Origin: Georgenia muralis
Lineage (GTDB): Bacteria > Actinomycetota > Actinomycetes > Actinomycetales > Actinomycetaceae
DNA length: 64,000 bases
NCBI RefSeq assembly: GCF_003814705.1
Contig: NZ_RKRA01000001.1
Coordinates: 1,674,001 to 1,738,000, forward strand
Reading direction: 5' to 3'
Shown piece after piece: positions 1-64,000 of this stretch. Position 1 is the first letter of the stretch. Each line of letters starts with the position of its first letter. The notes below the pieces were generated by a model. That model made no database searches and was not told the origin of the DNA. It was given only the letters and a program-made list of their open reading frames with translations. The translations under genes and the position numbers were made by a program.

Positions 1-453
1 GGCACGGGACGCCCCGTCACAACGCCGGCCTCGAACGCCGGTCATCTGCTGTGGTCCGGGATGCTCACGTCGGACGAGGCGCGGGTCGTCGGCGACCGGC
101 TGCTCGGGCCGGGCTTCTTCACCGGCTGGGGCCTCCGGACGGTCGAGGCCGGTCAGGCGGTCTTCTCGGCGCTGTCCTACCACCGCGGGTCCGTGTGGCC
201 GCACGACACGATGCTCGCCGCCGCCGGGCTCGCCGCGTACGGGCTCCACGACCAGGCGCGGCGGCTCGCGCGCGGCACGCTCGACGCCGCCCGGCACGTC
301 GGCGGGCACCTGCCGGAGCTGTTCGGCGGCAACACCGCCGCTGACTTCCCGGCACCGCTGGTCTACGCCCGCGCCGGGGTGCCGCAGGCCTGGTCCGCGG
401 CCGCCGGCGTCGTCGCCGCCCAGATCTTGGGGCGACACCCGCCGGCCGGCTGA
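1..453 (+). CDS. Glycogen debranching-type glycosidase, C-terminal part (5' end outside window)
   Basis: The reading frame is open from the first base, so the gene starts upstream and only about 150 C-terminal residues are visible. The motifs SNAGHLLWSG and SYHRGSVWPHDTML are typical of the (alpha/alpha)6-barrel of amylo-alpha-1,6-glucosidase/MGH1-like glycogen debranching proteins of actinomycetes, which trim branched alpha-glucans in the cytoplasm. The tail ends in PQAWSAAA, again typical of that family. It converges with the amino-acid importer genes that follow, with a gap of about 10 bases. Substrate cannot be judged from this fragment. Confidence 0.75.
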   Translation, partial: GTGRPVTTPASNAGHLLWSGMLTSDEARVVGDRLLGPGFFTGWGLRTVEAGQAVFSALSYHRGSVWPHDTMLAAAGLAAYGLHDQARRLARGTLDAARHVGGHLPELFGGNTAADFPAPLVYARAGVPQAWSAAAGVVAAQILGRHPPAG

Positions 454-463
454 GCCTCGAGCC

Positions 464-1210
464 TCAGAGGACCTTGGACAGGAACGCCTGGGTGCGCTCG
501 TGGCGGGGGTTGGCCAGGACCTCGGTGGGGTCACCCTCCTCGACGATGGCGCCGTCGTCCATGAAGATCAGGCGGCTGCCGACCTCGCGGGCAAAGCCCA
601 TCTCGTGCGTGACGACCATCATCGTCATGCCCTCGCGGGCCAGGCCGCGCATGACCTCGAGGACCTCGCCGACGAGCTCCGGGTCGAGCGCGGAGGTGGG
701 CTCGTCGAAGAGCATCATGTCGGGGTTCATCGACAGCGACCGGGCGATGGCGACCCGCTGCTGCTGCCCGCCGGACAGGTGGGCGGGGTGGGCGTCGGCG
801 CGGTCGGCCAGGCCGACCCGCTCGAGCATCTCCCGGGCGACGCGGTCGGCCTCGGACCGGCTGCGGCGCAGGACCTTCTCCTGGGCGATGGTGAGGTTGC
901 GCAGGACCGTCATGTGGGGGAAGAGGTTGAACTGCTGGAAGACCATCCCGATCCGGGTGCGGACCTCGTCGACGTCGACCTCGGGGTCGAGGAGGTCGAC
1001 CCCCTCGATGCGGATGGACCCGCTGGTGGGCTCCTCGAGGAGGTTCACCGTGCGCAGCAGGGTGGACTTCCCCGACCCGGACGGCCCGACGACGCAGACC
1101 ACCTCGCCGGTCTCGATCGTGAGGTCGATGCCCTTGAGCACCTCGTGGTCGCCGAAGCTCTTGTGCAGGTCCCGGATCTCGATGGCCGGGACGTCGGTGG
1201 TCGGGCTCAT
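464..1210 (-). CDS. Polar amino-acid ABC transporter ATP-binding protein (GlnQ type)
   Basis: This 248-residue ATPase energises the adjacent amino-acid permease. Walker [10 protein letters not shown] is at residues 42-50, the Q-loop (FQQFNLFPH) at about 91-99, the signature LSGGQQQR at 145-152, Walker B with DEPTSALD at about 165-176 and the switch His at 202. FQQFNLFPH and the length are typical of the PAAT family (GlnQ/HisP/GluA). It is the last gene of a three-gene minus-strand operon and its ATG overlaps the permease stop by four bases. The amino acid transported (glutamine, glutamate, cystine or other) cannot be told from the ATPase. Confidence 0.95.
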
Positions 1211-1998
1211 CGGGTCTTCGCCAGCTTCCTCTCGAGCACCGCGACCAGCCGGGTGAGCGGGATCGTGATGAGCAGGTAGAGCATCGCGGCCATCACCAGG
1301 GTGGTGCCGTTGGAGTTCACCGAGAGGCCGTCGCGCGCGAACGTGGTCAGCTCCTTGGTGAACACGGTCGAGCCGGCGATGAACAGCAGGGAGGTGTCCT
1401 TGAGCAGGAGCACGAACTCGTTGGTCATCGGCGGGATGATGATCCGGAAGCCCTGGGGTAGGACCACCGAGAGCATGGTGCGGGCGGGCGACATGCCGAG
1501 GGACCGTGCGGCCTCCGCCTGGCCCTTCGGGACCGCCTCGATGCCCGCCCGGATCACCTCGGCCATGTAGGCCGACGCCACGAGGATGAGCCCGACGAGG
1601 CCCGCGCCGACCTGGCCGCCGGGGACCTGCACGCCGAGCGCGATGGGGATGACGTACGCCATCGCGAAGATCGTCAGCAGGGCGGGCAGGCCGCGGAAGA
1701 GCTCGATGTACGCCGTCGCGAACCAGCGGTACGGCGGGACGGAGGAGAGCTTCATCAGCGCCATGACGACGCCGAGCACCACCCCGCCGACGAACGAGAC
1801 CACCGTGAAGACGATGGTGTTCTTCAGCGCGATGGTGATGATCTGCGGGAACTGCTCCCGAGCGATGTCCACCCGCAGGAACTGGTTCTGGACCCGTGCC
1901 CAGTCCGTGGCGAGCACGACCGCCACCACCACGGCGAGGAACACCGCGTACATGACGCCGCGGGTCAGGCGGCGGCGGGTCGTCCTGCGCATGGCCAT
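1207..1998 (-). CDS. Polar amino-acid ABC transporter permease
   Basis: The 263-residue inner-membrane permease begins at ATG 1998, just inside the end of the binding-protein gene; a second ATG lies six bases further in. It has a basic N-terminus ([10 protein letters not shown]), a first membrane segment at about residues 14-30 and the HisM/GlnP-type permease fold. The EAA loop reads [28 protein letters not shown] is typical of the family. It forms one operon with the solute-binding protein upstream and the ATPase downstream. Confidence 0.93.
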
Positions 1999-2000
1999 GG

Positions 2001-2819
2001 TTAGGACGCGTCGGTGGCGAAGTAGGAGTCGTAGATCTCCTGGTACGTGCCGTCCTCCCGGAGGCCGGCGAGGGACTCGTTGATCGCGTCGAGGAGCTCG
2101 GGGTTGCCGTCCTTGCTCAGCGCGAAGCCGTAGCTCTCGTCGGTGGCGTACTCCTCGACGATGACGAAGCCCTCGTCGTCCTGGGTGTGGACGACGTTGA
2201 CGGGCAGGTCCTGGAGGATCGCGTCGATCTGGCCGGCCTGCAGCGCCGGCCACAGCTCGCCGTCGGAGGGGTACTCGACGATCTCGGTGCCCTCGGGGGC
2301 GTTCTCCTCGGTGTAGCTCTTCCCCGTGGTGCCCTGCTGGACGCCCACCGTCATCCCCTCGAGGTCCTCGATCGACTCGATGCCCGAGTCCGCCGGGACG
2401 AGGAGGGACTGCAGGGAGTCGTAGTAAGGCTCGGCGAAGTCGAGGTTCGCCTGCCGCTCCTCGGTGATGGTGATGGCCGAGGCACCGAGGTCGCACTGCC
2501 CCGCGGCGAGGACCGTGCCGGACTGCAGGGCGTCGAAGCTGACGTCCTCGACGGCGAGCTCGAGGCCCAGGTCGTCGGCGATGGCCTGCAGGAGGTCGAT
2601 GTCGAAGCCGCTGTAGCCGCTGGGGGCGGAGGTGTCCTCGACCTCGAAGGGCGGGTAGGGCACGTCCGAGCAGGCGGTGAGGGTGCCGTCCGAGACGAGG
2701 TCGAAGCCGCTGGCCTCGCCCTCCGCGGCGGGCGTGTCCGCCTCGCCGCCGCCACAGGCGGCGAGAAGGGTCGCGGCGGCGAGGGCGGCGAGACCGTTGC
2801 GGAGCTGACGTGCGGACAT
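2001..2819 (-). CDS. Amino-acid ABC transporter substrate-binding lipoprotein
   Basis: This 272-residue SBP_bac_3-type protein has an N-terminal signal with lipobox LLAACG, so it is predicted to be lipid-anchored outside the membrane. The mature part has [24 protein letters not shown] and later VGVQQGTTG, the ligand-gripping motifs of polar amino-acid binding proteins. I chose ATG 2819 because GGGAGGT precedes it; the longer frame upstream encodes no signal peptide. It is the first gene of the operon, so the promoter lies in 2820-3025, which it shares divergently with the TauE gene. Confidence 0.94.
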
Positions 2820-3025
2820 GGGGGATACCTCCCGGTCGATCCTTCGGGCTGGCGCCCATGGAACCACGCTGGTGTTGCTCGGACGTTTCGGCGTGACCGT
2901 CCCGCGCGGGGGCCGCGACGCGCAGCGCATACTACGTGCCGCACCCGGACCCCGCGCGGGCGCTCGGAATGTGGGCGGCAGGAGCCCGCGTCGTCCCCGC
3001 GCGCGGCCGATGACATCCTGGGCCG

Positions 3026-3871
3026 GTGCTCACCATCTCCGCCGGCGCCTGGACCGCCCTGGCCGTCGGCGCCCTGCTCGTCGGGCTCGCCAAGACCGCG
3101 GTGCCCGGCGCGGGGACCATCTCCGTGGCGCTCTTCGCCGCGGTGCTGCCCGCGAAGGCGTCCACCGGCGTGCTGCTCGTGCTGCTCATGGTCGGCGACC
3201 TCTTCGCGCTGTACGCCTACCGCGCCCATGCCGACCTCGGGGCCCTGCGCCGGCTCGTCCCGACGGTGCTGCTCGGGGTCGTCGCCGGGACCGCCTTCCT
3301 CCAGCTCGCCGGTGACGGCGTGGTCCGGCGGGTCATCGGCGTCATCCTGCTGCTCCTGCTGGCGGTGACGCTGTGGCGCCGCGCGCGGGAGGGCCGGCCC
3401 GGCGGCGCCGCACGGACCGACGGCGCAGGCCGGTCGCGTGCCGGCGGCGAGCCTGGGACCGGCAGCGAGCCCCGGCCGGCGGACGTGATCGGTCCGGGAC
3501 CGCGGACCGGGCGTGCGGGGCGGGGTCTGCGGTCCGGCGTCTACGGGGTGCTCGCCGGCTTCACGACGATGGTCGCGAACGCCGGCGGCCCGGTGATGTC
3601 GATGTACTTCCTCGCCTCGCGGTTCCCGATGCGGACCTTCCTGGGCACCGCCGCGTGGTTCTTCTTCGCGGTCAACCTCGCCAAGACGCCCTTCTCGATC
3701 TCCCTGGGTCTCATCACGGGCGAGTCGCTGGTGCTTGACGCGGTGCTCGCCCCGGCGGTCGTCGTCGGCGCGCTGCTGGGCCGCAGGCTCGTGCGGCACA
3801 TGAACCAGACCCTGTTCGACCGGCTGGTCGTGCTCCTCACCGCCGGCTCGGCCGCCTATCTGCTTCTGTGA
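3026..3871 (+). CDS. TauE/SafE family sulfite exporter-like membrane protein
   Basis: A 281-residue polytopic membrane protein starting at GTG 3026. It shows two homologous halves of hydrophobic helices separated by a charged, low-complexity loop (about residues 115-165). The motifs GLAKTAVPGAGTIS and VANAGGPVMSMYFLASRF are hallmarks of the TauE/SafE (DUF81) family, which exports sulfite or organosulfonates in some bacteria; the substrate here is unknown. It stands alone, divergent from the amino-acid importer. Confidence 0.88.
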   Translation: MLTISAGAWTALAVGALLVGLAKTAVPGAGTISVALFAAVLPAKASTGVLLVLLMVGDLFALYAYRAHADLGALRRLVPTVLLGVVAGTAFLQLAGDGVVRRVIGVILLLLLAVTLWRRAREGRPGGAARTDGAGRSRAGGEPGTGSEPRPADVIGPGPRTGRAGRGLRSGVYGVLAGFTTMVANAGGPVMSMYFLASRFPMRTFLGTAAWFFFAVNLAKTPFSISLGLITGESLVLDAVLAPAVVVGALLGRRLVRHMNQTLFDRLVVLLTAGSAAYLLL

Positions 3872-3945
3872 TCCGACCCGCCTGGCCTCGGCGTCGGTTC
3901 GACGCCTCGGGTCCTGGACACGCCGTCCCGGAGGCGGGCGTAGCA

Positions 3946-3975
3946 GTACCAACGATCCTGTCGATAGGTCATACC
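3946..3975. promoter_or_regulatory. Candidate GntR operators upstream of the regulator gene
   Basis: GTACCAACGATC (3946-3957) and AGGTCATACC (3966-3975) lie upstream of the GntR gene. GGTCATAY recurs at 6054 and 6109 in front of the ABC importer, and a related GTATCAATGGATC lies at 4856 in front of dgoD. GGT-CAT-ACC is a small inverted repeat like the sites of FadR-type GntR proteins. This is inference from recurrence only. Confidence 0.4.
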
Positions 3976-4038
3976 ATTGTCGATCAGGGGCCGAACGGCC
4001 GACGACGAGGTCGGTCAGGTCTTCGCGAGGGAGAGAAC

Positions 4039-4824
4039 ATGACGGAATCCGTCCGGCCGGCCACAGTGCTGTTCGATCAGGTGCTCGACCGGTTGGGCCA
4101 GGAGCTCGTGGACGGGGTCCGCGCTCCCGGGTCCGTGCTCACGCTCGCCGACCTCGAGGAGGAGTTCGCCGTCTCCCGGACCGTGGTGCGCGAGGCCGTG
4201 CGGGTGCTGGAGTCGCTGTGCATGGTGCGCTCCCAGCGCCGTGTCGGCCTGACGGTCCGCCCGCGCGAGGACTGGAGCGTCCTCGACCCGCAGGTCATCG
4301 GCTGGCGCCTCGGGGGTGTCGCGCGGGAGGAGGCGCTCCGGGACCTCACCGAGCTGCGCATCGCCGTGGAGCCGGTCGCCGCGCGCCTGGCCGCCCGGCG
4401 GGCCAGCGCGCAGGCGCGGTCCAGGCTCACGGAGCTCGCTGAGCGCCTCGCCGCACTCGGTTCAGCCGGTCGAGGGGACTCTGCCGACTACCTCGAGGCC
4501 GACATCGAGTTCCACACGCTGCTGCTCCACGCGTCGGGCAACGAGCTCCTCGCGGCCCTCACGGACGTGGTGGTGGAGGTGTTGACCGGCCGCACCCGGC
4601 TCGGGCTGAGCCCCGCGGTCCCGGTCCCTGGTGCCACACACAACCACGAGGAGGTCGCCCGGGCGGTCGCCGACGGCGACCACGACGCCGCGGAGCGGTT
4701 CGCACGTGCCGTGGTGGCCGAGGTCTGGGGTTTCCTCGAGTCCTCCGGGCTCGGCCACCCCGATCCACCGGTGCAGGCGGACCCGTCCGACGGCCCCGTC
4801 GACGCCGGACCCCGCTCTACCTGA
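4039..4824 (+). CDS. GntR/FadR-family regulator, probable galactonate-locus regulator
   Basis: A 261-residue cytoplasmic DNA-binding regulator. The N-terminal winged helix (about residues 10-75) contains LEEEFAVSRTVVREAVRVLE, a classic GntR recognition helix. The C-terminal all-helical FCD domain has ELRIAVEPVAARLAA, DIEFHTLLLHASGN and the metal-ligand His in THNHEEVARAV. ATG 4039 follows GAGGGAGAG. It sits directly ahead of dgoD, as dgoR does in enterobacteria, so galactonate or a downstream keto-deoxy sugar acid is the likely effector. Candidate operators flank it. Function is inferred from context. Confidence 0.85.
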   Translation: MTESVRPATVLFDQVLDRLGQELVDGVRAPGSVLTLADLEEEFAVSRTVVREAVRVLESLCMVRSQRRVGLTVRPREDWSVLDPQVIGWRLGGVAREEALRDLTELRIAVEPVAARLAARRASAQARSRLTELAERLAALGSAGRGDSADYLEADIEFHTLLLHASGNELLAALTDVVVEVLTGRTRLGLSPAVPVPGATHNHEEVARAVADGDHDAAERFARAVVAEVWGFLESSGLGHPDPPVQADPSDGPVDAGPRST

Positions 4825-4854
4825 CGGGAGTCGCCGGCTGCCGTCGCCGAAACG

Positions 4855-4869
4855 TAGTATCAATGGATC
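4855..4869. promoter_or_regulatory. Candidate GntR site in front of dgoD
   Basis: AGTATCAATGGATCG resembles AGTACCAACGATC at 3945-3957. It lies about 30 bases before the dgoD start, a position fit for repression. Prediction only. Confidence 0.3.
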
Positions 4870-4895
4870 GCTGTGGTGTCGTCGATGGAGATGAG

Positions 4896-6047
4896 ATGCG
4901 CATACGAACGATCGAGAGCTTCCTCGTGCCGCCACGCTGGCTCTTCCTGCGGATCGAGACCGACGACGGTGTCGTGGGGTGGGGTGAGGCCAGCCTCGAG
5001 GGTCACGGCGAGGCGGTGCGGGCCGCCGTGCACGCCTTCGAGGACATCCTGCTCGGCGAGGACGCCGGCAAGATCGAGCACCTGTGGCAGCGGATGACGA
5101 AGAGTGGTTTCTATCGCGGCGGTCCGGTGTTCGGCTCTGCGGTCGCCGGTATCGACCAGGCACTCTGGGACATCAAGGGCAAGGCCCTCGGTGTGCCGGT
5201 CTACGACCTTCTGGGCGGGCCCGTGCGCGACAAGGTGCGCGTGTACGGATGGATCGGCGGCGACGACCCCGCGGGTGTGGCCGAGGCCATCGAGGCGCAG
5301 CTCGCCGCGGGCCTCACCGCGGTGAAGATGAACGCCAGTGGCGCGATGGGGTACCTGGGCACGCGGGAGGACACGGCCGGCATCCTCGGCCGTGCGGCCG
5401 CCGCCCGGGAGACGCTCGGGGACGACGGTGACTTCGCGCTCGACTTCCACGGCCGCATCTCCGCCTCGTACGCCCGCCGACTCCTGCCGCTGCTCGAACC
5501 GTTCCATCCCCTCTTCGTCGAGGAGCCCGTCGCTCCGGAGAACGGGAACCAGACCCTCGACCGGATCGTGCGTGGCACGTCCGTACCGATCGCGACCGGT
5601 GAGCGGCTCTACTCGCGTTGGGACGTCCTGCCCGCCCTCCAGGCCGGCGTTGCGGTGCTCCAGCCCGACCTAGCCCACGCCGGCGGCATCTCCGAGGTGC
5701 GCCGGATCGCTGCTATGGCCGAAGCGTTCGACGCCGCCGTCGCACCGCACTGCCCGCTCGGGCCGCTCGCGCTGGCTGCCTCGCTCCAGGTCGACTTCGC
5801 CGCCCCGAACGTCCTCATCCAGGAGCAGTCCATCGGTATCCACTACAACGCCGGGTCGAACGAGCTGCTCGACTACGTGCTCGACCGTTCCGTCTTCTCC
5901 TTCACCGACGGATTCATCCACCGCCCCACCGGGCCGGGCCTCGGCGTGGAGATCGACGAGGCGGCCGTCCGCCGAGCCGGCGAGGTCGGGCACCGGTGGC
6001 GCACCCCTGGCTGGTACCGACCCGACGGGAGCCTCGCCGAGTGGTGA
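4896..6047 (+). CDS. dgoD: D-galactonate dehydratase (enolase superfamily)
   Basis: This 383-residue enzyme removes water from D-galactonate to give 2-dehydro-3-deoxy-D-galactonate (KDGal). Length and motifs follow Escherichia coli DgoD closely: PPRWLFLRIETDDGVVGWGE near the start, SGFYRGGP, AGIDQALWDIKGKALG, GLDFHGR-type ALDFHGRISA with the metal-ligand Asp, FVEEPV, IATGERLYSR, LQPDLAHAGGI, APHCPLGP with the catalytic His, and a C-terminal SLAEW. I chose ATG 4896 after GGAG because it matches the family start; an ATG 33 bases upstream is also in frame. The neighbours supply uptake, KDGal kinase and aldolase activities. Confidence 0.93.
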   Translation: MRIRTIESFLVPPRWLFLRIETDDGVVGWGEASLEGHGEAVRAAVHAFEDILLGEDAGKIEHLWQRMTKSGFYRGGPVFGSAVAGIDQALWDIKGKALGVPVYDLLGGPVRDKVRVYGWIGGDDPAGVAEAIEAQLAAGLTAVKMNASGAMGYLGTREDTAGILGRAAAARETLGDDGDFALDFHGRISASYARRLLPLLEPFHPLFVEEPVAPENGNQTLDRIVRGTSVPIATGERLYSRWDVLPALQAGVAVLQPDLAHAGGISEVRRIAAMAEAFDAAVAPHCPLGPLALAASLQVDFAAPNVLIQEQSIGIHYNAGSNELLDYVLDRSVFSFTDGFIHRPTGPGLGVEIDEAAVRRAGEVGHRWRTPGWYRPDGSLAEW

Positions 6048-6050
6048 TGC

Positions 6051-6131
6051 ATTGGTCATATTTGTGACCGATTTGTGACCCGATGTGGCCGAGGTCACCC
6101 TTGGCAAAGGTCATACTTGTTGCGCAAGCGA
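6051..6131. promoter_or_regulatory. Promoter/operator region of the galactonate ABC operon
   Basis: The short gap before the binding-protein gene holds GGTCA-N6-TGACC (6054-6069), a second TTTGTGACC (6072-6080), GGTCATAC (6109-6116) and the palindrome TTGCGCAA (6120-6127). GGTCATAC is shared with the gntR upstream region. The density of short repeats argues for regulated transcription here. Confidence 0.45.
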
Positions 6132-6154
6132 TCTAGCAAGGGAGCTGGACTGAC

Positions 6155-7456
6155 ATGAAGGTTTCACGGAAGATCGTCACCGCCGCGGTGCTCACGAGCA
6201 CCCTCGTTCTCGGCGCATGCGGTGGCGGAGACAGCGGCAGCGGGGACGCCGCAGGCGGAGACAGCTCGGGCGGTGGTGGCGAGGTCTTCGTCACGCTCTC
6301 GAACCACCCCTGGACCAACGTCATCGAGGAGAAGATTCCCGACTTCGAGGAGCAGACGGGCATCGACGTCCAGGTGACGGTGCTCGGCGAGGACCAGCTC
6401 TCCGACCAGTACAACGTCAAGCTCAACGCCGGTGCCACCGACGTCGACGTCATGATGCTGCGGCCGCTGCAGGAGGCGAAGCTCTTCTCGAGCAACGGCT
6501 GGCTGCTGCCCCTCGACGACCAGATCGAGGGCGCGTCTGAGGAGTTCAACTGGGACGACTTCCAGGCCCAGAACGCCGTGACGACCGAGGAGGGCATCGT
6601 CGCGGTGCCGATCGTCGTGGAGCAGGAGATCCTGTACTACCGCACGGACCTGCTCGATGCCGCCGGCCTTGAGGTGCCCACCACGTTCGAGGAGCTGCGC
6701 GCCGCCGCTGAGACGATCCAGAACGAGAACGAGGATGTCTACGGCTTCGTGGCCCGTGGCCAGCGTGCCGCCGCGGTCACCCAGTTCTCCAGCTTCCTCT
6801 ACGGCGAGGGCGGGGACTGGAACGACGGCGACACCGCCACCATCGACACACCCGAGGCGAAGGCCGCCTACGAGAGCTACGGCGGTCTGCTGCGCGACTT
6901 CGGCCCTCCCGGTGTGACGAACATGAGCTGGAAGGAGGCCAGTGCGATCTTCCAGCAGGGTCAGGCCGCCTTCTACACCGACGCCAGCGTCTTCTACAAC
7001 AACATGATCGACCCCGAGCAGTCGCGGGTGGGGGACATGGTGGGGTACGCCCAGATGCCCGGCGGTGACGCCGGCTCGAAGCCCTACTCGATCCCCTCGT
7101 GGGGGCTGGGCATCAACAACGGCTCGGAGAACGTCGAGAACGCGTGGGCGTTCATCGAGTGGGCGACGAGCCCGGAGATGACCAAGGAGATCCAGCTCGA
7201 GGGTGTCGCCGGAGCGCGCAACTCGGTCTGGGAGGACCCGGAGGGGACCTCCGCCTTCCCCGAGCAGCTCGCCGACGTGCTCATCTCCTCCGCCGAGGCC
7301 GGGGTCGACCACGACCGCCCGGTGGTAGTCGAGGTGGGCCGGGCCCGCGACATCGTGGGCGCGCCGATCATCGCCGTCCTCGAGGGTCAGGACCTCGACT
7401 CCGCGCTGGAGCAGGCGCAGAGCGAGTACCAGGCGCTTCTGGACGACGAGCAGTGA
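6155..7456 (+). CDS. CUT1 ABC transporter substrate-binding lipoprotein (galactonate locus)
   Basis: A 433-residue extracellular solute-binding protein of family 1. Its signal peptide ends in the lipobox VLGACG and is followed by a Gly/Ser-rich tether. The family motifs include NAGATDVDVMMLRPLQEAKL and WATSPEMTKEI near the C-terminus. ATG 6155 follows AGGGAGCTGGA. It heads a three-gene operon with two permeases and has no local ATPase, which is usual for CUT1 systems sharing an MsiK-like ATPase. Being next to dgoD it probably binds galactonate or a galactonate-containing compound; that is inference. Confidence 0.88.
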   Translation: MKVSRKIVTAAVLTSTLVLGACGGGDSGSGDAAGGDSSGGGGEVFVTLSNHPWTNVIEEKIPDFEEQTGIDVQVTVLGEDQLSDQYNVKLNAGATDVDVMMLRPLQEAKLFSSNGWLLPLDDQIEGASEEFNWDDFQAQNAVTTEEGIVAVPIVVEQEILYYRTDLLDAAGLEVPTTFEELRAAAETIQNENEDVYGFVARGQRAAAVTQFSSFLYGEGGDWNDGDTATIDTPEAKAAYESYGGLLRDFGPPGVTNMSWKEASAIFQQGQAAFYTDASVFYNNMIDPEQSRVGDMVGYAQMPGGDAGSKPYSIPSWGLGINNGSENVENAWAFIEWATSPEMTKEIQLEGVAGARNSVWEDPEGTSAFPEQLADVLISSAEAGVDHDRPVVVEVGRARDIVGAPIIAVLEGQDLDSALEQAQSEYQALLDDEQ

Positions 7457-7467
7457 TGGTCTGATCC

Positions 7468-8409
7468 ATGTCAGTGATGACGACAGAGGGGTCCCGCACT
7501 CGCGGTGCGGGACCCCCCGGTCCCCTCAGCGCGTGGGCGAACCGCCACATCAAGTGGGTCTTCACCGTCCCGGCGCTCGCCTTCACCGCCGTCATGGTGC
7601 TCTTCCCCGTGATCTACACGGTGGTGCTCTCGGTGACGGACGCCCGCGGCTCCATCCAGCGGGACTTCTCGTTCATCGGAGCGGGCAACTTCGTCGAGAT
7701 GTTCACCGACTTCCCCCGGTTCTGGCCGGCGGTGGGCCGGACCTTCCTGTTCACCGGCGGCGCCGTGCTCGTCGAGCTGGTCCTCGGCCTTGGTATCGCC
7801 CTCCTGCTGCGCAAGCCCTTCCGAGGGCAGGGAGCGGTGCGCGTCGTCATCCTCATGCCCCTGGTGGCCACCCCGGTGGCGGTGGCGATGATGTGGCTGC
7901 TCATCTTCGAGCCGACCATCGGGTTCGCCAACGAGTTCCTCGGCTGGTTCGGCATCTCCGGCCTGGGCTGGATCTCCGACCCGGGCCAGGCGCTGCCCAC
8001 CCTGATGTTCGTCGACATCTGGCAATGGACCCCCATGGTCGCCCTCATCCTCCTCGCCGGGCTCTCCACCCTCCCGGAGGAGCCGGAGGAGGCGGCGGTC
8101 GTCGACGGGGCCAACGCGTGGCAGCGGTTGATCCACGTCACCCTTCCCATGCTCCTGCCGGCGATCGTCGCAGCCGTGCTGCTGCGCAGCATCGACGCGC
8201 TGAAGACGTTCGACCTGCTCTACGCCACCAAGGGGCGTGGCGGCGGCTCGCTCCACGAAGCCGAGACGCTGAACATCCTCGCCTACTCGCTGTCGTTCGA
8301 GTACAACGACTACGGCATGGCCTCCGCGGTTCTGGTCGTCTTCTTCCTCATCATCGTGCTGTTCTCGTGGCTGCTTTTCCGGATCTCGAAGGTAGGTTCC
8401 CAGCAATGA
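7468..8409 (+). CDS. CUT1 ABC permease (MalF type), galactonate locus
   Basis: A 313-residue inner-membrane permease with six predicted membrane segments after a short cytoplasmic N-terminus. The EAA loop EEPEEAAVVDGANAWQRLIHVTLPMLLPA identifies the MalF/UgpA branch of sugar permeases. It starts 11 bases after the binding-protein gene and overlaps the next permease start by four bases, so the two are translationally coupled. Confidence 0.92.
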   Translation: MSVMTTEGSRTRGAGPPGPLSAWANRHIKWVFTVPALAFTAVMVLFPVIYTVVLSVTDARGSIQRDFSFIGAGNFVEMFTDFPRFWPAVGRTFLFTGGAVLVELVLGLGIALLLRKPFRGQGAVRVVILMPLVATPVAVAMMWLLIFEPTIGFANEFLGWFGISGLGWISDPGQALPTLMFVDIWQWTPMVALILLAGLSTLPEEPEEAAVVDGANAWQRLIHVTLPMLLPAIVAAVLLRSIDALKTFDLLYATKGRGGGSLHEAETLNILAYSLSFEYNDYGMASAVLVVFFLIIVLFSWLLFRISKVGSQQ

Positions 8410-9284
8410 CGACGACGGCGGCGGAGCAGATCGTCCGCGCACCGCGCGAGGTCATCCGGAGCAGCAGGCGGCGGGCGAAGACCCGTGCCGAGGTCTGGCG
8501 CTGGATCGCCATCGTGGTGGTGAGCCTGGTCTTCCTGTTCCCGCTCATGTGGATGCTCATCTCGGCGTTCAAGACCAGCCTCGACATCACCGACCCGGGT
8601 GCGATGTTCACGTTCGAGCCGACCCTGCGGAACTTCGAGAACGTCCTGGGGCGGGAGAACTTCCTGCCCTTCATCTGGAACTCGCTCGTCGTCGGCGTCG
8701 TCTCGACGGGGATCGCCCTGGTCGTCGGCGTGCCCGCGGCGTACGCGATGACTCGGTTCCACATGAACCGGTCGAGCGGGATGCTGCTCGTCGCACGCAT
8801 CATCCCCGGGGTCTCGCTCCTGGTGCCCTGGTACTTCGTGTTCTCCAGGATGGGACTGGTCGGGGGATACACGCCTCTGGTCATCTCGCACATGTTCGTC
8901 ACCCTGCCGCTCATCGCCTGGATCATGCTCTCGTTCTTCGAGGGCATCCCGGCCGAGCTCGAAGAGGCCGGGCGAGTGGACGGGCTGACGAACATCGGCG
9001 TGTTCGCGCGCATCGCCCTGCCGCTGGCGGTGCCCGGGATCGCGACGGCGTCGATCCTCGCGTTCATCTTCTCGTGGAACAACTTCCTCTTCGCGCTGGT
9101 GCTCTCCGGTGAGGCGACGAGGACCCTGCCGGTCGCGATCTTCAACTTCATCGCGTACTCGAGCATCGACTGGGGCGGTCTCATGGCGGCCTCGGTGATC
9201 ATCACCCTGCCGGTGATGATCATGGCGCTGTTCACGCAGAAGTACATCGTCTCCGGCCTGACCGCCGGCGCCACCAAGGGCTGA
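8406..9284 (+). CDS. CUT1 ABC permease (MalG type), galactonate locus
   Basis: A 292-residue partner permease. ATG 8406 lies in the ATGA overlap with the preceding stop. The EAA motif ELEEAGRVDGLTNIGVFARIALPLAVPGI and the C-terminal IVSGLTAGATKG are typical of the MalG/UgpE branch, whose C-terminal tail often ends in GATKG or GSVKG. It is the last gene of the plus-strand operon, closed by a strong hairpin at 9292-9318. Confidence 0.92.
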   Translation: MTTTAAEQIVRAPREVIRSSRRRAKTRAEVWRWIAIVVVSLVFLFPLMWMLISAFKTSLDITDPGAMFTFEPTLRNFENVLGRENFLPFIWNSLVVGVVSTGIALVVGVPAAYAMTRFHMNRSSGMLLVARIIPGVSLLVPWYFVFSRMGLVGGYTPLVISHMFVTLPLIAWIMLSFFEGIPAELEEAGRVDGLTNIGVFARIALPLAVPGIATASILAFIFSWNNFLFALVLSGEATRTLPVAIFNFIAYSSIDWGGLMAASVIITLPVMIMALFTQKYIVSGLTAGATKG

Positions 9285-9291
9285 TCGGTCG

Positions 9292-9318
9292 GGTGGCGCC
9301 CGGGAACCGGGCGCCACC
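9292..9318. terminator. Bidirectional terminator hairpin
   Basis: GGTGGCGCCCGG pairs perfectly with CCGGGCGCCACC around a 3-base loop. It separates the convergent permease and aldolase genes and can serve both. There is no T-run, as is usual in high-GC actinomycetes. Confidence 0.75.
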
Positions 9319-9324
9319 GCACCC

Positions 9325-9933
9325 TCAGCCGAGCAGGCGGGCTAGCTCCTCGACCTGCGCCGGGTCGTCCAGCGCGGAGCCCAACGAGACCACCCGGGCG
9401 CCGGCGTCCCGGTACTCGACGACCGTCGCCACCGTCATACCGCCGGTGGCGACGGTGCGCAACGTCGGGAAGGGGCCGCGCATCGCCGTGAACCACCCGG
9501 TGCCGAGCACGCTCGCCGGGAAGGCCTTGACCCAGCCGAGGCCGTGGCGCACGGCCCGCTGGATCTCGCTCGGCGTACTCACCCCGGGCAGGTGTGGCAG
9601 CCCGTGCTCCTGGCTCCAGCGGACCACGTCGTCGTCCAGGCCCGGCGCGACGGTGAAGGACACTCCGATCTCGGCGACCTCGTTGAGCTGGTCCAGCGTG
9701 GTGACGGTTCCGGCGCCGACGCCGTGACCGCGTTCGGCCCCGGCGGCGACCGCCGCGACGAGGCTGGGGACCGCGTCGGGCGACTGCACGGGCACCTCCA
9801 CCTGGGTGATGCCGAGGTCCCACGCCCGATGGCACAGCTCGACCGTCTGCGCCGGCGGCCGCCCGCGCAGGATGACCATGACCCGCTGCCCCTCGAAGGC
9901 GGTGTCGAACCAGCTCGGTGCGTGCGCGGTCAC
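9325..9933 (-). CDS. KDPG/KDPGal-type aldolase (probable 2-dehydro-3-deoxy-6-phosphogalactonate aldolase)
   Basis: This 202-residue class I aldolase would cleave KDPGal to pyruvate and glyceraldehyde 3-phosphate. Family residues are all present: Glu46 in VEVP, GAGTV with Thr76, the Schiff-base Lys136 in KAFPA, PGVSTPSE and the phosphate-binding GGM. The start is a GTG at 9933 inside a GTGA overlap with the kinase stop, so kinase and aldolase are coupled. The sequence alone does not separate KDPG from KDPGal specificity; the dgoD neighbourhood favours KDPGal. Confidence 0.87.
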   Translation of the reverse strand: MTAHAPSWFDTAFEGQRVMVILRGRPPAQTVELCHRAWDLGITQVEVPVQSPDAVPSLVAAVAAGAERGHGVGAGTVTTLDQLNEVAEIGVSFTVAPGLDDDVVRWSQEHGLPHLPGVSTPSEIQRAVRHGLGWVKAFPASVLGTGWFTAMRGPFPTLRTVATGGMTVATVVEYRDAGARVVSLGSALDDPAQVEELARLLG

Positions 9934-10862
9934 AGGATCTCCTCATCGACGGGGCGCGGCACCGGCCCGTGGCCGGGGCGGTGGTCCGAGGGGGTGCCGA
10001 GCGTCCAGGCCGCGAGCGAGTGGGCGAGCGTCAGCCGCCCGGGTGCGTCCTCGCCTCGCAGGTGGCCTGCGAGGTAGCCGGCGGCGAAGGCGTCGCCGGC
10101 TCCGACCGGCTCCGTGACCCGGACCCGCCGGGCCGGGACGCGGGTGATCTGGCCGGTGCGCCGGTCCAGCTCCACGGCCTCGTGCGCGCCGTCCTTGACG
10201 ACGACGACGTCGGGGCCGGCCAGCAGGGCGCCGACCTCTTCGGCCGTCTGGGTGCCCCACAACCCCGCCGCCTCGTCGAGACCGACGAGGACGACGGTGG
10301 CGCGGCGCGCCAGGTCGGCCAGCTCGGCAGCCGCGTCCCGCCCCGACCACAGGGCCGGACGGTGGTTGACGTCGAAAGACCACGGCACGCCGGCCGCGCC
10401 GGCACGGCGCACGAGCTCCTGGGTCATGGCGGCGGCACCGACCGACAGGGCGGGGGTGATGCCGCTCAGGTGCAGCCAGCGGGCGGTCGCGACGGGCCAC
10501 CCCGCGACGTCGGCCGGCCCGAGGCGGCTCGCGGCGGATCCGGATCGGAAGTACAGGACGCGCGTGCCCGCCGCGGACGGGTCCTTGAAGAACACGCCGG
10601 TCGGGGCCTCAGTTGACCGTGTGACCCAACGGACGTCCACGCCGGCCCCGGCCAGGTCGTCGACGATGCGGTCACCGAGCGCATCCTGGCCCAGGGCGCT
10701 GACCCAGGCGACCGGGAGGCCCAGGTCGGCGAGGTACCGGGCCACGTTCGACTCCGCCCCGGCGTGCGTGAGAAGCACGTTCCGGGTGCTGCGCAGGGGG
10801 CGGCCGTCCTCGGGTACGACGAGAGCCATCGTCTCGCCGACGCACAGCACCTGTCGGTCCAC
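9930..10862 (-). CDS. PfkB-family sugar kinase (probable 2-dehydro-3-deoxygalactonate kinase)
   Basis: A 310-residue ribokinase-fold kinase. It has the N-terminal GETM and AGAESNVARYLADLG motifs, the substrate lid region, and the C-terminal PfkB signature VGAGDAFAAGYLAG with the catalytic Asp. GTG 10862 is preceded by GAGGGGG, and an upstream extension in frame lacks family features. With DgoD and the aldolase it completes the De Ley-Doudoroff route. E. coli DgoK belongs to a different kinase family, so this would be a non-orthologous replacement; 2-dehydro-3-deoxygluconate is an alternative substrate. Confidence 0.85.
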   Translation of the reverse strand: MDRQVLCVGETMALVVPEDGRPLRSTRNVLLTHAGAESNVARYLADLGLPVAWVSALGQDALGDRIVDDLAGAGVDVRWVTRSTEAPTGVFFKDPSAAGTRVLYFRSGSAASRLGPADVAGWPVATARWLHLSGITPALSVGAAAMTQELVRRAGAAGVPWSFDVNHRPALWSGRDAAAELADLARRATVVLVGLDEAAGLWGTQTAEEVGALLAGPDVVVVKDGAHEAVELDRRTGQITRVPARRVRVTEPVGAGDAFAAGYLAGHLRGEDAPGRLTLAHSLAAWTLGTPSDHRPGHGPVPRPVDEEIL

Positions 10863-10887
10863 GTCGCCCCCTCGTGACCCGCCGATA

Positions 10888-11571
10888 CTAGCGGGCGTCG
10901 GCGGCCGACAGGCCCAGCAGGTGGGCGAGCTCGTCGACGTCGGCGGCGACCGCCCGGGCGCCGCCAGCCTCCTCGGGCTTGCCGTAGCCCCAGCGCACGA
11001 GGATCGTCCCGACGCCGTGGTGGGCGGCGCCGTCGACGTCGTGGTGACGGTCACCGACCATGACCACTCCGGACAGGTCGGCCCCGGCGAGGCGTAGCCC
11101 GGCGAGCGCCTCGGCGACGACGTCCGCCTTGGAGCTGACCCGCTCGTCCGGCGAGGCGCCCTCGATGACGGTGAAGTACCGGTCGAGCCCCGCCCCGGCG
11201 AGGATCTCGCGGGCGAGGAGGCGGACCTTCGACGTCGCCAGGGCGAGCGGGACTCCCGCGGCGTGGAGGCGCTCCAGGAGGTCCTCGATGCCGGGGTAGA
11301 CGCTCGCCTCGAGCATCCGCGCGGCGTAGCGGCCGCGGTAGTCGTCCACGAGGGGCGTCGTCTCCTCCTCCGGCAGACCGGTGAGCACGTGGAACGTCTC
11401 GCGGATCGGGGGTCCGACGAACCGCACGAGGGTCGCCGGCTCGTGGTGGCCGTACCCGTTGGCGTCCAGGGTCTCGGCGAGCGAGCGGGTGATGACGGGG
11501 GCGGAGTCGGTGATGGTGCCGTCCAGGTCGAGGATGACGGCGGTCGGGGTGTCGGTGCGGTCGGTGGCCAT
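10888..11571 (-). CDS. HAD-family hydrolase, phosphoglycolate-phosphatase-like
   Basis: A 227-residue soluble phosphatase with DLDGTITDS (nucleophile Asp15, general acid Asp17), the Thr/Ser motif in LATSK, the conserved Lys region and MVGDRHHDVDGA as motif IV. An alpha-helical cap lies between motifs I and II, as in Gph-like subfamily I enzymes. Its ATG shares one base with the stop of the MFS gene upstream. The sugar kinase follows after about 25 bases, so it may be part of the same transcript. The true substrate is unknown. Confidence 0.85.
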   Translation of the reverse strand: MATDRTDTPTAVILDLDGTITDSAPVITRSLAETLDANGYGHHEPATLVRFVGPPIRETFHVLTGLPEEETTPLVDDYRGRYAARMLEASVYPGIEDLLERLHAAGVPLALATSKVRLLAREILAGAGLDRYFTVIEGASPDERVSSKADVVAEALAGLRLAGADLSGVVMVGDRHHDVDGAAHHGVGTILVRWGYGKPEEAGGARAVAADVDELAHLLGLSAADAR

Positions 11572-12806
11572 CAGGGGCTCTCCTCGGGTGGGGTGTCGGT
11601 GGGCAGGTGGGCCTCGTCGCCGCGGTCTTGGGCGCGCAGCGCGGGCACAGCCGCGAGGCCGGCGACGACCGCGACGGCGCCGCTGCCGGCGACGACGACG
11701 AACCCGCCGTGCGAGCCGGCCGCGTCGATGACCGCGCCGGCGGTGGAGGCGCCCACGGAGACGCCCACGTTGATCGCGGTGCTCAGCCACGTCAGGCCCT
11801 CGGTGAGGCGCCGGCGCGGGACGATGTGCTGGACCATCGTGTTGCCGTTGATGATCGTCGGGGAGATCGCGAAGCCGCTCACGAACATCACCGCCGCCAT
11901 GACGACGACGTTCGTCACCACGAGGAACAGCGCCGCGCCGGCGGCCAGGACGACGACCCCGCTGACGAACCGGCGCCAGGCCGGCCCGGTCCACACCCGC
12001 GCCCCGTAGAGCAGGCCGGCGACCATGGAGCCGGCGGCGAAGATCCCCAGCATGATGCCGGCGGCGCCGGGTCGGCCGCGCTCGGCGGTGAAGGCGACCA
12101 CCGTGACGTCGGTGGCGCCGAAGATGCCGCCGACGAAGACGAACACGACGACCAGTCCCACCATCGCCGTGGAACGCATGACGCTCGGGCCGTGCGTGGA
12201 CGTCGCCGGGGCCGGCGGGGGTTCGGTGGAGCGCTGGCCGAGGAACGCCAGGCCGCCGAGGACCAGCAGCACCAGCGCCGTCGCCACCCCCGCCCACGGC
12301 GTCACCCCGGTCGCCAGCGTGGTCGCGGTGACCGGGCCGAGCACGAACGTCAGCTCGTCGAGGGCGGACTCGAGCGAGTACGCGCGGTGGAGCTCCTTGG
12401 GGGTGCGCACCACCTGCGTCCAGCGGGCGCGCACGAGGGCGCCCATCGAGCCGGCGGTCGCCCCGGCCACCGCGGCTGAGACGAAGAGCGTCCACGACGG
12501 CGCCCGCAGTGCCGCGGTGAGGACGAGGGCGAGCAGCCCGGTCGCGCTGACGGCCAGGGCCGGGAGCATGATCCGGGCCTGGCCGTGGCGGTCCACGAGC
12601 CGGGCGAGCTGCGGGGCCGCGATCGCCACGGAGACGACGAACGTGGCCGAGACCGAGCCCGCGAGACCGTAGGAGCCGCCGAGCCCCGAGATCATCAGGA
12701 CGATGCTGATCCCGACCATCGCCACAGGGAAGCGGGCGAGCAGACCGGCCGAGGAGAAGGCCAGCGCCCCCGGGAGGGCGAGGATCTGCTGATAGGGGCC
12801 GGCCAC
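11571..12806 (-). CDS. MFS transporter
   Basis: A polytopic transporter of about 411 residues with some 12 membrane segments and the motif-A-like loop ARLVDRHGQAR between segments 2 and 3. I place the start at GTG 12806 because GGTGGGAG lies upstream at good spacing; an in-frame GTG at 12866 would fall inside the pgm terminator hairpin. It is most like MFS proteins of actinomycetes without known substrate. It is coupled to the HAD gene downstream. Confidence 0.85.
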   Translation of the reverse strand: MAGPYQQILALPGALAFSSAGLLARFPVAMVGISIVLMISGLGGSYGLAGSVSATFVVSVAIAAPQLARLVDRHGQARIMLPALAVSATGLLALVLTAALRAPSWTLFVSAAVAGATAGSMGALVRARWTQVVRTPKELHRAYSLESALDELTFVLGPVTATTLATGVTPWAGVATALVLLVLGGLAFLGQRSTEPPPAPATSTHGPSVMRSTAMVGLVVVFVFVGGIFGATDVTVVAFTAERGRPGAAGIMLGIFAAGSMVAGLLYGARVWTGPAWRRFVSGVVVLAAGAALFLVVTNVVVMAAVMFVSGFAISPTIINGNTMVQHIVPRRRLTEGLTWLSTAINVGVSVGASTAGAVIDAAGSHGGFVVVAGSGAVAVVAGLAAVPALRAQDRGDEAHLPTDTPPEESP

Positions 12807-12845
12807 TGCCTGATTCTCCCACCCTCGTGCGGGCGCACGGCTGCC

Positions 12846-12873
12846 CGGGCCGGTGAGATCGGACACCGGCCCG
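12846..12873 (-). terminator. Terminator hairpin after pgm
   Basis: CGGGCCGGTG pairs with CACCGGCCCG around an 8-base loop, just past the phosphoglucomutase stop on the minus strand. It supports a separate transcript for the MFS gene. Confidence 0.65.
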
Positions 12874-12883
12874 TGGCGGGAGG

Positions 12884-14563
<1,680 letters not shown>

Positions 14564-14639
14564 GGTGGTGATCCTGCCACCGCGGGTCCGTCCTGGCAGC
14601 CCCTCGGCCGCGGACTCCCGCGCCCGGTGCATCTGCGGC

Positions 14640-14775
14640 CTTGGGATGCGCGGTGGTGGTGGGGCGCGCGCGGATGCGCGGGGGCTTGTGGCGCCGTGGG
14701 GATGCGCGGGGGCGGGCGCGTGCGGATGGCGGGCTGTGGGGCACGTGGGGTTGCGGGTGGCTGCGGATGCGCCGG
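14640..14775. repeat. Low-complexity upstream region with GATGCGCGG repeats
   Basis: GATGCGCGG occurs at 14645, 14673 and 14701, exactly 28 bases apart, and a diverged copy at 14766. The 237-base gap between the divergent pgm and rhodanese genes shows nothing else I can name. Confidence 0.5.
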
Positions 14776-14800
14776 CGCGTCCGGTTCGTAGGCTGGTGGC

Positions 14801-15154
14801 ATGGCTCTTCCTGACGTCCCCGGCGAGGCGGTGCGCGCCAGCGACCTCGACCCCGGGCAACCCGTCCCCGAGGGCTACGTGCTCCTCGACGTCCGCGAGC
14901 GTGAGGAGTGGGACGCCGGGCACGCCCCGGGCGCGGTCCACATCCCCATGGGCGAGCTGCCCACACGGCTCGACGACATCCCTGAGGGGGACCTGCTCGT
15001 GGTGTGCCGTACCGGCGGACGCTCGGGCCGGTCCGTCGCCTGGCTCAACCAGGCCGGCTTCGACGCGTACAACGTCGACGGCGGGATGAAGGAGTGGGAG
15101 CAGGCGGGGCTGCCGGTCGTCAGCGAGAAGGGCGCGCCGCCCCAGGTGCTGTGA
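14801..15154 (+). CDS. Single-domain rhodanese-like protein
   Basis: A 117-residue single rhodanese domain. [26 protein letters not shown] is the family core, and the active-site loop CRTGGRSGR carries the catalytic Cys, so sulfur transfer or a related thiol function is plausible. There is no signal peptide. A TAGGCT box (about 14789) lies only a few bases before the ATG, which suggests a very short leader or a leaderless transcript. Confidence 0.92.
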
Positions 15155-15172
15155 CGGGCCCCGGCACCGGCT

Positions 15173-15254
15173 GATCCCTCTGTTGCCGAACGATCCCTCT
15201 GGTGCCGAATGATCCCGGCGGACCACTCTCGCTCGGCGACGGAGGGATCGTTCG
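15173..15254. repeat. 19-base tandem repeat plus 13-base inverted repeat
   Basis: GATCCCTCTGKTGCCGAAY occurs twice in tandem (15173-15191 and 15192-15210), and a third copy begins at 15211. CGAACGATCCCTC (15187-15199) is the exact inverse of GAGGGATCGTTCG (15242-15254). The element fills most of the gap between the rhodanese and DUF5926 genes. Confidence 0.7.
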
Positions 15255-15300
15255 CGGTGCGCGGCGGCGCCGGGTCCGGTGACCTCTACGCTTGGGCGCC

Positions 15301-16176
15301 ATGGGTAAGAAGAGCCGCAAGCAGCGCCAGTCCGTGGAGTCGGCCCCGAAGGTGAGGCGGGCGGAGGTCCCCTACGTCGAGCGGCCGTTCGAGGGCATCC
15401 CCGCCGAGCCGGACCTCGTCGCCATGCGCGAGGTCATCCCCGCCGCCACGATGCCGGTGCGCACCACCGAGGAGTACGGCGCCCGCGAGGTCCTGCTCGT
15501 CACCCTCCTGCCGGACATGCTCCCGGCCCTGCACCGCGAGGACGGCGCGGTGCTGGTCGCGCTGCAGACCCGCATGCACACCGGCGACGCCTCCCGCGAC
15601 GTCGCCGCCGCCCTCCTCGACGCCCTCGAGCTCGAGCCCGGCACCCCGCTGACGACGGCGGAGCTGCCCGAGCCGGGTCCGCGGCTGCAGGACGTCCTCG
15701 ACCTCGACGCGCCGTTCGAGATCGCCGTCCACGACACCTTCGACTACTGGCTCACCGAGGAGGGGAAGCAGGAGGAGGGGGTCGGCCACGCCCTCGAGCA
15801 CGCCAACGAGGAGATCGTCCCGACCGCGAAGGTCGACGGCGTGGACCACGCCTACTGGGTGCGCATGGGCCGTGAGTTCGTCCGCTGGGCGCGGCCGGAG
15901 GATCAGGAGCGGGTCCTCGACGCGCTCGCCCGCCTGCACGCCGCTCGTGCCTCGGCCATCGCCGACGGGGCGAAGTTCGTCGGCGCGTTCCGCTCGTGCG
16001 GGATCCTCATCCCCGTCTGGGAGCTCGCGCCCGGCACGGAGGCCGACGAGCTCCCCGGTCCGATGGCGGCCTTCGGGACGACCTTCGACGAGGCGCTCGC
16101 ATCCACGGAGCCGCTCACCGCCGAAGAGCGGCGCGCCCGCGCCGGCATCGTGTCGCGCCAGGTCGCCCTGCGGTAG
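15301..16176 (+). CDS. DUF5926 family protein
   Basis: A 291-residue cytoplasmic protein of a conserved actinobacterial family without known function. The basic start [10 protein letters not shown], the early [22 protein letters not shown] block and the C-terminal [16 protein letters not shown] block are family landmarks. An in-frame ATG nine bases upstream exists; ATG 15301 gives the usual start. A TACGCT -10-like box lies directly upstream, so it may be leaderless. Its place ahead of a glycosyltransferase and pheA is common in this phylum. Confidence 0.85.
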
Positions 16177-16275
16177 CCCGCCTCGAGACGTGCGTCACGC
16201 CGGTCGTCATGAGGTGGTCAAGGGCGCGCATGGACGAGATGCGCCATTGGTGCAGTTCGTGGATAGGCTTGCCGG

Positions 16276-17241
16276 GTGAGGCAGGCAGCCAGGTCGCAGC
16301 GTGTTGCGGTCATCATCCCCGCCAAGGACGAGGTGGACCGCATCGCGGCGACCGTGCGCGCCGCCCGCGCGATCCCGCACGTCGACCTGGTCCTCGTCGT
16401 CGACGACGGCTCGGAGGACGACACCCAGCACGCGGCCCGAGCCGCCGGCGCCGTCGTGGTGCGCCACTCCGTCAACCGGGGCAAGGCCTCGGCGATGGAG
16501 ACCGGTGCCTCGGTGGCCGCGATGCGCGACGTCGAGGACGCCCCGCCGCGTCTGCTGCTCTTCATCGACGCGGACCTCGGCGACACCGCGGTGGCCACGG
16601 CCCCGCTGGTCCCCCCGGTCCTCGCCGGCCTGGCGGACTGCACCATCGCGGTCCTGCCCCCCCAGGCCGGTGCGGGCGGGCACGGCATCGTCACCGGTCT
16701 GGCGCGGCGCGCCATCGCCCGCGCCACGGGCTGGACCCCTGCGCAGCCGCTCTCGGGCCAGCGGTGCATGACGCGTGAGGCGTTCGAGGCGGCCAGCCCG
16801 CTCTCCCGCGGCTGGGGGGTGGAGACCGGCATGACGATCGACCTCCTCGTCGCCGGGCTCACCGTGCAGGAGGTCCCCTGCGACCTTCGCCACCGGGCCT
16901 CGAGCAACGACCTCGCCGGGCAGCTGCACCGCGGTGCGCAGTACCGCGACGTCGCCCTGGCGGTCAACGCCCGACGGCTGCGCGGCGTCCGGGTGCCCAG
17001 CTCGCGCCGGGGTGACAACCCGGTGCGCCAGCGGCCCGGCCGGCCCTACCGGGCCTGGGCCCCGCCCGAGGACGTCTCAACCGTACGGGAGTCCGGCGTG
17101 GCGCCCTCCGCGGGCTCGGCAGGCGTCGCGCCACCGGGACCTGCTGCCGGGTCGACCCGTTCCCCCGGTTCCCCGGGCCCGGCCGGCTCGGCGGGCGCCG
17201 GCGCGGAACGCCGCGGACCGGCCGACTCCGGCGAGGCCTGA
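16276..17241 (+). CDS. Family 2 glycosyltransferase
   Basis: A 321-residue GT-A enzyme. The nucleotide-sugar site shows VAVIIPAKDE at the start, VVDDGSEDDT, and the metal-binding DAD in LFIDADLGD; a later GWGVETGMTIDLL supplies the acceptor-side Glu. It resembles glucosyl-phosphoglycerate-synthase-like GT2 proteins. The GTG start lies a few bases after a TAGGCT box, so a leaderless transcript is likely. The last 65 or so residues are Pro/Gly/Ser-rich and lie antisense to the tail of the convergent membrane-protein gene. Acceptor unknown. Confidence 0.85.
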   Translation: MRQAARSQRVAVIIPAKDEVDRIAATVRAARAIPHVDLVLVVDDGSEDDTQHAARAAGAVVVRHSVNRGKASAMETGASVAAMRDVEDAPPRLLLFIDADLGDTAVATAPLVPPVLAGLADCTIAVLPPQAGAGGHGIVTGLARRAIARATGWTPAQPLSGQRCMTREAFEAASPLSRGWGVETGMTIDLLVAGLTVQEVPCDLRHRASSNDLAGQLHRGAQYRDVALAVNARRLRGVRVPSSRRGDNPVRQRPGRPYRAWAPPEDVSTVRESGVAPSAGSAGVAPPGPAAGSTRSPGSPGPAGSAGAGAERRGPADSGEA

Positions 17242-19643
17242 ACCAGCCACCCGGCGAGCACGGACACCAGGAGCGGCACGGCGAGGGAGATCCCGATCGC
17301 GGGGATGACGATCCCGGAGTCGTTGACGGCGAACCCGATGGCGAACGTCGTCGCCAGCGCGGTCAGACCCGGGACGAGCATGACGACGGCGCGGTCGATC
17401 CGGGCCGGCGGCGTCGTGCCCACCAGCCAGTCGTAGGGCCCGCCGCCCGTGCCGCGCCGGGCCGACCTCAGCGGGCGGCTCAGCAACAGCACGACCAGGA
17501 CGATGCCGCCGATCGCCAGGAAGGTCAGGGTCGAGCCGAAGAGGTTGGCGAGGTTCTGCCCGGCCTTGCGGGCCACGACCGACCACAGCCCGCCGTCGAG
17601 GACCGTCTCGACGAACCGGCCCAGGTGGGAGCGCTCGCTCGGCGGGCGCAGCCAGTCGACCACGGAGAAGCTCACCGCGACGAGCGCCGTCACGGCGAGC
17701 ACGGCCAGGACCCGGCGCACGGTCAGGCGCACGCCGAGCGCCAGGAGGGCCAGGACGAGGAAGCCGGGCACGAGGGCGGGCGGGCCGCCGAAGTCGGCGC
17801 CGATCGAGGGCAGGCCGTCCAGGGCCGTCGCCGTGGCCCCGATGACCGCGACGGCGCCCGCCGCGAGGCGACGGCGACCGGTGCGCACGAGCGGCTCGGC
17901 GACGCACATCGCCACGAGGATCGTCGCGGCGGCGAAGAGGGAGAACGAGGAGTTGTTGAACCCGTAGAACCGCCCGCCCACCTGCGGCTGGATCCCCATG
18001 AGGGCGGAGACCTGCAGCCGGGCGCCGGTGAGGGCGTCGACGGCGAGGACGAGGGCGGTGAGCCCGGCGACGACGGCGACCGGGCCCAGCAGCTGCCGGC
18101 GCCACGGCCCGGCGAGGGCGACGACGGCGACGACGACCGCCAGCGCCGCGGTGGTCCCGTACAGCACCGCGCCGGGGCTGTCCGCCCGCCACCAGGGGAG
18201 GAGGTTGGCGAGGTAGGAGGCCACCGGCACCGCCCCGACGACGACCGCGGCGGCGCGCAGGGCCCGCAGGGCCGTGGCCGGGCGGCGTGAGCGCAGGGCC
18301 CCGGCGAGCCGGTCACCGGTGCGGCGGCGGTCGAGCCAGTCGGCGGCGCGATCGAGGACCCGGCGGTTGAGACCGAGGGTGACGACCCCGTAGAGCAGGA
18401 GGTTCCCCAGGACGAGGGCGGAGTAGAACGGTCCGACGAGAGGGCGGATCGCGACGGCGTGCCGGCCGACGTCGACGAGGTGCGCGACCCGCTCGGGGCC
18501 GGCGCGCCCGTCGGGTGCGGCAGTGACCGGGGCGCCCGCGAGGCCCGGGGGGGCGTCGATCCCCAGGGCGGCCAGCACGGTGGGCGTGAGGTCGGTGGAC
18601 TGGACCATGCCCGGCTGGCGGGTCGACCGGGTGTCGAGGAGGGAGCCGCCCTCGGTGGCGGTCACGGTGGCCGGTCCCACGGTGGCGAGCAGCTGCATGA
18701 GCGGCGCGGTGCCGGAGTCGGCGAGGGACGCGACGACGACGGTGGCGTCGGGCGCCTGCTCCCGCACGGCGTCGAGGACCGCCCCGACGCGGGCGTCGAC
18801 GCGGGCCACCTGCGCGCTGCGCTCCGGGGCCGTGAGGAGCCAGGCCTCGCTGGTGGTGGGCTCCTGGGTCTGGGAGGGGTCCGGCTCCTCGGTGGGGTCG
18901 TCGTTGCGCCCGGCCAGGCCCTCCGGGACGTCGACGAGGGGTCGGTTGCGGTCCCGGACGGAGCCGACGTCGACGACGGCGAGGGCGTGCCCGGGCAACG
19001 CCTGCGCCACCTGCTCGCCGAGGCGGTCGGCGGAGGTGGGGGCGAAGGTGTGGTCCGCCGCGACCGTGCCGTCGGAGCCGGCCAGTGCGACGGCGGCCCC
19101 CGGCCCGACGGCCACGGCCGGCACGTCCTCCTCGGTGAGGAGGTCGCCGAGCAGGCCCGGCTCGGCGTCGTAGGAGGCGGCACCGGCGGCCTCGACGTAG
19201 TCGGACCAGCCGCGAACCTGCCCGTTCGAGGTCGGCTCGCGCAGGAGACGGCAGGTGCCGAACGTGTCGGTGGGCAGGTCCGCCGCACGGCGTCCTGCTG
19301 ACAGGGCGAGCCACCCGTCGGCCGGGCAGGCGCTCGAGCGCACCGACCGCACGACCATGGTGGCCGCGCCGCCGGACCCGGCGAGCTCCCAGAGGTTCGG
19401 GGTGGAAAGGGCGCCGAGGTCCTCCCAGCGCAGGCCCGACGTGCCGATCACGACCAGGGGGGCGTCGACGTCGGCGACCGCGGCGCGCACGGTGACGTCG
19501 CCGCCGGCGGGGCGCTGCTCGGCAGCCGGGCCCCCACCGACCTGATCGGCGGCCGCGGCGCTGACGAGCGGCAGGAGGAACGGCAGGATCATCACCAGCG
19601 CGACGACCGCCGCGATGACGACGGCCACCCGCCGGTTGCGCAT
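17046..19643 (-). CDS. Large membrane protein with alkaline-phosphatase-like extracytoplasmic region
   Basis: An 865-residue protein. A first membrane helix (about residues 6-30) is followed by a roughly 400-residue outside region with the look of the alkaline-phosphatase fold (VVIGTSGLRWEDL, then STDLTPTVLAALGI). About ten further membrane segments follow and a Pro/Ala-rich cytoplasmic tail. ATG 19643 is preceded by AGGAGGAGG. Such genes often sit beside this glycosyltransferase in actinomycetes; a cell-envelope role is plausible but no function is established. The final 196 bases overlap the glycosyltransferase gene tail to tail. Confidence 0.8.
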   Translation of the reverse strand: MRNRRVAVVIAAVVALVMILPFLLPLVSAAAADQVGGGPAAEQRPAGGDVTVRAAVADVDAPLVVIGTSGLRWEDLGALSTPNLWELAGSGGAATMVVRSVRSSACPADGWLALSAGRRAADLPTDTFGTCRLLREPTSNGQVRGWSDYVEAAGAASYDAEPGLLGDLLTEEDVPAVAVGPGAAVALAGSDGTVAADHTFAPTSADRLGEQVAQALPGHALAVVDVGSVRDRNRPLVDVPEGLAGRNDDPTEEPDPSQTQEPTTSEAWLLTAPERSAQVARVDARVGAVLDAVREQAPDATVVVASLADSGTAPLMQLLATVGPATVTATEGGSLLDTRSTRQPGMVQSTDLTPTVLAALGIDAPPGLAGAPVTAAPDGRAGPERVAHLVDVGRHAVAIRPLVGPFYSALVLGNLLLYGVVTLGLNRRVLDRAADWLDRRRTGDRLAGALRSRRPATALRALRAAAVVVGAVPVASYLANLLPWWRADSPGAVLYGTTAALAVVVAVVALAGPWRRQLLGPVAVVAGLTALVLAVDALTGARLQVSALMGIQPQVGGRFYGFNNSSFSLFAAATILVAMCVAEPLVRTGRRRLAAGAVAVIGATATALDGLPSIGADFGGPPALVPGFLVLALLALGVRLTVRRVLAVLAVTALVAVSFSVVDWLRPPSERSHLGRFVETVLDGGLWSVVARKAGQNLANLFGSTLTFLAIGGIVLVVLLLSRPLRSARRGTGGGPYDWLVGTTPPARIDRAVVMLVPGLTALATTFAIGFAVNDSGIVIPAIGISLAVPLLVSVLAGWLVQASPESAGPRRSAPAPAEPAGPGEPGERVDPAAGPGGATPAEPAEGATPDSRTVETSSGGAQAR

Positions 19644-19721
19644 CCTCCTCCTGCTGCCCACGCAGGGAAGCGTACGTGCCGCCGATAGGCTCCCACCCGA
19701 CGACCGTTCCTGGGAGGACAC

Positions 19722-20705
19722 ATGCAGCAGGACGCGCCCCGCGCCCGCTACGCCTACCTCGGCCCCGAGGGCACCTTCACCGAGGAGGCCCTGCGGCAGG
19801 TGACGACCCAGGCGGAGTCGGACCTGCTGCCCTGCACCGACGTCGTCACCGCGCTCGACATGGTCCGCCGCGACGAGGCCGACTACGCCGTCGTCCCCAT
19901 CGAGAACTCCGTCGAGGGTGGGGTCAACGCCACGCTGGACACCCTGGCCGCGGGCGAGCCGCTCGTCATCGTCGGCGAGATGCTCGTGCCGGTGACCTTC
20001 ACCCTTGCCGCCCGGCCCGGGATGACGCTCGACACGGTCCGCCGCGTCGGCACCCACCCCCACGCGTGGGCGCAGTGCCGCGGGTGGGCCGCCCGGCACC
20101 TGCCCGGCGCGATCCACGTCCCGGCGACCTCGACGGCGGCCGCGGCGGCGCTCCTCGCGGGTGGGGAGACGGCGTTCGACGCGTCCCTCTCGTCGGCGCT
20201 GTCGGTGGAGAAGTACGGTCTGCAGGTCCTCGCCGCGGGCGTCGCGGACAACCCGCACGCCGTGACCCGGTTTGTCCTCGCGGCCCGGCCCGGGCTGCTG
20301 CCCGAGCCCACCGGGGCGGACAAGACGACCCTCATGGTCCACCTGCCCGACAACGAGGCCGGGGCGCTGCTCAACATGCTCGAGCAGTTCGCGACGCGTG
20401 GGGTCAACCTGTCGCGCATCGAGTCGCGACCGATCGGCGACTCCCTCGGCCGGTACTCCTTCTCCATCGACGCCGAGGGGCACGTCGCGGAGGAGCGCGT
20501 CCAGGCGACCCTCATCGGCCTGCACCGGGTGTGCCCCACCGTGCGGTTCCTCGGGTCCTACCCGCGCGCGGACGGGCAGGGCGCCCACCTGCGTCCCGGG
20601 ACCCACGACGCCGACTTCCGTGCCGCGAGGGAGTGGGTGGCCGGCCTCCTCGAGCACGGCGGGATCGGGGCCGACGGGCGGCCGGTGGCGGCGCCGGGGG
20701 ACTGA
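19722..20705 (+). CDS. pheA: Prephenate dehydratase
   Basis: A 327-residue enzyme that converts prephenate to phenylpyruvate for phenylalanine synthesis. The PDT domain (about residues 8-190) shows YLGPEGTFTEEAL, VPIENSVEGGV and the catalytic TRF in HAVTRFVL. The ACT regulatory domain (about 205-285) contains GVNLSRIESRPIGDSLGRY, the phenylalanine-binding ESRP motif, so feedback inhibition is expected. ATG 19722 follows TGGGAGGACAC. A TAGGCT box lies about 40 bases upstream. There is no chorismate mutase domain. Confidence 0.95.
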   Translation: MQQDAPRARYAYLGPEGTFTEEALRQVTTQAESDLLPCTDVVTALDMVRRDEADYAVVPIENSVEGGVNATLDTLAAGEPLVIVGEMLVPVTFTLAARPGMTLDTVRRVGTHPHAWAQCRGWAARHLPGAIHVPATSTAAAAALLAGGETAFDASLSSALSVEKYGLQVLAAGVADNPHAVTRFVLAARPGLLPEPTGADKTTLMVHLPDNEAGALLNMLEQFATRGVNLSRIESRPIGDSLGRYSFSIDAEGHVAEERVQATLIGLHRVCPTVRFLGSYPRADGQGAHLRPGTHDADFRAAREWVAGLLEHGGIGADGRPVAAPGD

Positions 20706-20728
20706 GCCCCACCGAGACGCCGGGGCCG

Positions 20729-22012
20729 TCAGCTCCGGGGGGCGGCCGTGCGGACCACGAGGCCGCCCTGCTCGACCCGGGCGTGGACGACCGTGGCGTA
20801 GCCGATGAGGTCACCGTCGACCTGCACGTGCTCGGGCTCCTCGGTCCGCACCACCACCGCCCGTGCTCGGCGGAACTCGATGAACCCGGTGGAGTAGGGC
20901 ATGACGTCCTTGCGCACGCCCAGCCCCTGGAGGGTGACCTTGCGCAGGAGGTCCGCCCACCCGATGATCCCGCCCTTGGTGTCGATCGCGGCGATGTCGA
21001 GCCAGCCGTCGTCGAGCTGGGCGTCGGGGAAGAGGACCACCCCGCCGGGCAGCCTTCCGACGTTGGCGAAGAGGATGGTGCGGGCGGTGAACGGGTCGCC
21101 CTGGCCGGACTCGCCCAGCTCCGCCGTCGCGTGGATCTTGCGGCCGGTGAGGTGCTTGACCCCGGCGAAGAAGTACGCGATCCAGCCGAGCTTGGCCTTG
21201 AGCTCGTCGTCGGCGCCGGCCACCATCGCCGCGTCGAACCCGAGCCCGCCGATGACGAGGAAGACGTGCTCCTTGTCCGGGTCCTCGGTCGGGATCTGAC
21301 CGACCTCGGCCGCCTTCTCCTCGAGCTCGGTGGTGTCCTCCGGCAGGGCGCTGTCGAGGTAGCGGCCCTCGGCGGCCTCACCGCTGTCGGTCCGCTCCGC
21401 CGAGCGGGCGGTGGAGGCGTCGTCCCGGCCGCGGACCTTGCGCTCGTCCTCGGGGGAGAGCGGCTCGGTGCGCAGCCAGCCCAGGTCCATGGGGCGGTCC
21501 CGCCCGGTCAGGGCGGTGGAGACCAGCTCGCGCTCGCTGCCCAGCGGCAGGTCGAGGTTGCGAGCCAGGAGGTTGCCGGTGCCCAACGGGATCAGACCCA
21601 TCGGCACCCCTGTGCCGGCCAGGGCCTCGGCGACGGCGCGCACGGTGCCGTCCCCGCCGGCGGAGATCACGACGGAGGCGCCCTGCTCGACGGCCTCGCG
21701 GGCCTGACCCAGGCCCGGGTCCTCGACGGTGGTCTCGAACCACAGCGGCTCGGGCAGGCCGGCGTCGGTCGCCGTCTGGGTCACCAGGCGCCGCAGCGCC
21801 TCGCCGTCGGCGGACTTCGAGGGGTTGAAGACGACGGCGGGCGGACCCACCGGGGACGCGCTCTCGTCGTCGTCCCGGTCGGGACGCTCCTCACCCTCGG
21901 CGGAGAACGACGGCGTGCGCCGGCGCACTGCCCGCCACGCCAGAGCCGCGAGGACGACGCCGACGACGGCAAGCACCAGCGCGACGAGCGCGACCCACTG
22001 TTCCCATCCCAT
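20729..22012 (-). CDS. Diacylglycerol kinase-family lipid kinase
   Basis: A 427-residue protein with one N-terminal membrane helix (about residues 6-28) and a DAGK catalytic domain. VVFNPSKS, the ATP-site ISAGGDGTVRAVAEAL and LIPLGTGNLLARNLDLPL are the family signatures; the C-terminal half carries VQVDGDL. An acidic, low-complexity insert lies in the middle (about residues 195-245). Likely role is phosphorylation of a lipid or sphingoid-like substrate at the membrane; exact substrate unknown. It converges with pheA and diverges from serS. Confidence 0.9.
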   Translation of the reverse strand: MGWEQWVALVALVLAVVGVVLAALAWRAVRRRTPSFSAEGEERPDRDDDESASPVGPPAVVFNPSKSADGEALRRLVTQTATDAGLPEPLWFETTVEDPGLGQAREAVEQGASVVISAGGDGTVRAVAEALAGTGVPMGLIPLGTGNLLARNLDLPLGSERELVSTALTGRDRPMDLGWLRTEPLSPEDERKVRGRDDASTARSAERTDSGEAAEGRYLDSALPEDTTELEEKAAEVGQIPTEDPDKEHVFLVIGGLGFDAAMVAGADDELKAKLGWIAYFFAGVKHLTGRKIHATAELGESGQGDPFTARTILFANVGRLPGGVVLFPDAQLDDGWLDIAAIDTKGGIIGWADLLRKVTLQGLGVRKDVMPYSTGFIEFRRARAVVVRTEEPEHVQVDGDLIGYATVVHARVEQGGLVVRTAAPRS

Positions 22013-22118
22013 GGCGCAAACGTAACGGCGCCCGCCCGCCTCGGCGCGGCGATCCGGCGTGCCCCCCACCACACACCGGGCGGCGGGCGCGCCGACCGCG
22101 GCCGTTAGGCTCGGAGCC

Positions 22119-23387
22119 ATGATCGACCTTCGAGCACTGCGCGAGGACCCCGAGCGGGTCCGGGCCAGCCAGCGCGCCCGCGGCGAGGACCCCGGCCTCG
22201 TCGACACCCTCCTCGCCGCGGACGGTCGTCGGCGCGAGACCCTCGCCCGGTTCGAGTCCCTGCGCGCGGAGCAGAAGCAGGTCTCCAGGGGAGTCGGGAA
22301 GGCCTCCCCGGAGGAGCGGCCCGCCGTCCTCGCCCGGGCGAAGGAGCTCGCCGAGCAGGTCAAGGCCGCCGAGGCGGCCGCGGGGGAGGCCGGCGCCGAG
22401 GTCGACGCGCTGCTCTACCGCATCCCCAACGTCGTCCTCGACGGCGTACCGGTCGGCGGGGAGGACGACTTCGTCGTCCTGCGGCACGTGGGGACGCCCC
22501 GCGACTTCGCGGCCGAGGGCTTCGAGCCCCGGGACCACCTCGACCTCGGCGAGGGCCTGCGCGCCATCGACACCAAGCGCGGCACGAAGGTCGCCGGCGC
22601 CCGGTTCTACTACCTCACGGGCATCGGCGCCCGGCTCGAGCTGGCCCTGCTCAACGCCGCCGTCGACCAGGCCGTGGCCAACGGCTTCACCCCGATGATC
22701 ACCCCGACGCTCGTCACGCCGCAGACGATGTCCGGCACCGGGTTCCTCGGGTCGCACGCGGACGAGGTCTACCACCTGCCCGGCGACGACCTCTACCTCA
22801 CCGGGACGTCCGAGGTGGCCCTGGCGGGCTACCACGGCGACGAGATCCTCGACCTCTCCGACGGGCCGCTGCGCTACGCCGGCTGGTCCACCTGCTACCG
22901 GCGCGAGGCCGGCTCGTACGGCAAGGACACCCGCGGGATCATCCGGGTCCACCAGTTCAACAAGGTGGAGATGTTCTCCTACGTCCCGGTCGAGGAGGCC
23001 GAGGCCGAGCACGCCCGCCTCCTGGCGTGGGAGGAGGAGATGCTCGCCAAGGTCGAGCTGCCGTACCGGGTCATCGACACCGCGGCGGGGGACCTCGGCA
23101 CCTCCGCCGCGCGCAAGCTCGACTGCGAGGCCTGGCTGCCCACCCAGTCGCGGTACATGGAGGTCACCTCGACCTCGAACTGCACCACGTTCCAGGCGCG
23201 CCGCCTCGGCACGCGCGAGCGGGCGGAGTCCGGCACCCGGCCGGTCGCCACCCTCAACGGCACGCTCGCCACCACCCGCTGGCTCGTCGCGATCCTGGAG
23301 AACCACCAGCAGGCCGACGGCTCGATGCGGGTACCGGCGGGGCTGCGGCCCTACCTCGGTGGGCTGGAGGTCATCGAGCCCGTATGA
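22119..23387 (+). CDS. serS: Seryl-tRNA synthetase
   Basis: A 422-residue class II synthetase that charges tRNA-Ser. The N-terminal coiled-coil arm (about residues 25-105) precedes the catalytic core with motif 2 ([21 protein letters not shown], Arg and Glu present), the serine site [10 protein letters not shown], and motif 3 [19 protein letters not shown] 22119 lies just after GTTAGGCTCGGAGCC; the TAGGCT box is so close that a leaderless mRNA is likely. It overlaps the HAD gene by four bases. Two tRNA-Ser genes are present in the window. Confidence 0.97.
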
Positions 23388-24292
23388 GCGGTCAGCTGAG
23401 CGGCACCGACGACGTCCCCGGTACGGCCGCCCCGCTGGCCGAGCGGGTCGCCCGCTGGCGCCGGCGGCTCCCCGCCGGGCTGCCCGCGGCCGGGCCGGGG
23501 CTCCTCGTCGCGCTCGACATCGACGGCACGCTGCTCACCCACGACGGCGAGCTCGCCGAGGAGGTGGCCTCCGCCGTCGCCGAGCTCGACCTCAGCGGCG
23601 CCCGCGTGGTGCTCTCCACCGGCCGGTCGCTCCAGGCCGTCACCCCGGTCGCGGCGCAGCTCGGACTGACGTCGGGCTGGGCCGTGTGCTCCAACGGGGC
23701 GGTCGTGATCCGGCTCGACCCCGACCTCGAGGACGGCCACGAGATCACCGACGTCGTCACGTTCGACCCCGGGCCCACGCTGCGCCTCCTGCGCGAGGAG
23801 CTTCCCGACGGGCTCTTCGCCGTCGAGGACCTCGGCCGCGGGTTCAAGGTCACCGCCCCGTTCCCCATGGGGGAGCTCACCGGTGACGTCGAGGTCGTCG
23901 AATTCGAGGACCTGCTCCACGCCCCCGCCACCCGCGTGACCCTGCGGGCCCCGCACCTCGACTCCGCCGACTTCCACGCCCTGGTCCAGCGGGTGGGCCT
24001 GCACGGGGTGAGCTACGCCGTCGGCTGGACGGCGTGGCTGGACATCTCCCCGGACGGGGTGTCCAAGGCCAGCGCGCTGGAGACCCTGCGGGGGCGGCTC
24101 GACGTCGCCGACGGCGCCACGGTCGCGGTGGGCGACGGCTCGAACGACCTGGAGATGCTCGGCTGGGCCGCGCACGGCGTCGCGATGGGCAACGCCGGGC
24201 CCGACGTCGTCGCCGCGGCGGACGCCGTGACCGACCCGGTGGGTGACCACGGCGCCGCCGTCGTGCTGCGGGCCCTGCTCGCCGCGCGCTGA
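23384..24292 (+). CDS. Cof-type HAD hydrolase
   Basis: A 302-residue soluble phosphatase of the Cof (IIB) subfamily. Motif I is DIDGTLL (Asp45, Asp47), motif II is VLSTGRS, motif III Lys lies in GVSKASAL, and motif IV is [12 protein letters not shown] cap domain sits between motifs II and III. The ATGA overlap with serS means translational coupling, an arrangement common in actinomycetes. Substrate, probably a sugar phosphate or FMN-like phosphate, is unknown. Confidence 0.92.
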
Positions 24293-24316
24293 GGCGGTCC
24301 GCGCGGGTCCGCGGCC

Positions 24317-24898
24317 CTACCGCTCCGCTCGGTCCGCGCGGTCGGCTCGATCCGCGCGGTCGGCGTTGGCGTGGATCGCGTCGCGGACGTCGGCCGCCAG
24401 GCCGGGACGGATGCCCTCCTTCGTGTACCGGGCGGCGCGCTCGTGCGACTGGTGCCAGGCGTCGGTGTCGCCCCAGCGCCGCTGCGCCTCGACGGCGTGG
24501 CTCTCGTCGAACGCGTCCCCGAAGAGCTCGCGCTGCTCGTCCCTGATGAGGTCCGTCCCGGTCTTCTCCTTGCTCGATCGCTCGGTCGGTGGCGACGACG
24601 AGGCCGCGCAGCTCCTCCAGCCGGTCGGCCACGGCGGCCCGCTGCCGTCGTGCTCGCCGACGTCGCCGCCACCGTCGAGCAGGTGATGGATCTCCTCCAG
24701 CCGGAAGCCCAGGCGCCGGTAGACCACCACGTGCTGCAGCCGGATGAGGTCCGCCGCGGTGTAGAGGCGGTACCCGGCGGCGGTGCGCCCGCCGGGACTC
24801 AGGAGCCCGATCTCGTCGTCACGGTGCAGCGTGCGTACCGGACGCCGTGGAGCTCGGCCACCTGGCCGACCGTCCCCGTCCGAACCCGTCGTCGTCAT
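24317..24898 (-). pseudogene. Decayed MerR-family (TipAL-like) regulator
   Basis: One frame gives RTLHRDDEIGLLSPGGRTAAGYRLYTAADLIRLQ, the core of a TipA-type MerR winged helix, and later the TipAS start LFGDAFDESH and WGDTDAWHQS. Family parts expected between these lie in another frame: TVGQVAELHGV before the core, and MADRLEELRGLVVATDRAIEQ after it. So at least four frame changes are needed. The TipAS domain is also cut: ARYTKE joins directly to GIRPGLAADVRDAIHANA, lacking about 80 usual residues. The end is an ADR repeat from a short DNA repeat. It looks like a dead gene, although base-call errors could explain part of it. Confidence 0.75.
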
Positions 24899-25239
24899 GA
24901 CTACCACTGTGACGCCTCACGTCGCGTGAGGGTCAAGCCGCGGAGGCGGGTGCCGCCGGCCGGTGAGGCCGGGGGGCGGTGGCGGCGAGACGAGGGCGCG
25001 GGGTCGGGACCGGCGTTTCTCTGGGCGTGGCCCGCATTTCGGTCCGCGATATGAAGAATCAGCGCCGGAAATGTGGCGGTCCGCTCTTTCGTGCCACGAC
25101 CTGGGGGCACCCGACCTGCACCGTTGCACGATCGTTACGGAAAAGAGGGCCAAGTGAGTTGAATCTCACTTCGTGGACGGGTTGGGTGTCAGTGGGAGCG
25201 ATGAGCGCTCGTGACGAAGATGTAACGAGGAGGACGCAC
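24899..25239. other. 341-base intergenic region, promoter of the second sugar ABC operon
   Basis: No gene is visible. Close to the downstream gene lies AAGTGAG-N6-CTCACTT (25152-25171), a 7-base inverted repeat fit to be an operator. CCGTTGCACGATCGTTACGG at 25121-25140 is a weak, imperfect palindrome. The base composition in 25020-25200 is less GC-rich than the genes around it, as expected for a promoter. Confidence 0.5.
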
Positions 25240-26613
25240 GTGAAGATCACTGCGAAGAAGCGCGGCCTTTCCATGCTGGCGGGAGGTGCTGCGCTGACCC
25301 TCGTCCTGAGCGCCTGCGGCGGCGCCGACGACCTCGGCGGCGGTGGCGGTGGTGGCGGCGACGACGAGGCCACCGGCGGCGACGCCGACTGCGCCGCGTT
25401 CGAGGAGTACGGCTCGTTCGACGGTGAGACCGTCTCGCTGTTCTCCTCCATCCGCGAGACCGAGGCGGACCAGCTCCAGGACACCTTCACCCAGTTCACC
25501 GAGTGCACCGGTATCACGGTCGAGCACAACGGCTCGGGTGAGTTCGAGCAGCAGATCGTCGTCCAGGCCGAGGGTGGCAACGCCCCCGATCTCGCGATCT
25601 TCCCGCAGCCCGGCCTGCTCTCGCGCATGGTGGGCGACGGCTACCTGGTCCCGGCCTCCGAGGCCGTCGAGGCCAACGCCGACGAGGGCTGGTCCGAGGA
25701 CTGGAAGGCCTACGGCACGGTCGACGGCGAGTTCTACGCCGCGCCCCTCATGGCGAGCGTGAAGTCGTTCGTCTGGTACTCCCCGAGCGCCTTCGAGGAG
25801 GGCGGCTACGAGGTCCCCACCACGTGGGACGACCTCATGGCCCTGACCGAGGAGATCGCCGCGACCGGCACCAAGCCCTGGTGCGCCGGCATCGAGTCCG
25901 GTGGCGCCACCGGCTGGCCCGCCACCGACTGGATCGAGGACATGGTCCTGCGCTCCGGCGGCGGCGACGTCTACGACCAGTGGGTCACCCACGAGATCCC
26001 GTTCAACGACCCGGCGATCGTCGAGGCGACCGACATGGCCGGCGCCATCCTCAAGAACGACGACTACGTCAACGGCGGCATCGGCGACTCCCGGTCCATC
26101 GCGACGACGTCGTTCAACGACGGCGGCCTGCCGATCCTCGACGGCGAGTGCTACATGCACCGCCAGGCCTCCTTCTACGAGGCGCAGTGGCCCGAGGGCA
26201 CCGACGTCAGCCCCGAGGGTGACGTCTTCGCCTTCTACCTCCCCGGCGTGAGCGAGGACGAGTCCCCGCTCCTCGTCGCCGGTGAGTTCGTCGGCGCGTT
26301 CAACGACAACGAGGCCACGCAGGCCGTCCAGGCCTACATGTCCTCCGGCGAGTGGGCCAACACCCGCGTCGAGATCGGTGGCGTGACCTCCGCCAACAGG
26401 GCGGTCGACCCCGAGCTCGCCTCGTCCGACGTGCTGCGCCTGGCGATCGAGCTGCTCCAGCAGGAGGACGCGGTCGCTCGCTTCGACGGCTCCGACCTCA
26501 TGCCCTCCGCCGTCGGCGCCGGCTCCTTCTGGACCGGCATGACGCAGTGGATCGACGGTGAGGAGACCCAGACGGTGCTCGACCAGATCGAGGCCTCCTG
26601 GCCCGCCAGCTGA
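25240..26613 (+). CDS. CUT1 sugar ABC substrate-binding lipoprotein (alpha-glucoside AglE-like)
   Basis: A 457-residue extracellular binding protein. The signal peptide ends in the lipobox VLSACG, followed by a poly-Gly and acidic tether. GNAPDLAIFPQPGLL and WCAGIESGGATGWPATDWIEDMVL match binding proteins of alpha-glucoside (AglE-type) importers. I chose GTG 25240, behind CGAGGAGGACGCAC, because it gives a normal signal peptide; an in-frame ATG at 25201 is the alternative. It is followed by a hairpin and two permease genes. Ligand inferred from family only. Confidence 0.87.
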   Translation: MKITAKKRGLSMLAGGAALTLVLSACGGADDLGGGGGGGGDDEATGGDADCAAFEEYGSFDGETVSLFSSIRETEADQLQDTFTQFTECTGITVEHNGSGEFEQQIVVQAEGGNAPDLAIFPQPGLLSRMVGDGYLVPASEAVEANADEGWSEDWKAYGTVDGEFYAAPLMASVKSFVWYSPSAFEEGGYEVPTTWDDLMALTEEIAATGTKPWCAGIESGGATGWPATDWIEDMVLRSGGGDVYDQWVTHEIPFNDPAIVEATDMAGAILKNDDYVNGGIGDSRSIATTSFNDGGLPILDGECYMHRQASFYEAQWPEGTDVSPEGDVFAFYLPGVSEDESPLLVAGEFVGAFNDNEATQAVQAYMSSGEWANTRVEIGGVTSANRAVDPELASSDVLRLAIELLQQEDAVARFDGSDLMPSAVGAGSFWTGMTQWIDGEETQTVLDQIEASWPAS

Positions 26614-26626
26614 CCATCGACGCGGT

Positions 26627-26655
26627 AGGGGAGCGGTCCGTCGGGCCGCTCCCCT
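26627..26655 (+). terminator. Hairpin between binding-protein and permease genes
   Basis: AGGGGAGCGG pairs with CCGCTCCCCT around a 9-base loop. Within an operon this probably acts as a partial terminator or 3' stabiliser giving more binding protein than permease. Confidence 0.6.
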
Positions 26656-26694
26656 CTCCCGTCGGTGCCCCGTCCGTCGCCGAGGAGGGATGAG

Positions 26695-27678
26695 ATGGAC
26701 TTCTTCCTGTTTTCCAAGATCGGCCAGATGATCCTGGCCGTCCTCGTCTTCGCGGCCGTCGTCGCCCTCCTCATGGTGGTCGCGCGGCTCGCGGACAAGT
26801 ACGCCGGGCGCTCCCGGACCGCCTGGGCGCTGCTCGTCTTCGCCGGTCCCGCGGCGCTGCTGCTGGGCGTCGGCCTCATCTACCCCGCGATCCGCACGAC
26901 GACGATGTCGTTCATGGACAACCGGTCGGAGAACTGGGTCGGCCTGGCCAACTACGACTACGTCTTCAACAACCCCGACTCCATCCAGTCGTTCGTCAAC
27001 ACGTTCTGGTGGGTCTTCCTCGTCCCGATCGTCTCGACGTCGGTCGGGCTGCTCTACGCGATCCTCGTGGACGGCAAGCGGTTCGAGAAGCAGGCCAAGT
27101 CGCTGCTGTTCATGCCGATGGCGATCTCGTTCGTGGGCGCCGGCATCATCTGGAAGTTCGTGTACGAGTACCGCGGGGCGGAGCAGACCCAGATCGGCCT
27201 GCTCAACGCGATCCTCGTGGGCCTGGGTATCGAGCCGGTCCGGTTCCTCCAGGACGGCCCGTGGAACACGTTCTTCCTCATCCTCATCATGATCTGGATC
27301 CAGGCCGGTTTCGCCATGGTGCTGCTCTCGGCGTCGATCAAGGCGATCCCGAACGACATCGTCGAGGCCGCCCGTCTGGACGGGGTCAACCCGTGGCAGA
27401 TGTTCCGCTCGATCACGGTGCCGTCCATCCGGCCCACCCTCGTGGTGGTCCTCACGACGATCTCGATCGCCACGCTGAAGATCTTCGACATCACCCGCAC
27501 CGTCACCGGCGCACGGTTCGGCACCCAGGTGCTCGCGAACCAGATGTACGACCAGTCGTTCACCTTCGGCAACAACGGCGTCGGCTCGGCGACGGCGGTG
27601 ATCATCTTCGTCCTGGTGATCCCGATCATCGTCTACAACGTCCGCCAGATGCTGAAGAACAAGGAGGTCCGGGGATGA
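26695..27678 (+). CDS. CUT1 sugar ABC permease (MalF type)
   Basis: A 327-residue permease with an extra N-terminal membrane helix (residues 8-32), then six core segments. The EAA loop NDIVEAARLDGVNPWQMFRSITVPSIRP is typical. The long first helix and FMPMAISFVGAGIIWKFVY match AglF-type permeases. ATG 26695 follows GAGGAGGG. Its stop overlaps the next start by four bases. Confidence 0.92.
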   Translation: MDFFLFSKIGQMILAVLVFAAVVALLMVVARLADKYAGRSRTAWALLVFAGPAALLLGVGLIYPAIRTTTMSFMDNRSENWVGLANYDYVFNNPDSIQSFVNTFWWVFLVPIVSTSVGLLYAILVDGKRFEKQAKSLLFMPMAISFVGAGIIWKFVYEYRGAEQTQIGLLNAILVGLGIEPVRFLQDGPWNTFFLILIMIWIQAGFAMVLLSASIKAIPNDIVEAARLDGVNPWQMFRSITVPSIRPTLVVVLTTISIATLKIFDITRTVTGARFGTQVLANQMYDQSFTFGNNGVGSATAVIIFVLVIPIIVYNVRQMLKNKEVRG

Positions 27679-28613
27679 CCAGCAACCCGACCGCGCTCGC
27701 GACGCCCGCGTCGGCCGAGACGGCCCGTCAGGCCCCGCGCGTCTCCGCCGCCTCCCGCACCAAGACGATGCTGACCTCCAAGATCGCCTCCGCGGTCGCG
27801 ATCATCATCGCGTTCGTGTGGACGGTGCCGACGGTGGGCCTGCTCGTCAGCTCGGTGCGCCCCGAGGGGCAGATCCGCACGACGGGCTGGTGGAGCTTCT
27901 TCACCGACCCCACCTTCACGATGGAGAACTACCAGGAGGTCCTCTTCGGGCGCGCGTCCTCCGGCGCCCTGGCGAACTTCTTCATGAACTCCCTCACCAT
28001 CACCGTGCCCGCGACGGTCATCCCTCTGGTCATCGCGACCATGGCGGCCTACGCGTTCTCGGTGATGCAGTGGAAGGGCCGGGACACCGTCTTCGTCATC
28101 GTCTTCGCCCTCCAGATCGTGCCGCTCCAGATGGCGCTCATCCCGCTGCTGCGGATCTTCTCGGGCACGGAGCTGGCGGACAACTTCCCGTTCCTGCCGA
28201 TCTGGGTGGCACACGCCTCGTTCGGTCTGCCGCTGGCGATCTTCCTGCTGCACAACTTCATGTCCGAGGTGCCCAAGGAGCTCATCGAGGCGGCCCGCGT
28301 CGACGGCGCCGGGCACGTCACGGTGTTCTTCCGGGTGATGATGCCCCTCATGGTCCCCGCCATCGCGAGCTTCGCGATCTTCCAGTTCTTGTGGGTGTGG
28401 AACGACCTGCTCGTCGGGCTGACCTTCTCCGGCGGCAACAACCAGATCCAGCCGCTCACCGCGCGCCTGTCCGAGATGGCCGGCTCGCGCGGGCAGGACT
28501 GGCACCTGCTCACCTCCGGCGCGTTCGTCTCCATGATCGTCCCGCTCATCGTGTTCTTCGCGCTGCAGCGGTACTTCGTGCGCGGCCTCCTGGCCGGCTC
28601 CGTCAAGGGCTGA
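27675..28613 (+). CDS. CUT1 sugar ABC permease (MalG type)
   Basis: A 312-residue permease starting in an ATGA overlap. It has six membrane segments, the EAA loop KELIEAARVDGAGHVTVFFRVMMPLMVPAI and the C-terminal LLAGSVKG. LLVSSVRPEGQIRTTGWW is typical of AglG-type permeases for alpha-glucosides. No glucosidase gene lies in this operon, so the hydrolase must be elsewhere. Confidence 0.92.
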   Translation: MTSNPTALATPASAETARQAPRVSAASRTKTMLTSKIASAVAIIIAFVWTVPTVGLLVSSVRPEGQIRTTGWWSFFTDPTFTMENYQEVLFGRASSGALANFFMNSLTITVPATVIPLVIATMAAYAFSVMQWKGRDTVFVIVFALQIVPLQMALIPLLRIFSGTELADNFPFLPIWVAHASFGLPLAIFLLHNFMSEVPKELIEAARVDGAGHVTVFFRVMMPLMVPAIASFAIFQFLWVWNDLLVGLTFSGGNNQIQPLTARLSEMAGSRGQDWHLLTSGAFVSMIVPLIVFFALQRYFVRGLLAGSVKG

Positions 28614-28639
28614 TCCGCCGGGCGGAAGGTCCCGCGCGC

Positions 28640-28688
28640 ACCGAGGCCGTCGTGCCCCACCCTGGAGGTGGAGGCCGGCGGCCTCGGT
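28640..28688 (+). terminator. Hairpin after the second sugar ABC operon
   Basis: ACCGAGGCCG pairs with CGGCCTCGGT around a 29-base loop, between the permease stop and the hydrolase start. Without a T-run its strength is uncertain. Confidence 0.45.
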
Positions 28689-28735
28689 ACGTCAGGCGGC
28701 CGTCGGACGCCGTGCCCGACGGGTGGAGGTCTCAG

Positions 28736-29527
28736 ATGGGTCACGCCGACCTGCTCGGTGGCACCCTCCCGGTGCTGACGTTCGGCCGCGGTCCGGACCT
28801 CGTCGTCCTGCCCGGCCTCGAGGCCGCAGGCGGCAACCCGGCCGGCCTGGCCCGCCGGATGGAGGAGGCCCGCTACGCGGCGTACGCGCGGTCGCGGACC
28901 GTGCACGTGGTGCGCCGTCCGGTCGGTATCGCACCGGGCACGACCATGGCCGACCTCGCCGGCTCCCTCGCCGCCGCGATCACCGCGGACCTCGGCGCAC
29001 CCGTGGACGTCATGGGCGTCTCCACGGGCGGGTCGCTCGCCCTGCAGCTCGCCGTCGACCACCCCCAGGTGGTGCGCCGGCTGGTGCTGGTCTCCGCGGC
29101 CGCGCGGCTCTCCGACGACGCCCGCGCCACCCAGCGACGCTGGGCCGAACGGGTCCGGGCCGGCCGTCGTCGGCAGGCGGCGGCCGGCCAGGCCGAGCTC
29201 ATGGGCGGAAGCGCGGGAGGCGTCGCGTTCTGGCGGGCGGCGCTGTGGCTCGGCGCCCCGCTCGTGGTCCCGGACGAGCCCGCCGACCTGCTGCGCACGG
29301 TCGAGGCCGAGGACTCCTACGACGTCACGGCCCGGCTCGGCGAGGTCGCCGCGCCCACGCTGCTGGTCGCCGGGGCCCGCGACCGCAACTACGGTGCCGA
29401 CCTCCTGCGCCGCACCGCGGCGCGGATCCCGGGCGCCCGCCTGCGCCTCCACCCGCGCTACGGCCACGCCGCCGCGACGAGCAGCCGCCGCGTGCCGACG
29501 ATGGTGCTGGACTTCCTCGACGAGTGA
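28736..29527 (+). CDS. Alpha/beta-fold hydrolase
   Basis: A 263-residue soluble hydrolase. The nucleophile elbow is GVSTGG, with Ser at about residue 99; an Asp lies in AGARDRNYG and a His in YGHAAA, completing a plausible Ser-Asp-His triad. ATG 28736 is preceded by GGTGGAGG. No close functional family is recognisable and the neighbours do not tell the substrate. Confidence 0.8.
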   Translation: MGHADLLGGTLPVLTFGRGPDLVVLPGLEAAGGNPAGLARRMEEARYAAYARSRTVHVVRRPVGIAPGTTMADLAGSLAAAITADLGAPVDVMGVSTGGSLALQLAVDHPQVVRRLVLVSAAARLSDDARATQRRWAERVRAGRRRQAAAGQAELMGGSAGGVAFWRAALWLGAPLVVPDEPADLLRTVEAEDSYDVTARLGEVAAPTLLVAGARDRNYGADLLRRTAARIPGARLRLHPRYGHAAATSSRRVPTMVLDFLDE

Positions 29528-29559
29528 GCTCGCAGCCCTCGCGGTGCCGTCCCCGCACG

Positions 29560-30528
29560 TCAGGGGACGAGCAGGACCTTGCCGAACACCGCGCCGTCGC
29601 GCAGGAGCGCGTGGGCGCGCTCGGCCTCGGCCAGCGGCACCCGCTCCTGGACGAGCGGCCGCACACGCCCGTCCTGGACCATCGGCCAGACGTGCTCGCG
29701 CACCTCGGCGACGACCGCGGCCTTCTCCTCGACCGGCCGGGCCCGCAGGGTGGTGGCGTGGATGCTCGCCCGCCGGGTCATGAGGGCGCCGAGGTCCAGC
29801 TCGCCGCGCCGGCCCTGCTGCGTGCCGATGACCACGAGGCGGCCGCCGGTCGCGAGCATCTCGACGTTGGCGGCCAGCGCGCCGGCTCCGAGGACGTCGA
29901 GGACGACGTCGACGCCGCGGCCGTGGGTGGCCTCCCGCACGGCCGCCGTGACGTCCTCCCTGCGGTGGTCGACGGCGACGTCGGCGCCGAGCTCGCGGCA
30001 CCGCGCCGTCCGGTCCGGGCCGCCCGCCGTGGTGAGGACCCTGGCGCCCAGCGCCGCGGCGATCTGGATCGCCGCCGAACCGACGCCACCGGAGCCGCCA
30101 TGGACCAGCACCGTCTCGCCCGCGTGCAGCCCGCCGGTCATGACGAGGTTCGACCAGGCCGTGCACACGGCCTCGGGCAGCGCCGCGGCGTCGACCAGGT
30201 CCACCCCCGCGGGGACCGGGAGGAGCTGGCCGGCGGGCACCGCCACGAGCTCGGCGTAGCCGCCGCCGGCGAGGAGGGCGGCCACCTCGTCGCCGACCGC
30301 CCAGTCCGTGACGCCCTCGCCCACGGCGGCCACGGTGCCGGCGGCCTCCAGCCCCAGGACGTCGCTCGACCCCGCCGGGGGCGGGTAGTGGCCGGCGCGC
30401 TGGAGGAGGTCGGCCCGGTTGACCCCGGCCGCCGCGACCCGCACGACCACCTCGCCCGGTCCGGGCGACGGGTCGGGCAGGTCACTGACCGTCAGGGCCT
30501 GGTCGTCGGTCACGGTGATGGCGCGCAT
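29560..30528 (-). CDS. NAD(P)H-quinone oxidoreductase (MDR superfamily, PIG3-like)
   Basis: A 322-residue zinc-free medium-chain dehydrogenase/reductase. GVNRADLLQRAGHYPPPAGSSDVLGLEAAGTV is the QOR/PIG3 N-terminal signature, VHGGSGGVGSAAIQIA is the NAD(P)H-binding glycine motif, and TGGRLVVIGTQQG lies in the Rossmann half. An ATG nine bases upstream (30537) is also possible; I prefer 30528 for its AGGATGG spacing. It stands alone on the minus strand. Substrate is a quinone or an unsaturated carbonyl by analogy. Confidence 0.88.
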   Translation of the reverse strand: MRAITVTDDQALTVSDLPDPSPGPGEVVVRVAAAGVNRADLLQRAGHYPPPAGSSDVLGLEAAGTVAAVGEGVTDWAVGDEVAALLAGGGYAELVAVPAGQLLPVPAGVDLVDAAALPEAVCTAWSNLVMTGGLHAGETVLVHGGSGGVGSAAIQIAAALGARVLTTAGGPDRTARCRELGADVAVDHRREDVTAAVREATHGRGVDVVLDVLGAGALAANVEMLATGGRLVVIGTQQGRRGELDLGALMTRRASIHATTLRARPVEEKAAVVAEVREHVWPMVQDGRVRPLVQERVPLAEAERAHALLRDGAVFGKVLLVP

Positions 30529-30609
30529 GCGGGCCATCCTGCCGGGAACGGCACCGGCGTGCGGCCCCTAGACTTGGGCGGCGTCGCCGTCGGGCTCCGG
30601 GGGCGGCGA

Positions 30610-30697
30610 GGAGGGCTGACAGAGCGGCCGAATGTGACGGTCTTGAAAACCGTTGTGCGCTAACCCCGCACCAAGGGTTCGAATCCCTTGCCCTCCG
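30610..30697 (+). tRNA. tRNA-Ser (anticodon TGA)
   Basis: The acceptor arms GGAGGGC and GCCCTCC pair perfectly. The anticodon arm ACGGT-CTTGAAA-ACCGT gives anticodon TGA. A long variable arm (TGTGCGCTAACCCCGCA) is typical of class II serine tRNAs, and GGTTCGAATCC is the T loop. The CCA end is not encoded. A TAGACT -10-like box lies at about 30569. Confidence 0.95.
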
Positions 30698-30789
30698 CCG
30701 TGCGGGCCAGGCCCGACGGTCGGTGGACCGGCACGTCCCGACATGGCCCGGCCCTTGACGGGGCGGTGCTCGCCGGGCAGGTTCGCGGC

Positions 30790-31368
30790 ATGGGCGAGGA
30801 CCGTGAGGCGATCTACTTCGACGGCCCCGCGGCGTGGCGGTCCTGGCTGGAGGAGAACCACGCCACCGCGCGGGAGGTCTGGGTCGGCTACTGGAAGAAG
30901 AGCAGCGGCCGGGCCGTCCTGACGTGGAGCGAGGCGGTCGACCAGGCCCTCTGCTTCGGCTGGATCGACGGCGTGCGCCAGAGCGTCGACGACGATCGGA
31001 GCAGGCAGCGGTTCACCCCGCGGCGCACCAGGAGCAGCTGGAGCCGGATCAACGTCGCCAAGGTCTCCGCGCTCGAGGAGCAGGGCCTCATGACGCCGGC
31101 GGGCCGTGCCGCGTTCGAGGCGCGGACGTACACCTACGGGAACGACGCGGTGGAGCTGTCCCCCGCGTACGCCGAGCAGCTCGCCGCCTCACCTCGGGCG
31201 CAGGAGTTCTTCGAGGCGCAGCGGCCGTCGTACCGCAAGATCGCGACGCAGTGGGTCATGTCGGCCAAGCGGGAGAGCACCCGCGACCGGCGGATGGCCG
31301 AGCTCGTGACCGACTGCGAGGCGGGCCGGCTGATCCGTCCCCAGCGCTACGGCGACGGCGCCGGGTAG
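30790..31368 (+). CDS. YdeI/OmpD-associated family protein
   Basis: A 192-residue protein of the YdeI/OmpD-associated (bacteriocin-protection-like) family. Landmarks are the WRSWLEENHATAREVWVGYWKK start, TWSEAVDQALCFGWIDG, the FTPRRTRSSWSRIN block, and the C-terminal AKRESTRDRRMAEL. It is soluble. Biochemical role is unknown. ATG 30790 matches the family start; longer upstream frames run into the tRNA gene. Confidence 0.88.
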   Translation: MGEDREAIYFDGPAAWRSWLEENHATAREVWVGYWKKSSGRAVLTWSEAVDQALCFGWIDGVRQSVDDDRSRQRFTPRRTRSSWSRINVAKVSALEEQGLMTPAGRAAFEARTYTYGNDAVELSPAYAEQLAASPRAQEFFEAQRPSYRKIATQWVMSAKRESTRDRRMAELVTDCEAGRLIRPQRYGDGAG

Positions 31369-31494
31369 CGCCTGCCCCGCGTGGCGCCGGCACCGGTCGG
31401 CGCCGGACCGCTGACCCGCGCGCGGACCTTCGGCCCGGCACGTGCTGCGCCGGTCCGGTTGTATGGGGGGCACCAGCCCCCTACGGAAGAAGCC

Positions 31495-32601
31495 ATGGAC
31501 GTCGAACCCGCACGGCCCGCCGCCACCGCGCCCTCCGTGCGCTGCCCGTTCTCGCTCACGGCCGAGCCGGTCGCCCACATGCTCAACCTCGAGCTCGCCG
31601 ACCACCCGGTCTACGACGGCCTCGAGCTGCAGTGGTTCGACGACGACGTGCACGGCACCGGCATGCTCGCCTTCCTCTCGCGCCGCGCCGGCCGCGCGGT
31701 GGACTACTACGCCCAGCCGGGGCTGCGCCTCGACCCCGCCGGCTACCGGATCGGGGGCGGCACGCGGTCGTGGAACGAGACCGAGTTCGCCGTGGCCCGG
31801 CTCGAGGTCGCCGACGACGGCGTCGACGCGCACGTGCGGTTCACCGACGTCGACGGCCGCGCCGTCGAGGTACGCGTCCTCGACCGCGACGGCCGTCGGC
31901 GCCACCGGGCGACGCTGCTCGCCCCGGTGAGCGCCGCCGTCGAGCGCCCCGAGTCGATGCTCCTGGTGTGGCTGACCGACTTCGACCTCGTCCATGTCGG
32001 GCCGACGCCGCCGGTCGTGCGCATCGATGGGCAGGACGCGGTCATCGGACGGCTCCCGGGGGACGGGCTGCACCGCCGTCACCTCATCAAGTACGCGGGC
32101 TCGCTCTGCGCGGTGACGCTCAACCGCAGCCAGGACGGCCCGCTGGCCGGCGACGCGACCGACGGCGCCCCCACGCAGAGCACTCACGTGCCCGGCGACG
32201 CCGGCACCGCCGTCCTCGTTGCCGACGCCGACGGGCACCGCGCCCGGGTCGTGCTCGACCCGGCACTGCCCGACCTCACCACGCTCGCGGAGGGGGCCAG
32301 GACGACCGGGCGCTGGCACGTCACCGTCGACGGGGCCCGCCTCACCGGCGGCCGGTGGTGGGTGCGGCGCATCGGCGGCCTCATCGACCTGCGGCTGGAC
32401 GTGGACGAGCGGTGGCGGCCCCGCCGGCTGCCCCTGCTCATGCGGGTGGTCACCACCGTCGCCCCGGTGTTCCGGCGCTGGCCCACCACCTACCGGTGGC
32501 GCGCGCGGGTCGAGCTCGGCCCGGAGCCGGCGATGACCTCGAGGTGGGAACGGGTCGGCGGCGAGCGAGGGGCCGGGTACCGCCGCCTCACCGGCTCCTG
32601 A
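31495..32601 (+). CDS. Hypothetical protein with a decayed paralogue at 45049
   Basis: A 368-residue protein I cannot name. It has no signal peptide or membrane segment and is rich in beta-type stretches with many Asp and Arg residues. A central block LTDFDLVHVGPTPPVVRIDG is repeated, diverged, in the remnant at 45049-45098. ATG 31495 follows a rather poor ribosome site. Composition matches the neighbours, so recent transfer is not suggested. Confidence 0.65.
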   Translation: MDVEPARPAATAPSVRCPFSLTAEPVAHMLNLELADHPVYDGLELQWFDDDVHGTGMLAFLSRRAGRAVDYYAQPGLRLDPAGYRIGGGTRSWNETEFAVARLEVADDGVDAHVRFTDVDGRAVEVRVLDRDGRRRHRATLLAPVSAAVERPESMLLVWLTDFDLVHVGPTPPVVRIDGQDAVIGRLPGDGLHRRHLIKYAGSLCAVTLNRSQDGPLAGDATDGAPTQSTHVPGDAGTAVLVADADGHRARVVLDPALPDLTTLAEGARTTGRWHVTVDGARLTGGRWWVRRIGGLIDLRLDVDERWRPRRLPLLMRVVTTVAPVFRRWPTTYRWRARVELGPEPAMTSRWERVGGERGAGYRRLTGS

Positions 32602-32658
32602 CACCAGTGACCTCGACACCGTTGCGGTGACCTCCGCGCCATCGGTGCGTGGTGCACG

Positions 32659-33186
32659 TCAGAGACGCGGACCGTCCGGGGTGGGGGGACATCCAGCCAG
32701 CATGTCCTCCTCGCGGGAGAAGAACGGGACGTCGGGGTAGGTCTCGCGCACGCGGATGACGTCGATCGTGGCGAGACCGAGCCCGGCAGGCCCGGGCAGC
32801 AGCAGCCCGAGGATCCGTGCCTTCTCGCAGCGGAAGCCCGCCGTCCCCAGGACGACCCGCCCGTACCCCTCCACGATGCCCGAGAGCCGGCCCGGCTTCG
32901 TGTACGGGTCCTGCCGGTAGTACGCGTAGAACCCGCAGGTGCATCCCGCAAGGCCGTGCGTCGTGCTGATCTCACGCACGGACGACGTCCGTACGACGAT
33001 CCGTCCGTCGGGCCGCTGCTCGACAACGCCCCCGTCGTGGCGGCACTGCGCGCGGTTCTCGCCCGGCTCCCAGACCTGGTTGTGGAAGACACCGGTGAGG
33101 TGGCCCTCGGTCGTCGCCCCGAACGAGCGCCGGCCCCGGACCGAACCGAGCACGAGAGCGGGACCGCCGAACTCCTCAGCCTCCAT
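32659..33186 (-). CDS. Conserved hypothetical protein with a Cys-rich centre
   Basis: A 175-residue protein starting at ATG 33186, two bases after the stop of the small acidic gene, so the two are coupled. It has VLGSVRGRRSFG near the start, CTCGFYAYYR in the middle, and VVEGYGRVVLGTAGFRCEKARI. Four or more Cys residues (ENRAQCRHDG, CTC, FRCEK) could bind a metal. The pattern recurs in actinobacterial hypothetical proteins, but no function is known. Confidence 0.7.
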   Translation of the reverse strand: MEAEEFGGPALVLGSVRGRRSFGATTEGHLTGVFHNQVWEPGENRAQCRHDGGVVEQRPDGRIVVRTSSVREISTTHGLAGCTCGFYAYYRQDPYTKPGRLSGIVEGYGRVVLGTAGFRCEKARILGLLLPGPAGLGLATIDVIRVRETYPDVPFFSREEDMLAGCPPTPDGPRL

Positions 33187-33188
33187 CG

Positions 33189-33311
33189 TCAGGCCGGGAT
33201 CTCCTCGGGAGTGGGAGACGGCTCCGGAACCGGGGTCTCCCTCGGCAGGGGCTCGAGCTCGATCTCCTCCTCCTCCTCGCCGATGTCACCCAGTTGCGGG
33301 TCGATCGTCAT
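33189..33311 (-). CDS. Small acidic protein, 40 residues
   Basis: MTIDPQLGDIGEEEEEIELE opens this 40-residue, strongly acidic, Pro-rich protein. A strong ribosome site (GGGAGGAGAG) stands before ATG 33311, and the Cys-rich hypothetical gene follows two bases after its stop. It is too short for domain prediction. Translation is credible because of the ribosome site, codon use and coupling. Role unknown. Confidence 0.65.
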   Translation of the reverse strand: MTIDPQLGDIGEEEEEIELEPLPRETPVPEPSPTPEEIPA

Positions 33312-33615
33312 GTCGCTCTCCTCCCGGGTCGGATAGACGGGCACGCTCGCCGCACACGGACGGCGATGCGGGCCACGTGGTGCACCGATCATGTGACGTC
33401 CGTCACTGTTTGGCAACCGGTGCCCCGAGCGCACGTCCGTCTGATCGTCACGACCATGGGCCGGCCTCATGCGTGACCTGGACGAACGTACTAAGCAAAA
33501 ACCATGACGACGGCAACCTCTTGGCGAACCGGGACCTCGGTCCCCTGTACGCCTGTGCAGTTTCGGGTTGACTCATGTCATCCGGTTCTCGAGGACGAGG
33601 CGAAGGGCGACGAGG
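33312..33615. promoter_or_regulatory. Leader/promoter region of the arc locus
   Basis: This 304-base gap lies between the divergent small acidic gene and arcA and holds no gene. It carries the 16-base element GGACCTCGGTCCCCTG (33532-33547), whose core GGACC-TC-GGTCC is a palindrome, 69 bases before arcA. The same 16 bases occur at 38329 ahead of the second amidinotransferase copy. An A-rich stretch (AAGCAAAAACC, about 33493) stands out and may belong to the promoter. Confidence 0.55.
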
Positions 33616-34863
33616 ATGACGTTGAACACCACCGTGACGCAGGAGTACCGCGTCGCGTCGGAGGTAGGCAACCTCCGCCAGGTGATCCTGCACCGACCAG
33701 GACGAGAGATGTCCAGGCTCACGCCGTCCAACAAGGACGAGCTGCTCTTCGACGACGTGCTGTGGGTCGCCAGGGCGCAGGCCGAGCACGACCGGTTCGC
33801 CCAGGTCCTCACCGAGAGGGGGATCGAGGTCCTGTACCTCGAGCAGCTCCTCGCGGAGTCCCTGGAGAACGTCGATGCCCGCAGGTACGTCCTCGACCAC
33901 GTCGTCGACGAGCGGGTCTACGGTCTCGGTGCCATCGACTCCATCCGCAACCACGCGGACAACCTCGACAGTGCCACGCTGGCCAGCCACCTGATCGCCG
34001 GCGTCACCAAGCGCGAGCTCCTCGAGGAGATCGTCGAGCCCGACTCCATCGCCCTGCAGATCATGGCCCCGGACGACTTCGTGCTCGCGCCGCTGCCGAA
34101 CCACCTGTTCACCCGGGACACCTCCTGCTGGGTCTACGACGGCGTCGCCGTGAACTCCATGCGCAAGACCGCCCGGATGCGGGAGACGGTCAACTACGAG
34201 GCGATCTACCGCTGGCACCCGCGGTTCGCCACCTCCGCGCACCACGTCTGGTCCCCCGGGACGGCCGGCGGTGTCGCCACCGTCGAGGGCGGCGACGTCC
34301 TCGTGATCGGCAACGGCTCTGTCCTGATCGGGCTGAGCGAGCGCACCTCCCCGCAGGGCGTCGAACGGCTCGCCGCCAAGCTCTTCGCCGAGGGGTCCGC
34401 TGAGCGCGTCATCGCGCTGCGGATGCCCGAGGCACGCGCCTTCATGCACCTGGACACCGTCATGACGATGGTCGACCAGGAGTCGTTCACCAAGTACGCC
34501 GGGCTGGGCATGCTGCCGTCCCTGACCATCCGGCCCGGGGCCACGCCCAAAGAGCTCTCTGTCACCACGCACGCCGAGGAGGACATGCACAAGGTGATCG
34601 CCGGGGCCATCGGCCTGGACGACATCCGCATCCTCACCACCCCGCAGGACGCCCACGCCGCCGAGCGTGAGCAGTGGGACGACGCCTGCAACACCCTCGC
34701 CATCGCACCCGGCGTCGTCGTCGGGTACGAGCGGAACACCACCACCAACGCCTACCTGCGGGCCAACGGCGTCGAGGTCCTCGAGGTCCCCGGCACCGAG
34801 CTCGGGCGCGGACGCGGAGGTCCGCGTTGCATGAGCTGCCCCACCATCCGAGAGGAGATCTGA
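33616..34863 (+). CDS. arcA: Arginine deiminase
   Basis: A 415-residue cytoplasmic enzyme that hydrolyses L-arginine to citrulline and ammonia, first step of the ADI pathway. Family residues are all present: FTRD with Asp168, EGGD with Glu224, FMHLD with His278 and Asp280, and the nucleophile Cys405 in RCMSCP at the C-terminus. I chose ATG 33616 after GACGAGG; an in-frame ATG 48 bases upstream would add an unusual basic tail. It leads arcB and arcC with 3- and 2-base gaps, so the three form one operon. There is no arcD antiporter beside them. Confidence 0.97.
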
Positions 34864-34866
34864 GCA

Positions 34867-35925
34867 ATGTCCCAGGACCAGCTGACCTACGAGGCAGTCG
34901 CCGACCCGGTAGGCGTCGGATCGCCGCCCCACGCGCTGCACGGCCGCAGCTTCCTCAAGGAGCTCGACTTCACCCCCGACGAGTGGCGCTCGCTGCTCGA
35001 CCTCTCCGCCGAGCTCAAGGCCGCGAAGAAGTCCGGCACCGAGGTCCCCCGTCTCGTCGGCAAGAACATCGCGCTCATCTTCGAGAAGACGTCGACCCGC
35101 ACCCGGTGCTCCTTCGAGGTCGCCGCGTTCGACCAGGGCGCTCACGTGACCTACCTGGACCCAGCCGGCTCGCAGATGGGGCACAAGGAGTCCGTGGCTG
35201 ACACCGCCCGGGTGCTCGGCCGCTTCTACGACGGCATCGAGTACCGCGGCAAGAGCCAGGAGGCCGTCGAGGTCCTCGCCGAGAAGTCGGGAGTGCCGGT
35301 GTGGAACGGCCTCACCGACGAGTGGCACCCCACCCAGATGCTCGCCGACCAGCTCACCATGCGCGAGCACTGCGGCAAGGCCGACGGCGACATCGCCTTC
35401 GCCTATCTCGGTGACGCCCGCAACAACGTGGGCAACTCGCTCCTGATCGCCGGCGCCATGCTGGGCATGGACGTGCGCATGGTCGCGCCCACGTCCTTGC
35501 AGAACACCCCGGAGATCGTCGCCAAGGCGCAGGAGATCGCCGCCGCCACCGGTGCGCGCATCACGGTCACCGACGACGTGGCAGCGGGCGTCAAGGGTGC
35601 CGACTTCATCTACACCGACGTCTGGGTCTCCATGGGCGAGCCGAAGGAGGTCTGGGACGAGCGCATCGGCCTGCTCAAGGACTACCAGGTCAACGCCGAG
35701 CTCATGGCCGCCACCGGCAACCCGGACGTGAAGTTCCTCCACTGCCTGCCGGCCTTCCACGACCGCGGCACCAAGGTCGGGGAGGACATCTTCCAGAAGA
35801 CCGGCATGACGGCGCTCGAGGTCACCGACGACGTGTTCGAGTCCTCGGCCTCCGTCGTCTTCGACCAGGCCGAGAACCGCATGCACACGATCAAGGCCGT
35901 CATGGTCGCCACGTTGGGGAGCTGA
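34867..35925 (+). CDS. arcB: Ornithine carbamoyltransferase (catabolic type by context)
   Basis: A 352-residue enzyme which in the ADI pathway splits citrulline with phosphate into ornithine and carbamoyl phosphate. The carbamoyl-phosphate site STRTR is at residues 76-80, followed by [21 protein letters not shown] and the C-terminal [10 protein letters not shown] (catalytic Cys) are present. Its length exceeds the usual anabolic ArgF and fits ArcB. It follows arcA by three bases and precedes arcC by two. Confidence 0.96.
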
Positions 35926-35927
35926 GC

Positions 35928-36911
35928 ATGCGCATCGTCGTAGCACTCGGCGGGAACGCCCTCCTCGAGCGCGGTCAGATCGCCGACGCCCGCGCACAGC
36001 AGGCCAACGTCGAACGCGCCGTCAAGGCCCTGGCGCCGCTCGCCGAGAACCACGAGCTCGTCCTCACCCACGGCAACGGCCCCCAGGTGGGCGTCCTCGC
36101 CCTCCAGTCGGCGAACGACACCACCCTGACCGGGCCCTACCCGTTCGACACCCTCGGTGCCATGACACAGGGGATGATCGGCTACTGGATGTTGCAGTCG
36201 CTGCAGAACAACCTCCCCGGACGGCACGTCGCGTCGATCGTGAACCAGACCCTCGTCCTCGCCGGTGACCCTGCCTTCGACAACCCCACCAAGTTCGTCG
36301 GTCAGGTGTACGACGAGGTGGGGGCCGAGCGGGTCGCGGCGGAGCGCGGCTGGGTGATGAAGCCGGACGGCGAGTACTTCCGTCGCGTCGTCGGCTCACC
36401 GAAGCCGCAGCGGATCGTCGAGACCCGGATCATTCGGACCCTCATCGAGTCCGGTGCTGTCGTGGTCTGCGCCGGTGGCGGCGGGATCCCCGTCATCCGC
36501 GACGAGCGGGGCCTGCGCAAGGGCGTGGAGGCGGTCATCGACAAGGACCTCACGGCCGCCGTGCTCGCCGAGGCGATCGAGGCCGACTTCCTCATGATTC
36601 TCACCGACGTCCCCGCGGTGCTCGACAACTACGGGACGCCGGAGCAGATCGAGATTCCCCGCGCGACCCCGTCGTTCATGCGCAAGAAGGGATTCGCTGC
36701 CGGCTCGATGGGGCCCAAGGTGGAGGCAGCCTGCCGGTTCGTCGAGCTCACGGGCGAGTCAGCCGCCATCGGCCGGCTCGAGGACGCCGAGAAGATCATC
36801 TCCGGCGAGGCCGGAACCATCATCACGCCCGGCGGGAACTACGGCGGGCCGGACGACATCCGTCCCCCGCTACCCGAGCCCGTCGAGACCGCCTTCATCC
36901 GCCGCGCCTGA
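35928..36911 (+). CDS. arcC: Carbamate kinase
   Basis: A 327-residue amino-acid-kinase-fold enzyme that makes ATP from carbamoyl phosphate and ADP. It shows VVALGGNALLERGQ at the N-terminus, LTHGNGPQVG, VCAGGGGIPV, the Lys in VIDKDLTAAVLA, and FAAGSMGPKVEAA. It ends the ADI set. The first amidinotransferase gene follows after 116 bases with no clear terminator, so read-through from arcABC is likely. Confidence 0.97.
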   Translation: MRIVVALGGNALLERGQIADARAQQANVERAVKALAPLAENHELVLTHGNGPQVGVLALQSANDTTLTGPYPFDTLGAMTQGMIGYWMLQSLQNNLPGRHVASIVNQTLVLAGDPAFDNPTKFVGQVYDEVGAERVAAERGWVMKPDGEYFRRVVGSPKPQRIVETRIIRTLIESGAVVVCAGGGGIPVIRDERGLRKGVEAVIDKDLTAAVLAEAIEADFLMILTDVPAVLDNYGTPEQIEIPRATPSFMRKKGFAAGSMGPKVEAACRFVELTGESAAIGRLEDAEKIISGEAGTIITPGGNYGGPDDIRPPLPEPVETAFIRRA

Positions 36912-36985
36912 GCGGCCCGTCCAGCACCACCCCGCCGCGGACCCGCGGCGCAGCAGACCAGCCCGTCCTGTGGTGGGCGGGAGAG

Positions 36986-37003
36986 GTGCACGGCGACGTG
37001 CAC
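36986..37003. promoter_or_regulatory. GTGCAC-N6-GTGCAC inverted repeat, copy 1 leader
   Basis: Two GTGCAC boxes, each its own inverse, are separated by GGCGAC about 25 bases before the start codon. It could be an mRNA hairpin or a protein site. Copy 2 carries it too, followed by a diverged second version. Confidence 0.45.
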
Positions 37004-37027
37004 GGATATCGAGGAGTGAGTTTCGAG

Positions 37028-38155
37028 ATGCCAAAGATCGTCAACTCGTGGAACGACTTCGACCCGCTCAAGCACGCGATCGTGGGCCGGGCCGACTTCA
37101 GCATGATTCCCCCGGAGGAGCCGGCCACCTCGGAGAAGGTGCCGGTGGACTCGGAGATGCGGGGGATGTGGGGCCCGCGCCCGACCGAGACGGTGGAGAA
37201 GGCCAACGAGCAGCTGGACAACTACGTCGCGGTGCTCGAGAAGCACGGGGTCAAGGTCGACCGGCCCACGCCGCTGCAGTGGAACCAGCACATCCAGACG
37301 CCGGACTTCCGCAACGACTCGATGATGACGGCGATGCCGCCGCGGGACATCCTGCTGACCATCGGCAACGAGATCATGGCCTCGGCGAACTCGTTCCGGT
37401 GCCGGTACTTCGAGTACCTGGCCTACTGGCCGCTGATGAACGAGTACTTCGAGAACGACCCGGAGTTCAAGTGGTCGCAGGCCCCGCGCCCGCGGCTGAC
37501 GGACAAGTCGTACAAGCACAACTACTACGACGAGAAGATCTCCCTCGAGGACCGGCTCATCCGGACCGCGAACAAGGACTTCGTCACCACCGAGGTCGAG
37601 CCGATGTGGGACGCCGCGGACGTCATGCGGGTGGGTAAGGACCTGTTCATCCAGCACGGCCTGACCACCAACCGCAAGGCGATGGAGTGGTTCAAGCGGT
37701 ACTACCCCGACCTGCGGGTGCACTCGGTGAACTTCCCCGGCGACCCGTACCCGATCCACATCGACGCCACGTTCGTGCCGCTGCGCCCGGGCCTGATCAT
37801 CAACAACCCCCACCGTCCCCTTCCCGTGGAGCAGCGGGCCATCTTCGAGGCCAACGACTGGCAGATCGTCGAGGCCGCCAAGCCCGCCCACGACGGCCCG
37901 CCGCCGCTGTGCTACTCCTCGGTGTGGCTGTCGATGAACTGCCTGGTCCTGGACCACAAGACCGTCGTGGTCGAGGAGTCCGAGGTCTACCAGGCTGAGC
38001 AGATGGACAAGCTCGGCATGAACGTCATCCCCGTACCCTTCCGCGACGCCTACCCCTTCGGTGGCGGCCTGCACTGCGCCACCGCGGACGTCTACCGCGA
38101 GGGCGGCATGGAGGACTACTTCCCCAACCAGGTCGAGGACCCCACCCTCGTCTGA
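37028..38155 (+). CDS. Glycine amidinotransferase-type enzyme, copy 1
   Basis: A 375-residue enzyme of the guanidino-group-modifying superfamily. It resembles vertebrate L-arginine:glycine amidinotransferase along its length: HAIVGRADF, TPDFRNDSMMTAMPRDIL-like PPRDILLTIGNEI, FVTTEVEPMWDAAD with Asp195, PIHIDATFVPL with His244, and GGGLHCATADVYR with nucleophile Cys350. Asp to His spacing (49 residues) equals that of human GATM. It should move the amidino group of arginine to an amine; glycine (giving guanidinoacetate) is the default acceptor, but other amines cannot be excluded. ATG 37028 follows GAGGAGTGAG. Probably read with arcABC. Confidence 0.88.
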   Translation: MPKIVNSWNDFDPLKHAIVGRADFSMIPPEEPATSEKVPVDSEMRGMWGPRPTETVEKANEQLDNYVAVLEKHGVKVDRPTPLQWNQHIQTPDFRNDSMMTAMPPRDILLTIGNEIMASANSFRCRYFEYLAYWPLMNEYFENDPEFKWSQAPRPRLTDKSYKHNYYDEKISLEDRLIRTANKDFVTTEVEPMWDAADVMRVGKDLFIQHGLTTNRKAMEWFKRYYPDLRVHSVNFPGDPYPIHIDATFVPLRPGLIINNPHRPLPVEQRAIFEANDWQIVEAAKPAHDGPPPLCYSSVWLSMNCLVLDHKTVVVEESEVYQAEQMDKLGMNVIPVPFRDAYPFGGGLHCATADVYREGGMEDYFPNQVEDPTLV

Positions 38156-38163
38156 CCTGATCC

Positions 38164-38200
38164 GCGTGGGCGGCCGTGCCGAGCGACCGGCCGCCCACGC
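38164..38200 (+). terminator. Terminator after amidinotransferase copy 1
   Basis: GCGTGGGCGGCC pairs perfectly with GGCCGCCCACGC around a 13-base loop, nine bases past the stop. It should end the arcABC-amidinotransferase transcript, leaving copy 2 on its own promoter. Confidence 0.75.
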
Positions 38201-38328
38201 CGGCAGAGGTGGTCCCGCCGGACCACGCCGAGCCAACCCGACGCTGGGCGCCTGGTGCGAGGGCCTGTGCGCAACAGGACGCGTGCGCAGCCCCGAAACG
38301 GCAGCACTCGGCCAAGATCTTGTGACCA

Positions 38329-38358
38329 GGACCTCGGTCCCCTGGACGAGCGTCCAGG
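38329..38358. promoter_or_regulatory. Shared arc-type element and palindrome before amidinotransferase copy 2
   Basis: GGACCTCGGTCCCCTG (38329-38344) is identical to 33532-33547 before arcA, and flanking bases are also alike (TCTTG-N-ACC upstream, ACG downstream). It runs into CCTGGAC-GAGC-GTCCAGG (38341-38358), a perfect palindrome. Likely a common regulator site or promoter; inference. Confidence 0.6.
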
Positions 38359-38390
38359 AGTTGCTTCACTTGGTTGTCGGGCAGGCGCCC

Positions 38391-39624
38391 GCAGCAGACC
38401 AGCCCGTCCTGTGGTGGGCGGGAGAGGTGCACGGCGACGTGCACCGACCAAGAGGTGCGCGACGACGCGCACGGATATCGAGGAGTGAGTTTCGAGATGC
38501 CAAAGATCGTCAACTCGTGGAACGACTTCGACCCGCTCAAGCACGCGATCGTGGGCCGGGCCGACTTCAGCATGATTCCCCCGGAGGAGCCGGCCACCTC
38601 GGAGAAGGTGCCGGTGGACTCGGAGATGCGGGGGATGTGGGGCCCGCGCCCGACCGAGACGGTGGAGAAGGCCAACGAGCAGCTGGACAACTACGTCGCG
38701 GTGCTCGAGAAGCACGGGGTCAAGGTCGACCGGCCCACGCCGCTGCAGTGGAACCAGCACATCCAGACGCCGGACTTCCGCAACGACTCGATGATGACGG
38801 CGATGCCGCCGCGGGACATCCTGCTGACCATCGGCAACGAGATCATGGCCTCGGCGAACTCGTTCCGGTGCCGGTACTTCGAGTACCTGGCCTACTGGCC
38901 GCTGATGAACGAGTACTTCGAGAACGACCCGGAGTTCAAGTGGTCGCAGGCCCCGCGCCCGCGGCTGACGGACAAGTCGTACAAGCACAACTACTACGAC
39001 GAGAAGATCTCCCTCGAGGACCGGCTCATCCGGACCGCGAACAAGGACTTCGTCACCACCGAGGTCGAGCCGATGTGGGACGCCGCGGACGTCATGCGGG
39101 TGGGTAAGGACCTGTTCATCCAGCACGGCCTGACCACCAACCGCAAGGCGATGGAGTGGTTCAAGCGGTACTACCCCGACCTGCGGGTGCACTCGGTGAA
39201 CTTCCCCGGCGACCCGTACCCGATCCACATCGACGCCACGTTCGTGCCGCTGCGCCCGGGCCTGATCATCAACAACCCCCACCGTCCCCTTCCCGTGGAG
39301 CAGCGGGCCATCTTCGAGGCCAACGACTGGCAGATCGTCGAGGCCGCCAAGCCCGCTCACGACGGCCCGCCGCCGCTGTGCTACTCCTCGGTGTGGCTGT
39401 CGATGAACTGCCTGGTCCTGGACCACAAGACCGTCGTGGTCGAGGAGTCCGAGGTCTACCAGGCTGAGCAGATGGACAAGCTCGGCATGAACGTCATCCC
39501 CGTGCCCTTCCGCGACGCCTACCCCTTCGGTGGCGGCCTGCACTGCGCCACCGCGGACGTCTACCGCGAGGGCGGCATGGAGGACTACTTCCCCAACCAG
39601 GTCGAGGACCCCACCCTCGTCTGA
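38391..39624 (+). repeat. Direct repeat, copy 2 (amidinotransferase unit)
   Basis: This repeats 36950-38155, offset 1469 bases in the coding part. The leader has an added 28-base segment containing GTGCGC-GACGAC-GCGCAC (38455-38472), a diverged duplicate of the GTGCAC-GGCGAC-GTGCAC hairpin (38427-38444). Confidence 0.95.
38497..39624 (+). CDS. Glycine amidinotransferase-type enzyme, copy 2
   Basis: The 375-residue product is identical to copy 1, with the same Asp195, His244 and Cys350. Only two silent third-base differences separate the genes, so the duplication is very recent or kept alike by gene conversion. Unlike copy 1 it is preceded by a terminator and by its own arc-like upstream element, so it can be made independently or in addition when arc is induced. 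A strong terminator follows at 39637-39664. Ornithine, its by-product, would meet the neighbouring OTC. Confidence 0.88.
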   Translation: MPKIVNSWNDFDPLKHAIVGRADFSMIPPEEPATSEKVPVDSEMRGMWGPRPTETVEKANEQLDNYVAVLEKHGVKVDRPTPLQWNQHIQTPDFRNDSMMTAMPPRDILLTIGNEIMASANSFRCRYFEYLAYWPLMNEYFENDPEFKWSQAPRPRLTDKSYKHNYYDEKISLEDRLIRTANKDFVTTEVEPMWDAADVMRVGKDLFIQHGLTTNRKAMEWFKRYYPDLRVHSVNFPGDPYPIHIDATFVPLRPGLIINNPHRPLPVEQRAIFEANDWQIVEAAKPAHDGPPPLCYSSVWLSMNCLVLDHKTVVVEESEVYQAEQMDKLGMNVIPVPFRDAYPFGGGLHCATADVYREGGMEDYFPNQVEDPTLV

Positions 39625-39636
39625 GCCAGCACGAAC

Positions 39637-39664
39637 GAGGGGGTGCACCAGGGTGCACCCCCTC
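39637..39664 (+). terminator. Terminator after amidinotransferase copy 2
   Basis: GAGGGGGTGCAC pairs perfectly with GTGCACCCCCTC around a 4-base loop, 13 bases past the stop. The next gene therefore likely starts a new transcript or depends on read-through. Confidence 0.8.
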
Positions 39665-39744
39665 CCGGGGGCCAGCCGCCCTCGACCCCAGCAGAACCGA
39701 CCTCCCGTCTTACCGGGCAGGACCCGCGAAGGAGCGGAATCGCC

Positions 39745-40809
39745 ATGCAGTCGTCAAGCCGCACCAAGCTCACCGGCTTCGCCATCATGTTCCTGTCCTC
39801 CAGCCTCATGGGCGGCATCGGTGCCTTCGCCCGGTACATCGAGGCTCCGGGACTCTTCATCTCGTTCGCCCGCAACCTGGCGGGTCTGGTCCTCATGACC
39901 CTCATCTTCACGGTCGGGCGCAAGTACGTGAGGTTCCGCGGGTTCCGCCTCACCCCCGCGCTCGTCGCCTCCGGGGTCTTCCTCGGCCTGCTCTCCGGCC
40001 TGTACGTGATGTCCACCCAGATGACGACCCTCGCCAACGCGGCGTTCCTCATCTACACCGGGCCGATCTACTCCACCATCCTCGCGAGCATCTTCCTCAA
40101 GGAGCCGTTCACGAGGGCGACGGCGATCTCGCTCTCCTCGGTGTTCGTCGGGTGCCTCCTCATCATCGGGATCATCAACTATTCCGCCGGCGCCGGGTTC
40201 ACCGTGTCGCTCGACCTCGATCCCAAGTACTTCGCGGGCAACATGGTCGCCCTCGCGTCGGGCGTGGCGTACGGCCTCTTCCTCTTCGTGAGCCGATACC
40301 GCACCGACGTCGAGTCCGACGTGCGGGCCTACACCAACTTCACCTTCGCCGTCATCACCCTCGCGGTCATCAACGTCGTGAAGGTCCCGGACCTGGGCGG
40401 GATGACCGCCCGCGGCTGGCTGGTCCTCGCCGTCGCCGCCTTCGTCACCGGCGCCGGTGCGTTCTACTTCCTCACCGTCGCCTCGAAGATCCTGCTCGCC
40501 GGCGAGCTGGCGACAATCTCCTACCAGGAGACGATCATGGCGACGATCCTCGGCGTCGCCCTGTTCAGCGAACCGCTGTCGTTGATGCAGATCCTCGGTG
40601 GCGTGCTCATCATCGTCGGTGGCCTCTCGCAGATCCTCTTCTCCACCAAGAAGGCACCGGAGCTCACCGAGGCCTTCACCCAGGGCGGGGTGGCCGGCGG
40701 CAGGCACGACGACGGCGCAGCCACCACGGTCGGGAGCGATCCCGACGCCCCGGGCGTCGTCCGGCCCGAACTCGTCGTCCCGAACAACGTAGGAGCCGAG
40801 ACGAAATGA
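39745..40809 (+). CDS. EamA/DMT-family transporter
   Basis: A 354-residue membrane protein with ten predicted segments in two EamA repeats and a hydrophilic tail of about 45 residues. ISYQETIMATILGVALFSEPLS in the second repeat and YTGPIYSTILASIFLKEPFT in the first are the typical EamA ends. ATG 39745 follows AAGGAGCGG. EamA proteins usually export metabolites, so it may export a guanidino product or import an amino acid. It overlaps the creatininase gene by four bases and opens a six-gene coupled run. Confidence 0.85.
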   Translation: MQSSSRTKLTGFAIMFLSSSLMGGIGAFARYIEAPGLFISFARNLAGLVLMTLIFTVGRKYVRFRGFRLTPALVASGVFLGLLSGLYVMSTQMTTLANAAFLIYTGPIYSTILASIFLKEPFTRATAISLSSVFVGCLLIIGIINYSAGAGFTVSLDLDPKYFAGNMVALASGVAYGLFLFVSRYRTDVESDVRAYTNFTFAVITLAVINVVKVPDLGGMTARGWLVLAVAAFVTGAGAFYFLTVASKILLAGELATISYQETIMATILGVALFSEPLSLMQILGGVLIIVGGLSQILFSTKKAPELTEAFTQGGVAGGRHDDGAATTVGSDPDAPGVVRPELVVPNNVGAETK

Positions 40810-41582
40810 CGACCGAGACCGTCTACATGGAGGACCTCGACGCCTTCACCTACCGCGAGCGCATCGCGGCCGGTGCCCCGGTCCTCATCCCCGTGGGGTC
40901 GATCGAGCAGCACGGCCCCCACATGCCGCTGAACACCGACGTGCTGCTCTCGCGGGCGATGGCCGGCGCCGTCGCCGGAAAGACCGGGTCGCTCGTCGCG
41001 CCGGCCATGGTCTTCGGGTACAAGTCCCAGCAGCGTTCGGGCGGGGGCAACCACCTCACCGGGACGACCAGTCTCGACGCCGCCACGGTGGTGTCCGTCG
41101 CCAAGACGCTGGTGCTCGAGCTCGCCCGCCACGGGGTCCGCAAGGTCGCCTTCGTCAACGGGCACTACGAGAACTACCAGTTCCTCTACGAGGGGGCCGA
41201 CCTGGCGCTGCGCGAGCTCCGGCTCGACGGCGTCACCGACCTGACGGTCGTGCTCCTGTCGTACTGGGACTTCGTCGGTGACGACGTCATCGCGGAGCTC
41301 TACCCCGACGGCTTCCCCGGCTGGGACCTCGAGCACGGCGGGGTTCTGGAGACCTCTCTCATGCTCCTGCTCCACCCCGACCGCGTCGACATGACCCGGG
41401 TGGCCGACATCGCGCCGGCGCAGCTGCCCAACTACGACGTCCTCCCGGCCCGGCCGGAGATCACACCCGAGTCCGGGTGCCTGTCGTCCGGTGCCGCCGG
41501 GACCGCGGAGAAGGGCAGGCTGCTCCTCGACGGCGCGGCAGCGGGCATGGTCGCAGCCCTCCGTCACGAGTTCGGGGTCTGA
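40806..41582 (+). CDS. Creatininase (creatinine amidohydrolase)
   Basis: A 258-residue metal-dependent cyclic amidohydrolase. It matches Pseudomonas creatininase almost block for block: SIEQHGPHMPLNTD with metal ligands Glu34, His36 and Asp45; FGYKSQQRSGGGNHLTGTTSLD; NGHYEN with His120 and Glu122; SYWDFV with Trp154; and GWDLEHGGVLETSLML with the second substrate Trp (173) and catalytic His (177). These substrate tryptophans separate true creatininases from mycofactocin or FAPy members. It should open creatinine to creatine, or a related ring such as glycocyamidine to guanidinoacetate. No creatinase gene is visible in the window. Confidence 0.9.
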   Translation: MTTETVYMEDLDAFTYRERIAAGAPVLIPVGSIEQHGPHMPLNTDVLLSRAMAGAVAGKTGSLVAPAMVFGYKSQQRSGGGNHLTGTTSLDAATVVSVAKTLVLELARHGVRKVAFVNGHYENYQFLYEGADLALRELRLDGVTDLTVVLLSYWDFVGDDVIAELYPDGFPGWDLEHGGVLETSLMLLLHPDRVDMTRVADIAPAQLPNYDVLPARPEITPESGCLSSGAAGTAEKGRLLLDGAAAGMVAALRHEFGV

Positions 41583-41587
41583 TCGCC

Positions 41588-43165
41588 GTGCTCCGCAGAT
41601 TCTCGGCCGCCGTCTCCCCGGACGGGCTGGTAGCGCGCCCCGTCGGTGAGAGTGCAGACCCCGGGGACGCGCAGGTCGACAACGTCCGAAGAGACGTGGA
41701 GGAGACGCTCCACCCCATCCCGGAGGCGCAGCGGACCACACGGGTCGGGGGCCAGTTCTGGATCTGGGCCGGAGCGAACATCGCTCCGATCAACTGGGTC
41801 CTCGGCGCGCTCGGCATCAACATGGGACTAGGCCTGTGGGACACCTTCGCCGTCCTGGCCGTCGGCAACCTGATGGGCATGGTCGTCTTCGGCTTCTTCG
41901 TGCTGCTGGGCCAGCGCACGGGAGTGACCGGCATGGTCCTCGGACGCGCGGTCTTCGGGCGCCGCGGCAACTATGTGCCGGCGGTCATCCAGGCGGTCGT
42001 GGTGATCGGCTGGTGCGCCGTCAACACCTGGATCGTCCTTGACCTGGTGCTCGCTCTCTTCGGCGAGATCGGCCTGGTTGACCCCAGCCTGGACAACTAC
42101 GGCTGGAAGTTCGGGGTGGCCGCCGCCGTCATGCTCGTCCAGGTGACGATCGCGCTGTTCGGCTACCGGGCGATCGCCGCCTTCGAACGGTGGACCGTCC
42201 CCCCGACGATCGCGATCCTCATCGCGATGTCGATCGCGGCCTGGTTCTTCATGGACATCGACTGGTCCTACTCCGGCCCTCCCGGGGGAGCGCTGGCCGG
42301 CTGGGACCGGATCGGCGCGATGTCGACCGTGATGACGGCCATCGGCGTCGGCTGGGGCCTGACATGGCTCACCTACGCCTCCGACTACTCCCGCTTCGTC
42401 AGCAGGGCCGTCCCCCGGCGGAAGCTCTACCTCGCCTCCGCCGGGGGCCAGATCCTCCCGGTGCTGTGGCTCGGGCTCCTCGGGGCGACCCTGGCCACCA
42501 CCAACGGCTCGATCGACCCCGGCCAGCTCATCGTCACCAACTTCGGCACGCTGGCCATCCCGGTCCTGCTGCTCGTGCTGCACGGGCCCATCGCCACGAA
42601 CATCCTCAATATCTACACCTTCACCGTGACGGTCCAGAGCCTCGATCTCCGCATCGGCAGAAGGGCCCTGAACATCGGGGTGGGCGCGGCGGCCATGGGC
42701 GCGGTCACCGTGTTCGTGTTCTCCACCAACATCGCGCACTCGCTCGACGCATGGCTCTCCGCCTCCGTGGGCTGGACCTCCACCTGGGGCTCGATCGTGG
42801 CGGTGCGGTACTACCTCCTCGACCGCCGCTCCACAGACTTCACACACTGCTTCGACCCGGTGGGCACCAGCAGGCTCAGGGACGTCGACTGGCGGGCGCT
42901 GACCGCGTTCGGCGTCGGGCTCACCAGCGCGTGGCTGTTCATGCAGGGCATGGTGCCCGCACTGCAGGGCCCGGTCTCCAACGCGCTGCGCGGGCTGGAC
43001 CTGTCCTGGTTGGCCGCCGCCCTGAGCTCGGGCGCCGTCTACTACCTGCTCGTGCGCCGCGACCCGTCGTTGCGTGCTCCTGCCGCCCCCGTCGCTGTCC
43101 GGCCGACGGTGCGAACGCCGGCCGCCGGCGTGCCCGACGCACCTCACCTCGCGGAGACGTCATGA
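41588..43165 (+). CDS. NCS1-family permease (purine-cytosine permease-like)
   Basis: A 525-residue transporter with about twelve membrane segments. [20 protein letters not shown] in the first segment and [15 protein letters not shown] in the seventh are NCS1 landmarks for substrate and sodium sites. NCS1 members carry cytosine, purines, allantoin, hydantoins and similar ring compounds. Beside creatininase, a cyclic guanidino compound such as creatinine is a reasonable substrate, by inference. GTG 41588 lies six bases after the creatininase stop; I see no better start. It overlaps the next gene by four bases. Confidence 0.85.
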
Positions 43166-44103
43166 GCGCCACCCACCTCGCCCCGGCCGAGCGGTGGACG
43201 AGCCCGACCTGTCCCGATGGCCTGACGCCCGAGCAGAAGGCCGAGGTGCTCATCCAGGCGCTGCCCTGGCTCGAGCGCTTCGCCGGCGGCCGGGTCGTCA
43301 TCAAGTACGGCGGGCACGCCATGGTGGACGAGCGGCTCCACCGGGCGTTCGCCGAGGACGTGCTGTTCCTCCACCGGGTGGGCATGCGGCCCGTCGTGGT
43401 CCACGGCGGCGGCCCGCAGATCTCCCGGATGCTCGACCGGCTCGGGATGACCACGGAGTTCCGCGGCGGCTTGCGGGTGACCACCCCCGAGGTCATGGAC
43501 GTCGTGCGCATGGTCCTCACCGGGCAGGTCCAGCGCCAGCTGGTCGGGCTGCTGAACGCCCAGGTCGCCCACGCCGTCGGGATCTCCGGCGAGGACGGTG
43601 GGCTCTTCCGGGCCCGGCGCACCGGGGCGGTGGTCGACGGCGAGACGTTTGACGTGGGTCTGGTGGGTGACGTCGTCGTGGTGAACCCCCAAGCCGTGGA
43701 GGACCTCCTCGCCGGCGACCGGATCCCGGTGATCTCCACGATCGCCCCTGACGTCGACGACCCCGGCCGCGTGCTCAACGTCAATGCTGACACCGCCGCG
43801 GCCGCGCTCGCCGTCGCCTTGGGTGCGCGCAAGCTCGTCATCCTCACCGACGTGGAGGGCCTCTACCCTCGGTGGCCCGACCGGTCCTCGCTGCTGCGGC
43901 GGGTCTCGGTCTCCCAGCTGGAGGCACTGCTGCCCGCTCTGCAGTCCGGGATGGCCCCGAAGATGGCCGCCTGCTTGCGCGCGGTGCGTGAGGGGGTGCC
44001 CCAGGCCCACGTCATCGACGGCCGGCACGCCCACTCGATGCTCGTGGAGATCTTCACCGAGGAGGACATGGGGACGATGGTGCTGCCGGACGGTGTGGCA
44101 TGA
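43162..44103 (+). CDS. argB: Acetylglutamate kinase
   Basis: A 313-residue amino-acid-kinase-fold enzyme. [77 protein letters not shown] and the C-terminal [13 protein letters not shown] are ArgB signatures. It would phosphorylate N-acetylglutamate in arginine synthesis. Here it stands without argC, argJ or argD, inside a cluster that otherwise consumes arginine, and is coupled on both sides by ATGA overlaps. It may be a second ArgB, or one recruited to a different acyl-amino acid. Confidence 0.92.
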
Positions 44104-44429
44104 GTGCCGTGGCCCAGCAGCTCTGGCCGGTGCCGGAGCTGTCCGAGGGGCGCTGTGGTGCTGCCGGATCGCCCACCCTGCGGGTGCTCGAGGGCCTCGT
44201 CCGCGACGTGACCCAGGCGGAGGACCTGGTGCTCGTCACGACCGTCCCCGGCGGGGGTGCGCTAGCCGCCGCGGCCATCGACCGTGCCCAGATCGCCCCC
44301 ATCGTCGGTACGGTCGCGGGTGAGGCCGCCGTGGTGGCGAGGACACGATCGCCGTTGTCCGCGCAGGTGGTGGCACGCTATCTGCGGAGCGTGGCCCGCG
44401 GCGCGGCGACGGAGGGACGGTTGGGATGA
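44100..44429 (+). CDS. ArgR C-terminal-domain-only protein
   Basis: A 109-residue protein. Residues about 27-102 align with the arginine-binding/oligomerisation domain of Arg[40 protein letters not shown] against the family pattern VVIxTxPGAAQxIAxxxD...ILGTIAGDDT. The N-terminal winged helix of full-length repressors (about 70 residues) is absent, and residues 1-26 do not resemble one. The Asp in AID is kept, but the ligand Gln of PGAAQ and the GDD pair are replaced (PGGGA, GEA). ATG 44100 is in an ATGA overlap with argB, and its stop overlaps tetR. It may sense a ligand or mix with full ArgR. Confidence 0.72.
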
Positions 44430-45034
44430 ACGGGATGAACGGACAGCCACGCACGACGGTCGACCGTCGGTCACCTGCCCGGCAGGGCGTGTCGGACAAG
44501 GGCGGCCGACGGCGCGCCGAGATCGCCGAGGCGGCCGCCGCGATCCTGCGCGAGGAGGGGCCTGCCGGCGTCTCGCACCGCACGGTCGCCCGCCGGGTGG
44601 GCTGCTCGCTGTCGCTGACGACCTACTACTACGAGAGCCTCGACGAGATGCTGGCCGAGGCCGGCCGCATCAACATCGGCCTGTGGGCGTCTCGCGCCGA
44701 GGCGGTCGCCGAGGCGGCCGAGAGCGAACCGCCACCGACCGGCCCGGACGCTGTGACCGCGCTCGTCCTGCGTGCCTGCCTGCCCGCCGGGGACGAGCTG
44801 CTCGGCCACTACTTGCAGCTGATCGCCGCCGCGCGGGCGATCCCGGTCACGCGCGCGTACCGCACCGGGCGAGACCGTCTCAACGGTGCGCTCGTTCGCG
44901 TGCTGCGCCAGGTCCGCAGCGAGTGCCCACCCGAGCTCGTCATCGCCGTCGTCGACGGCGCGGCCGTCTCGGCGCTCAGCGAGGGCCGGGACGTCCGCGA
45001 CACTGCTGCGCAGCTGCTGCGGCACGTGCTCTGA
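44426..45034 (+). CDS. TetR-family transcriptional regulator
   Basis: A 202-residue regulator. The N-terminal helix-turn-helix (about residues 28-74) reads EIAEAAAAILREEGPAGVSHRTVARRVGCS followed by TYYYESLDEML, a standard TetR fold. The C-terminal ligand domain is helical. It is the last gene of the run starting at 39745, coupled by ATGA to the ArgR-like gene, so it probably controls this operon. An ATG nine bases inside is an alternative start. Confidence 0.87.
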   Translation: MNGMNGQPRTTVDRRSPARQGVSDKGGRRRAEIAEAAAAILREEGPAGVSHRTVARRVGCSLSLTTYYYESLDEMLAEAGRINIGLWASRAEAVAEAAESEPPPTGPDAVTALVLRACLPAGDELLGHYLQLIAAARAIPVTRAYRTGRDRLNGALVRVLRQVRSECPPELVIAVVDGAAVSALSEGRDVRDTAAQLLRHVL

Positions 45035-45048
45035 CGGTCGACCTCGAC

Positions 45049-45125
45049 CTCGACCTCGTCCACGTCGGGCTGACGCGCCCGGTCGTGCGCATCGAAGGAC
45101 GCTTGAACCCCCGCCAGGACGGCCC
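45049..45125 (+). pseudogene. Remnant of a paralogue of the gene at 31495
   Basis: LDLDLVHVGLTRPVVRIEG encoded here matches TDFDLVHVGPTPPVVRIDG of the 31495 gene; about 50 bases align with only a handful of differences, and a following RQDGPPA resembles SQDGPLA there. The rest of the gene is missing. It lies between tetR and tRNA-Ser(GCT), while the intact gene lies close to tRNA-Ser(TGA). Confidence 0.65.
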
Positions 45126-45156
45126 GCCGGCCCCCCGCCGGGTGAGCCGTGCGTTT

Positions 45157-45184
45157 TTGACCGGCGCACCGGTCCGGGTAACCT
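45157..45184 (+). promoter_or_regulatory. Promoter of tRNA-Ser(GCT)
   Basis: TTGACC (45157-45162) and TAACCT (45179-45184) are separated by 16 bases and end 13 bases before the tRNA, fit for a sigma-70-type promoter. Confidence 0.6.
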
Positions 45185-45197
45185 GTGGGAGGGACTT

Positions 45198-45286
45198 GGA
45201 GACGTCGCATAGTCAGGTCTAGTGCGCATCCCTGCTAAGGATGTGACGGGGTAACCCGTCCGTGGGTTCAAATCCCACCGTCTCCG
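45198..45286 (+). tRNA. tRNA-Ser (anticodon GCT)
   Basis: GGAGACG pairs with CGTCTCC. The anticodon arm CATCC-CTGCTAA-GGATG gives GCT. A long variable arm (GACGGGGTAACCCGTC) and GGTTCAAATCC complete a class II serine tRNA. CCA is not encoded. Confidence 0.95.
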
Positions 45287-45298
45287 CCAGCGTCCCGA

Positions 45299-45330
45299 AG
45301 GGGGCCGCGAACCTCGGTTCGCGGCCCCTT
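45299..45330 (+). terminator. Terminator after tRNA-Ser(GCT)
   Basis: GGGGCCGCGAA pairs with TTCGCGGCCCC around a 6-base loop, about 13 bases past the tRNA. The following 45331-45556 shows nothing I can name apart from repeated GGTCCGCGG-like words. Confidence 0.75.
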
Positions 45331-45556
45331 CGGTCTCCGCGGCGTGGGGAACGGACCGCTCCGGGTACCCGACAAGACGCTCCACATCGCGCGGAACGTG
45401 GGCACTGGCGGTCGCCGCAGGTCCGCGGTCCGGCGTCTGGTGGGTCCGCGATGGCCCGATGAAGGCGTCGCCGCGCTGGTTGCGGACCTTCGGACCTGGT
45501 TCTCCGGGGGCCGCCCACCTAGCGTGGAGGTCGGCTCCTGGAGCTCGGAGGTCACC

Positions 45557-46033
45557 ATGGCAGCTTCAACCCGAGACCGTCCGGCACGAGGGGCTCGCCG
45601 CGTCGGGTACGTCGTCTCGGTGGTGGTCAACGCGGCCCTGCTCGTGGCCGTGAACGGATGGCCGGGCTGGGAGGTGCTGCCCTTCCTCACCGCCGACACC
45701 CGGCAGGTCCTGGGCCTGGTGAACGCCTCGATCCTGCTCACCCTGGCCGTGAACCTCGTGTACATCGTCAGCGACCCGCGATGGCTGAGGGCCCTCGGTG
45801 ACCTGATCACCACCACGGTCTCGATCGTCGTGACGGTGCGGATCTGGCAGGTCTTCCCGTTCGACTTCGCGGGCAGCGCCTTCGACTGGGGCCTCGTCGC
45901 CCGCATCCTCCTGGGCCTGGCGATCGGCGGCAGCGTCATCGCCGCGGTCGTCGCGCTGGTCACCCTGGTCAGGGCTACGGCCTCACCGTCGGACCGGGGG
46001 GCGCGGAGCGGCGGCACCTGGCGGCACGCGTAG
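45557..46033 (+). CDS. Hypothetical four-helix membrane protein
   Basis: A 158-residue protein with four predicted membrane segments (about residues 17-35, 48-70, 78-98 and 112-138) and basic ends. VNLVYIVSDPRWLRALGDL lies between segments. ATG 45557 follows CTCGGAGGTCACC. I do not recognise a named family; small membrane proteins of this layout are frequent in actinomycetes. Confidence 0.65.
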   Translation: MAASTRDRPARGARRVGYVVSVVVNAALLVAVNGWPGWEVLPFLTADTRQVLGLVNASILLTLAVNLVYIVSDPRWLRALGDLITTTVSIVVTVRIWQVFPFDFAGSAFDWGLVARILLGLAIGGSVIAAVVALVTLVRATASPSDRGARSGGTWRHA

Positions 46034-46112
46034 TTGCAGCACGGGCTCGGCCGCCCGCGCTCCCGACACCCGACACTCGACGCCCGGATGTGCCCCCGCT
46101 ACCGTCGTCCTC

Positions 46113-46394
46113 GTGGTCGACGCCGCCGGCGTGGCCGCCGTCGTGGCCCTCGTGGTGGCGGCCTACCTCCTGCCCGAGGACCTGCTGGCCGGCGAGCTCT
46201 CCGGCGACACTGCGCGCGACATGCGCTACGCGCTCGGGGTGCTCGTCGCGACCGCGGCGGTCTCGGCCTACCACGGGTCGGTGTTCCGCCAGGACCGCGA
46301 GCTCGTTCCGCCGACGCCGGAGCTGCTGGCGGGTCCGCGGTCGGTGGTGCTCGTCGGTCCCGCGGACGACCACCTCGCCCGAGCTGCCGAGTGA
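46113..46394 (+). CDS. Small membrane protein, DUF5671 C-terminus-like
   Basis: A 93-residue product from GTG 46113 with two hydrophobic segments (about residues 5-25 and 38-55). SGDTARDMRYALGVLVATAAVSAYHGSVFRQDRE resembles the end of DUF5671 membrane proteins, so this may be the surviving C-terminal part of a longer gene. Start and coding status are uncertain because no good ribosome site is visible. Confidence 0.4.
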   Translation: MVDAAGVAAVVALVVAAYLLPEDLLAGELSGDTARDMRYALGVLVATAAVSAYHGSVFRQDRELVPPTPELLAGPRSVVLVGPADDHLARAAE

Positions 46395-46427
46395 GCAGAG
46401 GAAGGAGCCCGACGGCCCGTCGAACGG

Positions 46428-46467
46428 CAGGACGGCCCGGTGAGCGGGTGCTCACCGGGCCGTCCTG
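46428..46467. terminator. Strong bidirectional terminator
   Basis: CAGGACGGCCCGGTGAGC pairs perfectly over 18 bases with GCTCACCGGGCCGTCCTG around a 4-base loop. It lies between the convergent small membrane gene and the pectate lyase gene. Confidence 0.85.
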
Positions 46468-46501
46468 GGTGCCGCTGCCTGACGCCGTCAGGCAACGGGC
46501 G

Positions 46502-49500
46502 TCACCGGTTCCGTGCGTGCTCCGGCGGTCCCTGCTCGCCCGCGAACGGCGGTCGGCCGGGCTCGCCGACGTGCGGCGGACGGTTGCCCGGACGGTCCTC
46601 GTCCCCGCCGGCCGTGCCGACCGGCGGAAGGAGCGTGATCACCGTCGGCTCCGGGTTGGCGCCGAGGCGCGCCCCCGTCTCCGCCGGTGCCTGGTCGCTG
46701 AGCTCGAGCAGGCCGTGCATCTCGATGCTGCCGTCCGCGGCGATCTCCGGGACGAGATCGGTGTCGAGACTGCCGAACCAGTCGTCCGAGACCAGGTCGC
46801 CCTCGCTGTTGACGCTGGCGTCACGGACGAAGTCGCCCGCCACGGTGAGGTAGTTCGACGGCTCGGTGGTGAGCGTGTCCTCCTGCTCGCGCAGGTCGAT
46901 CCGGTCCGCAGCCCCCGCCACGTAGGACAGCATGCCGCTGACCTCGTAGTCGGTCGTGGACGCGCTCGTCGCGAGCTGGAGGTTACCCGAGGCGTTGTCG
47001 TACGACGTGACGTCGTGCACCCGCACGTCCGGTCCGGAGTTGGACGTGACGCCGCGGCCGAGGTTGCCGAACGAGACGGAGTTGCGCAGCAGGTGCTTGC
47101 CCGGCATCGACTCCCCGCCGAGCTTGAAGCCGTTGCCCTCACCGGTGCGCTCGGGGTCGTCCTCGAGCTGACCGTTGCGGTAGGCGACGGAGTCCTCGAC
47201 CACGACGTCGCCGATCGGCCCGGTGGTGGACTTGGCGTACAGGTCCCAACCGTCGTCGATGTTGTGGTGGGCGATGTTGTACCGGAAGACGTTGCCGTCC
47301 CCGACCGTCAGCTTCGCGGCGAAGCCGTCGGCGTCGTTGCCCTGGGGGTCGACGTTGTTGTGCGACACGCTGGAGACCACCAGGTTGTCCGACGGCCACA
47401 TCTCGTAGGGCTCGGAGGCCTCACCGGAGATCTGCACCCCGGTGTCCTGGTTGTGGTGGGACTCGATGCGCTCCACCACGTTGTGGTCGCCCTGGATGAG
47501 CAGGGGCTTCTGGTAGCCCTGCGACCCGGTGATCTCCAGGTCGTACAGGTGCCAGTAGTCGCCTCGCAGCTTGATCCCGCCCGACGTCGAGTCCGAGAGG
47601 TCGAGGGTGGCTCGCCCGTCGGGGTGGGACATCAGGGTGATCGGGGCCTCCGCGGTGCCGTCGTTCCCGCGGCCGACCACGACGGCCTCGGTGGGCCGGT
47701 ACGTGCCCGGCGCGAGGACGATCTGCTGGCCGGGCTGGACGAACGCCACGGCCGTGTGCAGGTCCAGCGGGTTCTCGGGCGTCCCGTCGCCGTTCGCGGT
47801 TCCGTCGGGGGCGACGTGGATCGACTCGCCCGGCTCGCCGAAGCGGTCGACCTCGATGGTGATCGGGATCGAGACCGGGTCGTAGGAGGACAGGTCCTCG
47901 TACTCGCCGAGCTGGGTCTGCTCCTCCTTGGGAGCGGGCGTGAGCTCGGCGGTCAGCTCGTTCGTCCCGTCCTCGAGCGGGACGGTGATCTCCCGGCTCT
48001 CGCCCGGTGCGAGCGTGACCTCACCGACGACGTCGCCGTCGCCGTCGCGGACGACCGCCTCACCGTGGACGTTGGACACGAGCGGGACGTCCAGACTGTC
48101 GTGCGGGGTGGTCCGCGTGACGTCGGCGCTCAGGGTGGGGTCGACGTAGGTGATGGGCCGCGGGAGCGGCGCCTCGTCGTCGTCCGGGTGGATCGTCGTG
48201 AACTCGATGTCGCTGGCGGTCACGACGATCTTCCGGGCGGCGAAGATGCCCACGTAGTACTTGTCGGGGTCCTGCTGCAGGAGCAGGTCCGGCTCGTAGT
48301 CGATGATCTCGTGGACCTCGCCGTCCTGGTCGGTCCAGATGGCGTGGAAACCCGTGTTGGACTTGCGCAGGGTGTACTCGTAGACGTCACCCTCGGTGAA
48401 CCGCGGCGGGTTCGTGTTCGAGCCCTCGGTGTAGCCCGCCCGGAAGTCCCAGTCGAACGGCTGCGACCGGCTCATGTCGCGGTCCGCGGAGGCGACGGTC
48501 GGGGCGTCGGTGTAGCCGTCGACGAACTTCCCGCCGGGGGTGCCGTACGCCACCTCGAGGGAGCCGTCCACGTCACGGGTGTACTTCGCCGACATGACGC
48601 CGGCGTTGTTGAAGTATCGCGCGGCGCGGTTGTTCGGCTCGAACGTGTCGACGGCGACGATGCCGAACCCGGACTGGTTGTCCTTCAGTGACGCGTCGTT
48701 CACCGTGAACGTCGCGGAGAGGGTGAAGTTCTCCGTGGCCGGGTCGATCTCGGTGTAGTAGTACATGAATCCGTCCTCGGAGTCGGCGATCTTGCCGTTG
48801 TTGTCGAGGAGGGAGAAGGTCAGAGAGCCGTCCGCGTTCTCGATCAGCTCGCCGTTGCTCGAGATTCCGGCGTGGGCGGACAGCCAGCGCTCGACCTCCC
48901 CGGAGACGGTCACCGCGTACGGTTCGGACGTGGCGGTGTCCACCCCGCGCAAAGCCGTGACCTGGAGCTCGTACGAGGTGCCGGGGGTCAGGCCGGTGAT
49001 GTCGGCGCTCGTCCCGGCGGTCGAGGGTCCGGCCGTCCAGTCGGTCGCGCCGGTCTCGCGGTAGGCGAGGTCGTAGGTCTCGGCCTCGGGGACCGCGCCC
49101 CACTCGACGGTGACGGTGGCCTGGTCGCCCTCGACCGCGGAGGTCAGGGCGGAGGTGATCTCCGGCGTCGCGAGCGGCAGCGTGAACGAGGGCGCGGCGA
49201 CCCGCTCGGACAGCAGGGCCGTCTCCTGGTCGTTGCGCGTCAGCGCCACCTGGACCTCGTAGTCGCCGGAGGCGTCCGGGGTGAGGGTGATGCTGCCCGC
49301 GTCTCCAGGGGTTCCGGAGACGCCGGACGCGACCTCCGTCTCGCCGTCGTAGAGGGTGGCGGTGGCGAGGTCGGCGCCCTCGAACCCGATGACGCCGTCG
49401 TAGCTCACGACGATGTCCCCGCCGTCGACGGTCACGTCGGTGATGGTGGGGACCGCGACGGCGTCCCAGGCGGGGCGCTCGGGCGCCGGGCCCTCGGTGA

Positions 49501-50020
49501 GCTCGACGTAGTAGATGTTCACGCCCGAGGACGGCGAGGCGATGTAGTAGGTGCCGGCGTCGGGGACGACCAGGGTGCCGACGGGGATGTCACCGCCGGA
49601 GGGTGCTCCGAGTGCGGGTACCCGGGCGACCTCGGTGCCGTCGAGCGTGTAGAGGGCAAGGTCTCGGTCAGCGCTGGAGCTGGAGCTCATGACGTAGACG
49701 GAGAGCACCGCCTCGCCGGTGGTGGTGAACTGCACCGAGCGGCTCTCGGCGTCGCCGGCGCCGCCCATCTTCAGGCGCTGGGTGAACTGCATCCCACCGC
49801 CGGTGTTGTTGTTGGCGTCGACCTCGACGGTCGTGTCGCCGGTTGCGTTCACGATGAACTGCCCGACCTGGAAGTCTGCGTCGTAGACGCGGGCCTCGAG
49901 GTCCGACGCGTTGAGCACGTGCTGGTCCGCCGTGGCGGTGCTCGTCAGTCCGACGAGCGCCAGCGCTGCGACGGCCAGGGCCGCGATCGCCGAGCGGAGG
50001 TGTCTGAGTGCGGTTGGCAT
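46502..50020 (-). CDS. Secreted multidomain pectate lyase (PL9-like) with FN3 domain
   Basis: A 1172-residue exported protein. The signal peptide (residues 1-31, ending TSTATA) has no lipobox. Then follow a beta-rich region, an FN3-like domain around residues 285-375 (VTVEWGAVPEAETYDLAYRE, LTPGTSYELQVTAL), a lectin/laminin-like block (about 385-620), and a right-handed beta-helix from about 730. The helix carries the PL9 core: SHHNQDTGVQISG, DADGFAAKLTVGDGN with the catalytic Lys and calcium Asp, and AHHNIDDGWDLYAK. It should cleave polygalacturonate by beta-elimination with calcium. A cre-like site stands upstream. It is monocistronic. Confidence 0.85.
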   Translation of the reverse strand: MPTALRHLRSAIAALAVAALALVGLTSTATADQHVLNASDLEARVYDADFQVGQFIVNATGDTTVEVDANNNTGGGMQFTQRLKMGGAGDAESRSVQFTTTGEAVLSVYVMSSSSSADRDLALYTLDGTEVARVPALGAPSGGDIPVGTLVVPDAGTYYIASPSSGVNIYYVELTEGPAPERPAWDAVAVPTITDVTVDGGDIVVSYDGVIGFEGADLATATLYDGETEVASGVSGTPGDAGSITLTPDASGDYEVQVALTRNDQETALLSERVAAPSFTLPLATPEITSALTSAVEGDQATVTVEWGAVPEAETYDLAYRETGATDWTAGPSTAGTSADITGLTPGTSYELQVTALRGVDTATSEPYAVTVSGEVERWLSAHAGISSNGELIENADGSLTFSLLDNNGKIADSEDGFMYYYTEIDPATENFTLSATFTVNDASLKDNQSGFGIVAVDTFEPNNRAARYFNNAGVMSAKYTRDVDGSLEVAYGTPGGKFVDGYTDAPTVASADRDMSRSQPFDWDFRAGYTEGSNTNPPRFTEGDVYEYTLRKSNTGFHAIWTDQDGEVHEIIDYEPDLLLQQDPDKYYVGIFAARKIVVTASDIEFTTIHPDDDEAPLPRPITYVDPTLSADVTRTTPHDSLDVPLVSNVHGEAVVRDGDGDVVGEVTLAPGESREITVPLEDGTNELTAELTPAPKEEQTQLGEYEDLSSYDPVSIPITIEVDRFGEPGESIHVAPDGTANGDGTPENPLDLHTAVAFVQPGQQIVLAPGTYRPTEAVVVGRGNDGTAEAPITLMSHPDGRATLDLSDSTSGGIKLRGDYWHLYDLEITGSQGYQKPLLIQGDHNVVERIESHHNQDTGVQISGEASEPYEMWPSDNLVVSSVSHNNVDPQGNDADGFAAKLTVGDGNVFRYNIAHHNIDDGWDLYAKSTTGPIGDVVVEDSVAYRNGQLEDDPERTGEGNGFKLGGESMPGKHLLRNSVSFGNLGRGVTSNSGPDVRVHDVTSYDNASGNLQLATSASTTDYEVSGMLSYVAGAADRIDLREQEDTLTTEPSNYLTVAGDFVRDASVNSEGDLVSDDWFGSLDTDLVPEIAADGSIEMHGLLELSDQAPAETGARLGANPEPTVITLLPPVGTAGGDEDRPGNRPPHVGEPGRPPFAGEQGPPEHARNR

Positions 50021-50113
50021 AGGTGTCGACTCCCGGGTGCGTCCCGTCGGCCAGCGGCCAGCCTCGCGAGATACGACGCTGTACGGAGGACCTGCTGACC
50101 TGGCTTCCGCCGG

Positions 50114-50127
50114 TGGAAGCGCTTACA
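50114..50127. promoter_or_regulatory. cre-like LacI-family operator before the pectate lyase gene
   Basis: TGGAAGCGCTTACA is a perfect match to the TGNAAGCGNTTNCA consensus of LacI/GalR regulators. It lies 94 bases before the pectate lyase start. The bound regulator could be the LacI protein at 53357 or another one. Confidence 0.7.
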
Positions 50128-50245
50128 TGGTCAAATCTAGGTCTCCACCCGGTGAAATGTCAAGGTTTCCGCTGGTTCAGGTCATCGAACGCCCTCAAGC
50201 CTGGGTATCGGCGTGCCGGGCAGGGAGGGTGAGACGGGGGGCCGG

Positions 50246-51961
50246 TCAGGCCCCGGTGCTGCTCAGCACGGTCGAGGCGGCGATCTTGAGCAGCCCGTCC
50301 TCCTCCGCCAGGCGGTAGGCGGTCCGCTCCACGACGACGCGGCCGTCGTCGAACCGGTAGGTAAGCGTGGCCTCCACCTGGTCCGGGGGTAGACCCTGGA
50401 CGTCCGTCACCGCGACGTCCTCGATGTCGGCCCAGAAGGCCTCGTAGCTCTCGCGTCCCCCGGCGTGGCCCGACTGGTAGGCGGTGGTCATGCGCGGCCA
50501 GGCGGCGTCGGTGTCATCAGGCATGAACGCGTAGTAGTCGACCACCGCGGAGGCCAGCTGCGTCGCCCGGTCCGGCGCAGGCTCCTCGGCCGGGGCCGGG
50601 TCCTCCTCGGCCGGCGCCGGTTCGGGCTCGGGCTCCTGCGTCGTCGGCGCGGGGGTGGGCGGAGGTGTCGTGGCGGGGGCGGTCGGGGTGGGTGACTCCT
50701 CCGGAGCCGCCGTCGCGTCGCCGGTCGGCTCGGCGGACGGCGCGCTGGACGGCGTCGGACCTGGCTCGGCGGTGGTGCCCGGGTCGGGCCCCGTCAGCAT
50801 CGCCGCGACGACCCACACGACGGCGACCAGGAGGGCGGCGGCGGCCAGCACGCCGAGCAGGCGCCGCCGCGGTGCACCACCGGCGGGGGCGCTGGGGGCC
50901 GCCGAGACGGAGGGGGTCCGCGCGTGTGCGGGAGGCCTGGTGGCGGGACGGTGCTGGTCCGGACGACCGGCGGGCGGTGCGGGCGGCTCGGCGGCCGGCG
51001 CCGCCGGGGGCACCTCGTCCGTCAACGGCTCCTCGGGCGTCGACGGGTGCACCGCCGGGACGTCCGCGGGCACCGGGACGACCACCGGTGCCGGCTCCTC
51101 CGGCGCAGCCCGCTCCTCCCGCGCCGCCCGCTCCTCGGTGGGCACGGCCGCGGTCGCCGCGAGGTGGGCGGCGACGGCTTCCATCGTGGGCCGCTCCGCC
51201 GTCTCCGCCGAGAGCATCCGGAGCAGGAAGGGGGTGAGCGGCCCGGCGCGGGTCGGCGGCTCGACCTCTGCGGCCGCGACCTTGTGCAGCAGGGCGATGG
51301 AGTTCGGCTCGGCGCCGAACGGCGGCCGTCCCTCGAGGGCCGCGTAGAGCGTGGCGCCGAGGGAGAAGACGTCGGACGCAAAGGTGGCGTCCCCGCCGCG
51401 TGCCACCTCGGGCGCGAGGAACGCGGGGGTTCCGTGGACCATGCCGGTCGCGGTGAGAGTGGGGTCGCCCATGGCGTGCGAGATCCCGAAGTCGCTGATG
51501 TGCGCGGCACCGTCGTCGGTGATGAGGATGTTCCCGGGCTTGACGTCGCGGTGGACGATCCCGAGCCCGTGGGCGGCGGCGAGGGCGGAGGCGACCTGTG
51601 CGCCGAGCCGTGCGACGTCGGCGACCGGCAGGGGTCCGCGCTCACGGAGGACGGCCGAGAGCGGCGTCGAGGGCAGGAACGGCATGATGAGACAAGGCCG
51701 GCCCTCGTGCTCGACGGCGTCGAAGACGGGTACTGCGTGCGGGTGGTGGAGGCGCGCGGTGATCCGCGCCTCTCGCATCGCCCGGCTCTTCGCGAGCTCG
51801 GCCTCGGCCTCGGGGAGGCCGGGCGCGGTGTGCAGCTGTTTGATCGCGACCGTCCGCTCGAGGCGCTCGTCCCACGCCTCCCAGACCACGCCCATCCCGC
51901 CGGTGGCGATCACCCTGACGGGGCGATAGCGACCGGCGATGAGAGGCTGCGGCTCGCTCAC
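50246..51961 (-). CDS. Receptor-type serine/threonine protein kinase
   Basis: A 571-residue membrane kinase. The catalytic domain (about residues 10-270) has GGMGVVWEAWD with the ATP-loop, VAIKQL with the Lys, HRDVKPGNIL with the catalytic Asp, SDFGISHAMGD and GTPAFLAPEV. A Pro/Ala-rich linker leads to a single membrane helix (about 382-402), then a Thr/Pro/Glu-rich stalk and a roughly 100-residue outside domain without PASTA repeats. GTG 51961 follows GGAAGGGG. The outside domain (DYYAFMPDDTDAAWPRMT) resembles NTF2-like folds of such kinases. Confidence 0.92.
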   Translation of the reverse strand: MSEPQPLIAGRYRPVRVIATGGMGVVWEAWDERLERTVAIKQLHTAPGLPEAEAELAKSRAMREARITARLHHPHAVPVFDAVEHEGRPCLIMPFLPSTPLSAVLRERGPLPVADVARLGAQVASALAAAHGLGIVHRDVKPGNILITDDGAAHISDFGISHAMGDPTLTATGMVHGTPAFLAPEVARGGDATFASDVFSLGATLYAALEGRPPFGAEPNSIALLHKVAAAEVEPPTRAGPLTPFLLRMLSAETAERPTMEAVAAHLAATAAVPTEERAAREERAAPEEPAPVVVPVPADVPAVHPSTPEEPLTDEVPPAAPAAEPPAPPAGRPDQHRPATRPPAHARTPSVSAAPSAPAGGAPRRRLLGVLAAAALLVAVVWVVAAMLTGPDPGTTAEPGPTPSSAPSAEPTGDATAAPEESPTPTAPATTPPPTPAPTTQEPEPEPAPAEEDPAPAEEPAPDRATQLASAVVDYYAFMPDDTDAAWPRMTTAYQSGHAGGRESYEAFWADIEDVAVTDVQGLPPDQVEATLTYRFDDGRVVVERTAYRLAEEDGLLKIAASTVLSSTGA

Positions 51962-52037
51962 CGGACCCCTTCCTCGTAGGACGACGCACCGAGCGTAAGG
52001 CTGGTGGTGGCAGGGCCGCCCGCCGGGGTTGACGGTG

Positions 52038-52991
52038 TCAGTGGTGCGCCCCGGCCTTCTTCTTCCGCGGGATGACGTGCATGACCGCGACGACGACCGC
52101 ACCGGCGGCGAGGCCGAAGATGGCCGAGCCGAGCGTGTTGACGAGCCAGCCGACGAACGCGCCGACCGCAGGCAGGGCGTGGGCAGCGGCCTCCTCGAGC
52201 TGGCGGACCAGCGCGTAGGGGCCGTGCCAGCCCAGCTCGTCCGTACCCACGAGGAGGATGTGCCCGCCCACCCAGAGCATGGCGACGAGGCCCACGGTGG
52301 AGAGGATCGCGAGGAGCTTCGGCATCGCCTTGACGAGGAAGCGACCCAGGCGCTGGGAGAACGCGGCCTCCCGCTCGGCCAGGTGCAGCCCGATGTCGTC
52401 CATCTTCACGATGAGCGCGACGACGCCGTAGACCAGCGCGGTGATGCCGAGCGCGACGACGACGAGGATGAGCGCGCGGGTGAGGAACGGCTCGTCCGCG
52501 ACCTCGTTGAGCGAGATGACCATGATCTCGGCGGAGAGGATGAAGTCGGTGCGGATCGCCCCGCTGACCATCGACTTCTCCTCCTCGGGCCCGACCTCGG
52601 CAGCCGGCGCGGCCTCCTTCTCCTCCTTGTGCTTGCCGGTGAGGAGCTCGTAGATCTTCTCCGCGCCCTCGTAGGAGAGGTACAGACCGCCGAGCATGAG
52701 GATCGGCGTGAGCAGCCACGGGAGGAACTGGCTCAGCAGCAGGATGGCCGGGAGGATGAACAGGAGCTTGTTGCGGATCGAGCCGATGGCGATCTTCTTG
52801 ATCATCGGCAGCTCGCGCTTGGCTGCGAAGCCGTGCACGTACCGCGGCGTCACCGCTGTGTCGTCGATGACGACGCCGGCCGCCTTCATGCTCGCGCGAC
52901 CGGCGGCGGCCCCGATGTCGTCGACGGATGCTGCCGCGATCCTGGCCAGGGCGGCCACGTCGTCGAGCAGGGCGACGAGGCCGCCGCTCAC
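52038..52991 (-). CDS. DUF808 family membrane protein
   Basis: A 317-residue inner-membrane protein of the widespread DUF808 (YedI-like) family. It begins SGGLVALLDDVAALARIAAASVDDIG, typical of the family, and continues with VIDDTAVTPRYVHGF, LMLGGLYLSYEGAEK and several membrane helices up to the basic C-terminus. I chose GTG 52991 since it gives the family start; longer frames reach into the LacI promoter region. Function unknown. Confidence 0.88.
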   Translation of the reverse strand: MSGGLVALLDDVAALARIAAASVDDIGAAAGRASMKAAGVVIDDTAVTPRYVHGFAAKRELPMIKKIAIGSIRNKLLFILPAILLLSQFLPWLLTPILMLGGLYLSYEGAEKIYELLTGKHKEEKEAAPAAEVGPEEEKSMVSGAIRTDFILSAEIMVISLNEVADEPFLTRALILVVVALGITALVYGVVALIVKMDDIGLHLAEREAAFSQRLGRFLVKAMPKLLAILSTVGLVAMLWVGGHILLVGTDELGWHGPYALVRQLEEAAAHALPAVGAFVGWLVNTLGSAIFGLAAGAVVVAVMHVIPRKKKAGAHH

Positions 52992-53356
52992 CGGGTGCTC
53001 CCGGGTGCGCGCACGGCGGCGGGTCGGGCGGCGGAGGACGCGCGGGGCGTCGGGTACGTCGGCACGATCGTGAGAATAGGCGTTTCGGCGCCAGCCTGCC
53101 GCTCGGGCCGCTCGGGCCGCTCGGGGGCGGCCCTCGGCGGGGCGGCGTGCCGGCGGCTGATCGGCTCGCTCCCGCGCTGACGGCGAATGGGGAGGGAGCG
53201 GCACGAGAGCCGGTTTTCCGGGCGTTCTGGTCCACATCTCGCCAGGTCACGAGTTCACAACGACTCTTGACACGGTCGCTGCCGGAGCGCAAGACTCCAA
53301 CCACTGCTCAAACGATTTAACACCACGGCAGGACCACCTCGACGGGGAGGCTGATC
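52992..53356. other. Intergenic region between DUF808 and lacI
   Basis: In 365 bases I see no gene. A short GCTCGGGCC triple repeat lies at 53101-53125, and a LacI-type half-palindrome CTCAAACGATTTAA at 53307-53320, 36 bases before lacI. The last 150 bases are less GC-rich and hold the lacI promoter. Confidence 0.5.
53307..53320. promoter_or_regulatory. Candidate LacI autoregulatory operator
   Basis: CTCAAACGATTTAA resembles the TNAAACGNTTNA class of LacI-family sites, with central CG. Its position directly before lacI suggests autoregulation; low certainty. Confidence 0.4.
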
Positions 53357-54415
53357 ATGACCAAGCGAGCCGGGATCCGGGACGTCGCCCGGGAGGCGGG
53401 CGTCTCTCCGGCCACCGTCTCGCTCGTGCTCAACGACCGCGCCGCGACGAGGATCCCGGCCAGCACCCAGGAGCGGGTGCGTCGGGCGGCGGCGGACATC
53501 GGGTACTCGCCGAACTCGGTCGCCCGGAGCCTGCGCACCCGCACCACGCGGACCATCGGGCTCATCTCCGACGAGATCGCCACGACCCCCTACGCCGTCC
53601 GGATGATCGAGGCGGTCCAGGACGGCGCCCGGGCCCACGGGCACCTCGTGTTCCTCGTGAGCACCGCCGCGGAGCGGTCCCTCGAGCGTGATGCGGTGGC
53701 CGCCCTGCGCGACCAGCAGGTCGACGGGCTCATCTACGCGTGCATGTGGCACCGCGACGTCGAGGTGCCGCAGGGGATGCCGCCGGGGTCGGTCGTCCTG
53801 GACGGGCGCCCGGACCGGGCGGGCTACCCCGCCGTCGTGCCGGACGACCGGCGGGGCGCCGAGGTCGCCGTCCAGGCGCTCGTCGACGCCGGGCACCGGC
53901 GGATTGCGTACGTCGACATCGACGAGGACCCCTCGCCACTGGCCTCGGGCCTGCGCCACGAGGGCTACCTCGCCGTCCTGGCGGCGGCCGGGATCGACCC
54001 CGACCCCGCACTCCACGTCAAGGGCTCGGCGGACGCCGTCGGCGCCCGGGACGCGGCCGGCCGGCTGCTCGAGCTGCCGCCCGGCCGCCGGCCCACCGCC
54101 CTGTTCTGCTTCAACGACCGCATGGCGATGGGCGCGTACTCCGCGGCCCGGCGTCACGGCCTGGAGATCCCCACCGACCTGTCGGTCGTCGGCTACGACG
54201 ACCAGCAGCTCATCGCCGCCGAGCTCGACCCGCCGCTGACCACCGTCGCCCTGCCGCACTACGACATGGGGCGGTGGGCGGTGGAGGTGCTGCTCGGGTC
54301 GCGCGAGGCGCCGCCCGACCAGGGCGTGATGTTGATGCCGTGCCCTCTCATCACGAGGGAGTCGGTAGGTCCGCCGCCGGCCGAGCAGAAGGAGCCTGGC
54401 CGACGACGGACGTGA
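53357..54415 (+). CDS. LacI-family transcriptional regulator
   Basis: A 352-residue repressor. The N-terminal helix-turn-helix (GIRDVAREAGVSPATVSLVLN, residues about 5-25) and hinge (GYSPNSVARSLRTRTT) lead into a periplasmic-binding-protein-like core with YDDQQLIAAELDPPLTTVALP near its end. ATG 53357 follows ACGGGGAGG. It heads the sugar ABC operon 80 bases downstream and very likely represses it, with a sugar as inducer. Confidence 0.93.
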   Translation: MTKRAGIRDVAREAGVSPATVSLVLNDRAATRIPASTQERVRRAAADIGYSPNSVARSLRTRTTRTIGLISDEIATTPYAVRMIEAVQDGARAHGHLVFLVSTAAERSLERDAVAALRDQQVDGLIYACMWHRDVEVPQGMPPGSVVLDGRPDRAGYPAVVPDDRRGAEVAVQALVDAGHRRIAYVDIDEDPSPLASGLRHEGYLAVLAAAGIDPDPALHVKGSADAVGARDAAGRLLELPPGRRPTALFCFNDRMAMGAYSAARRHGLEIPTDLSVVGYDDQQLIAAELDPPLTTVALPHYDMGRWAVEVLLGSREAPPDQGVMLMPCPLITRESVGPPPAEQKEPGRRRT

Positions 54416-54495
54416 AACACCCTGTGGCCGTCGACCGACGGTCACCGAGCCGGAGGTCCGACCTTGCCCGTCGGGCCCCCAGGAAAGGAATCACG

Positions 54496-55797
54496 ATGCG
54501 ACGCAAGTCCTTCACGGCGATCGTAGCCACCACCGCGGCCCTCGGGATCGTGCTGACCGCGTGCGGACGGGCCGGTGAGTCCGACGGCGGTGGCGGTGGC
54601 GGCGCCGACGGCGAGACCACCGAGCTGACCATGTGGACCCACTCCGCCGGGAACCCGGCCGAGCTGGAGGTCTACGAGAAGATCGTCGCCGACTTCAACG
54701 ACTCCCAGGACGGGTACGAGGTCGTCATGGAGTCCTTCCCGCAGGGCGCCTACAACGACGCGATCGTCGCGGCGGCGGCGTCGGGCGACCTGCCCTGCCT
54801 GCTCGACATGGACGGCCCGATCGTCCCGAACTGGGCGTGGGCGGGCTACATCCAGCCGCTCGGCCTCGACCCGGCGGTCACCGACGACCTCCTGCCGACG
54901 GCGGTCGGGCGCTACCAGGACGAGATCTACTCCGCGGGATACTGGGACGCCGCGCTCGCCGTCTTCGCCCGGCAGTCCGTGCTCGACGAGAACGGCATCC
55001 GGGTCCCCACCTTCGAGGAGCCCTGGACGCAGGAGGAGTTCGACGAGGCGCTGACCACGCTCCAGGGCGCTGGTTACGAGACCCCGCTGGACATCGGTGC
55101 CGAGGACACCGGCGAGTGGTGGTCCTACGCCTACTCGCCCATGCTCCAGAGCGCCGGTGGCGACCTCATCGACCGCGACACCATGCTCACCGCCGACGGG
55201 GCGCTCAACGGGCCGGAGGCCGTGGAGTTCTTCACCTGGTTCCAGGGTCTGTTCGACCAGGGCCTCGCCTCGGACTCGGGCGAGATCGGCAACGAGGAGT
55301 TCAACAACGACGAGGTGGCGCTGAGCTACACCGGTGTCTGGAACGCGATGGACTCCCTGGACGCGGTCGGCGACGACCTGCTCATCCTGCCCCCGCCGGA
55401 CCTCGGCAACGGCCCGGTCATCGGCGGTGCCTCCTGGCAGTGGGGGATCTCGGCCGAGTGCGACGCCGCCGACGGCGCCCGGGAGTACCTGGAGTTCAGC
55501 TTCAAGCCCGAGTACGTCGCCGAGTTCGCCGACAAGCAGGTCGTCATCCCGGCCATCGCCGAGGCCGAGGAGCTGTCCGAGAACTTCGGTGAGGGTGACC
55601 CGCTCCAGCCGTTCGTCGAGCTCTCGCAGCGCTACGCGCTCGAGCGCCCCCCGACACCGGCGTACCCGGTGATCTCCAGCGTCTTCGAGCGCGCCGCGAA
55701 GGACATCATGAACGGCGCCGACGTCCAGTCCACGCTCGACCAGGCGGTCCAGGAGATCGACGCCAACATCGAGTCCAACGACGGGTACGGCTTCTGA
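54496..55797 (+). CDS. CUT1 sugar ABC substrate-binding lipoprotein
   Basis: A 433-residue extracellular binding protein. Signal peptide with lipobox VLTACG, then a Gly/Asp tether, then ELTMWTHSAGNPAELEVYEKIVADFN, the usual family 1 start. GGASWQWGISAECDAADGA lies in the hinge region. ATG 54496 follows AGGAAAGGAATCACG. Together with the two permeases and the GH32/43-like enzyme it suggests uptake of a short oligosaccharide, possibly fructoside; this is inference. Confidence 0.9.
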   Translation: MRRKSFTAIVATTAALGIVLTACGRAGESDGGGGGGADGETTELTMWTHSAGNPAELEVYEKIVADFNDSQDGYEVVMESFPQGAYNDAIVAAAASGDLPCLLDMDGPIVPNWAWAGYIQPLGLDPAVTDDLLPTAVGRYQDEIYSAGYWDAALAVFARQSVLDENGIRVPTFEEPWTQEEFDEALTTLQGAGYETPLDIGAEDTGEWWSYAYSPMLQSAGGDLIDRDTMLTADGALNGPEAVEFFTWFQGLFDQGLASDSGEIGNEEFNNDEVALSYTGVWNAMDSLDAVGDDLLILPPPDLGNGPVIGGASWQWGISAECDAADGAREYLEFSFKPEYVAEFADKQVVIPAIAEAEELSENFGEGDPLQPFVELSQRYALERPPTPAYPVISSVFERAAKDIMNGADVQSTLDQAVQEIDANIESNDGYGF

Positions 55798-55821
55798 GCC
55801 GACCGTCCTGAACGGCGGTCG

Positions 55822-55868
55822 GGGCGGCGCAGCCTGCTGCGACGACGCAACCCACAGGTGCGCCGCCC
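55822..55868 (+). terminator. Hairpin between binding-protein and permease genes
   Basis: GGGCGGCGCA pairs with TGCGCCGCCC around a 27-base loop; a shorter CCGACCG/CGGTCGG stem (55799-55822) precedes it. As in the 26627 case it likely tunes the ratio of binding protein to permease. Confidence 0.5.
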
Positions 55869-55893
55869 CCGCCCGCCGGAACGGATGTGCACC

Positions 55894-56850
55894 ATGACCG
55901 TCCCCACCCAGCAGGTCTCACCGCACGCGGAGCCCGGCACGAAGGCGTCCAGGAAGGTGCGCCGCAACGCTCGTGCCTCGCGCGAGGGCAGCCGCTCCGC
56001 CTACGCGATGGTGGCACCGGCCACCATCCTCCTGGTCCTCTTCCTCATCGTCCCGGTGCTCCTGGCCTTCGGCCTGTCCTTCACCAACGCCCGGCTCATC
56101 TCGCCCAACCCGCCGAGGTTCGTCGGTCTGGACAACTTCGTCCGGGCGTTCACGAGCGACCCGACCTTCATGAGGTCCCTCCTCAACACGTTCCTCTTCG
56201 CCGCCGTCGTCGTGCCGGTCCAGGCCGGTCTGGGCCTGGTGATGGCGATCCTCGTGAACCAGAAGCTGCGCGGCGTCACGTGGTTCCGCGTCATCTTCTT
56301 CGTCCCCGTGGTCACCTCCATCGTGGTCATCTCCATCCTCTGGGAGTTCATGTACCAGGAGAACGGCCTCGTGAACTCGATGATCGACACCCTCACCTTC
56401 GGCGCCTTCCAGGGCACCGACTGGCTGGGCAACACCGACACCGCGCTCGGGGCGATCATCGTGCTCTCGATCTGGCAGGCCGTGGGCTTCCACATGATCA
56501 TCTGGCTCTCCGGCCTCCAGACGATCCCCGGCGAGCTCTACGAGGCGGCCCGGATGGACGGCGCCAACGCCTGGCAGCAGTTCAAGTCCGTGACGTGGCC
56601 GGGGCTGCGTTCGACGATGGTCTTCATCCTCGTCACCATCACCATCGCCGCGCTGGGGCTGTTCGTCCAGATCGACGTCATGACCCAGGGTGGCCCCCGC
56701 GACGCCACGACGACCCTGGTCTACCACGCCGTCCAGCAGGGCTACCGCCGGCAGGAGACCGGCTACGGCGCCGCCATCTCCCTCATCTTCTTCGTCATCG
56801 TGCTGATCATCGCGCTGGTGCAGCGGTACCTCACCCGAGAGAAGGACTGA
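55894..56850 (+). CDS. CUT1 sugar ABC permease (MalF type)
   Basis: A 318-residue permease with six membrane segments after a basic N-terminus. FVPVVTSIVVISILWEFMYQ and the EAA loop GELYEAARMDGANAWQQFKSVTWPGLR are typical. ATG 55894 and an in-frame ATG at 55885 are both possible. It is separated from the next permease by two bases. Confidence 0.92.
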   Translation: MTVPTQQVSPHAEPGTKASRKVRRNARASREGSRSAYAMVAPATILLVLFLIVPVLLAFGLSFTNARLISPNPPRFVGLDNFVRAFTSDPTFMRSLLNTFLFAAVVVPVQAGLGLVMAILVNQKLRGVTWFRVIFFVPVVTSIVVISILWEFMYQENGLVNSMIDTLTFGAFQGTDWLGNTDTALGAIIVLSIWQAVGFHMIIWLSGLQTIPGELYEAARMDGANAWQQFKSVTWPGLRSTMVFILVTITIAALGLFVQIDVMTQGGPRDATTTLVYHAVQQGYRRQETGYGAAISLIFFVIVLIIALVQRYLTREKD

Positions 56851-56852
56851 CC

Positions 56853-57788
56853 ATGACCGCACCCGCCACCCAGACCGCACGGCCGCGGTCCGGCGCCGAC
56901 GCCGACGCCGCACATCGACGGAATCGCCGTCGCCTCGTCATCGGCTACATCCCGATGGTGCTGCTCGCGCTGTTCTTCCTCTTCCCGCTGGTGTTCATGT
57001 TCGTCTCCAGCCTCAAGCCGGACGCACAGATCCTCTCCGACATCGACTCCCCGCAGGCGTTCCTGCCGGTGGGGGACATCTCCACCCAGAACTACGTCGA
57101 CGTCTTCGACCGGGTCCCCGTCGCCCGGTTCATCCTCAACTCGGTGCTCGTCACGACGCTCATCGTCGGCCTGGGGCTCATCGTCAACAGCATGGCAGGC
57201 TTCGCGCTGTCCCGGCTGGAGTGGTCCGGCCGGAAGGTGCTCCTCACGGTCATCATCGCCACCCTCATCGTGCCCTTCGAGACGATTGCCATCCCGATGG
57301 TCTACTGGGTGTCGAAGCTGCCGACCCTGGTGTTCGAGGGGGCGGTGCCGATGTACGACATCGGCTGGCTGAACTCCTACCACGTGCAGATCGTGCCGTT
57401 CATCGCCAACGCGTTCTCGATCTTCCTGTTCACCCAGTACTTCTCCACGATCCCGAAGTCGCTGGACGAGGCGGCCCGGATCGACGGCGCGGGCTGGTTC
57501 ACCATCTACCGACGGATCATCGTGCCGCTGGCGGGGCCGGCGTTCGCCACGGTCGCCATCCTCACCTTCCTCCCCGCCTGGAACCAGTACCTCTGGCCGC
57601 TCATGGTGGTCCAGCAGGAGGACCTCCGACCGGTCATGGTCGGCATGCAGTACTTCTTCCAGATCAACCCCGCGTGGGGCGAGATCATGGCGTACACCTC
57701 GCTCATCACGCTGCCGGTGCTGGTGATGTTCCTGGCCTTCCAGCGGGCCTTCGTCAGCTCCATCGCCTCCAGCGGGGTGAAGGGATGA
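56853..57788 (+). CDS. CUT1 sugar ABC permease (MalG type)
   Basis: A 311-residue permease. EAA loop KSLDEAARIDGAGWFTIYRRIIVPLAGPA; NSMAGFALSRLEWSGRK; and C-terminal SSGVKG are MalG-branch features. It starts two bases after the previous stop and overlaps the glycosidase gene by four bases. Confidence 0.92.
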   Translation: MTAPATQTARPRSGADADAAHRRNRRRLVIGYIPMVLLALFFLFPLVFMFVSSLKPDAQILSDIDSPQAFLPVGDISTQNYVDVFDRVPVARFILNSVLVTTLIVGLGLIVNSMAGFALSRLEWSGRKVLLTVIIATLIVPFETIAIPMVYWVSKLPTLVFEGAVPMYDIGWLNSYHVQIVPFIANAFSIFLFTQYFSTIPKSLDEAARIDGAGWFTIYRRIIVPLAGPAFATVAILTFLPAWNQYLWPLMVVQQEDLRPVMVGMQYFFQINPAWGEIMAYTSLITLPVLVMFLAFQRAFVSSIASSGVKG

Positions 57789-58723
57789 GCCTGCGACTTC
57801 CCGACCACTGGGTGTGGGACAGCTGGCCCGCCTTCGACGGCAACCACCACCACCTGTTCTTCCTGCGGGCCTCGCGCGCGCTGCACGACCCCGACCGGCG
57901 GCACCTGCGCGCGTCCGTCGGGCATGCCCGGTCGACGGACCTGCGCACCTGGGAGCTCCTCCCGGACGCGCTCGTGCCCGCAGACCCGCCCGCCTGGGAC
58001 GACCAGGCGACCTGGACCGGCTCGGTGGTCCAGGCGCCGGACGGCACCTGGCGCATGTTCTACACCGGCGTCGACCGCGAGGGCCGCGGGCTGGTCCAGC
58101 GGGTGGGGGTCGCCGTCTCCGAGGACCTCATCACCTGGCACCGCCGGCCGGGGCCGGTCACCGAGGCGGACCCGCGCTGGTACGAGAAGCTCGACCTCGA
58201 GGCGTGGATCGACGAGGCCTGGCGCGACCCCTGGGTCCTCGCCGATCCCGACGGCGACGGCTGGCACATGCTCGTCACCGCGCGCGTCCCCGACGGCGAC
58301 CCGGACGGCCGCAGCGTCATCGGCCACGCCCGCAGCGCCGACCTCGAGACGTGGCAGGTCCAGCCGCCCCTGACGACGCCGGCGGGGTTCGGGCAGATGG
58401 AGGTCCCGCAGGTCGCCGTCGTCGACGGCCTGCCGGTGCTGGTCTTCTGCTGCTGGCCCGACCGGATGTCCGAGGAGCGCCGCGCCTCGGCCCCCTCGGG
58501 CGGGATGTGGGTGGTGCCGGGGGCGTCACTCCTCGGTCCCTGGGACCTCACGCGGGCGACGACGTTCGACCACCCGAGCCTCTACGCCGCGCGGCTGGTC
58601 GAGCGGACGCCGGGCGACTGGGTGCTGCTGGGCTTCCGGGACAAGGAGGACGGCGCGTTCGTCGGGGAGATCGCCGACCCGCTGCCCGTCGTCCGGGACG
58701 GGGACACCCTACGGCTGGCCTGA
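57785..58723 (+). CDS. Intracellular GH32/GH43-like beta-propeller glycosidase
   Basis: A 312-residue protein with no signal peptide. It has the acid triad layout of five-bladed-propeller fructosidases/arabinanases: WDSWPAFDG at the N-terminus (nucleophile-type Asp), WRDPWVLADPDG (RDP motif) near residue 145, and QMEVPQVAVVDG (Glu, acid/base) near 205. WTGSVVQAPDGTWRMFYTG is also typical of GH32/68. Coupled by ATGA to the permease, it should split the sugar taken up by this importer. Substrate, fructoside or arabinoside, not decidable here. Confidence 0.8.
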   Translation: MSLRLPDHWVWDSWPAFDGNHHHLFFLRASRALHDPDRRHLRASVGHARSTDLRTWELLPDALVPADPPAWDDQATWTGSVVQAPDGTWRMFYTGVDREGRGLVQRVGVAVSEDLITWHRRPGPVTEADPRWYEKLDLEAWIDEAWRDPWVLADPDGDGWHMLVTARVPDGDPDGRSVIGHARSADLETWQVQPPLTTPAGFGQMEVPQVAVVDGLPVLVFCCWPDRMSEERRASAPSGGMWVVPGASLLGPWDLTRATTFDHPSLYAARLVERTPGDWVLLGFRDKEDGAFVGEIADPLPVVRDGDTLRLA

Positions 58724-58765
58724 GCCGCGGCGGCCGTCGGCGACCTGTCGGCGGCCGCTCGCGGA

Positions 58766-59233
58766 TCAGCCCAGCTCGATCGTCATGAACGCGCTGTGCG
58801 GGCTGGGGCGGTAGTCGCCGAAGGGCCCGCACGGGCGGAACCCGGCTCGGGCGTAGACGCGCCGCGCGGGCTCGAACGCCTCCATCGGGCCCGTCTCGAG
58901 GCTCACACGGGTGTACCCCTGCGCGCGGGCGACGTCGAGGAGGTGTGCGACGACGGCGCTGCCGAGCCCCTGCCCGCGGGCCTCCTCGGCCGTGTGGACC
59001 GACTTGAGCTCGGCGTGGTCGGCACCGAGCCGCTTCAGTGCCCCGATCGCCAGCAGCCGCCCGCCCCGCCGGGCACCGAAGAGCTTCACGCCCGGCTCCG
59101 CGAGGCCCTCGACGTCGAGGGCGTGGACGTCCTCCGGCGGGCTCTGGCTGTGGGCGAAGGCGTGGTGCCGGTCGAGGATCCGGAGCACCTCGGGGGAGCG
59201 GGGATCCTCCACGGTGATGATGAGGTCGGGCAC
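58766..59233 (-). CDS. GNAT-family N-acetyltransferase
   Basis: A 155-residue acetyltransferase. LKSVHTAEEARGQGLGSAVVAHLLDVARAQGYTRVSLETG holds the acetyl-CoA-binding RGQGLG motif A, and FEPARRVYARAGFRPCGPF is motif B. GTG 59233 gives the family start (VPDLIITVEDPRSPEV, translated with initiating Met). It resembles PhnO/YafP-like GNATs; acceptor unknown. Confidence 0.85.
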   Translation of the reverse strand: MPDLIITVEDPRSPEVLRILDRHHAFAHSQSPPEDVHALDVEGLAEPGVKLFGARRGGRLLAIGALKRLGADHAELKSVHTAEEARGQGLGSAVVAHLLDVARAQGYTRVSLETGPMEAFEPARRVYARAGFRPCGPFGDYRPSPHSAFMTIELG

Positions 59234-59355
59234 GAGAGGAATGTAGGCGCTGGTGCACGGTGGGGCTCCCGGGACGCCGGGAGCCGGACGTGCCGGGCCA
59301 CCACGACGGCGGCCGTGCGCGCCCGGCCCGGTGAGGAGCCTCACCCGGTCACCGT

Positions 59356-59384
59356 TTGGACCGTCGGGCGGGGCACGCTAAAGT
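59356..59384 (+). promoter_or_regulatory. Promoter of tRNA-Arg(ACG)
   Basis: TTGGAC (59356-59361) and TAAAGT (59379-59384) are 17 bases apart and end 22 bases before the tRNA, a convincing sigma-70-type promoter. Confidence 0.7.
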
Positions 59385-59406
59385 CTCCTTTGGCCCGAGT
59401 GGCCAT

Positions 59407-59479
59407 GCGCCCGTAGCTCAATGGATAGAGCATCTGACTACGGATCAGAAGGTTGGGGGTTCGAGTCCCTTCGGGCGCA
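59407..59479 (+). tRNA. tRNA-Arg (anticodon ACG)
   Basis: The 73-base cloverleaf has acceptor arms GCGCCCG/CGGGCGC, D arm with GCTCAATGGATAGAGC, anticodon arm TCTGA-CTACGGA-TCAGA (ACG) and T loop GGTTCGAGTCC. Discriminator A; CCA not encoded. Confidence 0.97.
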
Positions 59480-59484
59480 CAGTG

Positions 59485-59516
59485 AGGCCCTGACCCGCCA
59501 ACGCGGGTCAGGGCCT
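59485..59516 (+). terminator. Terminator after tRNA-Arg(ACG)
   Basis: AGGCCCTGACCCGC pairs perfectly over 14 bases with GCGGGTCAGGGCCT around a 4-base loop, five bases past the tRNA, followed by TCGTCGTCCT. Confidence 0.85.
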
Positions 59517-59709
59517 TCGTCGTCCTCCGGTGTGCCACCAGGGTGCGACCCCGACGCCGGGACCCGAGATACCGGGGTCCGATCAGGGCTGTCCCTCATT
59601 CCCCCGCGCCCCTGCCGAGCGGTTGACTCGAGAGCGACACGAACGCGAGGACCTCCCGGCACCAGGCCAGGAGGTCCCCGCCCGGGCAAGACGACACGAG
59701 AGTCAGGCC

Positions 59710-60642
59710 ATGATCGAGGCACGAAACCTCACCAAGCGGTACGGCGACAAGGTCGCCGTCGACCAGATCAGCTTCACCATCGAGCCCGGCACCGTCACCG
59801 GGTTCCTCGGCCCCAACGGGGCGGGCAAGTCCACGACGATGCGGATGATCGTCGGGCTCGACCGGCCGACCGCCGGGACCGTGACCGTCAACGGCAAGCC
59901 CTACGCCGCGCACCGCTCCCCGCTGAACGAGGTCGGTGCCCTCCTCGACGCCAAGGCGGTGCACACCGGACGGTCCGCCCGTTCCCACCTGCGCACGATG
60001 GCCGCCACACACGGCATCTCCACGCGGCGGGTGGACGACGTCATCGAGATGACCGGCCTGGCCGGCGTCGCCGGGAAGCGCGTGGGCGGGTTCTCCCTGG
60101 GCATGGGCCAGCGGCTCGGCATCGCCTCCGCGATGCTCGGCGACCCTCGGACCCTCATCCTGGACGAGCCGGTCAACGGGCTCGACCCCGAGGGGGTCGT
60201 GTGGGTCCGGACCCTCGTCCGCCGGCTCGCCGCCGAGGGCCGCACGGTCTTCCTCTCCTCCCACCTCATGAGCGAGATGGCGCAGACCGCCGACCAGCTC
60301 CTCGTCATCGGCCGCGGCAGGATCATCACCGCCGGGCCCGTCCAGGACGTCATCGACGGCGCCACCGGCTCCGCCGTCAGGGTCCGCTCCCCGCAGGCCG
60401 CCGACCTCGCCGCCCTCGCCCAGGCCGACGGCGCCGCCGTCACGATCCCCGAGACCGGGGTGGTCGAGCTCCGCGGCATCAGCGCCGAGCAGGTCGGCGA
60501 GACCGCCGCCCGCCACGGGATCGTCCTCCACGAGCTCACGCCTCGGCGCGCGAGCCTTGAGGAGGCCTACATGCACCTGACCCAGGACGCGGTCGAGTAC
60601 CGCTCCGAGACCGCCCCAGCCGCCATGGAGGCCGCGAGATGA
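59710..60642 (+). CDS. ABC-2 type exporter ATP-binding protein
   Basis: A 310-residue ATPase. Walker A GPNGAGKST, signature FSLGMGQRLGIA (a variant of LSGGQ usual in this subfamily), Walker B LILDEPVNGLDPEG and switch SSHLMSEM are seen. The C-terminal extension ends ELTPRRASLEEAYMHLT, typical of DrrA/CcmA-like bacitracin-type exporters. ATG 59710 follows the GAGTCAGG region. It overlaps the permease gene by four bases. Confidence 0.92.
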   Translation: MIEARNLTKRYGDKVAVDQISFTIEPGTVTGFLGPNGAGKSTTMRMIVGLDRPTAGTVTVNGKPYAAHRSPLNEVGALLDAKAVHTGRSARSHLRTMAATHGISTRRVDDVIEMTGLAGVAGKRVGGFSLGMGQRLGIASAMLGDPRTLILDEPVNGLDPEGVVWVRTLVRRLAAEGRTVFLSSHLMSEMAQTADQLLVIGRGRIITAGPVQDVIDGATGSAVRVRSPQAADLAALAQADGAAVTIPETGVVELRGISAEQVGETAARHGIVLHELTPRRASLEEAYMHLTQDAVEYRSETAPAAMEAAR

Positions 60643-61508
60643 CCACCACCACCGTGCCCACCACGGGAACCGACCGCCCGCGGCGCGCCACCGTCGATCC
60701 GCACCACACGAGCGACGTGCACGCCGAGCTCAGCTTCGCCGGCGTCGTGCGCGGGGAGTGGATCAAGCTCCTCTCGCTGCGCTCGACCTGGTGGACGCTG
60801 GCCACCACCGTCGCCCTCATGGCGCTCATCGCGCTCGCCGCCTCGGCGTCCCTGGCCGAGATCGTCGGTGATGGGCCCGTCGGCGCCCCGCTCCCGCACG
60901 GCGCCGAGTTCGTCACCACCGGGTCCCAGCTCGGGATCGTCACGGTCGCCGTGCTCGGCGCCCTGCTCATGACCGGGGAGTACTCCACCGGCATGGTCCG
61001 GTCCACCCTCGCCGCGGTGCCCTCCCGGTTCCCGGTGCTCGCCGCCAAGGGCATCGTGCTGACCGTCGTCACGGTCGCGGTCGCGATCGTCAGCATCGCC
61101 GCGTCCTACCTCTCCGCCCGGCCGTTCCTCGACGACCACGGCCTGGTTCCCGCCCTCGACGACGCCCAGACCTGGCAGGTCTTCGGCGGGACGATCTACT
61201 TCTTCGTCGCGACGGCGCTCCTGGCCCTCGGCATCGCGACGGTGCTGCGGCACACCGCCGGCTCGATCACGGCGGTCCTCGGACTGCTCCTGCTCCTCCC
61301 GGGCGTGCTGCAGCTCATCAGCATCGACTGGGTCCAGGACGTCACCAGCATGCTGCCGCTGCCCGCCTCCTTCGCCTTCCTCGGCGTCAGCGGCGCCATG
61401 GGCGGCAACGAGCTGCTCACTCCTTGGGAGGGCGTCGGCGTCATCGCCGCCTACGCGGTGGTGACCCTGGCCGCCGGGGCCGTCCTGCTTCGTCGTCGGG
61501 ACGCCTGA
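60639..61508 (+). CDS. ABC-2 type exporter permease
   Basis: A 289-residue membrane partner with about six segments. GVVRGEWIKLLSLRSTWWTLATT at the N-terminus and TGEYSTGMVRSTLAAVPSR in the first loop are hallmarks of actinobacterial ABC-2 permeases. Coupled to the ATPase by ATGA. The exported compound is unknown. Confidence 0.9.
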   Translation: MTTTTVPTTGTDRPRRATVDPHHTSDVHAELSFAGVVRGEWIKLLSLRSTWWTLATTVALMALIALAASASLAEIVGDGPVGAPLPHGAEFVTTGSQLGIVTVAVLGALLMTGEYSTGMVRSTLAAVPSRFPVLAAKGIVLTVVTVAVAIVSIAASYLSARPFLDDHGLVPALDDAQTWQVFGGTIYFFVATALLALGIATVLRHTAGSITAVLGLLLLLPGVLQLISIDWVQDVTSMLPLPASFAFLGVSGAMGGNELLTPWEGVGVIAAYAVVTLAAGAVLLRRRDA

Positions 61509-61519
61509 CCGGAACTTCC

Positions 61520-61570
61520 GGACCGCACGGCGCCGGTGGGGAGTCGACCCCCACCGGCGCCGTCCGGTCC
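61520..61570 (+). terminator. Very strong terminator after the ABC-2 operon
   Basis: ACGGCGCCGGTGGGG pairs perfectly with CCCCACCGGCGCCGT around AGTCGAC; outside one mismatch the stem continues GGACCG/CGGTCC, making about 21 pairs. Confidence 0.85.
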
Positions 61571-61673
61571 GCGGGCCCCTCGGGCCCAGCGGGCGACGGC
61601 GGCGCGGGCCGGGCCGGCGGGTTGTCGTCCGGCCGTCGGACGGCTGGCCGCGGCGGGCCTCGGGTGGTGAGGT

Positions 61674-62290
61674 GTGATGGTGCGCGAGGACCCCGCTCGG
61701 GACGGCCGCGAGGTGGCGCCGGTGCCCTCCGGCGTCCGGGGCGCGCGGGTCGTCGCCCTGGTCGAGGGGGTCAGCGACCAGGTGGCCGTCGAGCGGCTCG
61801 CCGTCCGGCGCGGTCGGGACCTGCCCGGCGAGGGTGTCCTCGTGCTGCCGATGGGTGGCGCGACCAACGTGGGCCGCCACCTTAGGGCCCTGGGCCACCT
61901 GGGGGTCCCGGCATCAGGGCTGCTCGACATCGGGGAGGAGCGGTTCGTCCGGCGCGGGCTCGTCTCGGCCGGGGCCCGCGGGCCGGTCACGGGATCGGAC
62001 CTGAGGCACGCGGGGTTCTTCTTCTGCATCGCCGATCTGGAGGACGAGCTGACCCGCGGCCTCGGTGTCTCCGCCACGGAGGACGTGCTGGCGGCGAACG
62101 GTGACCTCGAGCTGTTCCGCCGGTTCCAGCGCCAGCCGGCCCAGCGGGTCCGTCCGGTCGCGCACCAGCTGCACCGGTTTCTCGGCACCACCGCCGGGCG
62201 CAAGGCCCTGCCGGGCTGTTCGTCGAGCACCTCGACCTGGACCGTGTGCCCGAGCCGCTCGACGCCCTGCTCCGGCACGTGACCGCGTAG
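61674..62290 (+). pseudogene. TOPRIM-domain (OLD-like) protein, frameshifted near the end
   Basis: The product begins well: ARVVALVEGVSDQVAVERLAVRRGRDL carries the TOPRIM Glu, then VLPMGGATNVGRHL, GFFFCIADLEDEL with the DxE-type acid pair, and PVAHQLHRFLGTTAGRK. The usual ending appears only in another frame: FVEHLDLDRVPEPLDALLRHV, which stops at TAG 62288-62290. The frame change lies near 62205-62216. The intact family protein is a small TOPRIM nucleotidyl transferase/hydrolase-like protein of about 200 residues without known role. It may be a true mutation or a base-call error. Confidence 0.7.
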
Positions 62291-62318
62291 GACGCGTGGA
62301 CGCCTACCCGGTCGCTCC

Positions 62319-62960
62319 TCAGGGACGTGGATCCGAGGCGCCGACCGACGCCGAGCGGCCGTGGCGCAGGCCGGTCGGGACGCTGATGACCGCCCGGCTC
62401 GTCGAGCACACGCCCGTCTCGGGCAGCTCGAGCTCGAGCCGACCGGCCGCCTCGACGTCCCCGGCCAGGTGCGCAGCGACCGAGCGGACCTGCTCGTACC
62501 CGGTCGCGAGCAGGAAGGTCGGGGCCCGTCCGTAGGACTTCATCCCTACGACGAAGAAGCCCGGCTCGGGGTGGGCGAGCGTGGTCGCGCCGTGGGCCGG
62601 GACGGTGCCGCACGAGTGGTGCTCCGGGTCGATCAGCGGGCGCCAGGGCGCTGGGCGCCTCCAGCCCGGGGTCGAGGTCGAGCCGCAGCTCGCGCAGCAT
62701 GTCCAGGTCCGGTCGGAAGCCCGTCGCGCCCGCCACCGCGTCCACCCGCAGGCGCGTCGGTCACCGACGGCGCGGGTGAGCGTGACGTCGACCTGACAGC
62801 CCCCCGGCGCCACGTCGAGCGCGGCGACGCTCGCCGAGGTGAGGAGCTCGACCCGGCCGTCCACGGAGGTGCGCACGAGGAAGGGCCGGTCCGCCCGCCC
62901 GACGGCGGATGAGCCACGGGGAGCTCGCCGGGCGGTGGCGGGACACGGTGCTCCTCGAGC
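62319..62960 (-). pseudogene. Decayed FAD/NAD(P)-binding oxidoreductase, C-terminal part
   Basis: One frame gives LIDPEHHSCGTVPAHGATTLAHPEPGFFVVGMKSYGRAPTFLLATGYEQVRSVAAHLAGD and ELELPETGVCS, the C-terminal half of ArsO-like flavoproteins found beside arsenic or redox genes. The preceding VDAVAGATGFRPDLDMLRELRLDLDPGLEAPSALAP is in a second frame, and RPFLVRTSVDGRVELLTSASVAALDV is again in the first. So frame changes lie near 62638 and 62750. The N-terminal FAD domain with GxGxxG is missing. It is a dead fragment. Confidence 0.75.
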
Positions 62961-63029
62961 GGCGCAGCGCGGTGGTCGGGCGCTGACGCCGGTCCCCGGG
63001 CGACGGTCGCGCCGGGTTACGCTCAGCCG

Positions 63030-63398
63030 GTGACCGGGCCGGACGGCGTTGCAGTGACGGAGTCGATCGCTGCTGCCGCCGGCAACGCCGGGCTGGCGCT
63101 CATCCTGGCGGCCCTCGTGGTGCGCGGGCTGTACGTCCGGTGGCGCCGGACGGAGGCGGTCCACGTCGTCCTGGAGGACGGGTCCCACCGCCTGCGCTGG
63201 CACAGCCGGACGCGCCTGCACGAGGCCGAGCCTCCGCGCCCGGTCCCGGCCAAGGGTGAGGTCGTGTCTCTCTGGTATCACTCGGGCGACCCGCAACGGT
63301 GGTCGCTCACGGCGCCCTACCGCGGCGCCCGGGCACTGGCCGCGGCAGGCGCCGTCCTGGTCGCGGCCGGCCTGCTGCTCGGGTTCGTCCTGCCCTGA
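63030..63398 (+). CDS. Small DUF3592-like membrane protein
   Basis: A 122-residue protein from GTG 63030 with a membrane helix at each end (about residues 17-33 and 101-120) and a beta-type middle with GEVVSLWYHSGDPQRWSL, as in DUF3592 proteins. Function unknown. It converges with the OsmC gene across a hairpin. Confidence 0.65.
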   Translation: MTGPDGVAVTESIAAAAGNAGLALILAALVVRGLYVRWRRTEAVHVVLEDGSHRLRWHSRTRLHEAEPPRPVPAKGEVVSLWYHSGDPQRWSLTAPYRGARALAAAGAVLVAAGLLLGFVLP

Positions 63399-63422
63399 CC
63401 ACGGCGCCCCCTGCCGCACGAA

Positions 63423-63453
63423 GGGCCGGGCGGGGTGCGCACCCGCCCGGCCC
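63423..63453. terminator. Bidirectional terminator hairpin
   Basis: GGGCCGGGCGGG pairs with CCCGCCCGGCCC around a 7-base loop, between the convergent DUF3592-like and OsmC genes. Confidence 0.75.
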
Positions 63454-63471
63454 CTCCTCGCTGTCCGCCGG

Positions 63472-63990
63472 TCAGGGGCGGCGGACCACCCACACCTCAC
63501 GCAGGTCGACGCCGGCGTCGGTGAGGAGGTTCAGCAGGGGGCAGCGGCGCCGCACCTGGTCCTTGAGCTCGGCCAGCTCGGCCTCCGGCACCGAGGTGGT
63601 GAGCGTGAGCGTCAGGGTGAGCTGCTGGAAGTGCGGCGAGACGTCGGCGGTGCCGAGGAACCCGCGGATGTCGAGGGTTCCGGTCGCATGGCTCTCGAAC
63701 GCCGCCACGGGGACGTCGAGCTCACCGGCGACGGTCTCGACGACGACGGAGACGCACCCGGCGAGCGAGCCCAGCAGGTACTCGATGGGGTTGGCGGCCT
63801 CGTCGGTGCCGCCGAGCGAGGTCGGCTCGGCGACGGTGAAGCCGAAGCGGCGGGCCTCGACGGTGGTGGAGAGCCGGCCCTTCCAGCGCCCGGCGGCGCT
63901 GAAGTCGGCGAGCCGCGGCGTGGGGTCGTAGGCGCGGACGGGGCTGACGGCGGTGGGGCTCTCGCTGGCGGTGCTGACGGTGGTGGTCAT
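63472..63990 (-). CDS. OsmC-family protein
   Basis: A 172-residue soluble protein. The two family cysteines are in SLAGCVSVVVET and RRRCPLLNLL, the thiol pair used for peroxide reduction in OsmC/Ohr proteins. TDEAANPIEYLLGSLAGC is the usual central helix. Length and the extended N-terminus fit the OsmC rather than the Ohr branch. ATG 63990 lies 10 bases from the window end, so its promoter is not visible. Confidence 0.9.
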   Translation of the reverse strand: MTTTVSTASESPTAVSPVRAYDPTPRLADFSAAGRWKGRLSTTVEARRFGFTVAEPTSLGGTDEAANPIEYLLGSLAGCVSVVVETVAGELDVPVAAFESHATGTLDIRGFLGTADVSPHFQQLTLTLTLTTSVPEAELAELKDQVRRRCPLLNLLTDAGVDLREVWVVRRP

Positions 63991-64000
63991 GGTCTTCTCC

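Follow-up and report, generated by a model that had tools for sequence, protein, structure and literature searches.

Gene content of the locus

The window, the whole 64,000-nucleotide stretch of Georgenia muralis DNA that was analysed, carries on its forward strand a set of enzyme, transporter and regulator genes between positions 33616 and 45034. We assigned gene families by Pfam and NCBIfam profiles against their cut-offs, and all the genes named in the initial annotation were recovered. A complete arginine deiminase (ADI) set opens the locus: arcA, arginine deiminase (33616..34863; NF002381 527 bits, cut-off 414; PF02274 398 bits), an arcB-type ornithine carbamoyltransferase (OTC) gene (34867..35925; TIGR00658 418 bits, cut-off 281; NF003286 527 bits) and arcC, carbamate kinase (35928..36911; TIGR00746 372 bits, cut-off 358; NF009008 439 bits). 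Against the stricter TIGR01078, ArcA scored 478.7 bits, just below the cut-off of 489.1.

Two amidinotransferase (AT) genes follow at 37028..38155 and 38497..39624. Both had been recorded initially, and they proved to be a tandem repeat encoding identical proteins, with 2 differing bases among the 1134 compared from ATG 37028 and ATG 38497, both silent. The repeat takes in the leader (36949..37021, with hairpins, mostly repeated ahead of the second copy at 38390-38490), since 36982-38155 corresponds to 38451-39624 (1174 bp at 99.57%), together with 55 bp at 100%. An attenuator-like hairpin of 13 GC-rich pairs, without a T run, lies 3′ of the first copy (38164..38200), and the fold of 38156-38230, which contains two hairpins, gave a z-score of -3.96. 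The two leader hairpins have the look of the mini-ykkC guanidine riboswitch; this identity was rejected, as no Rfam riboswitch matched at E up to 5 across 33000-45500 and the loops, compared by eye, differ in other Georgenia.

The AT matches human L-arginine:glycine amidinotransferase (AGAT/GATM) at E 4e-80, and its match to PF02274 is sub-threshold (21.1 bits against 22.8). All 44 cassette ATs conserve the positions corresponding to human D170, D254, H303, R322, S354, S355 and C407, and among these residues we take D170, D254, H303 and C407 (human numbering) to be catalytic. The cassette AT is thus like human AGAT in sequence family and in the catalytic Cys, His and Asp residues, but differs in the 300-flap (D-P-Y-P-I in the window): Y300/I302 was found in all 44 cassette enzymes and the human N300/M302 in none. 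All 44 are at least 80% identical to the window's AT, whereas 11 non-cassette ATs reach at most 44%, so the cassette enzymes form a separate clade; a natural-product AT identity was rejected on this gap.

The second half of the locus encodes an EamA transporter (39745..40809; PF00892 77 bits), a creatininase (40806..41582; TIGR04448 338 bits, cut-off 235), an NCS1 permease (41588..43165; PF02133 132 bits), a second N-acetylglutamate kinase, ArgB2 (43162..44103; TIGR00761 237 bits, cut-off 151), a stand-alone ArgR C-terminal domain for arginine binding and oligomerisation, ArgR-C (44100..44429; PF02863 45.5 bits, cut-off 25), and a TetR-family regulator (44426..45034) with weak, below-cut-off BetI/RutR-like matches. 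As first described, the genes are tightly packed, with 4-base overlaps at EamA/creatininase, NCS1/ArgB2, ArgB2/ArgR-C and ArgR-C/TetR and a 5-base gap between creatininase and NCS1.

By the equivalog model and its active-site residues, the gene at 40806..41582 is a predicted creatininase. All twelve active-site positions compared were identical to those of 1J2T. The P. putida residues E34, H36, D45, H120, E122, W154, W174 and H178, which we assume to have active-site roles, are all matched by the same residue. The creatininases of three other loci (L042, L043 and L084) also passed the TIGR04448 cut-off. The creatinase and heterotetrameric sarcosine oxidase of the usual route were not found: within the window's own genome, the best creatinase match reached 31.8 bits (true creatinases exceed 500) and the best match to the alpha subunit of heterotetrameric sarcosine oxidase (soxA) 191 bits against a cut-off of 1164.

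Recurrence of the cassette and its separation from creatinase

Other Actinomycetaceae repeat the arrangement arcABC-AT-EamA-creatininase-importer-TetR, and Eggerthellaceae and two Neisseriaceae have parts of it. Loci were counted from homology annotation, as gene-calling had mis-called some high-GC loci, and AT and creatinase were each counted above 150 bits. Among 80 creatininase loci, 22 carried AT, 42 carried creatinase, none carried both and 16 carried neither, the last class including L063, whose AT remnants score 53 and 60 bits, and L081, where the end of a creatinase scores 82 bits. An even sample of the order (198 genomes) contained a creatininase above 280 bits in 7 genomes, 3 with AT adjoining and 4 lacking AT but having creatinase no more than about 5 kb away. 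Strict exclusivity at the level of the genome was rejected, as AT and creatinase occurred together in 2 of 22 AT genomes (G220 and G171). Both labels were strongly clustered on the creatininase tree, where the window's enzyme groups with mostly creatinase-linked, Arthrobacter-like rows; corrected for relatedness, with about 2 informative independent pairs and at least 3 switches, the exclusivity fell short of significance (median p 0.5).

The initial annotation would have been refuted if the ADI-amidinotransferase half and the half from EamA onward always lay apart in related genomes. They do not: arcC was present in 14 and EamA in 20 of the 22 AT-creatininase loci (TetR in 12). The 42 creatinase loci contained no EamA and no arc genes, and NCS1 stood beside creatininase in 5 of them. 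In the even sample, arcABC adjoined AT in 6 of 7 AT genomes. Of 11 loci where the sequence had space for arcABC beside AT, 3 lacked it there, as did L127 and the Eggerthella lenta loci. Another 4 genomes with AT gave no creatininase match at all. Among genomes picked for this test, soxA exceeded its cut-off in 18 of 18 creatinase genomes versus 1 of 28 AT genomes. Lack of sarcosine oxidase is equally compatible with glycine as the product.

The importer slot holds NCS1 in Georgenia, the only genus in which NCS1 was seen among AT loci, and BCCT or a ProP-like MFS protein in other cassettes. In the importer trees, some AT-locus importers group with creatinase-linked ones, and most of those from Actinomyces and Eggerthellaceae form groups of their own. 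All 12 rows of the NCS1 tree come from creatinine loci, and it is therefore silent on nearest kin. The arginine/ornithine antiporter model TIGR00905 was exceeded in none of 9 Georgenia genomes and in 2 of 15 genomes overall (G151 and the E. lenta genome), both AT-bearing.

The ArgB2/ArgR-C pair was found in exactly 5 of 9 Georgenia genomes, the same 5 that carry AT, and also in a Georgenia AT cassette without creatininase (L196). It thus tracks AT, not creatininase, and among AT loci was seen only in Georgenia. The genome has another argB at G000:C1:2723213-2724094. The gene first called ArgR-like does carry the ArgR C-terminal domain, but unlike the ArgR repressor it has no DNA-binding helix-turn-helix (HTH): PF01316 was absent from the window's ArgR-C and from 4 stand-alone ORFs scanned, and present in the genome's full-length ArgR. 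In an Eggerthellaceae genome (G413), the AT cassette (L207) is followed by argC-argJ-argB-argD-argR; this set and the Georgenia pair may both serve ornithine supply.

ArgR-C could instead be a decaying, functionless ArgR paralogue and not an active anti-repressor or sensor, which would be compatible with the pathway proposed below and which we regard as possible, though doubtful. It evolves fast, being 46-68% identical to the window's copy in other Georgenia versus 83-89% for the neighbouring ArgB2, and its GDD motif varies (GEA in the window; DD, DA or ND elsewhere). Against decay, all 5 cassette-bearing Georgenia have ArgR-C placed between argB2 and tetR, and the copies of the 4 that were scanned still exceed the PF02863 cut-off. 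An arginine-blind mutant, suggested by GEA in place of GDD, was dropped, because other Georgenia have DD, DA or ND at this motif.

A possible route from creatinine to ATP

We consider it probable that the locus is a catabolic operon through which the cell gains energy from creatinine and creatine, and in which AT takes the place of creatinase. NCS1, or BCCT or a ProP-like MFS protein elsewhere, would bring in creatinine or creatine, and creatininase would convert creatinine to creatine. AT would then run in reverse, creatine + ornithine -> sarcosine + arginine, and ArcA, OTC and ArcC would break arginine down to 2 NH3, CO2 and one ATP, regenerating ornithine, which would act as a catalyst. The net reaction would be creatinine + 2 H2O + ADP + Pi -> sarcosine + 2 NH3 + CO2 + ATP. 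EamA is probably the exporter of the sarcosine formed. The ornithine supply of Georgenia may be maintained by ArgB2 together with the HTH-less ArgR domain, the latter possibly by poisoning the ArgR oligomer. We know of no AGAT-type enzyme that uses creatine as amidino donor. A related AT is described as reversible (PMC4887976).

The known creatinase route releases urea and yields no ATP. The cassette shares its creatininase family and overlapping importers (NCS1, BCCT, MFS) with the creatininase-creatinase-sarcosine oxidase pathway of Arthrobacter, Paracoccus and Rhizobium loci, but has AT, arcABC and EamA in place of creatinase and sarcosine oxidase; the amidino nitrogen that creatinase would free as urea would here be made to yield ATP. 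Like the ADI operon arcABC(D), the cassette would use ArcA, OTC and ArcC for ATP; unlike it, the window cassette has no antiporter gene, and arginine would be made internally from creatine, with ornithine recycled and not exported.

The main rival substrate is guanidinoacetate, with glycocyamidine in the creatininase version, which would pass through the same ornithine cycle (guanidinoacetate + ornithine -> glycine + arginine -> ATP). Human AGAT, CyrA and StrB1 are known to accept guanidinoacetate as amidino donor (PMC4887976), and both the occurrence of AT without creatininase and the 27 of 28 tested AT genomes without soxA over cut-off fit this substrate. We nevertheless judge it unlikely, given that the creatininase passes the equivalog model and lies near creatinase-linked enzymes in the tree, that some importers are common to creatinase loci, that the AT flap is unlike that of human AGAT, and that E. 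lenta reduces creatine in mice (PMC11149096).

The initial annotation proposed a guanidino circuit making, importing or recycling a guanidinoacetate- or creatine-like compound. Its linked circuit holds. Production or recycling of something like guanidinoacetate is hard to reconcile with the importers, the arginine-destroying arcABC in the same run, the lack of a TIGR00905 antiporter over cut-off (9 of 9 Georgenia) and AT at creatinase's position. Biosynthesis, with AT making a creatine-like solute or secondary metabolite from arginine for export by EamA, is the textbook direction for AGAT relatives, ArgB2 would boost arginine supply as well, and a polyketide role was proposed for an AT of this context in a proteome paper (PMC6314084). 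With arginine destruction and an importer slot in the same run, and creatininase as a partner that is not a recognised biosynthetic one, it appears improbable. A chance neighbourhood of two operons with unrelated roles, one for ADI and one for creatinine, would suit the loci where arcABC is missing beside AT, but is scarcely credible against identical gene order across families, the 6 of 7 even-sample genomes with arcABC next to AT and the 42 creatinase loci devoid of arc genes.

Eggerthella lenta, urinary biofilm and wider relevance

Creatinine and creatine are major vertebrate nitrogen wastes, and their bacterial removal is of interest in kidney disease. Cassette-bearing bacteria presumably live in soil, mouth, urinary tract and gut. 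We see about an even chance that they, E. lenta included, share an undescribed fermentation of creatinine and creatine that yields ATP along with ammonia, CO2 and sarcosine and depends on a reversed AGAT-type AT working on a catalytic ornithine pool, with the HTH-less ArgR domain and spare ArgB of Georgenia as a built-in device for filling this pool. Among the open PMC papers listed in literature searches, no title or abstract opening proposed such a pathway.

Two AT cassettes (L213 and L214) are present in the type strain of E. lenta, with arcABC beside AT in neither. In gnotobiotic mice E. lenta lowers colonic creatine, and the authors of this 2024 study found no enzyme for it (PMC11149096); AT is a candidate for it on sequence grounds. 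Sarcosine also fell in these mice (PMC11149096), an observation that counts against a sarcosine-yielding pathway. The agmatine deiminase pathway of E. lenta likewise turns a guanidino compound into ATP by carbamate kinase (PMC10234575); its deiminase acts on the substrate itself, whereas the cassette would first move the group to ornithine. In Actinobaculum massiliense, ArcA, ArcB, ArcC and an "arginine:glycine amidinotransferase" have consecutive locus tags (01647-01650), and the level of each of the four proteins in urinary catheter biofilm exceeded that in vitro more than 8-fold (PMC6314084).

If true, the proposed pathway would explain creatine use by anaerobes without creatinase, would point to a candidate for the enzyme that eluded the E. 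lenta study (PMC11149096), and would reinterpret the amidinotransferase, strongly induced in catheter biofilm, that was linked earlier to a polyketide (PMC6314084).

The guanidino gene run and its enzymes

The genome of the window is a single contig of 4.14 Mb. At window positions 33616-45034, all on the plus strand, it encodes the arginine deiminase (ADI) genes arcA, OTC and arcC, two AGAT/GATM-like amidinotransferases (AT), EamA, creatininase, NCS1, a second N-acetylglutamate kinase (ArgB), a 109-residue stand-alone ArgR C-terminal domain (ArgR-C) and TetR. The coordinates agree with the initial annotation, which had described four-base overlaps and one five-base gap between the genes from EamA to TetR. 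The creatininase scored about 100 bits over the cut-off of the NCBIfam creatininase model and could be aligned with that of P. putida, with 12 of 12 compared positions kept, whose functional roles we presume. Its nearest relatives, among the best 80 of 107 in genome_contigs, are from Georgenia (84% identity in L032 and 81% in L033). The AT matched human AGAT with an E-value of 4e-80, and D170, D254, H303, D305, R322, S354, S355 and C407 (human numbering) are invariant across 44 distinct cassette ATs. In contrast, the human flap residues N300 and M302, reported as important for substrate binding (PMC4887976), are Y and I in all 44.

The two AT copies in the window encode identical proteins; 2 of 1134 bases differ, both silently, and the repeat reaches into the leader. 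A hairpin of 13 GC-rich pairs was observed 3′ of the first copy (38164-38200), and the stretch 38156-38230, which includes this and a second hairpin, had a fold z-score of -3.96; the first hairpin may limit read-through into the second AT and the creatininase half. The cassette is flanked by tRNA-Ser(tga) and tRNA-Ser(gct) genes (30610-30699 and 45198-45289), while both lie on one side of the cassette stretch in genome G218 (locus L196), a tRNA-Arg gene adjoins TetR in G221 (L199), and no tRNA genes were found in the stretches of L197 and L198. These tRNA genes are a possible integration site. On the minus strand, 46502-50020 holds a 1172-residue ORF partially matching PelX pectate lyase (214 bits against a cut-off of 1490). 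A second arcA-OTC pair lies elsewhere in this genome on the other strand (L200:9430-11916; contig C1, about 2727430-2729920), next to argR and the genes of arginine biosynthesis; the 14 kb retrieved there gave no arcC match.

Recurrence of the cassette and its modules

The window creatininase was used as a query against genome_contigs, and the best 80 of 107 relatives were retained. A Creatinase_N-containing M24 protein served as the query for creatinase, and AT and creatinase were each counted above 150 bits. Among these 80 loci, many of which end at contig ends, AT was present in 22, creatinase in 42, both in none and neither in 16 (Fisher p 8e-10, with loci treated as unrelated). Nine of the 16 genomes with neither carry AT elsewhere, six at full length and three as pieces only. 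EamA, TetR and arcC were found in 20, 12 and 14 of the 22 AT loci, respectively, versus none of the 42 creatinase loci, while LysR showed the reverse (0/22 versus 30/42). Where 11 AT loci had upstream room, six carried arcA, OTC and arcC, two OTC and arcC, and three no arc genes. In an even sample of the order (198 genomes; AT counted above 770 bits, creatininase above 280 bits), AT occurred in seven genomes, adjoined by arcABC in six (the exception being L127). Creatininase also occurred in seven: three are AT-adjacent, one of these (G171) having creatinase elsewhere in its genome, and in the other four, creatinase lies no more than about 5 kb away and AT has no match. The linked guanidino circuit proposed in the initial annotation is real and conserved. 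AT, EamA and creatininase also stand together in two Neisseriaceae (Pseudomonadota; L043, L047); their ATs belong to the clade whose members share 80% identity or more with the window AT, and transfer between phyla is likely.

AT was found in two settings, AT-EamA-creatininase-importer and, without creatininase, AT-EamA2-MFS-TetR (L124-L126, L196 and several Eggerthellaceae loci). L054 carries both, L057 and L047 have two ATs each with partial second modules, and in L127 and L212 only an adjacent MFS is visible. Paired ATs of equal or near-equal score are frequent within single genomes. AT pairs or AT pieces only were seen in two sets of genomes (G575, G566, G557, G391, G205; G485, G475, G274, G206, G204), and several draft genomes have AT as short pieces only, some at contig ends. 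The pairs and pieces suggest AT as a route for gene conversion or module exchange. The AT most similar to that of the window within the genus (99%) is from G218, whose order is arcABC-AT-EamA2-MFS-ArgB-ArgR-C-TetR. Its alignment with the window runs as far as AT and resumes at ArgB, which suggests that the window's tandem AT may be the joint of such modules.

Direction and substrate of the pathway

We consider it quite probable that the cassette acts catabolically, on one guanidino substrate or another. The reverse AT reaction would yield arginine, on which the ADI enzymes of this gene run act, and the reaction of AmtA, an AT relative, is reported as reversible (PMC4887976). No arginine/ornithine antiporter of family TIGR00905 exceeded the cut-off in the nine Georgenia genomes, and their ADI pathway therefore seems not to be fed by exchange of that type. 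Among six non-Georgenia AT genomes tested, G151 and the Eggerthella lenta genome have such antiporters, none inside their displayed AT loci. In the genomes chosen, all 18 with creatinase had a heterotetrameric sarcosine oxidase alpha above the cut-off, versus 1 of the 28 with AT; the exception, G220, has creatinase on the same contig, and G171, which likewise carries both AT and creatinase, showed sub-threshold pieces of the oxidase. Sarcosine thus seems not to be processed by this oxidase in AT genomes, from which we infer that it would be exported, perhaps through EamA. The missing oxidase would also be compatible with glycine as the AT product.

Creatine as the substrate, in a creatinine/creatine energy pathway, is moderately favoured. 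On the creatininase tree, the window and two other Georgenia rows fall in a 14-row group (support 94, not starred), 10 of which are creatinase-linked. The creatinase label requires six changes, at least four forced by starred branches, and is strongly clustered (shuffled mean 29.5, none of 500 as low as 6). AT and creatinase labels alone give three switches, and an independent-pairs test had about two informative pairs, too few (median p 0.5). Among the importers, the MFS transporters from the AT loci of the two Neisseriaceae cluster with creatinase-linked ones (96, starred), and the BCCT of G171, itself creatinase-bearing, is placed among creatinase-linked BCCTs, while the MFS and most BCCT from Actinomyces and Eggerthellaceae AT loci form separate groups of their own. 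Judged from these sequences, the overlap in importer families would favour creatine, but the separate groups count against it. The MFS transporter gene creT of Corynebacterium glutamicum, beside a creatininase gene, is reported to be required for creatine as a nitrogen source (PMC8864220).

Proposed ornithine supply and related actinobacteria

A cycle carried by ornithine would need a primed ornithine pool during high arginine. AT is present in five of nine Georgenia genomes, and a second argB with ArgR-C in exactly the same five; all nine have another argB and another ArgR match with a visible N-terminal part (PF01316 scanned in one), while the PF01316 DNA-binding domain was absent from 4/4 ArgR-C proteins scanned. 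As G218 has ArgB/ArgR-C in a cassette without creatininase, the pair tracks AT. G413 is an Eggerthellaceae-like genome that belongs to another class (group f42, common to the E. lenta genome). Directly after its AT-EamA2-MFS-TetR cassette, with no change of strand (L207:6015-15600), come ornithine-making genes: an argC-type semialdehyde dehydrogenase, argJ, argB, an argD-type class-III aminotransferase and full ArgR. This is the single case of argB beside the cassette outside Georgenia among the loci examined. The spare ArgB, and an ArgR fragment joining ArgR oligomers without DNA binding, could keep ornithine supplied.

The genome taken as the E. lenta type strain carries AT-EamA-creatininase-BCCT-MFS plus AT-EamA2-MFS-TetR. 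E. lenta reportedly lowered colonic creatine in gnotobiotic mice across diets, and sarcosine fell too; that study identified a creatininase and no gene for subsequent steps (PMC11149096). In a published model, 58% of E. lenta ATP comes from arginine deiminase metabolism (PMC10234575). Consecutive locus tags in Actinobaculum massiliense encode ArcA, ArcB, ArcC and an amidinotransferase, and all four proteins exceeded their in vitro levels more than 8-fold in urinary catheter biofilm; a link of the amidinotransferase to a polyketide was proposed in that work (PMC6314084). Overall, our best reading is that AT replaces creatinase in a creatinine/creatine energy pathway, in which creatinine would give creatine, creatine and ornithine would give sarcosine and arginine, and arginine would give ATP through ADI.
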